The translations under genes were made by a program, and so were the position numbers. Of a stretch of DNA of 44,037 nucleotides, positions 1 through 44,037 are shown piece by piece (positions within the stretch are counted from its first letter, which is position 1; each line of letters starts with the position of its first letter). The notes beneath the pieces were generated by a model. The model ran no database searches. It was not told the origin of the DNA and saw only the letters and a list, made by a program, of their open reading frames with translations. The stretch lies in contig DIEQ01000011.1 of assembly GCA_002418705.1 (NCBI GenBank), positions 1 to 44,037 of the forward strand, in the 5' to 3' direction. The DNA comes from Mageeibacillus sp. UBA5770. Lineage in GTDB: Bacteria > Bacillota_A > Clostridia > Saccharofermentanales > Saccharofermentanaceae.

Positions 1-1
1 T

Positions 2-316
2 TATTTCCAGATGCCGGTTGCTGAAGACCTTGCTCCCGTGATGGGGCAGAATTCCTCGGTTAACTCGGTCAGACTCGATCCCGCAACCAATATTGTTACA
101 ATCGACCTGTCCGCAAACTATGTAGCTGAGCTGAATGTAGGAGCGAGTATGGAAGGCGCCGTTCTTCGATGCCTGGTCAATACCGTTGCAAGTGCCTACG
201 GAGTACAGGATGTAATTGTAACTCTTGACGGTGCCATGTATGAGTCGGGGCACATAGCACTGGCTCCGGGAGAGACCTTCAAATGCGACTACGAAGGTGT
301 CATCGAACTTCCATAA
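2..316 (+). CDS. GerMN-domain protein, C-terminal fragment (5' end outside window)
   Basis: The reading frame is open to the left edge of the window, so this is the tail of a longer gene. The visible ~104 residues contain the alternating strand/helix pattern of a GerMN (sporulation and spore germination) domain: a strand with VTIDLS, a helix with the LVNTV segment, then VQDVIVTLDG. GerMN domains occur in spore-germination proteins such as GerM and in lipoproteins of Firmicutes. No signal peptide can be judged because the N-terminus is missing. The gene ends about 45 bases before a strong bidirectional hairpin. The domain assignment is fairly secure; the role of the whole protein is not known from this fragment. 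Confidence 0.7.
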   Translation, partial: YFQMPVAEDLAPVMGQNSSVNSVRLDPATNIVTIDLSANYVAELNVGASMEGAVLRCLVNTVASAYGVQDVIVTLDGAMYESGHIALAPGETFKCDYEGVIELP

Positions 317-360
317 AGGTTCTTAATTTCCTTTTCACAGGAATAATATGACATAGATAA

Positions 361-394
361 AAGCCTCGAAGCTCAGATTTGAACTTCGAGGCTT
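361..394. terminator. bidirectional intrinsic terminator
   Basis: An 11-bp perfect stem (AAGCCTCGAAG at 361-371, CTTCGAGGCTT at 384-394) encloses a 12-base loop. It sits between two convergent genes. On the minus strand the right part reads GGCTTTTTATC, a good T tract; on the plus strand it is followed by TTGCATTTTA. It probably ends both the GerMN gene and the minus-strand dehydrogenase. Confidence 0.85.
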
Positions 395-431
395 TGCATT
401 TTATGAATTAAATAAATAAATCCGGTGAATC

Positions 432-1409
432 TTATCTCCCAAAGATCTGCCTGAGGCTTTCATCAATGACTGCAGCATTACCCAGAGAATCCTCCTGCGT
501 AATAAGAGGGCTTTCTTCACCGGTAACTACCCTTCCAAACTGCTCTATTTCAAGCATATAGTTATCGGGACAGTCAATATTGATTTCTTCTGTTTTCTCT
601 TGTGTAACAACAACGATCTTAGTCATTCCCTTGGAGTTGAATTCATTGGGAACGGTAAGTGTACCCTTTTCACCGGTAACCGTATAATGACAGGACGGGT
701 AGATGGCCAGGCTGCAGTATGCATACGCCTCGAGCCCGTCTGCGAACTTCATCAGTATACTGCTTCCCTCATCAACACCGAATTTTGGCGAGATTACACC
801 GGCCGCCTTTATGCTGACCGGTTCTGACCCGGCCAGAAAGCGGATCAGATTCAAGTTATAACATCCGACATCGTATGTTGCACCGCCGGCTAACGATTCA
901 GACAGACGGACGTCGGCTTCGTTTGCAAGATAGTACCCGAACCTCGAGTCGATTAGCTTGAGTTTGCCAAGTATTCCCGAATCAACAATCTCTTTGACTT
1001 TCAAGGTCAAAGGGCTCTGACGATATGCGAACGCCTCCATCAGGAAGACGCCGTTTTCATCGCATGCTGCTTTCATCTGCTCAACCTGCTGTCTTGAAAT
1101 GCCGAGAGGCTTTTCACAGAGAATATGCTTTTTCATGGCGGCTGCCTTTAGGACCCATTCAAAGTGAAGGCCGTTCGGAAGCGGAATATAAACCGCTTCA
1201 ACCTTCGGGTCGGCAAGAAGGGCTTCATAGCTGGTATAAACAGTTTCCGGCTTGAATTTCTCCTGGAAATGCCGGAGCTTATCATTGTTGCTTCTACTTG
1301 CAATTGCATAAAGATGTGCATTGGAGGCCTGCAAAAGTCCCGGAAGGACCCTGCCTTCAGCTATGCCTGCGCAACCCAGAATACCCCAGTTTACTACTCT
1401 TTTTTCCAT
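432..1409 (-). CDS. Gfo/Idh/MocA-family NAD(P)-dependent oxidoreductase
   Basis: A 325-residue protein with an N-terminal Rossmann fold (GILGCAGIA near residues 9-17) and the CEKPLG segment near residue 100 that carries the conserved lysine of the Gfo/Idh/MocA family. The C-terminal half fits the GFO_IDH_MocA C-terminal domain. Such enzymes oxidise or reduce sugars, cyclitols or sugar derivatives with NAD(P). The ATG at 1409 is preceded at 10 bases by AGGAGG. The gene is transcribed away from the sensor kinase at 1715 and lies next to a large sugar island containing two more members of the family, so it probably serves the same pathway. The substrate cannot be told from sequence. Confidence 0.9.
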   Translation of the reverse strand: MEKRVVNWGILGCAGIAEGRVLPGLLQASNAHLYAIASRSNNDKLRHFQEKFKPETVYTSYEALLADPKVEAVYIPLPNGLHFEWVLKAAAMKKHILCEKPLGISRQQVEQMKAACDENGVFLMEAFAYRQSPLTLKVKEIVDSGILGKLKLIDSRFGYYLANEADVRLSESLAGGATYDVGCYNLNLIRFLAGSEPVSIKAAGVISPKFGVDEGSSILMKFADGLEAYAYCSLAIYPSCHYTVTGEKGTLTVPNEFNSKGMTKIVVVTQEKTEEINIDCPDNYMLEIEQFGRVVTGEESPLITQEDSLGNAAVIDESLRQIFGR

Positions 1410-1536
1410 TTTATGTAATCCTCCTGTACGATTTTGCTGCGCTGTCTGCAGAAAAAGTATTGTGTTGCATGCAGTGCTGTTTCAACGGGATCAGCGAGCT
1501 GTTTTTCGATGAAAGTCATTTACACTGATACTAAAA

Positions 1537-1565
1537 ATACTAGCACACCGGTGATACAACTTCAA
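1537..1565 (-). promoter_or_regulatory. candidate sigma-A promoter for the minus-strand dehydrogenase
   Basis: Read on the minus strand, TTGAAG (1565-1560) is followed after exactly 17 bases by TAGTAT (1542-1537). Each box matches the consensus at four of six positions. It points at the dehydrogenase starting at 1409. The remaining 1410-1714 region separates it from the divergent sensor kinase; I see no further gene there and no clear plus-strand promoter. Confidence 0.4.
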
Positions 1566-1714
1566 TTATTCCCAATATATCACACTGAGAAACACGCTTT
1601 TTCCAATCTGTTTTGTGTGTTCAAATCTTTTGCTTCTCTTGGTCTATGCAGCAGGGCCTTGTGTTACAATGCGTTTATGGTCTTTTCCTGACAAATGGGG
1701 GAGGAATATTTTTT

Positions 1715-3562
1715 GTGAAAAAAAGCATATTGAATAATATAAGCCTTAAAAAGAAGTTGATAGTCATTTATTTGCTGGTCTCCATTATCCCGATCATGAG
1801 CCTCGGCTATTTCCTGACGAACCAACTGTACGAAATGACCATTATGCATGACCTTGCACTCTCCACTTCTTCACACAATCAGCTCCAGGACAACTTTCTG
1901 AGTAAATTCCGTTCCTATTCCGGTGTTGTGAACGGACTGGTATCTGATCCAGGCGTTATGAAATATGTCGATACGGATTACAAAGAAGATTATCTGGCAA
2001 TCATTGATTTCAGGACGTACATCAGTCCGGCTATCCGGAGAATTCAGATGGATAACCTGGATACATATATCCGCGTATATTCAGACAACACTTCCATCGC
2101 CCACTCCGAGGAAATGAGTAATTCGCTCTCGGATTTGAGAGAGGAGCCATGGTATCCGACCTCAAAGGATGCCAGTACCTCCGGTCTTCACTGGGTTGTA
2201 TCTGATCGAATCAACGATGCCAACCGGTCTCATTACTTTGGCTGTTACAGAGAATTGAAAAGTATGACGGATAATACTGTTAACCGTGTCTTTGCCGTGT
2301 TCTACGAGGAGTCGCAGCTTTATTCACTGATTTCCGAAGAGCAGGAGTCAGGTAAAATCATTTTTCTCATATCCGATAAGGGGCAGATAGTAACTTCAAC
2401 GGAACGCCAGTATCTTTTTGCAGAAGAAGGGGCTTTAGAGGAGGCCTTTGAAGGGACGTTCAGCAGCCTCGAAAACGATACTTTCTGTACGTATCTCGGG
2501 AGTGAGTATTCAGTAATCAAAACGGATATCAAAAGCCGTGAACTTGGCATTTCGGGGTGGAAGCTTATTTCACTGATCCCGGCCGGGACGATTCTTGATT
2601 CTGTTCAGCGAATATGGATAACCAGCATTGCCATTGCCTTGGTGTGCATTACGTTTTCCCTGTTTTTAGTTCTGTGGGTGTCGGACAACATTTCAAAACG
2701 CGTCAGAGGGCTGATAAAGAAGATGAATCAGGTTGTCGCTGCCAATTATGATATAGAAATTCACTCGTCCGGTGCTGACGAAATCGGGTCTATCGAACAG
2801 CATTTCTCCGATATGGTTGGGAAAACCGGAGAGCTGATCAATGAAGTACTGATTGCCAACCTTAAGATAAAAGATTCCGAACTGAATTATCAGAAGCTGC
2901 AGACGGAAAAACGGGAAGCGGAGATTATTGCGCTGCAGGAACAGATCAACCCGCACTACCTGTTTAATACACTCGAAACCATCCGAATGAATCTTATCAT
3001 CGGTAACGACAGGCGAAATGCTGAGATCGTAGGACTTTTTGCTGAGAGTTTCAGGATCGCGATTGACAGCGAAAGGGAGTACTATTCCCTGGCAGAGGAA
3101 CTTGAATTTGTAAAAATGTACTTTAAAATCCAGGAATACCGGTTTGACGGCAGCATCAGCCTGATAGTTGATGTTCCTGACGAACTGCTTGGTATTCATA
3201 TCCCGAGGCTGTTCATTCAGCCGCTTGTCGAAAACGCCGTATATCATGGCATTGAAATGAAAGGGGAGCCGGGTACGATACAGGTTTCTGCCTATATGCA
3301 GGACTCGGATATGTGTATCCGTGTTTCAGATGACGGGATCGGTATTTCACAGGAAGATTTGAATAAAATCATGGAGAACTTAAATGACAGAAAGCCCAAC
3401 GAGTCCAGCCGTCCGCATAACCGGATAGCGCTCAGGAATATACATCAGCGCCTTATCCTGATGTTCGGCGCTTCATACGGCCTGGCAATAACCAGTGAGC
3501 TGAACCGGGGAACGAATGTCGTTATCAGGATTCCTGTTGACCGGCAGCCCGCTTCTGAATAA
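1715..3562 (+). CDS. YesM-type membrane sensor histidine kinase
   Basis: A 615-residue two-component sensor. The GTG at 1715 is preferred because GGGGAGGAA lies just upstream at 1697-1705 and the protein then begins with a short basic N-terminus and a membrane segment (about residues 14-33). An extracytoplasmic sensing domain (about 35-298) is followed by a second membrane segment (about 300-322), a HAMP linker, a His_kinase domain with the phospho-acceptor histidine H414 in the EQINPHYLFNTLE motif, and a HATPase domain (LVENAVYHG; DDGIGI). This arrangement is typical of YesM/LytS-like kinases that pair with AraC-type regulators and control sugar uptake. The partner starts 31 bases downstream. 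Confidence 0.93.
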   Translation: MKKSILNNISLKKKLIVIYLLVSIIPIMSLGYFLTNQLYEMTIMHDLALSTSSHNQLQDNFLSKFRSYSGVVNGLVSDPGVMKYVDTDYKEDYLAIIDFRTYISPAIRRIQMDNLDTYIRVYSDNTSIAHSEEMSNSLSDLREEPWYPTSKDASTSGLHWVVSDRINDANRSHYFGCYRELKSMTDNTVNRVFAVFYEESQLYSLISEEQESGKIIFLISDKGQIVTSTERQYLFAEEGALEEAFEGTFSSLENDTFCTYLGSEYSVIKTDIKSRELGISGWKLISLIPAGTILDSVQRIWITSIAIALVCITFSLFLVLWVSDNISKRVRGLIKKMNQVVAANYDIEIHSSGADEIGSIEQHFSDMVGKTGELINEVLIANLKIKDSELNYQKLQTEKREAEIIALQEQINPHYLFNTLETIRMNLIIGNDRRNAEIVGLFAESFRIAIDSEREYYSLAEELEFVKMYFKIQEYRFDGSISLIVDVPDELLGIHIPRLFIQPLVENAVYHGIEMKGEPGTIQVSAYMQDSDMCIRVSDDGIGISQEDLNKIMENLNDRKPNESSRPHNRIALRNIHQRLILMFGASYGLAITSELNRGTNVVIRIPVDRQPASE

Positions 3563-3593
3563 TGTTCACAAATAATGCAAGGAGGGAAGCTGC

Positions 3594-4796
3594 ATGTATA
3601 AATGTCTGATAGTTGATGATGATCGTGCGATCTGCCGGGGACTGCCCCTGCTGATTGACTGGGAAACATATGGCTTTCATATTGCCAATACGGCTAATAA
3701 CGGGGAACAGGCTCTGGCACTCATTAAGAAGAACTCATATGATCTGCTGATTACGGATATCCGCATGCCCAAACTTGACGGTATAGGATTGATCAGAAGG
3801 CTCGCTGAGGAGGGTATTCAGATAAATACGATTATCTTGAGCGGATACCGCGATTTTGAATACGCACAGGTCGCAGTTGAGTTCGGTGTGAAGCAGTATA
3901 TTCTTAAGCCGATTAATGAAGAGCTGCTGATAAACACACTCAGAAATCTTAAAATCAAAATGGACGAAAGCAGCTTTCAAAAAGTAATTATGAAGGAAAG
4001 TCAGACGCTGCTCGCGGAGAGCAGCTGGAATGAGCTGCTTAAAGGCGGCCAGCTGTCTGCAGACTCTATAGAAAAACTTGCAGTATCCGGATTCAAATAC
4101 TCTGATTATTCCTTCCGCACACTCGTGATTGATCCGGCAGGACAAAGTGCCTGGATGCTCACGGATATAAAACAGATTGTTTCTGCTTATCAGAGCGGTG
4201 ACATCGTGATGAAGATATTACAGCCCGAGAAAAACAGGTATGTACTGATACTGGCACATTCACTCAAAGCTTCCGGTTCTTCAAAAACCTGGGCGGAAAA
4301 AATCGGCAGCCGGATCTGCACGGAATTCGGAGAAAATGTGAAAATTGCTGTTGGAAGCGAAGCCCGGTTACCTGAAGACATATCGAAATCATATCAGGAT
4401 GCGCTTCTGCTTTTTGATGTAAATGCATTCTCCGGACAGGAGAGTCTTATTTTTTATGATGAAATAAGGGTGAATCATATTATCGCCCCCGTTCTGGAAT
4501 ATATACGCGCGAACTGTCATGACAAAATCAGCCTGCGGTCCATTGCCTCCCGCTACTACTTGAATCCAGCGTATCTCGGCCGTCTCTTCAAGCAGCAGAC
4601 AGGTATGGTATTTAACGAGTACCTGGTCGACTGCAGAATTGATCTTGCTAAAAAACATCTGCAGAATAAAAGCGCAATGATTTCAGATATTGCCGAAAAG
4701 GTAGGCTACAGTGACGTCAATCATTTCTGTCATATTTTCAAAAGCCGGACGGGTCTGACACCAAGCGATTACCGGTCGGGTCTGACAAAGGAGTAA
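3594..4796 (+). CDS. YesN-type response regulator (receiver + AraC HTH)
   Basis: A 400-residue regulator. Its N-terminal receiver domain shows VDDD at 8-11, the phospho-acceptor D55 in LLITDIRMP, and the SGYRDFEYA and KQYILKPI segments. A middle region is followed by a C-terminal AraC/XylS double helix-turn-helix (about residues 300-398; LRSIASRYYLNPAYLGRLFK and ISDIAEKVGYSDVNHF). The ATG follows GGAGGGAAGCTGC. It is co-transcribed with the kinase and immediately precedes the binding protein and permease genes, which are its likely targets, with the long catabolic run behind them. Confidence 0.94.
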   Translation: MYKCLIVDDDRAICRGLPLLIDWETYGFHIANTANNGEQALALIKKNSYDLLITDIRMPKLDGIGLIRRLAEEGIQINTIILSGYRDFEYAQVAVEFGVKQYILKPINEELLINTLRNLKIKMDESSFQKVIMKESQTLLAESSWNELLKGGQLSADSIEKLAVSGFKYSDYSFRTLVIDPAGQSAWMLTDIKQIVSAYQSGDIVMKILQPEKNRYVLILAHSLKASGSSKTWAEKIGSRICTEFGENVKIAVGSEARLPEDISKSYQDALLLFDVNAFSGQESLIFYDEIRVNHIIAPVLEYIRANCHDKISLRSIASRYYLNPAYLGRLFKQQTGMVFNEYLVDCRIDLAKKHLQNKSAMISDIAEKVGYSDVNHFCHIFKSRTGLTPSDYRSGLTKE

Positions 4797-4943
4797 TGCG
4801 GCATGCGGCTTGTGTGAATATATACAATTATCCATGCGTGCATGTGCAATTTCTCGTGTATATTGACAACGCCTTTCTTCTATAATTCAACCATAAAGTT
4901 CAGGGCCCATGAACAAATTTTTCTTGATAAGGAGGAATTAGGT

Positions 4944-6677
4944 GTGTTGAAGGTATTTTTTTCCAAAAAGAAAATTGTGAATACAATTATCAGCTTAGCT
5001 CTGGTTACTTCATTGGTAGGTGGATGCGGACTTAATGCAGATGTTACTGAAACGACAAAGGCAGATTCCAGCAGTCCGGCAGCAGCAACTGAGGATGATG
5101 TGTATACGATCCAAATCCTGACCGACCCGCAGTCTACCGTTAAGTACAGTACGGACACAGCGATCGGCAAAGTCATCAAAGAAAAATTCAATATTGTCTT
5201 TGAGTATATTCCGACTACAGGTGACCAGCGTGAAAAACAGAATCTCATGCTATCTTCCGGGGACTATCCTGAAATCATGCGCCTCGAAGGCGATGATATG
5301 GTGAAAAAATACATAGCTGCCGGAGCCGCAATCTCCCTTGATGATTATGTTGCAAATTCAGAATATTTTGCGGACCGTTTCGCTGAGCAGATTCCCTATT
5401 GGAAAGTGGCAAGTCCGGATGGAAAGCTTTATAAATGGGAAATCAATCAGCCGCAGGATTTCGACGTCAACCCTGAAATGAACGATATCGGTGTCCGTAC
5501 GGATGCTCTTGAAGCTCAGGGATGGCCCAACCTGGTTACAGAAGACGACTGGTTCAATTTCCTTCAGACCGCGATGGAACAGTACCCTACAACCAATGGC
5601 GAAAAAACCGTTGGCATGGTAATTCCCCTTGCTGAATCCTGGGGACCTTCGCTTACAACTGAGTTCATTGAAAAAGGCGGCATCACAAATGACCAGGGAA
5701 CAAATGATGCGGTGCTTTGGAATCAGATCGAACAGCAATGGGAGCCGGCATTCACAAATGCGGACTTCATTCAGAACCTGCGCTTCTTCAACCGCCTGTA
5801 CCGCGCCGGGCTTCTTGACCCGGATTCCTTTACGGATACCCTTGATCAGTGCCGTGCCAAGGTAACATCAGGCCGTGCCCTCAGCATGTGGTACATCACA
5901 TGGGAAATCGGCGGAGCCAATACACAGCTCGCAGCTGAAGGCAATGAAAATATGCAGTATATCAATATGCCCATCAGAAGCAACGACCAGGAAGCTGCCG
6001 GTCTTAAGCGCCAGATCCGGGTAGAGACAACCCGCCCGTTTGACTCGGTTATTATTACAAAGAACTGTAAAGACCCTGATCGCCTTTTCGCCCTCATCGA
6101 CTGGATTATGTCAGACGAAGGCCAGATTCTCCTGCAGAGCGGAATCGAAGGCGAACAGTATGACATCGTTGACGGAAAGAGAGTACCGACACAGGATTAC
6201 CTGACCAAGATATCGACTGATCCCACTTACAGCGAGACAGTCGGATTTAACGGAGCCCTGGCACTGCTTGGAACCTGCAAGCAGAAGGGTGATGACGGAA
6301 TCGCGTACAACCTGTCCCTTGATCCTAATTACATGGATGAACTCTTCCTGACAGACCGTCAGAAAGAAGCTTATAAAGCGCTTGGCTGGGAGAATTCCAA
6401 GTCATACTGGCTGGAAACCGGAGAAATTGCACCGAGCGGATTAGCCAGCACATGTTCACTTGATCCGAATTCTGAAGAAGCTAAGATTAATGAAAAATTC
6501 ATGACATGGCGTGTAACGGCAGGTACAAAGCTCATTACTGCTGAAACAGAAGAAGCCTTTGAAGCTACTCTTGCTGACCTTATGGTCGAGTACAACAAGA
6601 TGGATATTCAGAAGGTTGTCGACAAATACAATGAAATCCTCGCTGCAAACAAGGCAAACCTTGACTCTATGAAATAA
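4944..6677 (+). CDS. extracellular solute-binding lipoprotein (carbohydrate ABC transporter)
   Basis: A 577-residue protein when started at the GTG at 4944, chosen because GGAGG ends 8 bases upstream and the product then starts with a lipoprotein signal peptide: basic residues, a hydrophobic stretch and a VGGC lipobox with Cys28 as lipid-attachment site. After a Ser/Thr/Ala-rich linker comes a large substrate-binding fold of the LipO/YtcQ type that partners LplB/YtcP-like permeases. It should sit on the outer face of the membrane and capture an oligosaccharide or glycoside. It lies directly downstream of the YesM/YesN-like pair and is separated from the permease genes by a terminator-like hairpin, which would keep it in excess over the permeases. 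Confidence 0.93.
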   Translation: MLKVFFSKKKIVNTIISLALVTSLVGGCGLNADVTETTKADSSSPAAATEDDVYTIQILTDPQSTVKYSTDTAIGKVIKEKFNIVFEYIPTTGDQREKQNLMLSSGDYPEIMRLEGDDMVKKYIAAGAAISLDDYVANSEYFADRFAEQIPYWKVASPDGKLYKWEINQPQDFDVNPEMNDIGVRTDALEAQGWPNLVTEDDWFNFLQTAMEQYPTTNGEKTVGMVIPLAESWGPSLTTEFIEKGGITNDQGTNDAVLWNQIEQQWEPAFTNADFIQNLRFFNRLYRAGLLDPDSFTDTLDQCRAKVTSGRALSMWYITWEIGGANTQLAAEGNENMQYINMPIRSNDQEAAGLKRQIRVETTRPFDSVIITKNCKDPDRLFALIDWIMSDEGQILLQSGIEGEQYDIVDGKRVPTQDYLTKISTDPTYSETVGFNGALALLGTCKQKGDDGIAYNLSLDPNYMDELFLTDRQKEAYKALGWENSKSYWLETGEIAPSGLASTCSLDPNSEEAKINEKFMTWRVTAGTKLITAETEEAFEATLADLMVEYNKMDIQKVVDKYNEILAANKANLDSMK

Positions 6678-6691
6678 TTATCAGATGGATG

Positions 6692-6739
6692 AAGGGGCAG
6701 AGAAATCGACGCTCAGCGCCAGCTCTGCCCCTTTTATCT
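6692..6739 (+). terminator. intrinsic terminator/attenuator between binding-protein and permease genes
   Basis: An 11-bp perfect stem (AAGGGGCAGAG at 6692-6702, CTCTGCCCCTT at 6723-6733) is followed by TTATCTTC. A smaller inner hairpin, CGCTCAGCG, is nested in the loop. Because the next gene follows on the same strand with no obvious new promoter, it probably works as a partial terminator that lowers permease expression or stabilises the upstream message. Confidence 0.75.
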
Positions 6740-6776
6740 TCAAAAATAGTTATGTCATGATGAAAGGAGAGCCGAT

Positions 6777-7745
6777 ATGCAGGCAAAAGAATTAGCCGCT
6801 GCTTATGTTGCACCTAAAATTAAACTGAGCCGGAAGCAAAAAATGACCAAAATATACAATCAGCGTTATCTGCTTTTCATGCTTCTTCCGGCTCTGATCT
6901 GTATTACACTTTTCAGTTATGCACCAATTTTTGGCTGGATCATGGCGTTCACGGATTATCAGGTTGGACTGAGCATGTGGAGCGCACCCTTTGTAGGGCT
7001 TAAGCATTTTAAAGAATTTTTCATGGACAGCGGCGAAGCTTTCGGCGTTATCAGGAACACACTGGTCATGAATGTCCTCTCCCTTCTCATCGGATTGTTT
7101 CTGGCATTGGTGTTTGCCATTCTCCTTAGGGAAGTGAACAGTAAAAGGCTCCAGAAATCCGTCCAGTACGCTACCTTTCTGCCCTATTTCATGTCATGGG
7201 TCATCCTTTATGCCGTAGTATATTCCCTTTTTTCCGTATCCAACGGTGCAATTAACGAGACACTTATGGCCCTGCACATCATCAGCAAGCCACTGAATAT
7301 CCTGGGTGATCCCAAGTACTCCTGGGGGCTGATTGTCGGTGTCAATACATGGAATTCTCTTGGCTACAACAGTGTTATTTTCATAGCTGCAATCGCCGGA
7401 ATCCCGCAGGAGCAGTATGAAGCTGCGGAGATTGACGGTGCAGGACGCTGGGCCAAAATAATAAATATTACCGTCCCAAACCTGATTCCGACCCTTATGG
7501 TTCTGCTGATCATGAATACCGGCTGGCTTTTAAATAACGGGCTTGACCAGTATTTCATTTTCACAAACTCCATGAACATGGAAAAAATGGAGGTCTTTGA
7601 TTATTACATTTATCGTTATGGCTTGAAGCTTTTCAATTATTCCTATGCAACAGCCGTAAGTATTATCAAGACTGGAGTAAGCATTCTTTTACTGATTATC
7701 GTAAACAGGGTGTCCAAGAAAAATTACGGCCGATCACTCTTTTAG
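6777..7745 (+). CDS. ABC transporter permease, LplB type
   Basis: A 322-residue inner-membrane permease with about six membrane segments and the EAA loop (EQYEAAEIDGAGRWAKI, near residues 204-220) that contacts the ATPase. The N-terminal YLLFMLLPALI segment and PIFGWIMAFTDYQ are characteristic of the LplB/carbohydrate uptake type 1 family. AAGGAG precedes the ATG. It forms the transport channel with the permease starting at 7767. No ATPase gene is present here, so a shared MsmX-like ATPase elsewhere is likely, as is usual for this transporter type. Confidence 0.93.
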   Translation: MQAKELAAAYVAPKIKLSRKQKMTKIYNQRYLLFMLLPALICITLFSYAPIFGWIMAFTDYQVGLSMWSAPFVGLKHFKEFFMDSGEAFGVIRNTLVMNVLSLLIGLFLALVFAILLREVNSKRLQKSVQYATFLPYFMSWVILYAVVYSLFSVSNGAINETLMALHIISKPLNILGDPKYSWGLIVGVNTWNSLGYNSVIFIAAIAGIPQEQYEAAEIDGAGRWAKIINITVPNLIPTLMVLLIMNTGWLLNNGLDQYFIFTNSMNMEKMEVFDYYIYRYGLKLFNYSYATAVSIIKTGVSILLLIIVNRVSKKNYGRSLF

Positions 7746-7766
7746 AATGGAGAGGTGTAGTGAAAA

Positions 7767-8636
7767 ATGAAAAGAAGTATACGAAAAGACCTGCCGTTTA
7801 CAATAACGAACTCGCTGGTCATGCTATTTATCCTGATTATCATGATATATCCGTTCTGGTACGTACTGGTCTATTCATTAAGCGACTCTTCCAGTGTCGG
7901 AACAGGCATGTTTCTTATCCCGAAACGCTTCTCCCTCAACGCGTATATGGTATGCCTTGGTAATTCAGATGTTTTGAACGGACTGTTCATCTCTTTTTCC
8001 AGGACCGTAGTCGGATCATTTACCATGGTTGTCGTGTCATCCATGGCTGCCTATACGCTCAGCAAGGGCCGCCTTATCGGCATCCGTTTCTTCAGAAGAT
8101 ATATTCTGTTCAGCATGTACATTGTTGCCGGACTCATACCTACTTATTTTGTCATGAAAGCCCTCGGGCTTACAAACTCCTTTGCCGTGTATATTGTTCC
8201 GGCCATGGCGAACGTATTCAATATCATTTTGATCCGGTCTTACATGGAGAGTCTGCCGTCCAGCATTGAAGAGTCTGCCTATATCGACGGAGCCAACGAT
8301 TTTCAAATATTCTGGAAAGTTATCATGCCGCTGTGCAAGCCGGTCCTGGCTGCCGTGACACTCTATTCGGCTGTCGGACAATGGAACTCGTACATTGATA
8401 CGCAGATTTACAATTACCGCAATCCTAAGCTGTATCCGCTCCAGTATATTCTTTACAACTATATGGCAGCTTATACACCATCCAAGGAATCTGCGATGAC
8501 AAAGATTACAGCGGTAACCCCGCAAAGCATCAAGATGGCGATCACAATGATCGCGATTGTCCCGATCCTTCTTGTCTATCCGCTTCTGCAGAGGTATTTC
8601 ATTGCAGGTCTTCTGGTTGGATCAGTTAAAGATTAA
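7767..8636 (+). CDS. ABC transporter permease, YtcP/MalG type
   Basis: A 289-residue permease with about six membrane segments and the EAA loop SSIEESAYIDGANDFQIFWK. The C-terminus (QRYFIAGLLVGSVKD) is typical of the YtcP group. It starts 21 bases after its partner permease; GAGAGG lies 10 bases before the ATG. It completes the heteromeric channel fed by the lipoprotein at 4944. Confidence 0.93.
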   Translation: MKRSIRKDLPFTITNSLVMLFILIIMIYPFWYVLVYSLSDSSSVGTGMFLIPKRFSLNAYMVCLGNSDVLNGLFISFSRTVVGSFTMVVVSSMAAYTLSKGRLIGIRFFRRYILFSMYIVAGLIPTYFVMKALGLTNSFAVYIVPAMANVFNIILIRSYMESLPSSIEESAYIDGANDFQIFWKVIMPLCKPVLAAVTLYSAVGQWNSYIDTQIYNYRNPKLYPLQYILYNYMAAYTPSKESAMTKITAVTPQSIKMAITMIAIVPILLVYPLLQRYFIAGLLVGSVKD

Positions 8637-8667
8637 ACCGACGGACACTATTCATAAAGGAGAAAAA

Positions 8668-9924
8668 ATGAATAAAATGATTAAAATCGGTGTCTTCGGA
8701 GCATACCGCGGCATGGCTATGATCAATGTACTTGCAAAACACCCGGATGCAGAACTTGTTGCGATCTGTGACAAGTATCAGCCGCTCCTGGACCAGTGTC
8801 AGAAACTTGCCGGAGAGGTCGGAATCTCCATTGCCTGCTATACAGACTTCGATGAGTTCTTTGCACATGAAATGGATGCGGTTGTCCTTGCCAATTATGC
8901 CAATGAACATGCCCCGTTTGCGGTACGGCTGCTTAAATCCGGCCGGCATGTATGCAGTGAAGTGCTGCCTGTTGAGACATTAAGCCAGGCTGTCGATCTC
9001 GTTGAAGCTGTTGAATCCAGCGGAATGACCTATACATATGCAGAGAATTACTGCTATTTTGCAGCCACACAGGAAATGAAAAAGCGATACATGGCCGGCG
9101 ATATCGGCGAATTCATGCACGGCGAAGGCGAATATGTGCACGACTGTGAGTCCATATGGGGCGATATCACATACGGTGACAGAAGCCACTGGCGCAACCG
9201 CCTGTATTCCACATATTACTGTACTCACAGCCTCGGGCCGATCGTAACTATTACAGGGACCCGTCCCGTACGGGTCGTCGGCTTTGAGACGGCAAATGCC
9301 GCCAACATGGCAGCGCTTGGATTTCCCGGAGGTACTTCCGGACTGATTATCGTACAGATGAGTAACGGTGCAACCGTGAAGAGCCTCCATGGATACTTGA
9401 AGAGGGAACCTACATCGGTATGGTACTCCATATACGGTTCGACCGGAATGATGGAGTCCAACCGATGGCATGACGGCGTTGACCGCCTGTATGTCTATCA
9501 GGAAAAAAATGATCTCACAGATACGGAGTTCAGTTACCGGCCGAAGCCGCAGGTTGATACTGAGCTTTCCCGGCAGACTGCCGGACATGGCGGCGGTGAC
9601 TTTTACACAATGCATTATTTCCTCGAAAAATTGCTCGGACGTCCCGAAGGCGACAACTGTATTGACGTCTATCAGGCTTTGGATATGGCACTGCCCGGGA
9701 TCCTGGCATACCGTTCCATCTGCGGCGGCAACATACCCATAGATGTTCCGGATTTTCGCGATAAGAATGCCAGGGAAATGTACCGGGATGACAACTGGTG
9801 CACGAATCCTGATATAGCAGGCGACCAGCTGCTGCCTTTCTGCTCCCGGACAGATACGGTCATTCCGGATGCCGTGTACGAAAAAGTCAGAAAAGAATGG
9901 GAAGAAAAGCAAAAATCGAAGTAA
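8668..9924 (+). CDS. Gfo/Idh/MocA-family oxidoreductase with altered EKP motif
   Basis: A 418-residue protein. The ATG at 8668 is preferred because AAAGGAG lies just upstream. The N-terminal Rossmann domain begins IKIGVFGAYRG. At the place where most family members have EKP, this protein reads CSEVLPVET, so the usual lysine is missing; several glycosidase-like or hydride-shuttling subgroups of the superfamily show related changes. The C-terminal part keeps the family pattern, with histidines in THSLGP and in HGGGDFYTMHYF. It is the first enzyme gene after the transporter and should act on the imported sugar or cyclitol. Exact reaction unknown. Confidence 0.85.
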   Translation: MNKMIKIGVFGAYRGMAMINVLAKHPDAELVAICDKYQPLLDQCQKLAGEVGISIACYTDFDEFFAHEMDAVVLANYANEHAPFAVRLLKSGRHVCSEVLPVETLSQAVDLVEAVESSGMTYTYAENYCYFAATQEMKKRYMAGDIGEFMHGEGEYVHDCESIWGDITYGDRSHWRNRLYSTYYCTHSLGPIVTITGTRPVRVVGFETANAANMAALGFPGGTSGLIIVQMSNGATVKSLHGYLKREPTSVWYSIYGSTGMMESNRWHDGVDRLYVYQEKNDLTDTEFSYRPKPQVDTELSRQTAGHGGGDFYTMHYFLEKLLGRPEGDNCIDVYQALDMALPGILAYRSICGGNIPIDVPDFRDKNAREMYRDDNWCTNPDIAGDQLLPFCSRTDTVIPDAVYEKVRKEWEEKQKSK

Positions 9925-9939
9925 CCGGGGGGGAGAATT

Positions 9940-11334
9940 TTGAACAGAATAAAAGTGGGCCTGCTGCCTCTATACCTTGCCTTATATGATCAGACTGACC
10001 CGTACGCGCAGCCAGGGATCGAAGCATTCACGCAGGAAGTCTCGAAGAGGCTTGGCGAACTCGATATCGATGTCGTATGCCAGCCGATATGCCGTGTCAG
10101 CGAAGAATTTGATCGCGCCGCCGACTCACTCATAGACGAGGATGTCTGTGCCGTCATAACCCTGCATCTTGCTTATTCGCCTTCTCTGGAGAGTATATCC
10201 GCGCTGCGCCGGCTGAAGGTTCCGATTGTTGTAATGGACACGACACCGGACTTTTCGTTTGATCAGAACACACCTGTGGAAACCATCATGTACAACCACG
10301 GCATACACGGGGTTCAGGACTTGTGTAATCTCATGACACGCTCAGGTATAACATATTTCATCGAGGCGGGCCACATTGAACACAGTGATTTACTTGAGAG
10401 AATATATAAAATCTGTGTGGCAGCAGATGCTGCCCTGCATTTTAAACGGGCAAGGGTCGGGACAATCGGGAAGCCATTCACAGGTATGGGCGACTTTCAG
10501 GTCCCCGAGGAAGTTCTTGCAGCCCGTATTGGCCTGAAAACCGTACCATTCGATGCCTCTGCCGCCAAAGTATACAGGAACGCGATATCAGAGGATGATC
10601 TGGCACGCGAAATGCTGCTTGATCAGGGATCCTACAGAGCCTTGAAATCTGACACCGCCCTGCACCTGCACTCGACAATGGCAGGACTTATCATCAGGCG
10701 CTGGATCACGGAACAGAAACTCACTGCCTTGACAGTGAATTTTATGGATCTTGACGAAAGCGTCGGCCTCGATGCGATGCCTGTCCTTGAAATTGATAAG
10801 GGCATGTCCCGCGGAATTGGATATGCCGGAGAAGGTGATGTCCTTACCGCAGGCCTGTACGGGGCTCTTTCAAAAATAACGGATCAACTGACTTTCTCGG
10901 AAATGTTCTGCCCGGACTGGAAGGGGCAGACGATATTCATGAGCCACATGGCTGAAGTGAATCCCGGTATTCTGGCCGGTGCGCCGTTGATGACATATAT
11001 GGATTTTCCTTTTACAAGTGCAAAAAATCCGGCTGTGCTCTACGGAAGGTATCAGGCTGGAAAGGTAGTTCTTGTCAATCTTGCCCCGGTTACTGATTCT
11101 CAGTTCAGATTCATCCTCGTACCGGGATCCATTAAGGAAATCGAGGGAACGGATGCCATGGAAGAAAGTGTTCACGGGTGGTTCTCACCTGATATCCCGA
11201 TAGAAAACCTGCTTCAGAATTACAGCCGAAGCGGAGGGACACATCACCTGGTAATGATGTATGGCGACGTACTCGAACAACTTATTCATTTCGGAAAAAT
11301 GATGGGATTTGAAGTTCAAATCCTGCGGGGGTAA
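9940..11334 (+). CDS. L-arabinose/L-fucose isomerase-family protein
   Basis: A 464-residue protein from a TTG start preceded by GGGGGGGAGAA. Weak overall resemblance to L-arabinose isomerase is backed by the four metal-site signatures of that family in the right order: GYAGEGD (E298), TFSEMF (E321), FMSHMAEVNP (H336) and GGTHH (H435). The N-terminal half has the alternating strand/helix pattern of the substrate-binding domain. Members interconvert aldoses and ketoses using Mn2+. No araB or araD is nearby, and the neighbours are MocA dehydrogenases and an aminotransferase, so the substrate is probably not arabinose itself. The fold call is solid; the substrate is open. Confidence 0.8.
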   Translation: MNRIKVGLLPLYLALYDQTDPYAQPGIEAFTQEVSKRLGELDIDVVCQPICRVSEEFDRAADSLIDEDVCAVITLHLAYSPSLESISALRRLKVPIVVMDTTPDFSFDQNTPVETIMYNHGIHGVQDLCNLMTRSGITYFIEAGHIEHSDLLERIYKICVAADAALHFKRARVGTIGKPFTGMGDFQVPEEVLAARIGLKTVPFDASAAKVYRNAISEDDLAREMLLDQGSYRALKSDTALHLHSTMAGLIIRRWITEQKLTALTVNFMDLDESVGLDAMPVLEIDKGMSRGIGYAGEGDVLTAGLYGALSKITDQLTFSEMFCPDWKGQTIFMSHMAEVNPGILAGAPLMTYMDFPFTSAKNPAVLYGRYQAGKVVLVNLAPVTDSQFRFILVPGSIKEIEGTDAMEESVHGWFSPDIPIENLLQNYSRSGGTHHLVMMYGDVLEQLIHFGKMMGFEVQILRG

Positions 11335-11338
11335 GAAT

Positions 11339-12874
11339 ATGCTTCATAATATTTCCCGGTCACTTACAGATCTTTTAGGCAATGATTATTCTTCAGCATT
11401 GGCAGCCTGTGCCGCTGTTATACAGGGTATGGATGCAGGGCAGGCACATGCACTGCTTCATCAGCCGGTCGATTTTTTCAGCAGCCGGCGAAGCAGCTAT
11501 CTCGACGACCTGCTTCCTATGACCGGAACGCAGATCACCGCCGGTATTTGTGTAACAAACAGCGGGGCGGGGACTATGTCATATAACAAGGCCTCTCATC
11601 TGGAGGCGGCGCCCCTGAGCGGAATCGGACCTTTCAGGGTAGGGGAGGACGGAAGGCTGTATCTTGCAGCCAAAAGTGAACATTACCACATTTCACTCGG
11701 ACACGGGTTTGAAGGCTACCGGCTGATAACCCTGGCCCGGCAGATCGGTATTCTTAACGCAACACATAATAATACGCGCGGGTATATTACCCGTCTTATG
11801 GAAAAAGAACTGATACGCACCATATCGGGGCTTCCTAAAGAAAACGGCGGTCAGCTCGATTCAATTCTTGCAGCTGAAGAACCTAAAGTGCTTAACCGGG
11901 TGATTAACCTTGAGACAGGCAGTCTGGCAGTCGAAGCCGGAGTCAAAATGATGCTTGCCCGCTTCTACTCGATTGATCCTCAGCAGAAGGCCGGAAAATA
12001 TCAGGGGAAGATCCCGGTATTTTTTGTCATGGGAGACAATGAAGGCGGAAATGAAGCGAATTACCACGGTACCACCATGATGACCCAGATGATGAGGGGG
12101 CTCTGGCCCTGTCTTTATGACGGGGCAGACGGTGCGTCTCTTTTCAAAGTTGTCGGTGTCCGAATCAACGATATTAAGGATTTTGCTGAGAAGATGACTT
12201 TCTATAATTCGGGTGATTTTAAGACAGCAGGATTCCTTCATGAGATTATTCTGATGAATTACGGCGGAATCAGGCTGACTCGGGAATACCTGCAGGCGGC
12301 ATATAAGCTTTGTGCTGACACGGATACACCGGCGCTTGTTGACGAAATCCAGTCCTGTATGTGGTACAGGGGGATGTACCTGTTTAAGCTTTATGATCTG
12401 AAACCGGACTTTGTTGTACTGGGCAAAGGCTTTCCCGGCGGCGAGTACCCTGCATCCAAGATAATCACTACCTATGAGATGGATAACCTGACGCAATTCG
12501 GCGCGCTGGTTACAAACGGCCAGGAAGAGCTTGCGAGTCTTTCCTATCTGATAACGATGGAGTTCGCTTCTTCGAACGCCGGCGCCATCGAAGAAGCCGG
12601 AGATATGTGGCAGACAATGCTTGAGGGTCTTATGGAGCGTCATCCTGAACAGATCACACGAATAGAAGGCCTTGGTCTGCTTTCATGCCTGCATTTTTCT
12701 GCGATGGAACAGGCCCGGGAATTCTCAGCACGTCTGAACCGGAAGGGAATCGACATCAGTGCCCAGACTTACAAGGCGAACTGTCCGCCGGCTGTCCTTG
12801 CAAAGCTGCCTCTGATTTCTTCAGAGAAGCTGATGCAGTATCTTTGTGATCAGATGGAGGAAGCATTACAGTGA
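11339..12874 (+). CDS. class III PLP-dependent aminotransferase
   Basis: A 511-residue protein from the ATG at 11339, five bases after the previous stop with GGGGG in front. The class III (ornithine/GABA aminotransferase-like) signatures are visible: RLYLAAKSEHYHISLGHG, TGSLAVEAGVKMMLARF (phosphate/PLP region), LVDEIQSC with D335 for the pyridine nitrogen, and PDFVVLGKGFPGG with the Schiff-base lysine K363. It is longer than the usual 400-450 residues because of an extra N-terminal region of about 90 residues. It sits between an isomerase-like gene and a MocA dehydrogenase, with alanine dehydrogenase two genes on, suggesting transfer of an amino group between a sugar/cyclitol and pyruvate/alanine. 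Confidence 0.87.
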   Translation: MLHNISRSLTDLLGNDYSSALAACAAVIQGMDAGQAHALLHQPVDFFSSRRSSYLDDLLPMTGTQITAGICVTNSGAGTMSYNKASHLEAAPLSGIGPFRVGEDGRLYLAAKSEHYHISLGHGFEGYRLITLARQIGILNATHNNTRGYITRLMEKELIRTISGLPKENGGQLDSILAAEEPKVLNRVINLETGSLAVEAGVKMMLARFYSIDPQQKAGKYQGKIPVFFVMGDNEGGNEANYHGTTMMTQMMRGLWPCLYDGADGASLFKVVGVRINDIKDFAEKMTFYNSGDFKTAGFLHEIILMNYGGIRLTREYLQAAYKLCADTDTPALVDEIQSCMWYRGMYLFKLYDLKPDFVVLGKGFPGGEYPASKIITTYEMDNLTQFGALVTNGQEELASLSYLITMEFASSNAGAIEEAGDMWQTMLEGLMERHPEQITRIEGLGLLSCLHFSAMEQAREFSARLNRKGIDISAQTYKANCPPAVLAKLPLISSEKLMQYLCDQMEEALQ

Positions 12875-14007
12875 AAAAAATACGATTTGGAATTATCGGC
12901 TGCGGCCTGATGGGCCGTGAATTTGTCAGTGCGGCGTCGCGCTGGTGCCACCTTAACATACCCGAAATGCCTCAGATTGAGATCATTGCCGTTGCTGATA
13001 CAAATGAACAGGCACGGGCATGGTTTATACAACATATATCTACGCTAAAGTGTGCCTATAAGGATTATAATGAACTTATAGAGATGGATGAAGTCGATGC
13101 AGTGTATTGTGCACTGCCGCATGTTCTTCATGCAGATGCATATTCAAAAATCATCAGGTCCGGTAAACACCTGCTTGGAGAAAAACCTTTTGGAATGGAT
13201 CAGTTACAGAATCAGGAAATTATGGAGGCTGTAAAAGCGAATCCACATGTATTTGTCCGTTGTTCCAGCCAGTACCCGTTCTACCCGGCATGCCAGAAGG
13301 TCATTCAATGGATATCACAGAAAAAAGTCGGGAGAATCATCGAGGTCAGGGCAGGTTTCAACCATTCAAGCGATCTTGATCTTGGCAAACCCATTAACTG
13401 GAAAAGAAAAATCGACATAAACGGCGAGTATGGCTGTCTGGGAGATCTTGGCATACACACACAGCATGTTCCTTTCCGCATGGGATTTAAGCCCGTCAGC
13501 GTCTTTTCGCAATTATCTAAAATTGTTGATGAACGGCCCGACGGGAAAGGCAGCACAGCAAAATGTGAGACCTGGGACAATGCCCTCCTGATGTGCGATG
13601 TATCATATGACGGCTACACCTTTCCGATGCGCCTTGAAACCAAAAGAATGTCCCCCGGAAGTACGGATGACTGGTTTATCGAAGTCGACGGCCTTTCAGG
13701 CTCAGTCAAGTTCAGCACGGAAGACCCCAATGCATTCTGGTATACCCAGTCCTCCGGGAAAGAACAGTCATGGACTCGCGTTATTATTGGCTACCAGCCG
13801 CAGTTCCCGACGATAACCGGATCTATATTTGAATTTGGATTTACAGATGCGGTGCTTCAGATGTGGGCGGCCTTTGTACTCGAATTATCAGGGCAGGCAA
13901 TTGATTTCGGATGCTTTACACCGGAAGAAACAACATGGTCCCATGCCCTGCAAACCGCTGCGCTGCAGTCGCACAGAGAAAAACGTGCAGTGGATATTCA
14001 GTACTGA
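12871..14007 (+). CDS. Gfo/Idh/MocA-family oxidoreductase
   Basis: A 378-residue dehydrogenase starting with GTG and overlapping the aminotransferase stop codon by four bases (GTGA), which indicates translational coupling. It shows the Rossmann motif FGIIGCGLMGREF and the canonical GEKPFG motif near residue 109, with C-terminal histidines in DLGIHTQHVP. The close coupling suggests that it makes the keto compound used by the aminotransferase, or consumes its product. Substrate not identifiable from sequence. Confidence 0.9.
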   Translation: MKKIRFGIIGCGLMGREFVSAASRWCHLNIPEMPQIEIIAVADTNEQARAWFIQHISTLKCAYKDYNELIEMDEVDAVYCALPHVLHADAYSKIIRSGKHLLGEKPFGMDQLQNQEIMEAVKANPHVFVRCSSQYPFYPACQKVIQWISQKKVGRIIEVRAGFNHSSDLDLGKPINWKRKIDINGEYGCLGDLGIHTQHVPFRMGFKPVSVFSQLSKIVDERPDGKGSTAKCETWDNALLMCDVSYDGYTFPMRLETKRMSPGSTDDWFIEVDGLSGSVKFSTEDPNAFWYTQSSGKEQSWTRVIIGYQPQFPTITGSIFEFGFTDAVLQMWAAFVLELSGQAIDFGCFTPEETTWSHALQTAALQSHREKRAVDIQY

Positions 14008-14071
14008 ATACCGGTATCGCACCCGAATTATCCCGCCCGGCAAATCTAACAAGGAATAGATAGGAGAAATT

Positions 14072-15193
14072 ATGATTATCGGATGTGTAAAAGAAATTAA
14101 GTCCCATGAGTACAGAGTGGGGGTAACCCCGGACAATGTTGGCGAGTATGTCCGCCATGGACATACATTCCTTGTCGAGACCGGTGCCGGAACAGGTGCA
14201 GGTTTTTCGGACGGGCAGTATAAGATTCAAGGCGCTAAGATCCTCGATAACAAGGAGGCTGTCTGGAGCGGTTCGGACATGATCATCAAGGTCAAAGAAC
14301 CGCTGCCTGAAGAATACCCGCTGATGAGGGAAGGGCAGATCCTCTATACATACCTCCATCTGGCCGCCAACCGCAAACTTACGGACGCCCTTCTGGAAAG
14401 TAAAACAATCGGCGTTGCCTATGAAACCATAGAAAAGAACCACGGACTTCCATGCCTTAAGCCGATGAGTGAAATTGCCGGCCGTCTATCCATTCAGGAA
14501 GGCGCGAAATATCTGGAGAAACCTTTCGGAGGACGCGGAGTACTGCTCGGCGGCGTTCCCGGAACCAGACAGGGGAAAGTTGTCATTCTCGGTGCAGGTA
14601 TTGTCGGAATGAATGCTCTGAAAGTGGCAGTCGGAATGGGTGCCAATGTAACTATTATGGACATTGACTTAGATAAGCTGACTTTTCTTGATGATTTGTA
14701 CGGAAATATGATTCAGACACTCTATTCGACCCCGGACAACATATCAGGCGAACTGGCAGCTGCCGACCTGGTTATCGGTGCGATCCTGATTCCCGGTGAT
14801 GCCACACCGAAGCTGGTTTCGAAGAACCATTTGAAAACAATGAAACCCGGCGCCGTGATGGTTGATGTCGCAATTGACCAGGGCGGATGTTTTGAGACCT
14901 CGGTTGTTACCTATCATGAAAAACCTGTATACCTGGTTGACGGTATCCTGCACTACTGCGTCGGAAATATGCCGGGAGCCGTGCCGGTCACATCAACTCT
15001 GGCACTTACGAACACAACGCTCAAGTACGGTCTTGCACTGGCTGACAAAGGCCTGGCGGGGGCAATTGCCAAATATCCTGAGCTATCATCCGGCGTCAAC
15101 ACATATTTCGGGTCATGTACCAACAGCAAGGTCGCGTCCTGCTTTGGATTCACAGTCCATTCTGTTGAGGAACTGTCCTCATCCTGTTCATAA
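14072..15193 (+). CDS. ald: alanine dehydrogenase
   Basis: A 373-residue protein, the normal length for alanine dehydrogenase (NAD-dependent L-alanine to pyruvate plus ammonia). The N-terminus IIGCVKEIKSHEYRVG, the KVKEP segment with the substrate lysine, LHLAA with the catalytic histidine, the nucleotide-binding GAGIVGMNALKVAVGMGA and VMVDVAIDQGG with the conserved aspartate are all present. RBS GGAGAA. Its place in the middle of a sugar island, two genes after an aminotransferase, suggests regeneration of pyruvate from alanine (or of alanine as amino donor) for that enzyme, with release of ammonia and NADH. Confidence 0.94.
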   Translation: MIIGCVKEIKSHEYRVGVTPDNVGEYVRHGHTFLVETGAGTGAGFSDGQYKIQGAKILDNKEAVWSGSDMIIKVKEPLPEEYPLMREGQILYTYLHLAANRKLTDALLESKTIGVAYETIEKNHGLPCLKPMSEIAGRLSIQEGAKYLEKPFGGRGVLLGGVPGTRQGKVVILGAGIVGMNALKVAVGMGANVTIMDIDLDKLTFLDDLYGNMIQTLYSTPDNISGELAAADLVIGAILIPGDATPKLVSKNHLKTMKPGAVMVDVAIDQGGCFETSVVTYHEKPVYLVDGILHYCVGNMPGAVPVTSTLALTNTTLKYGLALADKGLAGAIAKYPELSSGVNTYFGSCTNSKVASCFGFTVHSVEELSSSCS

Positions 15194-15217
15194 TAAGTGT
15201 TTCCCGGAGGGTAAGTA

Positions 15218-16681
15218 ATGAATGTCTTGGGAATTGACATAGGAACAACAGGCTGCAAGGCAATCCTGGTTGATGCAGACGGAACCGTTTTAAGCAGGGG
15301 ATATGCAGGTTATGGTTACACCTCTTATGGGGACGGCCGTGTCGAACAGGATCCTGAGGATTGGTATACAGCCCTCGTTTCAGCAACGCTGCAGGCAGTT
15401 AAGGGCTATGACGCCGTAAACATTACAGCGCTTGCCCTTTCTACCCAGGGTGGGAGTTCCTGTCTGCTGTCACATCAGGAATCTGCTATGACACCGGCCA
15501 TAACATGGATGGATTCAAGGGCCGCAAATGAAGCTGGAGAGCTCGATATACTGCTTGGCAGGGATTACGTATACAAAACGACCGGCTGGAGTGCCGATGC
15601 CGGACTGGATATGGCCAAAACACGATGGCTCAATAAAAACGAACCAGAATTGCTTGCTCAGGCGAAGTATTTTATATCTACAATCGAATATATTCAGCTT
15701 CGTCTGACAGGTGTCATGAGCATTGATCCGACAAATGCAGCCATGCGTCAGATGATGAACATTCATACACTGAAATGGGATGCCGCAATACTGGACTCCA
15801 TTTCGCTTGATCAGGACAAACTGCCGCTCATTATGCCTGTCGGGACATTCCTGGGGCCACTCACGAGCCGCGCTGCGGCAGATCTTGGACTCAGGCCTGA
15901 CACATCCGTTTATCAGGGGGCGCATGACCAGTACTGCGGATCTTTGGGTGCGACGGCTTTTCATCCGGGTGACCTGATGATTTCTACTGGAACGGCGTGG
16001 GCTATCCTGGCGACCGTTGATCATGCTGTATCAACTACAACCTATATATCTCCGGGTCCGCACGTTCTGCAGGGTGTATACGGCGCAATGGCAACAATAC
16101 CGACAGGCGGTGCAGCTCTCGACTGGCTCAAGTCCAATTCAGGTGACTTAAGTTATGCAGATATCGATGCACATGCATTCAACTCCCGGGAAAGAACGGC
16201 AAACTTGTTATTTTATCCATACCTGAACGGTGCCGGCTATCCAATATGGCAGAATAAATGCAAGTCATCTTTTATTGGAATGGAGCTCCACCACACTGCA
16301 GCTGATCTGGCCGTTTCATGTATGGAAGGAATAGCTTTTCAAGTGCGGTACATGATTGAGGACTTTGAAAAAAACAATATTCCCATCCTGCGCCTTAAGG
16401 TCATCGGAGGAGCTGCAAACAGTGCCGCTTGGCTGGCCATACTGGAAGCCGTCATAAGAAAACCTTTGTCTGTCGTTGATGTAAAAGATGCTCCGTGTAT
16501 CGGAGCCGCAGCCATCGCAGGTGTGGGATGCGGGATGTTTGCCGATTATGACCAGGCACTCAGTCTTATGGCACATCTGACAGAATACCCGAAGGCTGAA
16601 ACCGCAGTTTATGAATATTATGAAAAAAAATATTTAAAATTCGTTCGAGGCATGCATGCCCTGCTGAGCCTGGAGGAATAG
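15218..16681 (+). CDS. FGGY-family carbohydrate kinase (xylulokinase-like)
   Basis: A 487-residue kinase with the FGGY N-terminal ATPase motif LGIDIGTTGCKA, the DPEDWY and TPAITWMDSRA segments, GAHDQYCGSLGA where the catalytic aspartate is expected, and the C-terminal IGGAANSAAWLAI adenosine-binding loop. FGGY kinases phosphorylate ketoses, polyols or related sugars with ATP. Together with the isomerase-like protein at 9940 it makes a plausible isomerise-then-phosphorylate pair. The sugar specificity cannot be read from sequence. RBS CGGAGGG upstream of the ATG. Confidence 0.92.
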   Translation: MNVLGIDIGTTGCKAILVDADGTVLSRGYAGYGYTSYGDGRVEQDPEDWYTALVSATLQAVKGYDAVNITALALSTQGGSSCLLSHQESAMTPAITWMDSRAANEAGELDILLGRDYVYKTTGWSADAGLDMAKTRWLNKNEPELLAQAKYFISTIEYIQLRLTGVMSIDPTNAAMRQMMNIHTLKWDAAILDSISLDQDKLPLIMPVGTFLGPLTSRAAADLGLRPDTSVYQGAHDQYCGSLGATAFHPGDLMISTGTAWAILATVDHAVSTTTYISPGPHVLQGVYGAMATIPTGGAALDWLKSNSGDLSYADIDAHAFNSRERTANLLFYPYLNGAGYPIWQNKCKSSFIGMELHHTAADLAVSCMEGIAFQVRYMIEDFEKNNIPILRLKVIGGAANSAAWLAILEAVIRKPLSVVDVKDAPCIGAAAIAGVGCGMFADYDQALSLMAHLTEYPKAETAVYEYYEKKYLKFVRGMHALLSLEE

Positions 16682-16691
16682 GAGCCAATAG

Positions 16692-17756
16692 ATGGAAGAT
16701 TATTTTCACAGGGACGAACAGGATCAGCGATTTTACAGTAAGTATCTGCAAGACCGGCTTCCGGAACACATTATCGACGCACATATTCACATCAACCTTG
16801 CTGAACATGTCAGTGGAGTTACGAACGAATCAATCAAAGATGACTGGGCCCTGCAGTGCGGCTATGTCATGCCGATAGAAAAGGCCCGTGAAACAAGCCG
16901 CATTCTTTTCCCCGGGCGGCGAACGGATCTTCTGGCTCTTCCTTTTCCTCTGGAACAAGCTGATATGAAGGCAAATAATGATTATCTGATCCGCCGATTT
17001 ACCGGCAGCAACGGCGGCCATGCGCTTATGTCCGTAAGACCGGAATGGGATTTGGAATATATTGAGAGGACTCTGCTGGAAGGGGATTTTTCGGGCTTTA
17101 AGCCTTATGTCAGCTTCGCACAGGGTATTCCGGCAGATGCAATTCGAATTTTCGATTATATGCCTCACAGCCACTTCGAAATTGCCGACCGGTATCACAA
17201 AGCCGTGCTCATCCATCTCCCCCGGGCAGCTCGTCTGGCTGACCCGGATAACATCCGCGACATCTGTACAATTGTTGAACGCTACCCGAATATCCGTCTT
17301 GTTCTCGCTCACCTTGGGCGCTGTTTTAATCTCTGTTTTTTTGAAGACGGAATCAGGATGCTCGGTGACGCTGCATCACATATTTACTTCGATACCGCTG
17401 CCGTCATTAATCCTGAAGTATACAGGGCAGCATTCAAGGCGCTCAGACCGGAACAGATCCTGTTCGGAACGGATCAGCCGATACTGCTCTGGCATGGCCG
17501 CAGGGAATGGACGGAAAAAACATACATCAATCTGTGCAGGGAAGACTTCCCCTGGAATAAGCACCAATATCCTGAAAAAGAACACGAATATACACTGTTT
17601 ATCTATGAACAGCTGAAGGCTATCCTCGATGCTGTTGATGATATGGGCGGCACGATGGTAATGAAGAACCAAATTTTCTCAGAAAATGCCATATCTGTAT
17701 ATAATCTGAACCGATACGCATCCGATGTTAACAGGAGGACTTTATGCCGAGAATAG
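16692..17756 (+). CDS. amidohydrolase-family (PF04909-like) metal-dependent hydrolase
   Basis: A 354-residue protein with TIM-barrel amidohydrolase 2 signatures: IDAHIHI with the metal ligands H31 and H33, IRLVLAHLGR in the middle and LFGTDQP near the C-terminus carrying the conserved aspartate. Members hydrolyse lactones or amides or decarboxylate aromatic and sugar acids. In this setting a sugar-acid lactonase following a MocA-type dehydrogenase is plausible, but that is inference. AGGAGCC precedes the ATG, and its 3' end overlaps the next gene by 13 bases. Confidence 0.82.
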   Translation: MEDYFHRDEQDQRFYSKYLQDRLPEHIIDAHIHINLAEHVSGVTNESIKDDWALQCGYVMPIEKARETSRILFPGRRTDLLALPFPLEQADMKANNDYLIRRFTGSNGGHALMSVRPEWDLEYIERTLLEGDFSGFKPYVSFAQGIPADAIRIFDYMPHSHFEIADRYHKAVLIHLPRAARLADPDNIRDICTIVERYPNIRLVLAHLGRCFNLCFFEDGIRMLGDAASHIYFDTAAVINPEVYRAAFKALRPEQILFGTDQPILLWHGRREWTEKTYINLCREDFPWNKHQYPEKEHEYTLFIYEQLKAILDAVDDMGGTMVMKNQIFSENAISVYNLNRYASDVNRRTLCRE

Positions 17757-18709
17757 ACATGCCGGTTTCGGAGCTGGAAAAATATCAGGGAGCAACGGAG
17801 AAACCGTCGGATTTTGATGCTTTTTGGGAGCGCGGGCTGCGCTCGATAAGGAATATCAGCCCGCAGTTTGAAATGATTCCCGCTGCTTTCCATGTCCCGG
17901 GTGCGGAGTGCTTTGATATCTGGTTTACCGGGATCGGCGGGGCGCAGATTTATGGCAAATACCTCCGTCCGGCGGGAAAGTCCAACTGCCCGGTCATACT
18001 GGAGTTTCACGGGTATACCTGCAGCAGCGGTGATTGGTCGGATAAGTTGAATTACGTCGGTGCAGGATTCTGCTGTGCTGCTCTCGAATGCCGCGGTCAG
18101 GGCGGGAAATCAGAAGACCTCGGCGGCATCAGGGGGAATACGCTCAACGGACACGTTACCAGAGGCATCGAGGGAAGCCCGGAAGATTTGCTCTTCTACA
18201 AGATCTTTCTTGATACGGCACAGTTTGCCGACATAATTATGAACTTACCCGAAACGGATTCAAGACGCGTCGGAGTAACGGGCGGATCACAGGGCGGAGC
18301 CCTGGCCCTTGTCTGCGCTTCCCTGATACCGCAGATACGAAAAGCAGCAGTTATGTATCCCTTTTTATGTGACTACCGGAGGGTTTGGGATATGGACCTC
18401 GCCAGGGAAGCCTATGAAGACATTCAGAATTGGTTCAGGATGTTCGATCCCCTCCATTTCAGGGAGGAGGAGATCTTCAGCAAACTTTCTTACATTGATG
18501 TCTCTCACTTTACGGACAGGATTCGAGCTGATGTCCTGATGGGTACAGGACTATCCGACGACGTCTGCCCGCCGTCAACACAATTTGCTGCATATAACCA
18601 TATTAATAGTTCGAAACAGATGCTGATATATCCTGATTTCGGCCACGAACCGCTGCCTGGATTTTCAGACGCCGTATATCTGTTTTACAGGGATTGGATG
18701 AGCATGTAA
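17744..18709 (+). CDS. acetyl xylan esterase / cephalosporin-C deacetylase family (CE7-like)
   Basis: A 321-residue alpha/beta hydrolase. Features are the N-terminal PSDFDAFWERGL, LEFHGYT (oxyanion region), VGVTGGSQGGALAL with the nucleophile S182, GLSDDVCPPSTQFAAYNHI with the catalytic aspartate and FGHEPLPG with the catalytic histidine. These are the hallmarks of carbohydrate esterase family 7, which removes acetyl groups from small acetylated sugars. No signal peptide, so it works in the cytoplasm after uptake. Its first 13 bases overlap the upstream hydrolase gene; AGGAGG sits directly before the ATG. Confidence 0.9.
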   Translation: MPRIDMPVSELEKYQGATEKPSDFDAFWERGLRSIRNISPQFEMIPAAFHVPGAECFDIWFTGIGGAQIYGKYLRPAGKSNCPVILEFHGYTCSSGDWSDKLNYVGAGFCCAALECRGQGGKSEDLGGIRGNTLNGHVTRGIEGSPEDLLFYKIFLDTAQFADIIMNLPETDSRRVGVTGGSQGGALALVCASLIPQIRKAAVMYPFLCDYRRVWDMDLAREAYEDIQNWFRMFDPLHFREEEIFSKLSYIDVSHFTDRIRADVLMGTGLSDDVCPPSTQFAAYNHINSSKQMLIYPDFGHEPLPGFSDAVYLFYRDWMSM

Positions 18710-18755
18710 GTAACGTAGGATAAAAAAACAGGATTGGACGTCCGGCTTAAATCAG

Positions 18756-18776
18756 TTCAGACGGGTATGGTCTGAA
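18756..18776 (+). other. small hairpin before the GH30 gene
   Basis: A perfect 7-bp stem (TTCAGAC at 18756-18762, GTCTGAA at 18770-18776) with a 7-base loop lies in the 80-base gap before the GH30 gene, ending just before its GGGAG ribosome binding site. There is no T tract. It may affect message stability or translation. Confidence 0.4.
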
Positions 18777-18789
18777 AAGGGAGAACTAC

Positions 18790-20124
18790 ATGAAAGATAT
18801 CACTTATTTCATGACCGGGAATGACCAGCTCATGACGGAAGGACGACTCGTTTTTGAAGAAATGCCCGACGCTGAACATAAGCTGTTAAAAGTATATCCA
18901 CAGGTGCAGCGGCAGGAAATAATTGGATTCGGAGGCGCATTTACAGAGTCAGCCGCATTTACTTTTTCTCAGATGAGTGAAGCGGACCGTGACAAGGTTA
19001 TCGAACTGTATTTCGGCAAAAACGGATCTTCTTACTCCCTTTGCAGGACACATATTCAGAGCTGTGATTTCTCACTGGGAAGTTATAGCTATATAAACGA
19101 TCCGGATGACCGTATCCTGGCGACTTTCAGCATTGAACGCGATAAAGAATATATCATCCCGATGGTTCTGGCAGCGCTTGAAAAAAACCCTGACATCTCA
19201 TTTCTGGCTTCACCGTGGAGTCCCCCGGATTTTATGAAAACAAACGGGGAAATGTGCCACGGAGGTTCCCTGAAGAAGGAATACTATGGGATGTGGGCGG
19301 ATATGATGACCCGATATGTAGAAGAGTATCGAAAACTCGGAATTATGGTAAACAGGCTGACGGTTCAGAACGAGCCAAAGGCCGTTCAGACATGGGATTC
19401 ATGCATTTATTCAAGCGAAGAAGAGAAGCTTTTTGCCTGCCAATACCTGAATGCTGCACTTAAGAATAAGGATCTGTCCGATGTAAGAATTAATGTGTGG
19501 GATCACAATAAAGAGCGGGTTTTCGACAGAGCCGCAAGCATACTGTCAGATGAAATAAGTAAAGCCGCCATATCTGGAATCGCATTTCACTGGTACTCTG
19601 GCGATCACTTTGAGGCCGTGGCACTTACGCGCGAGGAATTCCCGGACAAGGAACTGATATTTACGGAGGGGTGTGTTGAATACTCGCGTTATAAAAAATC
19701 AAATTCGATAACATATGCGGAAATGTATGCCCATGACATGATCGGAACCCTGGCTGCCGGTGCCAACGGATACATTGACTGGAACCTTCTGCTGAATACG
19801 GACGGCGGTCCGAATCATGTCGGAAATTACTGTGATGCCCCGATAATGTATGATTCTCAAAAGAGTGAAATTCACATACACCTGACGTATTACTATATCG
19901 GGCACATCAGCAGGTTTGTTCTTCCGGGAGCCAGAAGGATGCCGGTTTCCCGATATACCGATAAGCTTGAGGCCGTGGGCTTTGTCAATCCGGACGGACA
20001 GCGGGTCATGATCGTCCTTAACCGTACCGATGACGATCTCCCGTTTCATCTGATGGAAAACTTGCAGATATCTCAGACCGCCATCCCGTCACACTCAATT
20101 ATGACTCTTATATGGAACTCATGA
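18790..20124 (+). CDS. glycoside hydrolase family 30 enzyme, cytoplasmic
   Basis: A 444-residue GH30-type retaining glycosidase. Landmarks are the N-terminal IIGFGGAFTESAA, ASPWSPPDFMKTNG, the acid/base E195 in TVQNEPKA, FHWYSGDHF, the nucleophile E293 in LIFTEGC, and a C-terminal beta domain with GFVNPDGQRVMIVLN. Family members include glucosylceramidases, beta-xylosidases, beta-fucosidases and beta-1,6-glucanases. There is no signal peptide, so it should cleave a glycoside already brought in by the ABC transporter. Its position after a deacetylase fits stepwise removal of acetyl and sugar groups. Confidence 0.92.
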   Translation: MKDITYFMTGNDQLMTEGRLVFEEMPDAEHKLLKVYPQVQRQEIIGFGGAFTESAAFTFSQMSEADRDKVIELYFGKNGSSYSLCRTHIQSCDFSLGSYSYINDPDDRILATFSIERDKEYIIPMVLAALEKNPDISFLASPWSPPDFMKTNGEMCHGGSLKKEYYGMWADMMTRYVEEYRKLGIMVNRLTVQNEPKAVQTWDSCIYSSEEEKLFACQYLNAALKNKDLSDVRINVWDHNKERVFDRAASILSDEISKAAISGIAFHWYSGDHFEAVALTREEFPDKELIFTEGCVEYSRYKKSNSITYAEMYAHDMIGTLAAGANGYIDWNLLLNTDGGPNHVGNYCDAPIMYDSQKSEIHIHLTYYYIGHISRFVLPGARRMPVSRYTDKLEAVGFVNPDGQRVMIVLNRTDDDLPFHLMENLQISQTAIPSHSIMTLIWNS

Positions 20125-20132
20125 GGTAAAAC

Positions 20133-21269
20133 ATGAAAAAAGCAGTTATATATGGCGCCGGAAATATCGGGCGCGGCTTCATCGCGCAATTATTTTGCGA
20201 GTCCGGATACGAATCGGTATTTATTGAGCTGAATCCGGCTATCGTAGAGCAGCTGAACCGCGAACGCTCCTATCCGATCCGAATCATCCGAGAGGAGGGA
20301 AATTTCGATGAACCTGTTGGGAATGTCCGCGCGGTATCAGGCCTGAACATCGAATCAGCGGCAAGGGAGATCTCTGAAGCAGACCTCATGGCTACGGCTG
20401 TTGGCGTACCTGTTTTGCCTCATATTGCCTGTGTCATTGCCCGCGGGATCAGTGAAAGAAAAAAATCCTCCAATCAGGAACCCCTTAATATCATTATCTG
20501 TGAGAATCTTCTGCATGCCGGACAATACCTGTCAGATCTTGTCCGTAATGAATTGCCGGAAGAGGACCGGGTATACATGGATATGAACATCGGTTATGTC
20601 GAAGCATCCATCGGCAGGATGGTACCTGTAATGACCGCTCAAATGCAGGATGGGAATGCGCTTCGGATTTGTACAGAATCTTACAGCACCCTGCCTGTGG
20701 ACAAGGATGCTTTTATCGGGGATATTCCGTATGTATCACATATGCAGCCGTATAGTCCATTTTCTTATTTTATGCAGCGCAAGCTGTATATCCATAACAT
20801 GGGACATGCAGTTACGGCATACCTGGGTGCCCAAAAGGGACTTAAGTATATCTGGCAGGCGATTCAGGATAAGGATATTTGTGCCCTGGTCCGAGGGGCG
20901 ATGATGGAATCTGCAATGGCGCTTTCCATCGAATATAACATCCCTGTCGCTGAACTTACTGAACATGCTGATGATCTGATTGAGAGATTCGGGAATCGGG
21001 GACTCGGCGACACGATCGAACGGGTAGGACGTGACCTCGCCCGCAAACTGGCGCCGGATGATCGGATTATCGGTGCCATTTCAATGTGCAGAAAACATGG
21101 GATTGAACCTGTATGTATTTATCAGGGTCTGGCAGCGGCACTCGATTTCAGGGATCCTCTGAGCCGTTTTCCCGTCGAATATGAAAATCCGGACTATAAA
21201 AATCATATTCTGCGTGAAGTATGCAAGATGCCTGAAGGGTCTGAAACCTGGATAAAAGTATTCAGATAG
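20133..21269 (+). CDS. mtlD: mannitol-1-phosphate 5-dehydrogenase-like polyol-phosphate dehydrogenase
   Basis: A 378-residue long-chain polyol dehydrogenase, close to the usual 380 residues of MtlD. The N-terminal VIYGAGNIGRGFI is the MtlD nucleotide-binding signature, and YIHNMGHAVTAYLG matches the catalytic region. MtlD oxidises mannitol-1-phosphate to fructose-6-phosphate with NAD. No mannitol PTS gene is next to it; it ends the sugar island eight bases after the GH30 gene (GAGGT RBS). It may therefore act on a related sugar or polyol phosphate made by the FGGY kinase. The family is sure; use of mannitol-1-phosphate is less so. Confidence 0.8.
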   Translation: MKKAVIYGAGNIGRGFIAQLFCESGYESVFIELNPAIVEQLNRERSYPIRIIREEGNFDEPVGNVRAVSGLNIESAAREISEADLMATAVGVPVLPHIACVIARGISERKKSSNQEPLNIIICENLLHAGQYLSDLVRNELPEEDRVYMDMNIGYVEASIGRMVPVMTAQMQDGNALRICTESYSTLPVDKDAFIGDIPYVSHMQPYSPFSYFMQRKLYIHNMGHAVTAYLGAQKGLKYIWQAIQDKDICALVRGAMMESAMALSIEYNIPVAELTEHADDLIERFGNRGLGDTIERVGRDLARKLAPDDRIIGAISMCRKHGIEPVCIYQGLAAALDFRDPLSRFPVEYENPDYKNHILREVCKMPEGSETWIKVFR

Positions 21270-21275
21270 GTTCAG

Positions 21276-21342
21276 CCGTGCCATTATTTGGGATTACATC
21301 AAAACAATGGCACGGACGCGGCCGCCGGCTGCGTTCGTGCCA
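21276..21342. terminator. overlapping hairpins between convergent mtlD-like gene and hcp
   Basis: Three complementary segments can pair in two exclusive ways: CCGTGCCATT (21276-21285) with AATGGCACGG (21306-21315), or TGGCACGGACGC (21308-21319) with GCGTTCGTGCCA (21331-21342; one G-T wobble). On the minus strand the second hairpin is followed by TTGTTTTG, so it is the likely hcp terminator. On the plus strand it is followed by TCTCAAG, without a T tract, so termination of the sugar operon is less certain. Confidence 0.65.
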
Positions 21343-21376
21343 TCTCAAGTTCCGGAGGGTAGAACTTGGGTTTCGG

Positions 21377-23002
21377 TTACTTCATTAAAAGCTCAACATC
21401 TGCATCAGCTGTTCCGATTCCTGCAATGCCGAAATTCTCGATAAGAACTTTGGCAACATTCGGTGAAAGGAATGCAGGGAGAGTCGGGCCAAGATGAATG
21501 TTCTTGACACCGAGCGAGAGAAGGGCGAGAAGGACGATGACTGCCTTCTGCTCATACCAGGCGATGTTGTATGCGATTGGAAGATCATTAATGTCATTGA
21601 GATCGAATATTTCCTTGAGCTTGAGTGCAATTACAGCAAGTGAATACGAATCATTGCACTGGCCGGCATCAAGTACGCGCGGGATACCGCCGATATTGCC
21701 GAGATCAAGCTTGTTATAGCGGTACTTAGCGCATCCGGCTGTAAGTATGATGGTATCCTTCGGCAGCTTTTCCGCGAAATCCGTATAGTATTCGCGGGAC
21801 TTCATGCGCCCGTCGCATCCGGCCATAACAAAGAACTTTTTGACGGCTCCTGACTTGACGGCATCGACGACTTTATTTGCAAGTGCAAAAACCTGGTCGT
21901 GGGCAAAGCCTCCGATAATACTTCCGGTCTCTATTTCCGTCGGCGGCGGGAGCTTCTTTGCCATCTCGATAATTGCGGAAAAATCCTTTTTGCCGTCTGT
22001 ATCTGCGAGAATGTGGGTGCACCCCGGATAACCTGCCGATCCGGTCGTGAAAAGCCGGTTGAGAACGGATTCACTCTTCGGCGGCACAATGCAGTTGGTT
22101 GTAAACAGGATCGGTCCGTTGAAAGACTCGAATTCCGTTATCTGCTTCCACCAGGAATTTCCGTAGTTTCCAGCTAAATGCTCATATTTCTTGAAAGCGG
22201 GGTAATAATTGGCAGGAAGCATCTCGCTGTGTGTATATACATCGACTCCGGTTCCTTCGGTCTGTTCGAGAAGCTGTTCCATGTCTCTTAAATCATGTCC
22301 TGAAATCAGTATGGCAGGATTGCCGCGGACGCCGATGCTTACCTCGGAAATTTCCGGATTGCCATATTTTTCAGTGTTAGCCTCGTCGAGAAGAGCCATG
22401 GCTACTACACCGAGTTCTCCGGTTCGTATTGTCAGTGCGACCAGATCATCTACGGTCAATTTGTCGTTCAGGGTTGCTGCCAGAGCCTCATAGATGAAGT
22501 CATAAATGACACTGTCTTCGAAGCCAAGGTTGTGGGCGTGCTCTGTATAAGCGGCCATACCTTTGAGACCATAGATGATAAGCTCCCTCAGGGAACGGAT
22601 ATCTTCGTTTACTGTTGACAGCACCCCGACAGAAGCTGCTTTAGCAAGCATTTCTTCTTTCGTTACGACTTTAAATGTGGCTGCGTCGCTGAGTTCCAGT
22701 GAGACTTTGGAGGCTAGTTCGTCGCGAACGATGATCATTGCACGGATCTGCTCTTCAAAGACCATTTCGTCAAAATTTGCATTGGTGATCGTCATAAACA
22801 GACTGCTGGTCACTTCGTGATTGACGGGTCCGATTTCTTTTGTGTCCAGACCGGCTTTTTTAACAATCTCAGCTATACCTTTTAACGTGTAAATCAGAAG
22901 ATCCTGCAGTTTTGCAACATCTTCATTCTTGCCGCATACACCTTTGACTTCACATCCGATGCCTTTGGCTGCTTCCTGACACTGATAACAGAACATGCTC
23001 AT
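21377..23002 (-). CDS. hcp: hydroxylamine reductase / hybrid cluster protein, class I
   Basis: A 541-residue protein using the ATG at 23002, which follows GGGAGGTAATT. The N-terminal cysteines (MFCYQC, then GC and VC: C-x2-C-x8-C-x5-C) give the [4Fe-4S] pattern of class I Hcp from anaerobes. Hybrid 4Fe-2S-2O cluster ligands are visible in SGHDLRD, TNCIVPP, GYPGC and AGCAKYRYN. Hcp reduces nitric oxide and/or hydroxylamine and protects against nitrosative stress. It is the last gene of a three-gene minus-strand run behind a membrane ferredoxin and a small cupin, and the divergent control region carries an HcpR/FNR-like palindrome. Confidence 0.96.
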
Positions 23003-23097
23003 GGTAATTACCTCCCTGGTTTCTGACGATTCGTACTCGCCTTTCATTGGAAAAATATACCGCTAAACAGTAATAACAGCAGACTTTAAGTGCGGCA

Positions 23098-23412
23098 TCA
23101 GGCAGTAGGTGCCGGTGCCTTTACAACAAAGAGCTCCAGAACAGCTTCGTGAAGGTTTTTAACGTTCATTTTCGTTTTTCCGGGAATTTTAAGGACGGTT
23201 CCGGCTGAATATTCATGTATTTCGATATCATCGAGTCCGATCGACAATATACCGCGAACAACGGTCATATACACGTTAGAATTCGCAAAGTGTTCCGGTA
23301 AACCTTCATTCCTGCCGAAAACCATATGGATGTAATGAAGATTATCATCCTGAATGATTTTTTCGACTGCTTTTTCATCAGACGATGAGTACTTGAAAAT
23401 TTGTTCAACCAT
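23098..23412 (-). CDS. small cupin-domain protein
   Basis: A 104-residue single-domain protein with a cupin-like series of beta strands: GLPEHFANSNVYMTVVRGILSIGL resembles cupin motif 1 and AGTVLKIPGKTKMNVKN resembles motif 2, though the metal histidines are incomplete. AGGAGG lies upstream of the ATG. It sits between the membrane ferredoxin and hcp, so it is probably co-transcribed. A small cupin next to hcp may act as a sensor or accessory factor; no specific function can be given. Confidence 0.8.
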   Translation of the reverse strand: MVEQIFKYSSSDEKAVEKIIQDDNLHYIHMVFGRNEGLPEHFANSNVYMTVVRGILSIGLDDIEIHEYSAGTVLKIPGKTKMNVKNLHEAVLELFVVKAPAPTA

Positions 23413-23487
23413 ATAAATTGAGCCTCCTAAATTAATAGCATATATCAGCTATATAAATCAAAAATCATTTAAATAATTAATTTGTTT

Positions 23488-24120
23488 TTACTTTATTATT
23501 GTACCATAATGGATGGCATCTTTGGGGCAAACATCTTGGCAGTTTGCACATTGATGGCATAAATTTATTGTTATTTCAGCCTTTTTTTCAGGCCCTGATA
23601 CAGCAATGGCATTTGACGGGCAGGCCTTTTCACATAGTTTACATCCGATGCAGGCATTACGGTCCACCCTTTTCGAGAATACCGTAAACCTGGAAAATAA
23701 TTTCTGTATAACGCTGAATGGGCATAGGAAATTATGAAAGACAAGCGGGCGGTATCGCAGCGTGACCAATACGGAGGCAACGAGAAGGATCGGAAGAATC
23801 GAGAGATTCACGGACAGGAACTTCCTTGTCAGGATCACGGCGGCAACACTTACAATTAGTACGATCCAGCCAAATTTGCCGGATTGCAGCCATTTTGGAA
23901 TCGATTGGGTCTGGATTTTCCATTTCTTTGAAAGCCACTCTGCAGGAATCATAAGCGTATTCATCGGGCAAATATAGCCACAGTATATCCGCCCGAAAAA
24001 AAGATCGACAACCAGACTGACACCAAACAAAGCCAGCCATGATACCATCTTGCCGTTGACGATCAGTACGATGAATAAAGCAAGGAATAAGAGTCGGATC
24101 ACAGTCACAAAGTATTTCAT
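23488..24120 (-). CDS. membrane 4Fe-4S ferredoxin (NapH/FrdX-like)
   Basis: A 210-residue protein with a hydrophobic N-terminal region, the NapH-type motif GRIYCGYICPMN, two further membrane segments (about 75-120) and a C-terminal double-cluster ferredoxin (CIGCKLCEKACP and CHQCANCQDVCP). Such proteins move electrons to or from the membrane. As first gene of the run leading to hcp, it may supply Hcp with electrons. GGAGGCGCTG precedes the ATG. The operator-like palindrome at 24177-24190 lies upstream. Confidence 0.9.
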   Translation of the reverse strand: MKYFVTVIRLLFLALFIVLIVNGKMVSWLALFGVSLVVDLFFGRIYCGYICPMNTLMIPAEWLSKKWKIQTQSIPKWLQSGKFGWIVLIVSVAAVILTRKFLSVNLSILPILLVASVLVTLRYRPLVFHNFLCPFSVIQKLFSRFTVFSKRVDRNACIGCKLCEKACPSNAIAVSGPEKKAEITINLCHQCANCQDVCPKDAIHYGTIIK

Positions 24121-24143
24121 CAGCGCCTCCTTAAATAAATCTT

Positions 24144-24190
24144 ATTCTATTGTGCTTAATATTCGCCGAAAAAGGAGTGACCATGGTAAC
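24144..24190 (-). promoter_or_regulatory. HcpR/FNR-like operator and -10 box for the hcp operon
   Basis: GTGACCATGGTAAC (24177-24190) is a near-perfect palindrome of the form GTnAC-N4-GTnAC, close to the GTTAC-N4-GTAAC type reported for HcpR, a CRP/FNR-family regulator of hcp genes in Clostridia. Downstream on the minus strand TAGAAT (24149-24144) matches five of six -10 positions. That places the operator about 46 bases before the predicted start, near the class II activator position. No regulator gene is in the window. Confidence 0.5.
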
Positions 24191-24325
24191 TTTAAATCTC
24201 GGTTTCTTACATTAAAACTGCGTGAAGTGAGTTTAATTTGAACATGTAAACAAATTGCAACGAGAATATAAGGAACCGGTTACTCCTGATCCTGTAAAAT
24301 GATTATAAAAGAGGGGGCGAAAATT

Positions 24326-24748
24326 ATGGATATTCTTTATAAAACTTCTGCCGTTTCAACGGGGGGCCGCGACGGAAAAGTAGAAGTAGAAAACAGTCCG
24401 CTGACTTTCGATATGGCACTTCCGCATGAGCTTGGCGGCGTCAAAGAACAAGGGGCGAATCCGGAACAGCTATTTGCTGCCGGTTACTCAGCCTGTTTCG
24501 GCAGCGCAATGCAACATGCTCTTCGCACCCAGAAAGTGCACACAAGCGTCCCCGTTATTCACCTGACAGTCGGGATTGGCAAAGCGCCTGAGGGCGGATA
24601 CAAACTGGAGGTAGAAATCGTTTCCGTATTCAAGGGGATCGATCAGGCAACGGCTGACAGCCTTATTGCCGAAGCACATCAGGTTTGTCCGTATTCCAGG
24701 GCTACAAGAGGCAACATAATCGTTAAGCTTAAGGCCGTTGTTGAATAA
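24326..24748 (+). CDS. ohr: Ohr/OsmC-family peroxiredoxin (organic hydroperoxide resistance)
   Basis: A 140-residue protein, the normal Ohr length, from the ATG at 24326 after GAGGGGGCG. The start DILYKTSAVSTGGRDGKVE is characteristic of Ohr. The two redox cysteines are present in AGYSACFGSAM and in VCPYSRATRGN. Ohr reduces organic hydroperoxides through a Cys pair, usually recharged by lipoyl proteins or small thiols. It is divergent from the hcp operon, giving a shared stress-response control region. Confidence 0.94.
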   Translation: MDILYKTSAVSTGGRDGKVEVENSPLTFDMALPHELGGVKEQGANPEQLFAAGYSACFGSAMQHALRTQKVHTSVPVIHLTVGIGKAPEGGYKLEVEIVSVFKGIDQATADSLIAEAHQVCPYSRATRGNIIVKLKAVVE

Positions 24749-24780
24749 GTAGAATGAATGCAATATTACACTGACGTAAA

Positions 24781-24812
24781 AATCACCTGCAGTCGGGAAT
24801 CTGCAGGTGATT
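24781..24812. terminator. bidirectional intrinsic terminator between ohr and the VWA gene
   Basis: A perfect 12-bp stem (AATCACCTGCAG at 24781-24792, CTGCAGGTGATT at 24801-24812) with an 8-base loop. The minus strand continues GATTTTTACG, a good T tract for the VWA gene; the plus strand continues TATAAATT for ohr. Confidence 0.85.
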
Positions 24813-24834
24813 TATAAATTCGGGCTTTCGTACG

Positions 24835-25494
24835 TCACTTTTTTTCGTTTTTTTGCCTGGCTTTGAAATCTTCTTCAATTTCTGCTTTCCATTTTTCATC
24901 AAGCGGCCTGTTTGCACGCATCTCGCTGACTGCAAAGCTGACAGCGCAGTAATTGAGGTTTGTGCCATGTCCGTCCGCATGATAGTTAGCCGCCCTGTCA
25001 GGATCGATACCGAATCTGGAGGCCGTAGCTACAGCATCAATATTTGCCCCGAGGAATATAAACTCCCAGCCGTATCTGCTTTTCTGACGTTCAATCATCA
25101 TCTTGATTCTGTCATAGCTGTATTCACGGCTCGCGTTTTCCATTCCGTCGGTCGTTATGACAAAAAGTACTTTGGCCGCCCGCTCATCTTCAGCTGTATA
25201 TTTCTGGGCATTGCCGATCTTGTGAATGGTTTTACCGATGGCATCGAGAAGGGCGGTACACCCTCCGACGCAGTATTCCTTCCCGGTAATGGGCTGGATA
25301 CCTTTGATATTGATCCTGTCGTGCAGCAGCTCGTAATCGTCATCAAAAAGGACAGTAGTGACAACCGCCTCTCCCGGCTCCTTTTTCTGCTTTGCAAGCA
25401 TTGCATTAAATCCGCCGATCGTATCATCTTCAAGTCCGGACATCGATCCGCTTTTATCAAGAATAAGCACCAGTTCCGTTAAATCTGTTTTCAT
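24835..25494 (-). CDS. von Willebrand factor A domain protein
   Basis: A 219-residue cytoplasmic protein started at the ATG at 25494 after GGAGGATAACATT. It is essentially one VWA domain. ELVLILDKSGSMSG carries the metal-ion-dependent adhesion site DxSxS, TALLDAIG supplies the threonine, and VLFVITTDGMEN gives the third acidic site. The C-terminus is basic and lysine-rich. It resembles TerY-like intracellular VWA proteins that act as scaffolds in stress systems. It follows a macro-domain gene on the same strand, so the two probably work together. Confidence 0.88.
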   Translation of the reverse strand: MKTDLTELVLILDKSGSMSGLEDDTIGGFNAMLAKQKKEPGEAVVTTVLFDDDYELLHDRINIKGIQPITGKEYCVGGCTALLDAIGKTIHKIGNAQKYTAEDERAAKVLFVITTDGMENASREYSYDRIKMMIERQKSRYGWEFIFLGANIDAVATASRFGIDPDRAANYHADGHGTNLNYCAVSFAVSEMRANRPLDEKWKAEIEEDFKARQKNEKK

Positions 25495-25551
25495 AATGTT
25501 ATCCTCCATTTCTTTGATGGTTACAGGATAACAATTTCCACAGTCCGTCCG

Positions 25552-25568
25552 GTCGCTTTGAAAGCGAC
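25552..25568 (-). other. small inverted repeat between macro-domain and VWA genes
   Basis: GTCGCTTT (25552-25559) and AAAGCGAC (25561-25568) form a perfect inverted repeat around one base in the 97-base gap between two minus-strand genes. It lacks a T tract, so it may be a processing or stability element, or an operator. Confidence 0.35.
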
Positions 25569-25591
25569 ATTTGAGCAGCATTACACGGCAT

Positions 25592-26611
25592 TTAAGCGCC
25601 GAGTAAAGGCTGCTTGAATGCAAAGAGTGATTCATTGATTTCGAAAATATTGTAATTGCCTCTTTCAATAAAAAATTCAATGATTACATCAAATTTATTA
25701 CTGTGGGAAAGTGTATATCCGGCTTTCCCGAGAAGATCTCTTGTTTCATCGAGACTTAACTCGAGTGCGACAGCAAAAGCGATTGCTGTGACTTTACTCG
25801 GAGCATAGTCTTTTCCACTGCGGATTTTGGAGAACAATTTACGGTCAATGTTTGCCCGTTTATATGTCTCCACATCCGTTTTGCCCTTCTGGTCAATCAG
25901 ACGAAGCAGCATCTCCGGAAAAGTCTCATCGAGCTCCCTGAGAACATCCTCCAGGCTTCTGGGACCCCTGGATACTGCTGAAGGCGCCGGTGCGCTGAGC
26001 TCATCCGGGAAGGGCATGTTGTAAGCCACATACTTCTGGAATAATTCAAGCGGTTCATCCCGCCGGCTGTAATTGTGTTCCTCAACATAATTATCGTCAA
26101 TGTAGTTGCTGATTGCCGAAAAAAGCTTCTCGCTCAGCACAAAGGAACTATGGTCATATACCACAAGATAGACCTTCATTTCATGCTTGAGAAGATAGTT
26201 CCCGATGGCCGAAATCGCTGTCTGCAGGGCAAGATCCTTCGGATATCCGAAAATGCCTGATGAGATGAGAGGAAAGGCAATGGATGTACACTTGCTTTTT
26301 TGTGCAAGTTCCAATGAACTGATATAACAGCTGTATAGGGTGTCTTCCTCACCGAAACTTCCCCCGTGCCAGACAGGTCCGACGGTATGGATGATATATT
26401 TGGCAGGAAGGTTATAGGCAGCGGTAATCACTGCCTTGCCTGCTGAACATCCCCCGATTCTGTCGCATTCTGCCTGAAGATCCTGTGGTCCGGCAGCAGC
26501 GAATATAGCACCGCACACTCCGCCGCCTCTTTTTAAAGAGGAATTTGCGGCATTTACGATGGCATCGACTGACATCTTCGTAATATCATTTCTGACAATT
26601 TCCAGCGGCAT
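25592..26611 (-). CDS. macro-domain (ADP-ribose-binding) protein with C-terminal helix-turn-helix-like domain
   Basis: A 339-residue protein. Residues 1-170 form a macro domain of the O-acetyl-ADP-ribose deacetylase/YmdB type: MSVDAIVNAANSSLKRGGG, the phosphate loop with SSGIFGYP and IIHTVGPVWHGG are clear. A variable linker leads to a C-terminal region of about 110 residues (LFSKIRSGKDYAPSKVTAIAFAVALEL, LLGKAGYTLS) with the helix pattern of an XRE-like DNA-binding or protein-binding domain. The macro domain should bind or remove ADP-ribose from molecules. AAGGAGG precedes the ATG. Paired with the VWA gene downstream. Confidence 0.88.
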   Translation of the reverse strand: MPLEIVRNDITKMSVDAIVNAANSSLKRGGGVCGAIFAAAGPQDLQAECDRIGGCSAGKAVITAAYNLPAKYIIHTVGPVWHGGSFGEEDTLYSCYISSLELAQKSKCTSIAFPLISSGIFGYPKDLALQTAISAIGNYLLKHEMKVYLVVYDHSSFVLSEKLFSAISNYIDDNYVEEHNYSRRDEPLELFQKYVAYNMPFPDELSAPAPSAVSRGPRSLEDVLRELDETFPEMLLRLIDQKGKTDVETYKRANIDRKLFSKIRSGKDYAPSKVTAIAFAVALELSLDETRDLLGKAGYTLSHSNKFDVIIEFFIERGNYNIFEINESLFAFKQPLLGA

Positions 26612-26751
26612 ATTCAGCCTCCTTAGAGAATTCGATCAAGGTCAGCAGTAAATATTCTGTGTGATTATCAAATTATGCAATACTTTAATGTCCATTTATT
26701 GTACATTTGATTCAGGATTAAATCCACGCAGTGAAAAGAGGAAGGTAAAAA

Positions 26752-26970
26752 ATGGATATCGATATAAAAACAGGCCTTTATCGTCATTATAAGGGCAATG
26801 AATACAGAGTTCTTCATTTAGCCACCCATTCCGAAACATTAGAGCCGATGGTTGTATATCAGGCGCTGTACGGTGAATACGGCATTTGGGTCCGGCCTGC
26901 CTGTATGTGGAACGAGATGGTTGATTGCATCGGTATTCCAACGAAAAGATTTGAGTATATCGGAGAGTGA
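26752..26970 (+). CDS. DUF1653 family protein
   Basis: A 72-residue protein matching the DUF1653 pattern: GLYRHYKGNEYRVLHLATHSET, LEPMVVYQALYG, WVRPACMWNE and KRFEYIGE. The family is small, cytoplasmic, widespread in bacteria and of unknown function. GAGGAAGG lies before the ATG. It is divergent from the macro-domain gene and convergent with the DUF523 gene. Confidence 0.9.
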   Translation: MDIDIKTGLYRHYKGNEYRVLHLATHSETLEPMVVYQALYGEYGIWVRPACMWNEMVDCIGIPTKRFEYIGE

Positions 26971-26989
26971 TGTCCGGCCTGACTGTGTC

Positions 26990-27418
26990 CTATAAATAGA
27001 GACTCAGATGATTCTCATCCGTTACCTGTATTCCGGCTGCCAGAAGCTTTTCGACAGTGATGCCGCTGCCTTGAATGAGATGTCCGGAAAATGTCCCGTC
27101 GTGTATGAGCCCGTATCCGCAGGATGGGCTGCGTGACTTTGTGATTGCGTGTGTACATTCAAGAAGCTTCGACAGCTTGATGACTTCATCGGCGCCTTTA
27201 TTCATTGCATCAGTGTAGTCCCTGCCGTCTTTATCTAAAACACGGTCATGAACACGTTCCAAAGGCGCTCTTGGCGTGGGAAGACCGCCCATCTGTTCCG
27301 GACATACCGGTATAAGTGTATGTTGTCCAGCGAGTGAAGCAACACTCTCAGAGTAGCTGCCATTGCCGCCGTACCGGCAGTCAAGGCCAAGGAGACAGGA
27401 ACTTACCAGAATATTCAT
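26990..27418 (-). CDS. DUF523 family protein (YbbK-like)
   Basis: A 142-residue protein of the DUF523 family, recognisable by NILVSSCLLGLDCRYGGNG, IPVCPEQMGGLPTPR and AITKSRSPSCGYGLIHDG. The several conserved cysteines suggest metal or cluster binding, but the function is unknown. The ATG at 27418 is chosen over the one six bases upstream because it leaves 7 bases after GGAGG, whereas the other nearly touches it. Confidence 0.9.
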   Translation of the reverse strand: MNILVSSCLLGLDCRYGGNGSYSESVASLAGQHTLIPVCPEQMGGLPTPRAPLERVHDRVLDKDGRDYTDAMNKGADEVIKLSKLLECTHAITKSRSPSCGYGLIHDGTFSGHLIQGSGITVEKLLAAGIQVTDENHLSLYL

Positions 27419-27452
27419 AAGCATTCCTCCGTTTATTGAAACAGGCCGGTGT

Positions 27453-27653
27453 TCAGGCAGAATCGGAAATTTCTCTGAAGCGTGTAAATTTTGTTTGCTT
27501 TTCTAAATCATTGTACCATTTACAATATATGTTATAAATATTTTGTAATTGGGGGAACAAAGCAGGGAGTAGTTCTTTATCTTTATATCCTTCATCCATG
27601 CCTGCGGGTTTGCATCCGACTTCGGCACACAGATAGGTGAATATTGGATTCAT
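27453..27653 (-). CDS. doubtful 66-residue reading frame
   Basis: Its last 40 residues (LEKQTKFTRFREISDSA at the end) could be the tail of a lost gene upstream of DUF523, but its first part is antisense to the better-supported plus-strand remnant at 27573-27764. No ribosome binding site was seen. I do not recognise it and consider it most likely debris in a decaying region. Confidence 0.2.
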   Translation of the reverse strand: MNPIFTYLCAEVGCKPAGMDEGYKDKELLPALFPQLQNIYNIYCKWYNDLEKQTKFTRFREISDSA

Positions 27654-27764
27654 TACGCAGACGGAGCACAGCAGACCGCTCCGATTCTATATGGTATTAA
27701 TGTTATTGACTGGTGGCAAAACCCGATGCCCGATACCGAGATAACTTCCATTGACTTCATTTCA
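27573..27764 (+). pseudogene. C-terminal remnant of an unidentified (carbohydrate-active-like) protein
   Basis: The plus-strand frame starting at 27573 (just after an in-frame TAG) reads HACGFASDFGTQIGEYWIH, then YADG, APILYGINVIDWWQNP and TEITSIDFIS. The GEY-x-IHYADG ... YG-x-x-V-x-DWW pattern recalls a beta-sandwich segment I associate with some carbohydrate-active proteins, but I cannot name the family with certainty. There is no start, no RBS and no upstream body. After about 27764 the frame (open to 27875) runs antisense into the CPBP pseudogene, so this is a truncated fragment joined to another by a rearrangement. Confidence 0.45.
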
Positions 27765-28385
27765 GGTAAGCTTATAGAAAATAGCCAGTACAACCGGTAT
27801 GTCGGTCCCTGCATGGAAAAGGACGGAGCCCCACAGGCTGTCCGTTTTCTGGGCTATATATCCCCACGCCAGTGACAAAGGTATCAGGTAGATAAGAAAT
27901 ATATGTGTGTCACTTGTATATGTTACCCCTGTATGATGCAGGACGAACGTAATAGTAATGATAAGATTTGACAGGAATCTGCCAGGAACAGGTCGGCAGG
28001 TTTTGCACCGGAAAGGCCTGTCAGAATAAGGATCGATCCTATAATAATGATGCTGCTGTCTAACTTATCAAGCGCCAGACCTGCAGGTGTCATGACGGGA
28101 ATATGCAGTATATCAAGGAGTAACTTGCTTGTCGGAAGGTAATAATCGGCCGCCATTGCTGCTGAAGCTGCAAAAAACGCGAAGAAAACCGGTTCATAAT
28201 CCTTGAAGCGCTCACTTCTGTGTGCCCATCGCGAAAACAGTCAGAAAATGAGGATAATGGAGATCCGGCTTAGAAGATCGACTTCTTCTGCTGGCATGGG
28301 ACGGATATGGCTGAAAACGACAAATACAATCAGCCCTGAAAGCAAAAAAGTAAAGAGAGAGAACATATTTTCCAGTCTTATTCAT
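27762..28385 (-). pseudogene. decayed CPBP-family intramembrane metalloprotease
   Basis: Piecing frames together on the minus strand gives a membrane protein with CPBP (CAAX protease/bacteriocin-processing) character: MNKTGKYVLSL at 28385, a frame change, FLLSGLIVFVVF, an in-frame TGA at 28243-28241, then ERFKDYEPVFFAFFAASAA through LTGLSGAKPADLFLADS. Another frame change leads to LIYLIPLSLAWGYIAQKTDS and VLFHAGTDIPVVLAIF, the C-terminal histidine motif. The EExxxR and FxxxH catalytic motifs that should lie between are missing. At least two frame changes, one stop and one deletion make it non-functional. The stop at 27762 falls where the neighbouring remnant ends. Confidence 0.75.
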
Positions 28386-28493
28386 ACCCTTGACGCTCCA
28401 TATTGGCCGTATGCCATCATCGGACATGCACCTATATATGATCATGGTCTGAAGCGGTGAAATTTTATCTCTATATCGTATTTTCATTATACT

Positions 28494-28513
28494 TTGTCAA
28501 ATAAGTTTGACAA
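28494..28513 (-). promoter_or_regulatory. perfect inverted repeat overlapping a -35-like box
   Basis: TTGTCAAA (28494-28501) and TTTGACAA (28506-28513) form a perfect 8-bp inverted repeat with a 4-base centre, 20 bases after the end of the PTPS-like gene. On the minus strand its distal half supplies TTGACA followed by AAGTATAATG, pointing at the CPBP pseudogene. No T tract follows, so an operator is likelier than a terminator. Confidence 0.45.
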
Positions 28514-28533
28514 CTATTGGCGAATCAATACTT

Positions 28534-29004
28534 TTAACTGCTAAATCCAAGGATAGAATCGATTTTTTCCGCAGCAGCATTTTCAATGGTTTTCTCAGAA
28601 TCATCAGATTCCATCTCACTTGCGGCAAGCCTGCCGATTTCATCTGAGAGGTCGAGAATATAGGAACGTGTCGGTGTTTCACTGATTTCAATCCGTGCTA
28701 AGATCCAGCCATTGTTGCTTAGGATGTCTCCGAGCGAGTTTTTGAAGAATTCACATAAATTCTCAAGCGTCGGATTGGTTACCGTAAAGGGCTTGATTTT
28801 GTTTATGTCCGCGTCCTGGAATTTTAAGAGGTATCGTTCAACCGTTTTTTCGATATAGTCAAACTGGACAAAGTCATTACTGACCTTTATCGTATCAAGA
28901 GAAATCTCCCAGGTATGCGGGTGATTCTGCCCGAGGACACCGCGCAGATAGATCGCATGGTTCGCATTAATGTAGAACTTGAATTTATAGTGGCTGTATT
29001 TCAT
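28534..29004 (-). CDS. stand-alone 6-pyruvoyl-tetrahydropterin-synthase-like protein of the XrtG locus
   Basis: A 156-residue protein whose first 110 residues follow the PTPS/QueD fold: FKFYINANHAIYLRG with H16, HPHTWEI with H28 and H30 (the zinc triad), FVQFDYIEKTV, and PTLENLCEFF followed by ARIEISETPTRS, the substrate-site glutamate region. The cysteine normally four residues before the HxH pair is leucine, so ordinary PTPS or QueD catalysis is doubtful. A short acidic/Ala-rich tail follows. It is the last gene of the operon, overlapping the preceding gene by ATGA. Such PTPS-related proteins are known markers of exosortase G loci; their role there is unknown. Confidence 0.85.
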   Translation of the reverse strand: MKYSHYKFKFYINANHAIYLRGVLGQNHPHTWEISLDTIKVSNDFVQFDYIEKTVERYLLKFQDADINKIKPFTVTNPTLENLCEFFKNSLGDILSNNGWILARIEISETPTRSYILDLSDEIGRLAASEMESDDSEKTIENAAAEKIDSILGFSS

Positions 29005-30197
29005 TGAATTACACCGGCCTTTCCAACTATTTCATTCAGGGAAGACCAGGCTTCCACTAAAGCTGCATCAAATGTACTGGTTTCGCTTCTATATGAGGAA
29101 CCTGCCGTGACTATCGCGTCAGGATAAAGCGCCTTAAGTTCGTTTAACAGCTTTTTTTGGTGCTGCAGTGTCAGTCTGTTCGTCGTATCCAATGAAATCA
29201 CTGCAAATACATTCACCCTGATCCGTGCGCATATATCTTTCGCGGTACCGTGTTTTTTGAGAGAATCGGCTGTTTCCATAATGAGCTGATTCGCGAACGC
29301 ATAGCCCTTATCGGATTTTAGTTTTGCAAGATTGTCTATCCGGATAAAAATAATCCCGATTTTTTCTGCGTTTCTTTCGGATAACTTTGCTGTTACCGCA
29401 TCAAAAAATTTCCTGTTATAAAGTCCTGTGAAAGCGTCATTACTCTTGTTGGCGTCGTCTGAATATGCGTCGGAAAGCCTTTTCTCCTGCTCCTGGACAT
29501 GGATGTTCTTATCTTTTAGTTCATCTTGAAGTTTATGGATTTTCAAGGTTTTTCGGTAATTAACCGAAGCAAAGTATGATGTGAGTGCCGCCAGTACAAG
29601 GCAGAGAAGTAAAGTCATCGTCCGGAGAATGAATATTCTTTCGCCGATTTTTGCCGTCGAAAACATATAGCTCTGAAGGACACTTGTTCCGATGCAGAAT
29701 CTTTCTCCTCCGATTTCAATAAAAACGGCGCTGATTATCTCGCTGCCCAAGGCGCTGTCTTTTGTTACGACTGCCGAAAAATCTTCTCCGAGATTAATCA
29801 GCTCAACGAGCTTCCTTGCCCCGCTTCCGCCGTTTCGGATATAGTAATCCTCAAGGTCGCTGTAACTCATAGAGGCTACCTTAGCCGTGACGGCTGCATC
29901 ACGTTCAAAAACAACAGCGTCTGAAGAAAGCAAAAACCAGTATCTTGTTCCTGAAGGCGGTGCAGCTTCTATTATTTCTGCTGCTTCGCTCTCATCGGCA
30001 GCTTCCTCAGCAATTCGATCCGCCATTGAGTGAACAATATATTCATTGTCCTTAACAATTCCTTCTATATATCCTTTCCTGAGCTGATCTGTCTGAGCCG
30101 TCAGGAATATCCAGATCAGGATGCCAATAACCAACATTACTGCCGTGATGAGAAAAACGACTGCTAAACCTTTGCCCGCTTTGCCGGTTCTTTTCAT
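29001..30197 (-). CDS. membrane protein with degenerate GGDEF domain, XrtG locus
   Basis: A 398-residue protein: one N-terminal membrane segment (about residues 10-32), an extracytoplasmic sensor-like region (35-185), a second membrane segment (about 190-212), a coiled region (KLQDELKDKNIHVQEQEKRL) and a C-terminal GGDEF-fold domain (DAFTGLYNRKFFD onward). Where the catalytic GG(D/E)EF loop should be the sequence reads RIRVNVFAVI, so c-di-GMP synthesis is not expected; it may be a signalling or scaffolding relic. It ends with an ATGA overlap with the PTPS-like gene and starts 13 bases after the glycosyltransferase. Confidence 0.83.
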   Translation of the reverse strand: MKRTGKAGKGLAVVFLITAVMLVIGILIWIFLTAQTDQLRKGYIEGIVKDNEYIVHSMADRIAEEAADESEAAEIIEAAPPSGTRYWFLLSSDAVVFERDAAVTAKVASMSYSDLEDYYIRNGGSGARKLVELINLGEDFSAVVTKDSALGSEIISAVFIEIGGERFCIGTSVLQSYMFSTAKIGERIFILRTMTLLLCLVLAALTSYFASVNYRKTLKIHKLQDELKDKNIHVQEQEKRLSDAYSDDANKSNDAFTGLYNRKFFDAVTAKLSERNAEKIGIIFIRIDNLAKLKSDKGYAFANQLIMETADSLKKHGTAKDICARIRVNVFAVISLDTTNRLTLQHQKKLLNELKALYPDAIVTAGSSYRSETSTFDAALVEAWSSLNEIVGKAGVIQ

Positions 30198-30210
30198 GTT
30201 AATCCCCTTG

Positions 30211-31584
30211 TTATTCTATTTCGTCATTAAACATTTTGTGAAGTCTGTGCCGGATGCCTGCAAATCGAATGAAATCATCTTGTATGGTTGCGGTAAACCG
30301 CTTTTTCTCTTCGCTGAAATTACTGGATTTCCAGCCGCTCCTGTTTTCAATGCTGTTGATGATTCCTGCGAAGCGTATCCAGAAGATGAAAAAATTATAT
30401 ATGGGCATAAGCGGCAGTATATACCATTTGCGGGCATAATAACGCCTCAGGTCGCGGTGTTCTTTTAAATATGAAATAATATTCAGATAATAGAGAAAAC
30501 CTGAAACAGCATATAGAAAATAGAGCAGGATCATGGACCCGACAATCAGTTCAACAGGATAATTGAAGAAAGAGAGACAGATGAGCGCAAAGTACCAGAT
30601 CATGCGCGGGAAAGCAAATGTATGGTCATATGTCAGCAGCCTGACCATGAAATCCGAAAAAAAGCCGCGTGTTTTAAGACTGTTCTGTAAAAACATGTGA
30701 GACACTTCCAGCTCGCCTGTCTGCCATCTCTGACGCTGAGTATAAAGCTTGTCAATCCCCTCTATGGGGTCGACAAAAAAGAATGCATTCTCGCAAAGAT
30801 GTATACTCTTTTTCATCAGCCTCCGCACCTGGAAGGTTACATGTGTGTCTTCACAGACTGTATCCGTATTGTAGAGCTGCGTTTTCAGGATCGTGGATTT
30901 GCGGAAAGCGGAGAATGCGCCGGAAAGTGTATAGATGCTGTCTAGTTCGGACTCGAAATTCCTGCCGGCCAGAAAAGCCTGGGCATACTCATAAAACTCA
31001 CACCTGCGAAAGAGGCGCAGAAGCGAATGATCTGTATCCTCGATCATTTTAGGATCCGTGAGCACGACTCCTGTCAGGCTGTGGATATGGGGGCTTGACT
31101 CAAAGCGCTCTACAATGTTCTTGATCGCCTTCGGTTCCAGTTTGCCGTCACTGTCAATATGGACGATATATTTGCCTTCACTGTTAAAAAGCGAAAGATT
31201 GAGCGCTTTTGATTTTCCCTGGCGGGCTTTAAGCCACTGCATGGAGAGCTCGGGAAATTTAATCTGACATCTGCAGAAGACGTCAAAGCTTTTATCCGTG
31301 CTCTGATTGTCAACAAGTATGATGCTGATAAGATCAGGCGGATATTCTGAGGCATACACGGATTCCAGGCAGCCTTCCAGCGTGCTTTCCGAGTTGTATA
31401 CAGGAATGATCAGAGTAATTTCAGGGTACCGCAGCGGCGAAACGCTCTTTTTTGTAATCAGGCGTTTTTTGACGAGCAGAAAGAAGCCGCCGACAGCCGG
31501 TATTATTTCCATGAACAGCGGGATAATGATCCACGCCATCCAGAAGATCATTTTTTCAAATATTTCCCGCAGCAGTATTTCCAT
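30211..31584 (-). CDS. family 2 glycosyltransferase, XrtG-associated
   Basis: A 457-residue membrane glycosyltransferase. An N-terminal membrane anchor (about 12-37) precedes the GT2 catalytic domain: ITLIIPVYNSESTLEGCL, ILVDNQSTDKS, the DxD motif in IVHIDSDGKLEP, EDTHVTFQVRR, and QRQRWQTGELE, the Q/RxxRW motif of processive enzymes. Several C-terminal membrane segments follow. This is the arrangement of the glycosyltransferase that accompanies exosortase G. It may glycosylate the sorted protein or build the carrier to which it is attached; that is inference. It overlaps the end of xrtG by 29 bases. Confidence 0.9.
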   Translation of the reverse strand: MEILLREIFEKMIFWMAWIIIPLFMEIIPAVGGFFLLVKKRLITKKSVSPLRYPEITLIIPVYNSESTLEGCLESVYASEYPPDLISIILVDNQSTDKSFDVFCRCQIKFPELSMQWLKARQGKSKALNLSLFNSEGKYIVHIDSDGKLEPKAIKNIVERFESSPHIHSLTGVVLTDPKMIEDTDHSLLRLFRRCEFYEYAQAFLAGRNFESELDSIYTLSGAFSAFRKSTILKTQLYNTDTVCEDTHVTFQVRRLMKKSIHLCENAFFFVDPIEGIDKLYTQRQRWQTGELEVSHMFLQNSLKTRGFFSDFMVRLLTYDHTFAFPRMIWYFALICLSFFNYPVELIVGSMILLYFLYAVSGFLYYLNIISYLKEHRDLRRYYARKWYILPLMPIYNFFIFWIRFAGIINSIENRSGWKSSNFSEEKKRFTATIQDDFIRFAGIRHRLHKMFNDEIE

Positions 31585-32161
31585 AACTGAATTTCCCTAC
31601 CTTCTGTTTGATGATCTGGGAGCGTGTGAAAACATAAAAATACAGGATTATCGAAAGCCCGTAAAAAATGATTCTTCCGAATATGGCATGCGCAAAAAAG
31701 AAGATATTATTACCGAAGATGTAAACGAGCATACAGATGACTGTCAGCCTGATTATGTTCGAAGCGAATATCCACATGATTCCTGCAATGTTCAGTACGA
31801 TTTTTTCGACAGAATTATATATCGGGAAAAACCAGAGGAGAGCGGAGAAGGCCATAAGTTCAATGACACCTGAGCACTCATAATCGATATAGAGTGAAAT
31901 GGAATCCATCCCGTGCTCGATGAAGATAAGAGAATACTGATAATACGAGTAGAACATTCCGGTAAGGTCTCCGATAAGCCCGGTCGAGGCCGCAACGGCT
32001 TTAGCCAGCGGTATGGTGACATAGGGCTGTATCGTTATCATCATAAAGATGAACATTCCGACACTTCCGGCAAGAAACTTGAAGAAAGCAAGCTTCGCAC
32101 GGCTTAATACCGTTAGGAGATATACCCATATGATTAAGCTGATAATAAGGAGAGCTGTCAT
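31556..32161 (-). CDS. xrtG: exosortase XrtG
   Basis: A 201-residue polytopic membrane protein with the exosortase/archaeosortase catalytic set in order: C96 in DYECSGVIEL, R138 in SNIIRLTVI and H158 in FFAHAIFGR, each next to hydrophobic helices. Exosortases are transpeptidase-like enzymes that recognise a C-terminal tripartite tail and cleave it during surface processing. Length, motifs and neighbours match exosortase G, the Firmicutes type. Its ATG overlaps the stop of the Firmicu-CTERM protein gene (ATGA), so enzyme and likely substrate are translationally coupled. AAAAGGA precedes the start. Confidence 0.92.
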   Translation of the reverse strand: MTALLIISLIIWVYLLTVLSRAKLAFFKFLAGSVGMFIFMMITIQPYVTIPLAKAVAASTGLIGDLTGMFYSYYQYSLIFIEHGMDSISLYIDYECSGVIELMAFSALLWFFPIYNSVEKIVLNIAGIMWIFASNIIRLTVICMLVYIFGNNIFFFAHAIFGRIIFYGLSIILYFYVFTRSQIIKQKVGKFSYGNTAAGNI

Positions 32162-32835
32162 GCTTTATGTTTCCTTTTCACTAAAAAATAACTGATGCCT
32201 GCGATTACAAGGCCGGAACCTGCAACGACAAACGGAAGGGTAGGTGTTCCTACGGCGACCAGTGTCTGCTTTCCGAGGTTAGAACAATAAAAGGAAATCG
32301 ACTTTATTGTCTGTGGGCTCGTTGAAAAAAACGAAAGGGGGATCTTCAGTTCCCACTCATCCGGATAACTGGAGCTGCGAGTAACAACACCGGCCGCACC
32401 TGTTATGATTCCGTAACCGTTCTGATTTCTAATAACAAGCGGCGTATTGCCGTCAGTAATAGAGGTGCCGTCCGGAGGGACTGCGAGAACGTAATTTTCA
32501 ACACCGTCTACGGTAAAGAGATAATCGTTACCGTTGAACTGTGCAAAATCATCCGGATAAATCGAAATATGCAGGTAGACGTAGTCTTCATCCCTGAAAA
32601 GGGCCGCCAAGTGATACTTATTTTCCTGTCCCCATCCCTGGGATATTTTTGAATGAGGTTTGTCGGCCCAGTCATCGTAACTGCCGTCAATTGTTATGCC
32701 GACATAGTCTGAAGCCGTGCCATCCGCTTCATACACGACCCCGTCTCCTGACCCCGCAAAAACGGGAAAGGAAGAAAGCATCAACACTCCAATTGTGAAC
32801 AGACACCCTAAGACTTTGGCATACATCTTCATCAT
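32158..32835 (-). CDS. secreted protein with Firmicu-CTERM-like sorting tail (putative XrtG substrate)
   Basis: A 225-residue protein from the ATG at 32835 after AAAGGATGG. It has a classical signal peptide (cleavage probably after PVFA near residue 27), a beta-rich extracellular domain starting ITIDGSYDDWADKPHS that resembles the CBM9/DOMON-like fold, and a C-terminal tail. The tail has GTPTLPF, a hydrophobic helix (VVAGSGLVIAGISYFLV) and the basic end KRKHKA, the motif-helix-basic pattern expected for exosortase targets. It sits directly before xrtG. It is the only protein in this window with such a tail. What the domain binds is unknown. Confidence 0.9.
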   Translation of the reverse strand: MMKMYAKVLGCLFTIGVLMLSSFPVFAGSGDGVVYEADGTASDYVGITIDGSYDDWADKPHSKISQGWGQENKYHLAALFRDEDYVYLHISIYPDDFAQFNGNDYLFTVDGVENYVLAVPPDGTSITDGNTPLVIRNQNGYGIITGAAGVVTRSSSYPDEWELKIPLSFFSTSPQTIKSISFYCSNLGKQTLVAVGTPTLPFVVAGSGLVIAGISYFLVKRKHKA

Positions 32836-32869
32836 TTTTTTCCATCCTTTCCGGTTCAAAAGAGATCGA

Positions 32870-35800
32870 TTACATTTTTTTGTTCTTTGCGATTTTGTGT
32901 CCCGGCCTTCTGAAAAGCAGATAGACCAAAACCGCTTCAAGGCATATTCCTGATAAGGATATTATGAGTCCGCCTGCCAGGTGAGGATATTCCATAGTAA
33001 TAACCGTCGTACCTTTATCGACGATGAGAAAGTTATTCATCGAACGGATATTCTGGTCACTTTTGAAAATGTCCTGATAGGCCAGGGTGGTATTGACATT
33101 GTCATGTTCGGATTTTATCACGATTTTGTTTATTTCATAGCTTATTTCGACGGGAACGATCGTACGAGAGGGAAGAGTGTCCTCATCAAGCTCCATAATT
33201 GAATTTAAAATGGATTTGACTTCGGCGTCTTCAGCAGTATATGCGTGAAAAAGAAGATTAAAGCCGAGGAATGTGATGTTTTTTGTTTCGCCGGTACCGA
33301 CAAAATTCAGCCTGGTTTCTTCGAGCCATGCGTAGCCGTCTGATTCACTTAGCCCGTTAAGGTATACCGTATTCCAATTTTCATAACCTGTAAAAAAATC
33401 TTTCGCAGATATGGTTGATGTATCTGTGATCAGATCGGGATAGCTGTTATACAGTGTGATGGGCTGGGCAGAAATATCGAGGAAAGTCATCCGGTTCGTA
33501 AGGGGGTCCGATGGAATTCTGCTCATGTCGATGAAAATTTCAACGCCGGATTCTGCTATTTCTCTGACAAGTTTTTCTGCCTCCGCTTTGTCATTGTAAA
33601 AGAATCCCGAAAGGTAAATTTTGTCATATCCTTTCAGCTCATCGACTGTGTACTCATCGATATTCTGCTTGTCGCCGGGATGATAGTACGGAAGGATACC
33701 GGGCACCAGGGCGGCTGTTGTACCAATTGCCAGGCCGCTGTACTGCGAAATAAGCCCGAAAGTTGATTCGACGGGAAGAGAGAACATCATAGTCCGATCT
33801 GTTTCGGCAGTAACTGTATAGCCGACACGAGCTGCTGCTGCCAGCAGATCCTTGCGGTCGCTGTCTTCAATATGGACCTTGTCAAGAATTACCGTATCCG
33901 CGCCTAGCTCGAGATTACGGTCGAACATATACAGATAGTTCTTTTTTTCAAGTGATTCATTCAGGTATGCAATATTGCTGGCTGTTACAGCACCCTGCCA
34001 TGCCCAGCCGAAAACATACTGTGTTTTCGGTGCGAGAGTGCAAAATGCATACGAAGGCAGCGGGCCAAGTGTGCTTAAATCCATCAAAGATACTCTTTGC
34101 CTGGTGGATTCCTTTGCCTGTGTAAACAGGGTATCTGACATGGATTGTTCCATAGTTTGAATTGTTGCGGGCATATTCATTTTTTCATCGTAACTGCTTA
34201 AAAGAAAGGACGGAACCGAGTCTATCAGGATTGCCGCACAAAGCAAAGCCAGAATCGGCTTTTTTATATTCCGCCATTCAATAACGGCTATGGTAAACAT
34301 TGCATAGGCAATGGGTGCAAATCTCCTGACCCAAAACAGCTGGCTTAACGGAATCAGCTGAATCAGCGGAGTAAGCGCCGTCGTTGAGCCGGCAATAATA
34401 ATCAGCAGCGTCAAAAATCCCGGCAGACTCTTCTTGTTGGAAACGAAAATTCCGATAGCGGCAATAAGAGCCAGACTCAGGCCCCAATACAATTCCGTAA
34501 TATCCCCGGTGAAACGATGCATCGGATTCAACGAAACCGCGAGCTCTGTACTCCAGGCAGCCATAACGGCGGCAGTTGCATCTGAATCCATAGAAGCCAG
34601 GCCGCCGAGCAGTGAAGGGTACACCCAGATACCGGCAGCGGCAAACGAAAAAAGCATGGCGAAGATCGCAGTAACCGACTCCCTGAAGCGCTTGTTGGCG
34701 ATGGAATAAATGAGAAGGAATATGGCCGCTGCAACACCAACCATCGCGGAGATCATCAGGTGTCCCATAACAGATAAAATCATAAGCAGCATAAGGGGAA
34801 TAATCATCTTTTTTCGCCTGTAACACACAAACTGCCACAAAGCGTAAAGTATGAATGGGAGGAGCATGGTAATAAACATTCTCGGCATATTTCCTTCACC
34901 GAAGAAAACACGAAGGTTATCCGGAAAAATAAACCATGTCAGACCAAAGAAGGCTCCCAGAAAAGGCCTGCCGAGCTTTTTGCCGAACATCAGCCAGCCG
35001 GTTCCGCCAATGGTAAATGATGCCCATATGAATCCGAGATATGCCCCCATCACATTGCCGCCGCATAAAAACTGCATAAAAGCCATCAGGTAATAAGACA
35101 TAGGAGCCCAGTACCGGAACGGCTGAACACCGTTATACCAGTATTCCGTGTACAGAGGATAAAAATTTCCTTTCAGGATTTCGTGATACATCAGGTCGGC
35201 TTTGAACAGATGACCATGAATATCCAGGCCTAAAGGATATATTCCGGAGGCTTTAACAGCTTGCATGACGGCAAAGCCGGCAAATATCAATAATGCAAAT
35301 GAGAATAGAAATGACCTGATAGACGAGGGCTTATATAATTTGTCATAGGCTTTATCATCGTGTGACTGCAAAGCTAATGACTGGACGGAAGCGGTCGGCT
35401 CTATCTGATTGTCAACAGCATTTTCCCGAAAACCGTGACCGGGTCTCGAGGATTCTGCAGACGGCTGTGATTCAATCAGCTTGTTAATATAAGTGCTGAG
35501 CCGTACTTTTTCTTCGTCAGTAAAATCTTCATCACATACACTGAAGCTTCGCTGAGGGCTCTCACTTATTTCAAGCTTTGTCAGTGTATAGCCGGCAGCA
35601 CCGAGAATGCCGGCAAGTTCGGTGAAAAACACCTTGCCTATATTCTCAATAGTCGGTGAAATCGTATCGAAAGGCGCGGCCGTGTTTAACAATACTCCGG
35701 TATAGGGTTTCAAAAAATCGGATATAATATTCTCAGTGACATCATATGCTTCAAAACGGTCAAACGCAGGCTTCAAATAAAAAGCAAGCTCAAAAGTGTG

Positions 35801-35881
35801 GCTGTGAATACCTGCACCGGGTGATACATTTTTATGCGATGCATTTATTCTAAAAGTATATTTATAGCTTGCAACTCCCAC
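32870..35881 (-). CDS. PTPS-like domain fused to large polytopic membrane protein, XrtG locus
   Basis: A 1003-residue protein when started at the GTG at 35881, which follows GGAGG at 7 bases; longer starts give an unconvincing N-terminus. Residues 1 to about 135 form a second PTPS-like domain with zinc histidines H16 (RINASHKN), H26 and H28 (GIHSHTFEL), again without the catalytic cysteine. After a polar linker come about a dozen membrane segments of the 6-pyruvoyl-tetrahydropterin-synthase-related membrane family (YPLGLDIHGHLFKADLMYHE, GVQPFRYWAPMSYYLMAF), resembling GT-C glycosyltransferases. A large extracytoplasmic C-terminal region and a last membrane helix (about 970-990) follow. First gene of the operon. 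Possible lipid-linked sugar transferase. Confidence 0.85.
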   Translation of the reverse strand: MGVASYKYTFRINASHKNVSPGAGIHSHTFELAFYLKPAFDRFEAYDVTENIISDFLKPYTGVLLNTAAPFDTISPTIENIGKVFFTELAGILGAAGYTLTKLEISESPQRSFSVCDEDFTDEEKVRLSTYINKLIESQPSAESSRPGHGFRENAVDNQIEPTASVQSLALQSHDDKAYDKLYKPSSIRSFLFSFALLIFAGFAVMQAVKASGIYPLGLDIHGHLFKADLMYHEILKGNFYPLYTEYWYNGVQPFRYWAPMSYYLMAFMQFLCGGNVMGAYLGFIWASFTIGGTGWLMFGKKLGRPFLGAFFGLTWFIFPDNLRVFFGEGNMPRMFITMLLPFILYALWQFVCYRRKKMIIPLMLLMILSVMGHLMISAMVGVAAAIFLLIYSIANKRFRESVTAIFAMLFSFAAAGIWVYPSLLGGLASMDSDATAAVMAAWSTELAVSLNPMHRFTGDITELYWGLSLALIAAIGIFVSNKKSLPGFLTLLIIIAGSTTALTPLIQLIPLSQLFWVRRFAPIAYAMFTIAVIEWRNIKKPILALLCAAILIDSVPSFLLSSYDEKMNMPATIQTMEQSMSDTLFTQAKESTRQRVSLMDLSTLGPLPSYAFCTLAPKTQYVFGWAWQGAVTASNIAYLNESLEKKNYLYMFDRNLELGADTVILDKVHIEDSDRKDLLAAAARVGYTVTAETDRTMMFSLPVESTFGLISQYSGLAIGTTAALVPGILPYYHPGDKQNIDEYTVDELKGYDKIYLSGFFYNDKAEAEKLVREIAESGVEIFIDMSRIPSDPLTNRMTFLDISAQPITLYNSYPDLITDTSTISAKDFFTGYENWNTVYLNGLSESDGYAWLEETRLNFVGTGETKNITFLGFNLLFHAYTAEDAEVKSILNSIMELDEDTLPSRTIVPVEISYEINKIVIKSEHDNVNTTLAYQDIFKSDQNIRSMNNFLIVDKGTTVITMEYPHLAGGLIISLSGICLEAVLVYLLFRRPGHKIAKNKKM

Positions 35882-36312
35882 AGGTATGCCTCCAACTCGA
35901 AATCTGCAGAAATAATTTGAATTAGAAAAGTGAAAAATACACAAACATAGAATACAATTCGAATATCCCCTATTACATTGTATATGGTATTTTAAGTGAA
36001 AAGTCAACCAAACAAATCGGAATTGTGACTGATCATTATGCAGGGAAAGACTGATCGGCATACCCGAATAGCGTTGTCGGGACGAACAAAAGAAATAATG
36101 TACACAAAAATTGTAATATATTTATACATAAGAAGCCAAAATTGCCGGTGAATGTTAAGTGTCACAAAATCAGCAGAAAAATTTCCAAGTAAATTGTTAA
36201 AATTATTAATTATATGGAATACTTTTGCGGTTGCTTTTTTGTATGATTGTGTCATCAGATTAGAAAAAATGAAATCCAAGCAAAAACACATAATAAAGAA
36301 AAGAGGGTCACT
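35882..36312. other. AT-rich divergent intergenic region
   Basis: This 431-base gap separates the exosortase operon (minus) from the MtaA-like gene (plus). It is AT-rich and must hold both promoters. I found no convincing -35/-10 pair, no cobalamin-riboswitch core and no small gene with a ribosome binding site. Confidence 0.5.
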
Positions 36313-37677
36313 ATGTTAAATCCAAAAGAGCTTCTATTTGCTGCCTTGCGTCATGAAGAAATTGAATCATCCCCCTGGGTTCCTTTTGCCGGTGTGCATG
36401 CAGGCAAATTAACCGGCTCTGATGCAACCGAAGTACTTACCGACAAAAACAAACTTTTCGATGCATTAATGGAGGTTAATAAACTTTACAAGCCCAACGG
36501 GCAGCCCGTGGTCTTTGATCTTCAGATTGAAGCTGAGATACTGGGATGTGAACTGATGTGGGCTGCAGACGGCCCGCCTTCCGTAAAGACACATCCTCTG
36601 GCTGAAACAATGACGGTGCCCTGTCTTTGCACACTTCCTACAAAAGAAGACGGCCGTCTGCCGATGATTCTCGATACGATGAAGCGCATGAAAGAAGCCG
36701 TCGGCGACACAACAGCCCTCTATGGCCTTATCTGCGGACCCTTCACACTTGCGTCCCACCTTCGCGGCAACGACATTTTTATGGACATGTATGATGACGA
36801 GGATTACGTAAATAATCTTCTTGAATACTGCGCAGAATTCGGTAAAAAGCTTTCTGAGTATTATATTGAAGCAGGCATGGACGTCATTGCCATCGTTGAT
36901 CCCCTTGTATCGCAGATTTCACCCGCTCATTTTGAAGAGTTCTTAACAAAGCCATTTACTGATATGTTCGACTTTATCAGGGGCAAAGGTGCTTTTTCAT
37001 CCTTCTTTGTCTGCGGCGATGCTACCAAGAACATCGAAGTAATGTGCAAAACGAATCCGGACTCCATCTCCATCGATGAGAACGTCAACATTGTAGCAGC
37101 CAAGACCGTTACGGATCGTTTCAACATTGCTATCGGCGGCAATATTCCGCTTACATCTGTAATGCTGCATGGTACCCAGCAGGACAATATGAAATATGTT
37201 GTTGATATGATGGACAAAATCGGCAGTAAAAAGAACTTCATCGTTGCACCCGGCTGTGATATTCCATATGCTGTACCTGTTGAAAACAATATCGGTATTG
37301 CACAGGCCGTACACGAAACCGCAGCGGTTCGTGAAATGCTTAAAAATTACGTAGCTGTCCAGGAAGATATTCAGATTGACCTACCGGATTACGAGCACCT
37401 CACAAAGCCGCTCGTTGAAGTCTTTACTCTTGACTCAGCCACATGTGCCGCCTGCACTTACATGATGGGTGCTGCAGATGTAGCAAAAGAACATTTCGGA
37501 GAGACAATCGATGTTGTTGAGTACAAGTTTACACTTAAGGAAAATATTGCCCGCTGTGTGAAGATGGGTGTAACCAACCTGCCGAGTATTTATATCAACG
37601 GCAAGCTTAGATTCTCGTCGATCATTCCCCGCAGGGAAGAACTGCAGGGTGCCATCGAAGAATTACTGAATAAATAA
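36313..37677 (+). CDS. uroporphyrinogen decarboxylase/MtaA-like methyltransferase fused to thioredoxin-like domain
   Basis: A 454-residue protein from the ATG at 36313 after GAGGG. Residues 1 to about 345 follow the URO-D/MtaA/CmuA family (PKELLFAALRHEEI, WVPFAGVHAG, YGLICGPFTLASHLRG, IVDPLVSQISPAHFEEF). This group transfers methyl groups between corrinoid proteins and thiols. The usual HxC zinc motif is changed: C234 in FFVCGD lacks the histidine two before it, while C315 in APGCDIP is kept. Residues about 365-454 form a thioredoxin-like domain with C378-A-A-C381 and a cis-proline-like LPSIYINGK. Followed by a CobW-type GTPase, which supports a metal or corrinoid connection. Substrate unknown. 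Confidence 0.87.
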   Translation: MLNPKELLFAALRHEEIESSPWVPFAGVHAGKLTGSDATEVLTDKNKLFDALMEVNKLYKPNGQPVVFDLQIEAEILGCELMWAADGPPSVKTHPLAETMTVPCLCTLPTKEDGRLPMILDTMKRMKEAVGDTTALYGLICGPFTLASHLRGNDIFMDMYDDEDYVNNLLEYCAEFGKKLSEYYIEAGMDVIAIVDPLVSQISPAHFEEFLTKPFTDMFDFIRGKGAFSSFFVCGDATKNIEVMCKTNPDSISIDENVNIVAAKTVTDRFNIAIGGNIPLTSVMLHGTQQDNMKYVVDMMDKIGSKKNFIVAPGCDIPYAVPVENNIGIAQAVHETAAVREMLKNYVAVQEDIQIDLPDYEHLTKPLVEVFTLDSATCAACTYMMGAADVAKEHFGETIDVVEYKFTLKENIARCVKMGVTNLPSIYINGKLRFSSIIPRREELQGAIEELLNK

Positions 37678-37704
37678 CAAAGCAGCAGGAGAGGAGACAG
37701 CGTC

Positions 37705-38622
37705 ATGGTACAGTTATATCTGATCACAGGTTTTTTGGGTGCGGGAAAAACAACATTTCTCAAAAACCTGATCCGGATGCTGTCTTCTCAACGTTTGCGT
37801 GTCATCGTAAACGAGTTCGGCAAAGAGGGCATAGACGGGCAGCTCCTGAGTGAACTGGGGGTTGTACTCGATGAAATCAACAACGGATCCATTTTCTGCT
37901 CCTGCCGGCTGGACAAGTTTGAGGAAGTGCTGGAAACGGCCCTTCAAAGTCCGCCTGAGATCATTCTTGTTGAGGCGTCAGGACTTTCCGATCCGACGAA
38001 TATTCGTAAAATTCTATCGACGAACCCCAGGTTTTCCGGCATTGACTTTCGGGGCAGTATTTGTCTTGTCGATGCGATCAGCTTTCATAAAGTTTTTTAT
38101 ACAGCCCGTGTTTGTAAAAGACAGCTGAGTATCAGCGACATGGTCTTAATTAACAAGACAGACATAGTTTCCACTGAACAGACAAATGCAGTGGAACAGC
38201 AGATAATGGATCATTATCCAAATCTTGTGATACACCGCACCAGCTTCGGCGCTATCAAGCCAGAATGGCTTGCGCAGCTGAATTCACCTCCTCGTGAGGC
38301 GGACGAACTGATTCAGCCTCGGGATATTACTCTGCAAAAAGCCACAATCCATATCAGGGAAAGCATGAGTCTTTACCAACTGGAGCAATTTATCCGTATG
38401 TTCATTGAAGACACGTATAGGATAAAGGGTTTCGTGTGTCTCGACAACAAGACGTGGCTTGTGGACTGCGTTGGATCTCTTATAAATATCACACCTTATT
38501 CAGTAACGGACAAGAAAAAATGCAATAGAATCACCGCGCTTGCGGGTCAGGGTATGTCCCTCAAAAAGAGCATTGCCAAAGCTGTCATATGGTATCCCGA
38601 TTATATTACTGATGTAGAATAA
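37705..38622 (+). CDS. CobW/COG0523-family P-loop GTPase
   Basis: A 305-residue GTPase. The Walker A motif LITGFLGAGKTTFLKN, EFGKEGIDG, the metal-binding loop GSIFCSCR in place of the usual CxCC, the Walker B ILVEASGLSDP and the base-specific NKTD are present. The C-terminal CobW domain is shorter than in long members. COG0523 proteins insert metals or serve in cofactor-enzyme maturation. It lies 27 bases after the MtaA-like gene with GGAGAGG before the ATG, so it probably serves that protein, or a corrinoid or zinc protein acting with it. Its end is 8 bases from the convergent PocR gene. Confidence 0.92.
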   Translation: MVQLYLITGFLGAGKTTFLKNLIRMLSSQRLRVIVNEFGKEGIDGQLLSELGVVLDEINNGSIFCSCRLDKFEEVLETALQSPPEIILVEASGLSDPTNIRKILSTNPRFSGIDFRGSICLVDAISFHKVFYTARVCKRQLSISDMVLINKTDIVSTEQTNAVEQQIMDHYPNLVIHRTSFGAIKPEWLAQLNSPPREADELIQPRDITLQKATIHIRESMSLYQLEQFIRMFIEDTYRIKGFVCLDNKTWLVDCVGSLINITPYSVTDKKKCNRITALAGQGMSLKKSIAKAVIWYPDYITDVE

Positions 38623-38630
38623 GTCATCTG

Positions 38631-40661
38631 TCATTCCCATGAAAAACCTAAGACCTTTTCGACAAATATTCTGGCAATATCTGCATCGAACTGCGTATTT
38701 GCACACTTCATAATCTCTTCAACAGCTTCTTCGACGCTAAGGCCTTTTCTATAGGTTCGGTCACAGGTCATTGCATCATATGCGTCTGCAATACCGATTA
38801 TTCTTGATTTCAGAGAAATCTGTTCGCCTTTAAGACCTTTTGGATAACCTCCTCCGTCCCAGCGTTCATGATGGGAAAGAACATATTCCGCAATTTCTGA
38901 AAATTCATTTACCGAACTTAAAATACGATAACCTATTTCAGAATGCCTGCGGATTTCACTCCATTCAAGATCGGTCAGTTTTCCGGGTTTGTTAAGAATT
39001 TGTTCATCAATCCCAATTTTCCCGATATCGTGCATAAGACCTGCCAGCCGAATCTGATTGACATCGGACTTGTCAAAGTTCATCTTAACTGCAATAGCTT
39101 CACAAATTTCACTGACTCTTTTTGAATGCAGCATCTCCCGGTTATTTTTTTCATAAAGAGTATTCATAATCAGATCGATTGTTTTGCTTCGCATGCTCGA
39201 ACTTTCATAGAGCTTGTTCTTGTACATATTGTCTTCTGCTGTACGGAAGACGTCATTAATATCCTGATTTTGGGCTCTTTTAACGGCATAACCGATTGAA
39301 ATTGAAAGGATAATCTTATCTGCTTTTTCATTTGCAATGGCCTGGTTAATATTACTGATTCGTTTTTCTGCATCTTCCGAGCTGCACTCCGGAAGAATCA
39401 GCACAAATTCATCCCCGCCGATTCTTGCAGCTGTATCCCCGGGTCGGCACTGCGCGCTCAATATATTCGCGACTTTTACCAGAAGTATATCACCGGCACT
39501 GTGGCCGAAAGCATCATTTGTTAGTTTGAGGCCGTTGACGTCTACCATGACAAGTGTCAGCGGCAGTTGTCCGCTTATATCGTTACGAGATAGTTCTTCC
39601 TCGTAAAATCTTCGGTTTGCCAGACCTGTGAGTTGATCCCGGTAACTCAAAAAAAGGATCTCGGCCTCGGCCTTTTTTCTTTTTTCAATATTTCTGCTTA
39701 CACCGACAACTTCAATATCTCCCGCGGAACTGAACCTGTATCTTGTAGATACCTCGACCCAAATAACATTCCCGTTTTTACATGGCTGCTGAATCTCATT
39801 AACATGGAATCCGGGATTTTCAGGGTAACTAAGAAAATCCTGCAGACCTTTTTTGATGTGTTTTTTTACCACGTCAATCATCTCGGGAATAATGGCATCA
39901 TTCAAATTCTCATTTAATGCTTCTGCTACAGAGAGTCCCCTTAATTGTAAAATAGACGGACTGATATATGTGAACTTTTTCTTTGAAAGATTTAATACCC
40001 AGATGACATCAGACGCGTATTCCGTTATAAGACGGTACTTTTCCTCTGCGCTTATACGCTTTTGGATTTCCTCCATCTGTACTATATTTCTAATTGCCTG
40101 TGAAGACAGCATTTTTGCATTGAGGTACAAAAAGTTGCATATATTGGCAAATTGTTCTTTGGGCATTCTATATACTTTTTTTAACGCCTGTTCATAGGCA
40201 TCAAAATCCGCACCTATTTCCTGGCAATACTTCATCATTTCGGTGATATCTGCCTTCTCATCAAGAACTTGTCCAATGAGCCAATTCGCAACATGATGAT
40301 TGCCTACCATTATGCTGGTTCCGCCGTCAAGAAGTCCTCCGCTCAGGCACTTCTGCATTCGCGGTCCGTGAGGATCCGGACTTCCTAATACTGCATCTGA
40401 TTTCATACAGTTAGACAAACCCTTTTCAGTTTTTCTTATTATCTGATTACATAAACAGGAAAAACCGCTTGGTGTGGTTATCGGTGTTCCGTCAATCTCT
40501 GTGATAATAGATGCAACCCCGGTTGCTTCGGAGAATGCATTCTGAATTTTCTGGACCTCGGCAATGTCGAAAAGCTGATAAAAACTATATTTACCCGGCT
40601 CATTACCATTATTGTTTTTATTCGATTCAGCGGAAGAAGTTGATTCGTCAAAAATATCCAT
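38631..40661 (-). CDS. PocR-PAS-GGDEF-HD-GYP cyclic-di-GMP signalling protein
   Basis: A 676-residue cytoplasmic protein from the ATG at 40661 (AGGAG 11 bases upstream; a TTG 24 bases earlier is possible). Domains in order: PocR ligand-binding domain (about 20-205; TPSGFSCLCNQIIRK, CMKSD, GQVLD), PAS (about 210-335; YASDVIWVLNLSKKKFTYISP), GGDEF (about 340-495; intact RIGGDEFVL) and HD-GYP (about 500-676; intact LMHDIGKIGI and HHERWDGGGYPKGL). Both c-di-GMP synthesis and breakdown sites look functional. PocR domains are thought to sense small hydrocarbon or alcohol-type ligands. Its position beside a corrinoid-methyltransferase-like gene suggests that it senses that pathway's substrate. Confidence 0.93.
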   Translation of the reverse strand: MDIFDESTSSAESNKNNNGNEPGKYSFYQLFDIAEVQKIQNAFSEATGVASIITEIDGTPITTPSGFSCLCNQIIRKTEKGLSNCMKSDAVLGSPDPHGPRMQKCLSGGLLDGGTSIMVGNHHVANWLIGQVLDEKADITEMMKYCQEIGADFDAYEQALKKVYRMPKEQFANICNFLYLNAKMLSSQAIRNIVQMEEIQKRISAEEKYRLITEYASDVIWVLNLSKKKFTYISPSILQLRGLSVAEALNENLNDAIIPEMIDVVKKHIKKGLQDFLSYPENPGFHVNEIQQPCKNGNVIWVEVSTRYRFSSAGDIEVVGVSRNIEKRKKAEAEILFLSYRDQLTGLANRRFYEEELSRNDISGQLPLTLVMVDVNGLKLTNDAFGHSAGDILLVKVANILSAQCRPGDTAARIGGDEFVLILPECSSEDAEKRISNINQAIANEKADKIILSISIGYAVKRAQNQDINDVFRTAEDNMYKNKLYESSSMRSKTIDLIMNTLYEKNNREMLHSKRVSEICEAIAVKMNFDKSDVNQIRLAGLMHDIGKIGIDEQILNKPGKLTDLEWSEIRRHSEIGYRILSSVNEFSEIAEYVLSHHERWDGGGYPKGLKGEQISLKSRIIGIADAYDAMTCDRTYRKGLSVEEAVEEIMKCANTQFDADIARIFVEKVLGFSWE

Positions 40662-40811
40662 ATGTCTATTGACTCCTAACCGCAAGATTGGTTTATTATG
40701 CCATTTTTCAATACCTTAGTATTTTACACTGAAATATGTGGCGAAGGAATGTTTATTTTTTACAGTGTATGATGCGAAAAAATCCGGAAGAGATCGTATC
40801 GTCTTATAAGA

Positions 40812-40842
40812 TTGTGATATATCCGATAGAAAAGAGTATAAT
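40812..40842 (+). promoter_or_regulatory. candidate promoter of the universal stress gene
   Basis: TTGTGA (40812-40817) lies 19 bases before a perfect TATAAT (40837-40842). The -10 box is excellent; spacing is two bases over optimum. It would give a leader of about 160 bases that contains the hairpin at 40922-40964. The rest of the 349-base gap 40662-41010 shows no gene. Confidence 0.5.
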
Positions 40843-40921
40843 AAAATCGACAAAGTTAATTATTCTTTACAATTGAGAATTGCGTTTTAAGGTAAGCGGC
40901 ACAGAAGACAGAGGAGCTTTT

Positions 40922-40964
40922 ATACGACATCCTGGTTTGACGGCTTTTTCCGAAACTGGCGTAT
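40922..40964 (+). other. structured leader hairpin upstream of the universal stress gene
   Basis: A 43-base imperfect hairpin: ATACG (40922-40926) with CGTAT (40960-40964), CC (40931-40932) with GG (40958-40959), GTTT (40935-40938) with AAAC (40953-40956), and an inner CGG (40941-40943) with CCG (40950-40952). Bulges fall mainly on the left side. No T tract follows. It does not match a riboswitch core I recognise. Confidence 0.4.
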
Positions 40965-41010
40965 CAGCAAACAATATGATGAAGCAGACGAAAGGAAAGA
41001 AGGGACTTGT

Positions 41011-41889
41011 ATGTTTAAGAAAATTATTATCGCAACGGATTTATCCTCGGCCGCATTTGCAGTATTGAAAGATATAGGAAAGCTTAAGGCCTATGGGGCG
41101 GAGGAAATTCTTCTCCTTCAGTGCCTCGGCAGACGTGAGTCCGGCAGCTTTGCACTTACATACATCACGGAAGCTCTTGACAAAAATCTTCAGGAACAGC
41201 GCAGAATCCTTGAAGCACAGGGATTTAAAGTCGAGACCCGGGTAGTATTCGGAATCGCAAAAAAAGAAATCAGCCGGATAGCACAAGAAGAGGGTTACTC
41301 ACTGATTGTTGCCGGCATTGAATCCAGCAGCCTGCTCAGCGAACCGCTGATGGGCGGGGCAGCTTTCGAAATTATTCATTACTGCCGTCATCCGATTCTT
41401 CTTGTCCGTCTCGAAGAAACAATAAAAGAAGGTATTTCCTCATTTACACCGGTTCGTGCCAATTATACGGAGCACATCCTGTTTCCGACAGATTTTTCGC
41501 TGACAGCAGAACAGGCATTTGCGGTCGTCCGGGAAATGGTAGCTGCCGGAACTAAAAAAGTTACCCTGATGCACGTACAGGAACAGAACCGCATCGATCC
41601 GTATCTTCTTGATCAGCTTATCTCTTTTAATGCGAAGGACGAAGTCCGTCTGCAGGAATTGAAAAAATCTCTGCAGGAGATAGGGGATGTAGAAGTAGAT
41701 ACAGTAATTACCTATGGCAATGCCTCGAGAGAAATCATTGATATAGCTGAATCCCGAAGTGTACAGCTGATTGTTATGGGAAGTCAGGGGCGAGGGTATG
41801 TTAAGGAATTATTTATTGGAAGTGTGAGCCATAATATTGCACGCCGTGCTCCGGCCTCTGTTCTGCTGATACCGGCCCTCAAAGCGTAA
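41011..41889 (+). CDS. tandem universal stress protein (two Usp domains)
   Basis: A 292-residue protein with two Usp domains (about 1-142 and 148-292). Each starts with the Usp pattern (KKIIIATDLSSAAF; EHILFPTDFSLTAEQAF). The second ends with the ATP-binding signature VMGSQGRGYVKELFIGSVSHNIARRAPASVLLIP (given here as motif G-x2-G-x9-GS); the first has a weaker version. Tandem Usp proteins bind ATP and modulate stress physiology. A GGAAAGAAGGGA ribosome binding region precedes the ATG. It converges on the DeoR regulator with 18 bases between. Confidence 0.92.
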   Translation: MFKKIIIATDLSSAAFAVLKDIGKLKAYGAEEILLLQCLGRRESGSFALTYITEALDKNLQEQRRILEAQGFKVETRVVFGIAKKEISRIAQEEGYSLIVAGIESSSLLSEPLMGGAAFEIIHYCRHPILLVRLEETIKEGISSFTPVRANYTEHILFPTDFSLTAEQAFAVVREMVAAGTKKVTLMHVQEQNRIDPYLLDQLISFNAKDEVRLQELKKSLQEIGDVEVDTVITYGNASREIIDIAESRSVQLIVMGSQGRGYVKELFIGSVSHNIARRAPASVLLIPALKA

Positions 41890-41907
41890 ATTCATACCTT
41901 TCACGCA

Positions 41908-42684
41908 TCACTTCAGACTGCGGAGAGGAGGAACCTGAATAACTTCAATCCCCATTTTGCGAAAACGGTCCAATATGCTTCTCGGCGCTTCCGTATCGGT
42001 TATGATCCGGTCTCCGGCACGAAGATTACCTGACACAAAGCTCTGCGTCTTGCCGATTTTTGAATGATCAGCCAGAATGATGCGTTCTGTCGCCCGTTTC
42101 AGCATTGTCTCGTTAATGGAAGCCTCCTGAAGGACGGATGTTGTCAGCCCCTGGTCGGGCGTTAAACCGGCGCATCCCAGGAAGCACTTTGAAGCGGTCA
42201 CTCTCATCAGATTGTTCAGCGCAAAGTCGCCTACCATGGATTCTTTAGGTTCGCGCAGTTCCCCTCCGGTAAGCACGACAAGAATGTCGGAACTGCGTTC
42301 ACACTGGATGGCCTTGGCATTATTGGTGATCACCGTAACATTTTTTGCAGTAATGTATTTGAGTATGAGGGTGGCGGTTGAACTTGTGTTAATGAAGATT
42401 GAATCACGGTCAGCGACGAGCTTTGCCGCTTCCTGGGCAATGGCGTGTTTATGGAGAACCAGTGTAGAACTAAACGAAGTACTTACCGGATTAAGCAGAG
42501 TAGCTCCGCCATAGTGACGCTCCAGCAAACGCTGCTGTTCAAGATACTCCAGGTCACGACGGATCGTGAGAGGAGAAGTGGACAGCTCATCAGCCAGAAA
42601 AGTCACTTTCACATGACCGTATTGACCAAGTATATTAAGAATTCTCTGCCTTCGGGTTTCGATGAATGACGCTGCCTGTTTCAA
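41908..42684 (-). CDS. DeoR-family transcriptional regulator
   Basis: A 258-residue regulator. The TTG at 42684 is preferred because AGGAAGG lies 8 bases before it, whereas the GTG at 42693 almost touches that site. The N-terminal DeoR winged helix (RRQRILNILGQYGHVKVTFLADEL, SPLTIRRDLEYLEQQ) is followed by a sugar-phosphate-binding domain (VTVITNNAKAI, LTGGELREPKESMVG, ADHSKIG). DeoR proteins usually repress sugar PTS operons and respond to a phosphorylated sugar. It is divergent from the ascorbate-type PTS genes, so these are its probable targets. Repeated TGAAC-containing sites lie in the gap. Confidence 0.93.
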   Translation of the reverse strand: MKQAASFIETRRQRILNILGQYGHVKVTFLADELSTSPLTIRRDLEYLEQQRLLERHYGGATLLNPVSTSFSSTLVLHKHAIAQEAAKLVADRDSIFINTSSTATLILKYITAKNVTVITNNAKAIQCERSSDILVVLTGGELREPKESMVGDFALNNLMRVTASKCFLGCAGLTPDQGLTTSVLQEASINETMLKRATERIILADHSKIGKTQSFVSGNLRAGDRIITDTEAPRSILDRFRKMGIEVIQVPPLRSLK

Positions 42685-42790
42685 ATTAATCACCTTCCTA
42701 AACGAATCTTATTATGAATATATGAACGAAGTTAATGATCTAAATGATTGAGTCATTATTCAAATTGTAGTCCTTAAATCGTAAAACCGC

Positions 42791-42822
42791 AATATTCCCG
42801 TGATTTTTCGGGAATATTTTTT
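42791..42822 (+). terminator. intrinsic terminator inside the regulator-PTS gap
   Basis: A perfect 10-bp stem (AATATTCCCG at 42791-42800, CGGGAATATT at 42809-42818) with an 8-base loop is followed by TTTT and AATTA on the plus strand. No annotated plus-strand gene ends here, so it terminates a short leader or small RNA started near 42700-42760, or works as an attenuator. Upstream, AATGA-TTGAG-TCATT (42743-42757) forms a further small inverted repeat. Confidence 0.65.
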
Positions 42823-42839
42823 AATTACATTCGATTAAT

Positions 42840-42854
42840 TGAACACAATGTTCA
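42840..42854. promoter_or_regulatory. operator-like palindrome, TGAACA-CAA-TGTTCA
   Basis: A perfect 6+6 inverted repeat around CAA in the DeoR-PTS gap, upstream of the PTS promoter candidate. The TGAAC half recurs at 42722-42726 and 42975-42980, suggesting that all bind the same regulator. Confidence 0.5.
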
Positions 42855-42917
42855 TAAAAATAAGATAAATGTGCAAATATAACAAAAAATACATGCCGAA
42901 TTTGTGCTCATTATCAA

Positions 42918-42946
42918 TTGCGAACAAAAATGAATGTAGATAATAT
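42918..42946 (+). promoter_or_regulatory. candidate promoter of the PTS operon
   Basis: TTGCGA (42918-42923) is followed after exactly 17 bases by TAATAT (42941-42946). Both match at four of six positions. It lies between two operator-like repeats, as expected for a repressed PTS operon, and gives a leader of about 100 bases before the EIIA start. Confidence 0.45.
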
Positions 42947-42972
42947 GTGGATAAAGTAAGAACACAAGAAAT

Positions 42973-42997
42973 ATATGAACGTTTTGAACATTCATAT
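42973..42997. promoter_or_regulatory. operator-like inverted repeat downstream of the PTS promoter
   Basis: ATATGAA (42973-42979) and TTCATAT (42991-42997) are perfect inverted arms with an 11-base centre. The left arm extends to TATGAACG (42974-42981), which is repeated exactly at 42721-42728 near the regulator gene. A repressor bound here would block transcription of the PTS genes. Confidence 0.45.
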
Positions 42998-43055
42998 CAC
43001 AGTATCCGCCGGTCATGCATTTGCTGACTACTCTCTGGGCAGGAAGGGAGAAGAT

Positions 43056-43523
43056 ATGTTACTCAAAGACATTATTGAGAAAAACCACTACGCGTTCCAC
43101 GATCGTGCCGTTTCCTGGGAGGACGCGATCCGCTTAAGCTGCGGACCGCTTGAACAGGATGGTACGGTGGATCAAACCTATGCGGACGAGATTATCGCCT
43201 GTGTCAGGAAGCACGGTCCGTACATTGTTATCGTACCTGGTCTGGCTATGCCTCATTCAACGGAGAATGCGGTTGGTGTTCATGGAACTGATATCGGATT
43301 CATGAAACTGGCTGAACCTATTTCGTTTGAAGAAGGAAATCCGGCCAAGGATGCCAGCGTATTCTTCACATTAGCATCGATCGACAGCGACGCGCATCTG
43401 GAGAATATGCAGCGCCTGTATACGGTACTGACGAATGAGGAAGTGCTTGCTGAACTGCAGAATGTCAAAGGCCCGGAAGATTTGATCCGTCTCGATGCAA
43501 TCTGTGAAGCCGCGCAAGCTTAG
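43056..43523 (+). CDS. PTS EIIA component, ascorbate/fructose type (UlaC-like)
   Basis: A 155-residue EIIA of the PTS_EIIA_2 type. The ATG at 43056 directly follows AGGAAGGGAGAAGAT, better than an in-frame ATG 81 bases upstream without a site. LLKDIIEKNHYAF at the start, PYIVIVPGLAMPHST with the phosphorylated histidine near residue 71, and the DVx-type ending are typical of UlaC/SgaA. It accepts phosphate from HPr and passes it to EIIB. The EIIC gene follows after 68 bases; an EIIB gene is not between them and should lie beyond the window. Confidence 0.9.
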   Translation: MLLKDIIEKNHYAFHDRAVSWEDAIRLSCGPLEQDGTVDQTYADEIIACVRKHGPYIVIVPGLAMPHSTENAVGVHGTDIGFMKLAEPISFEEGNPAKDASVFFTLASIDSDAHLENMQRLYTVLTNEEVLAELQNVKGPEDLIRLDAICEAAQA

Positions 43524-43591
43524 GGGGATGTTTTTTTCCGGAAACAGGGAAATAGGAAACCCGGATTCATGAAGTAAAATTGGAGGATAGT

Positions 43592-44037
43592 ATGAATATT
43601 GCGGATATCTTATTGAAAATTTGGACATTTTTCGTTAATAACTTTCTTACTCAGCCAGCATATTTTATTGGCTTAATCGTTGTTATTGGTTATATACTGC
43701 TTCGCAAGCCCTGGTACGATGTGCTTGCAGGTTTCATCAAGGCAGTTGTCGGATACATGATCTTGATTGTCGGTTCCGGCGGCCTCGTTGGCAATTTCCG
43801 TCCTATCCTTGTTGGTCTCAAAGACAGATTCAACCTCGATGCTATGGTAATTGACCCATACTTCGGCCAGAACGCCGTAACCGCCGGTCTTGAACCGGTG
43901 TTCGGACGTGCATTTACCGGGGTAATGATCCTTCTTCTGATCGCTTTCATCTTCAATATTGCTCTGGTTGCCTTAAGAAAATTTACGAAAATGAGATCTA
44001 TTTTTACAACGGGTCATGTTCAGATTCAACAGGCATC
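43592..44037 (+). CDS. PTS EIIC component, ascorbate type (UlaA/SgaT-like), cut by window end
   Basis: The first ~148 residues of a membrane permease, open to the right edge. GGAGG precedes the ATG. KIWTFFVNNFLTQPAYFIGLIVVIGY, LRKPWYDVLAGFIKAVVGYMIL and the NAVTAGLEPVFGRAF segment are typical of the ascorbate-specific EIIC (UlaA) family. It translocates the sugar acid while EIIB phosphorylates it. Specificity for L-ascorbate rather than a related sugar acid cannot be decided from this part. Confidence 0.93.
   Translation, partial: MNIADILLKIWTFFVNNFLTQPAYFIGLIVVIGYILLRKPWYDVLAGFIKAVVGYMILIVGSGGLVGNFRPILVGLKDRFNLDAMVIDPYFGQNAVTAGLEPVFGRAFTGVMILLLIAFIFNIALVALRKFTKMRSIFTTGHVQIQQA

Follow-up and report, generated by a model that had tools for sequence, protein, structure and literature searches.

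The window, by which we mean the whole analysed stretch of 44,037 nt from Mageeibacillus sp. UBA5770 (GCA_002418705.1, contig DIEQ01000011.1, forward strand), included six open reading frames between positions 28534 and 35881, all on the minus strand and all at the positions given in the initial annotation (Table 1). The ATGA gene overlaps described there were recovered at 29001-29004 and 32158-32161, and the GT2 and XrtG genes overlapped by 29 bp. In the mechanical ORF list two of the genes were longer, with 5' ends at 32940 and 36061; the start at 35881 was used because the GTG there is preceded by GGAGG, and the start at 32835 because the ATG there is preceded by a GGA-rich site.

In the profile search five of the six proteins matched four NCBIfam families far above the curated cut-offs, which agrees with the earlier assignment of the locus to the exosortase G (XrtG) / Firmicu-CTERM type. 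The gene order substrate-XrtG-GT2 was common to the window locus and most of its relatives. The earlier description of the locus as complete holds for the core set, and not for the extra small GT2 and the GtrA-type gene of some clostridial-type relatives, both of which are absent here; the GtrA-type gene was present in 11 of the 80 loci surveyed (the best 80 of 129 relatives). In comparison to the catalogued system (TIGR03110, TIGR04145, TIGR03111 and TIGR03112) nothing essential differs, and the locus is a well-supported ordinary member of it. The family itself being already catalogued, the new part is the reading of the components and the natural fusions described below.

Table 1. Coordinates of the genes, domains and sites of the XrtG locus within the window.
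Feature	Position	Strand	Score or basis
Stand-alone PTPS-like protein (copy B), H16/H28/H30	28534..29004	-	TIGR03112 142.1 bits (cut-off 69.35)
Membrane sensor, degenerate GGDEF domain	29001..30197	-	PF00990 50 bits (cut-off 23.8)
Degenerate GGDEF site, reads RVNVF	29205..29219	-	
Membrane GT2, XrtG-associated family	30211..31584	-	TIGR03111 677 bits (cut-off 363.95)
GT2 motif QRQRW	30724..30738	-	
GT2 motif ED	30847..30852	-	
GT2 motif DxD	31147..31155	-	
XrtG exosortase, 201 aa	31556..32161	-	TIGR03110 221.8 bits (cut-off 102.75)
XrtG H158	31688..31690	-	
XrtG R138	31748..31750	-	
XrtG C96	31874..31876	-	
Firmicu-CTERM protein, 225 aa, predicted XrtG substrate	32158..32835	-	TIGR04145 127 bits (cut-off 50)
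Tail membrane helix and basic end KRKHKA	32161..32232	-	helix 200-224 in structure model
Sorting motif GTPTLP, residues 196-201	32233..32250	-	
PTPS-fused GT-C membrane protein, 1003 aa from GTG 35881	32870..35881	-	PF10131 581 bits; TIGR03112 86.4 bits (cut-off 69.35)
Oligosaccharyltransferase-like GT-C membrane domain, about residues 183-705	33767..35335	-	predicted fold
N-terminal PTPS T-fold domain (copy A), residues 1-118	35528..35881	-	

No Rfam match was found in the window at gathering scores. Promoter-like sites (28 against 19.9 in shuffles) and terminator-like sites (15 against 8.3) were in moderate excess, and both were left out of all readings. Adjoining the locus, an MtaA/CmuA-like methyltransferase with a thioredoxin-like C-terminal part is followed by a CobW-like GTPase (36247-38622), and these form a corrinoid-type pair, all below the NCBIfam cut-offs. 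Elsewhere in the window there are a plus-strand sugar-use cluster (1613-16681) with a two-component regulator, ABC uptake parts, Gfo/Idh/MocA oxidoreductases, an L-arabinose-isomerase-like protein and an FGGY kinase, and a hybrid-cluster protein (hydroxylamine reductase; 21377-23047, 835 bits).

The exosortase, its substrate and their natural fusions

The exosortase identity of the 31556-32161 product was confirmed by the profile HMM search, TIGR03110 matching at more than twice its cut-off. The Cys96/Arg138/His158 set, previously described as intact, is present in the window and was identical in all 80 XrtG sequences above 200 bits; the other two of the 82 matches were parts of a single split gene (L047) and were excluded. 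The TIGR04178 signature was also matched (50.3 bits, cut-off 23), and the PEP-CTERM exosortase / EpsH model TIGR02602 gave 22.4 bits, below its cut-off of 105.55. Sequence search of solved structures found nothing meaningful for either XrtG or the Firmicu-CTERM substrate.

The Firmicu-CTERM protein consists of a signal peptide, a predicted CBM9-like domain and a C-terminal sorting tail. The tail had been proposed to match the exosortase, and it does so by its TIGR04145 score, motif, helix and basic end; two residues of the motif, G196 and T199, recurred in at least 90% of the 44 family members chosen for comparison. A CBM9-like beta-sandwich fold is suggested by the predicted fold and by distant profile similarity. 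Foldseek rows for the model were weak, none at E 0.001 or better, the best being Epstein-Barr gp350 at 0.0091, with CBM9 at 0.073. The likeness to CBM9 lies in fold and distant profile; with E values up to 1 allowed, neither the window protein nor any of the 44 family members matched the Pfam model PF06452. The Pfam scan of the family gave scattered weak matches, among them Gram_pos_anchor in 7 of the 44 members, which probably reflects the sorting tail.

That the enzyme has a single dedicated substrate was supported in relatives: in all 18 chosen genomes the Firmicu-CTERM matches were on a contig equally long as the XrtG contig, a count to be read with the reservation that TIGR04145 would overlook the same tail on an unrelated protein. 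A second, broken copy was present in one of the 18. Among the surveyed loci, two Firmicu-CTERM copies occurred at L049, L066, L068 and L076, and extra pieces at L061, L062 and L069. In one protein of Anoxybacterium hadale (P0152) a PTPS domain is N-terminal to the Firmicu-CTERM protein in one chain; the signal-like helix is there internal, so that the PTPS would remain inside the cell.

At two loci the substrate and XrtG form a single frame (L021:9299-10588, 429 aa; L028:437-1753, 438 aa). At the junction the sorting motif (GTPTGP in L021 and GTSTGP in L028) leads directly into a helix that replaces the first helix of XrtG. Both halves of the L021 fusion were above the family cut-offs (204.4 and 75.7 bits), and the catalytic residues of XrtG are kept in both fusions. 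The two proteins were identical at 329 of 426 aligned residues, with pS 0.74 and pN 0.14 over the whole length, the silent sites being near saturation, and with pS 0.84 and pN 0.19 at the junction. Such a pattern is consistent with purifying selection acting on an open frame, and not with a slip in sequencing; the two loci were binned from samples with similar names. When the L021 protein was used as query (7 matches; 7999 candidates scored), one near-identical copy came up and no other fusion of substrate and XrtG. As one helix is common to both partners in the fusions, the tail of the substrate may well be oriented in the membrane like the first helix of XrtG, which would place the motif outside.

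Occurrence of the components in relatives

The locus survey covered the best 80 of 129 encoded relatives from the species-genome collection. Of these, 45 were assigned to a Clostridia type, among them L055 (Oscillospiraceae) and L038 (titled Anaerolineaceae), and 35 to the Lactobacillales. By the distance rule the substrate gene adjoined XrtG in 69 of these 80 loci, was fused to it in two, stood elsewhere on the stretch in eight and was lost at a contig end in one; one of the eight, L057, was scored so solely through an XrtG ORF start set too early. The GT2 gene adjoined XrtG in 78 of the 80, the exceptions being a fragment (L032) and a gene in pieces (L047).

The remaining genes were counted in both types, several of the loci ending early. 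The PF10131-type GT-C was present in 37/45 Clostridia-type and 0/35 Lactobacillales loci, the downstream sensor of the 29001-30197 family in 34/45 and 0/35, and the downstream PTPS in 35/45 and 26/35, respectively. Unlike the window locus, the Lactobacillales loci thus have no degenerate sensor in the operon. Where the window has the PTPS-fused PF10131 protein, some other XrtG loci have a membrane glycosyltransferase of the TIGR03766 type; this protein cluster was present in 34 of the 80 loci, the 30 listed being 29 Lactobacillales and L055, and the one example scored (L057) gave 672 bits against the model.

Genomes were drawn evenly per group, and the draws include genomes previously known to carry the locus. 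Among 201 Lactobacillaceae genomes, XrtG and TIGR03111 (E 1e-80 or better) were each found in 37, and these were the identical genomes; in two of them a match is damaged (XrtG with stops in G250; TIGR03111 below cut-off and with stops in G267). TIGR03766 (E 1e-110 or better) was found in 42 of the 201, of which 36 had XrtG and six did not (two of these above the family cut-off), and one of the 37 XrtG genomes was without it. TIGR03766 is therefore tied to XrtG, but not strictly. Two genomes (G213 and G247) had two matches each to XrtG, TIGR03111 and TIGR03766, so the locus can occur twice. Among 236 Clostridia genomes, XrtG was found in eight and Firmicu-CTERM in the same eight, one of them below cut-off; TIGR03111 was found in seven of the eight and missed in G536, whose XrtG match ends at contig base 2469. 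In a thinner draw of 148 genomes from the order of an Enterococcus locus, XrtG, TIGR03111 and TIGR03766 were above cut-off in the same two genomes, one of which was the starting genome. Cultured carriers of the system include Clostridium ljungdahlii, Leuconostoc, Pediococcus and Lactiplantibacillus.

The PTPS-like proteins and the degenerate sensor

Both PTPS-like parts had been recognized in the initial annotation. The polytopic membrane protein does join a PTPS domain to PF10131, and the stand-alone protein at 28534-29004 matched TIGR03112 above cut-off; the T-fold and zinc histidines of the PTPS / QueD family are present. The catalytic Cys of these enzymes presumably lies four residues before the HxH. 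At this place the window protein has Leu (residue 24); the position is variable in relatives, and Cys was not among the five commonest residues in any relative group. A role as a pterin enzyme was rejected on the absence of this Cys. Another reaction is possible, as the histidines and glutamates are kept. All three zinc-type histidines were retained in 28 of 30 clostridial PTPS proteins encoded separately downstream, in 6 of 6 sensor fusions and in 26 of 26 Lactobacillales downstream proteins (the conservation set of separate PTPS was 67 of 105 matches, the rest being below score or length limits), compared with 20 of 27 GT-C-fused copies. The pair may accordingly comprise one working and one drifting copy.

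The 29001-30197 product had been described as a membrane protein with a degenerate GGDEF domain, and its site indeed has neither the GGDEF motif nor RxxD; against the NCBIfam GGDEF model it gave 36.9 bits, just under the cut-off of 37.4. None of the 33 operonic sensor copies above 60 bits, the window copy included, had a canonical GG[DE]EF or RxxD, four of them being gapped at the site and the RxxD pattern being a rough one. The 15 other matches, among which were grouped two entries below 60 bits (L024, domain lost, and a cut 96-residue piece at L028), had the GGDEF motif in ten and the RxxD pattern in three. At six of the 80 best loci (L018, L021, L024, L030, L033 and L036) the sensor is fused to PTPS, and the L036 fusion retains remnants of the GGDEF region.

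Roles as a diguanylate cyclase or a c-di-GMP receptor were rejected for the canonical sites (0/33); a non-canonical c-di-GMP site is possible. About 2.7 kb from the locus, the window encodes a PocR-PAS-GGDEF-HD protein (38631-40685) with an intact GGDEF motif and RxxD pattern, and in two Enterococcus loci (L044:14495-15763 and L050:14496-15764) a GGDEF protein with an intact GGEEF motif is encoded in the interval that separates XrtG from its remote substrate gene. Because of these intact-motif proteins a distant c-di-GMP link is conceivable, and the 38631-40685 protein might supply the locus with c-di-GMP or remove it.

The glycosyltransferases and the putative product

The glycosyltransferase named in the initial annotation belongs to the XrtG-associated GT2 family TIGR03111, far above its cut-off; the next-best family, PgaC/IcaA, gave 120 bits, below its own cut-off. 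Its motifs of processive synthases were kept in 76 of 76 relatives above 500 bits (76 of 113 matches, the rest being below score or length limits), and the QxxRW motif is typical of processive glycan synthases. Against solved structures, sequence search gave GT2-domain matches alone, the best with 52 bits. In the big membrane protein (PF10131) a PTPS T-fold is predicted to be followed by an oligosaccharyltransferase-like GT-C fold whose first outer loop holds an acidic residue; D220 recurred in at least 90% of the 35 sequences compared. A GT-C piece joined to XrtG (P0156) was set aside as an apparent deletion or assembly join.

The processive-type GT2, the oligosaccharyltransferase-like GT-C and the CBM9-like substrate are most economically read as making a surface glycan, which the protein processed by XrtG binds or tethers; we give this reading a probability of about one half. 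It rests on gene content, co-occurrence, conservation, predicted folds and the fusions, from which we infer the catalytic steps and the identity of the product. Judged by its motifs, the membrane GT2 would polymerise a beta-linked glycan and export it. The GT-C, if its fold is a guide, would act outside the membrane and use a lipid-linked sugar to modify or transfer the glycan. The Firmicu-CTERM protein would be exported by its signal peptide and held by its C-terminal helix, whereupon Cys96 of XrtG, as expected of its family, would cut at or near G-T-P-T and join the new C-terminus to an amine-bearing acceptor, much as in the model for archaeosortase A. The CBM9-like domain so anchored could then bind or tether the glycan. 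The sensor with its dead GGDEF and the two PTPS-like copies may form a regulatory or scaffold module inside the cell, rather than a cyclase or a pterin enzyme.

The initial annotation favoured a processed and glycosylated surface protein. On such a view the GT2 would assemble the glycan, either directly or carried by a lipid, the GT-C would load it onto the Firmicu-CTERM protein, and XrtG would cut and anchor the product. This is the main rival because of the likeness of the GT-C to STT3. The domain model aligned best with yeast STT3 (447 residues at 4.0 A), PglB and AglB were also among the top structure rows, the substrate is dedicated (18/18), and the archaeosortase substrate of Haloferax is, in a passage of PMC7157517, the S-layer glycoprotein. 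However, STT3, AftD, ArnT and AftA all scored against the model, so the fold leaves the acceptor unfixed; the window protein has by eye no long Ser/Thr-rich linker, and the motif set of the GT2 is of the processive type. We regard glycosylation of the protein as somewhat unlikely. A glycan with an anchored binder is at least as likely as a glycoprotein, given the QxxRW of the GT2, the substrate resembling a carbohydrate-binding module and the links between exosortases and exopolysaccharide elsewhere: in other bacteria, according to parts of PMC12188702, exosortase substrates stabilise exopolysaccharide at the surface.

The near-perfect pairing of XrtG with the GT2 would also suit a protein-polysaccharide conjugate, in which XrtG covalently links the cut C-terminus to the glycan of its own locus. 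A covalent link of this kind between exosortase substrate and polysaccharide is raised as a possibility for cyanobacteria in a section of PMC12188702, but archaeosortase A attaches a lipid: in the part of PMC7157517 describing the model, which its authors call speculative, the Cys takes the new C-terminus and passes it to a lipid amine. We consider the conjugate rather unlikely. A more elaborate version appears quite improbable, namely that XrtG is a transpeptidase conjugating the CBM9-like protein to the operon polysaccharide, gated by a PTPS T-fold turned from pterin enzyme into a membrane-sensor output or scaffold, with the substrate-XrtG fusions as single-turnover, self-processing forms.

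Enzymes of the exosortase family are regarded as cysteine peptidases and no acceptor is known for XrtG, so the enzyme might simply release the protein, the locus being then a secreted-lectin module without anchoring. As this would leave the tightly linked glycan-making set unexplained, it seems very unlikely, and the tethered surface glycan is preferred.

Among the studied systems compared, the Listeria Pss operon is the closest Gram-positive parallel, having an IcaA-like GT2 and a degenerate GGDEF protein in one operon (PMC4125290, in extract). It differs in its BcsB-like gene and in PssE, which binds c-di-GMP at an I-site, whereas the operonic sensors here lack an I-site of the Pss type (0/33 by the RxxD pattern); the same extract describes no exosortase. 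In L. acidophilus there is another c-di-GMP-linked GT2 operon, and the corresponding excerpt of PMC6123363 does not mention an exosortase. With the PEP-CTERM / EpsH system the locus shares, as far as parts of PMC12188702 describe it, the signal peptide, motif, helix and basic tail and the position of the exosortase beside glycan genes; it differs in the XrtG score below the EpsH cut-off, in the dedicated substrate and in the lack of an outer membrane (Gram-positive relatives). With archaeosortase A / PGF-CTERM it shares the tripartite tail logic, a Cys-based model (PMC7157517, in part) and TIGR04178 above cut-off, while the motif is another and in the archaeal system, as there described, a lipid is attached.

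The initial annotation had noted no established biochemistry for the Firmicutes type of the system, in agreement with the open-access library searched, where the system is named in two papers, once for its expression and once in a proteomics table: over-expression of XrtG / Firmicu-CTERM is reported in an excerpt on L. plantarum, and the exosortase-G-associated GT2 of L. brevis is a table entry in the portion of PMC8951740 concerned. The NCBIfam accessions of the system were absent from the open-access literature searched (subscription papers and database pages being outside the scope), PF10131 was mentioned there on another subject only, and nothing was found on CBM9 together with an exosortase.

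In that literature exosortase G has so far been little more than a catalogue entry. The question has now become a sharp one, namely whether an exosortase that serves one dedicated substrate ties a carbohydrate-binding protein to a glycan of the cell's own making. For structural studies the natural fusion of substrate and XrtG is a test protein at hand, and it speaks for one topology; with cultured carriers the acceptor chemistry of a bacterial exosortase would be readable from a single protein.
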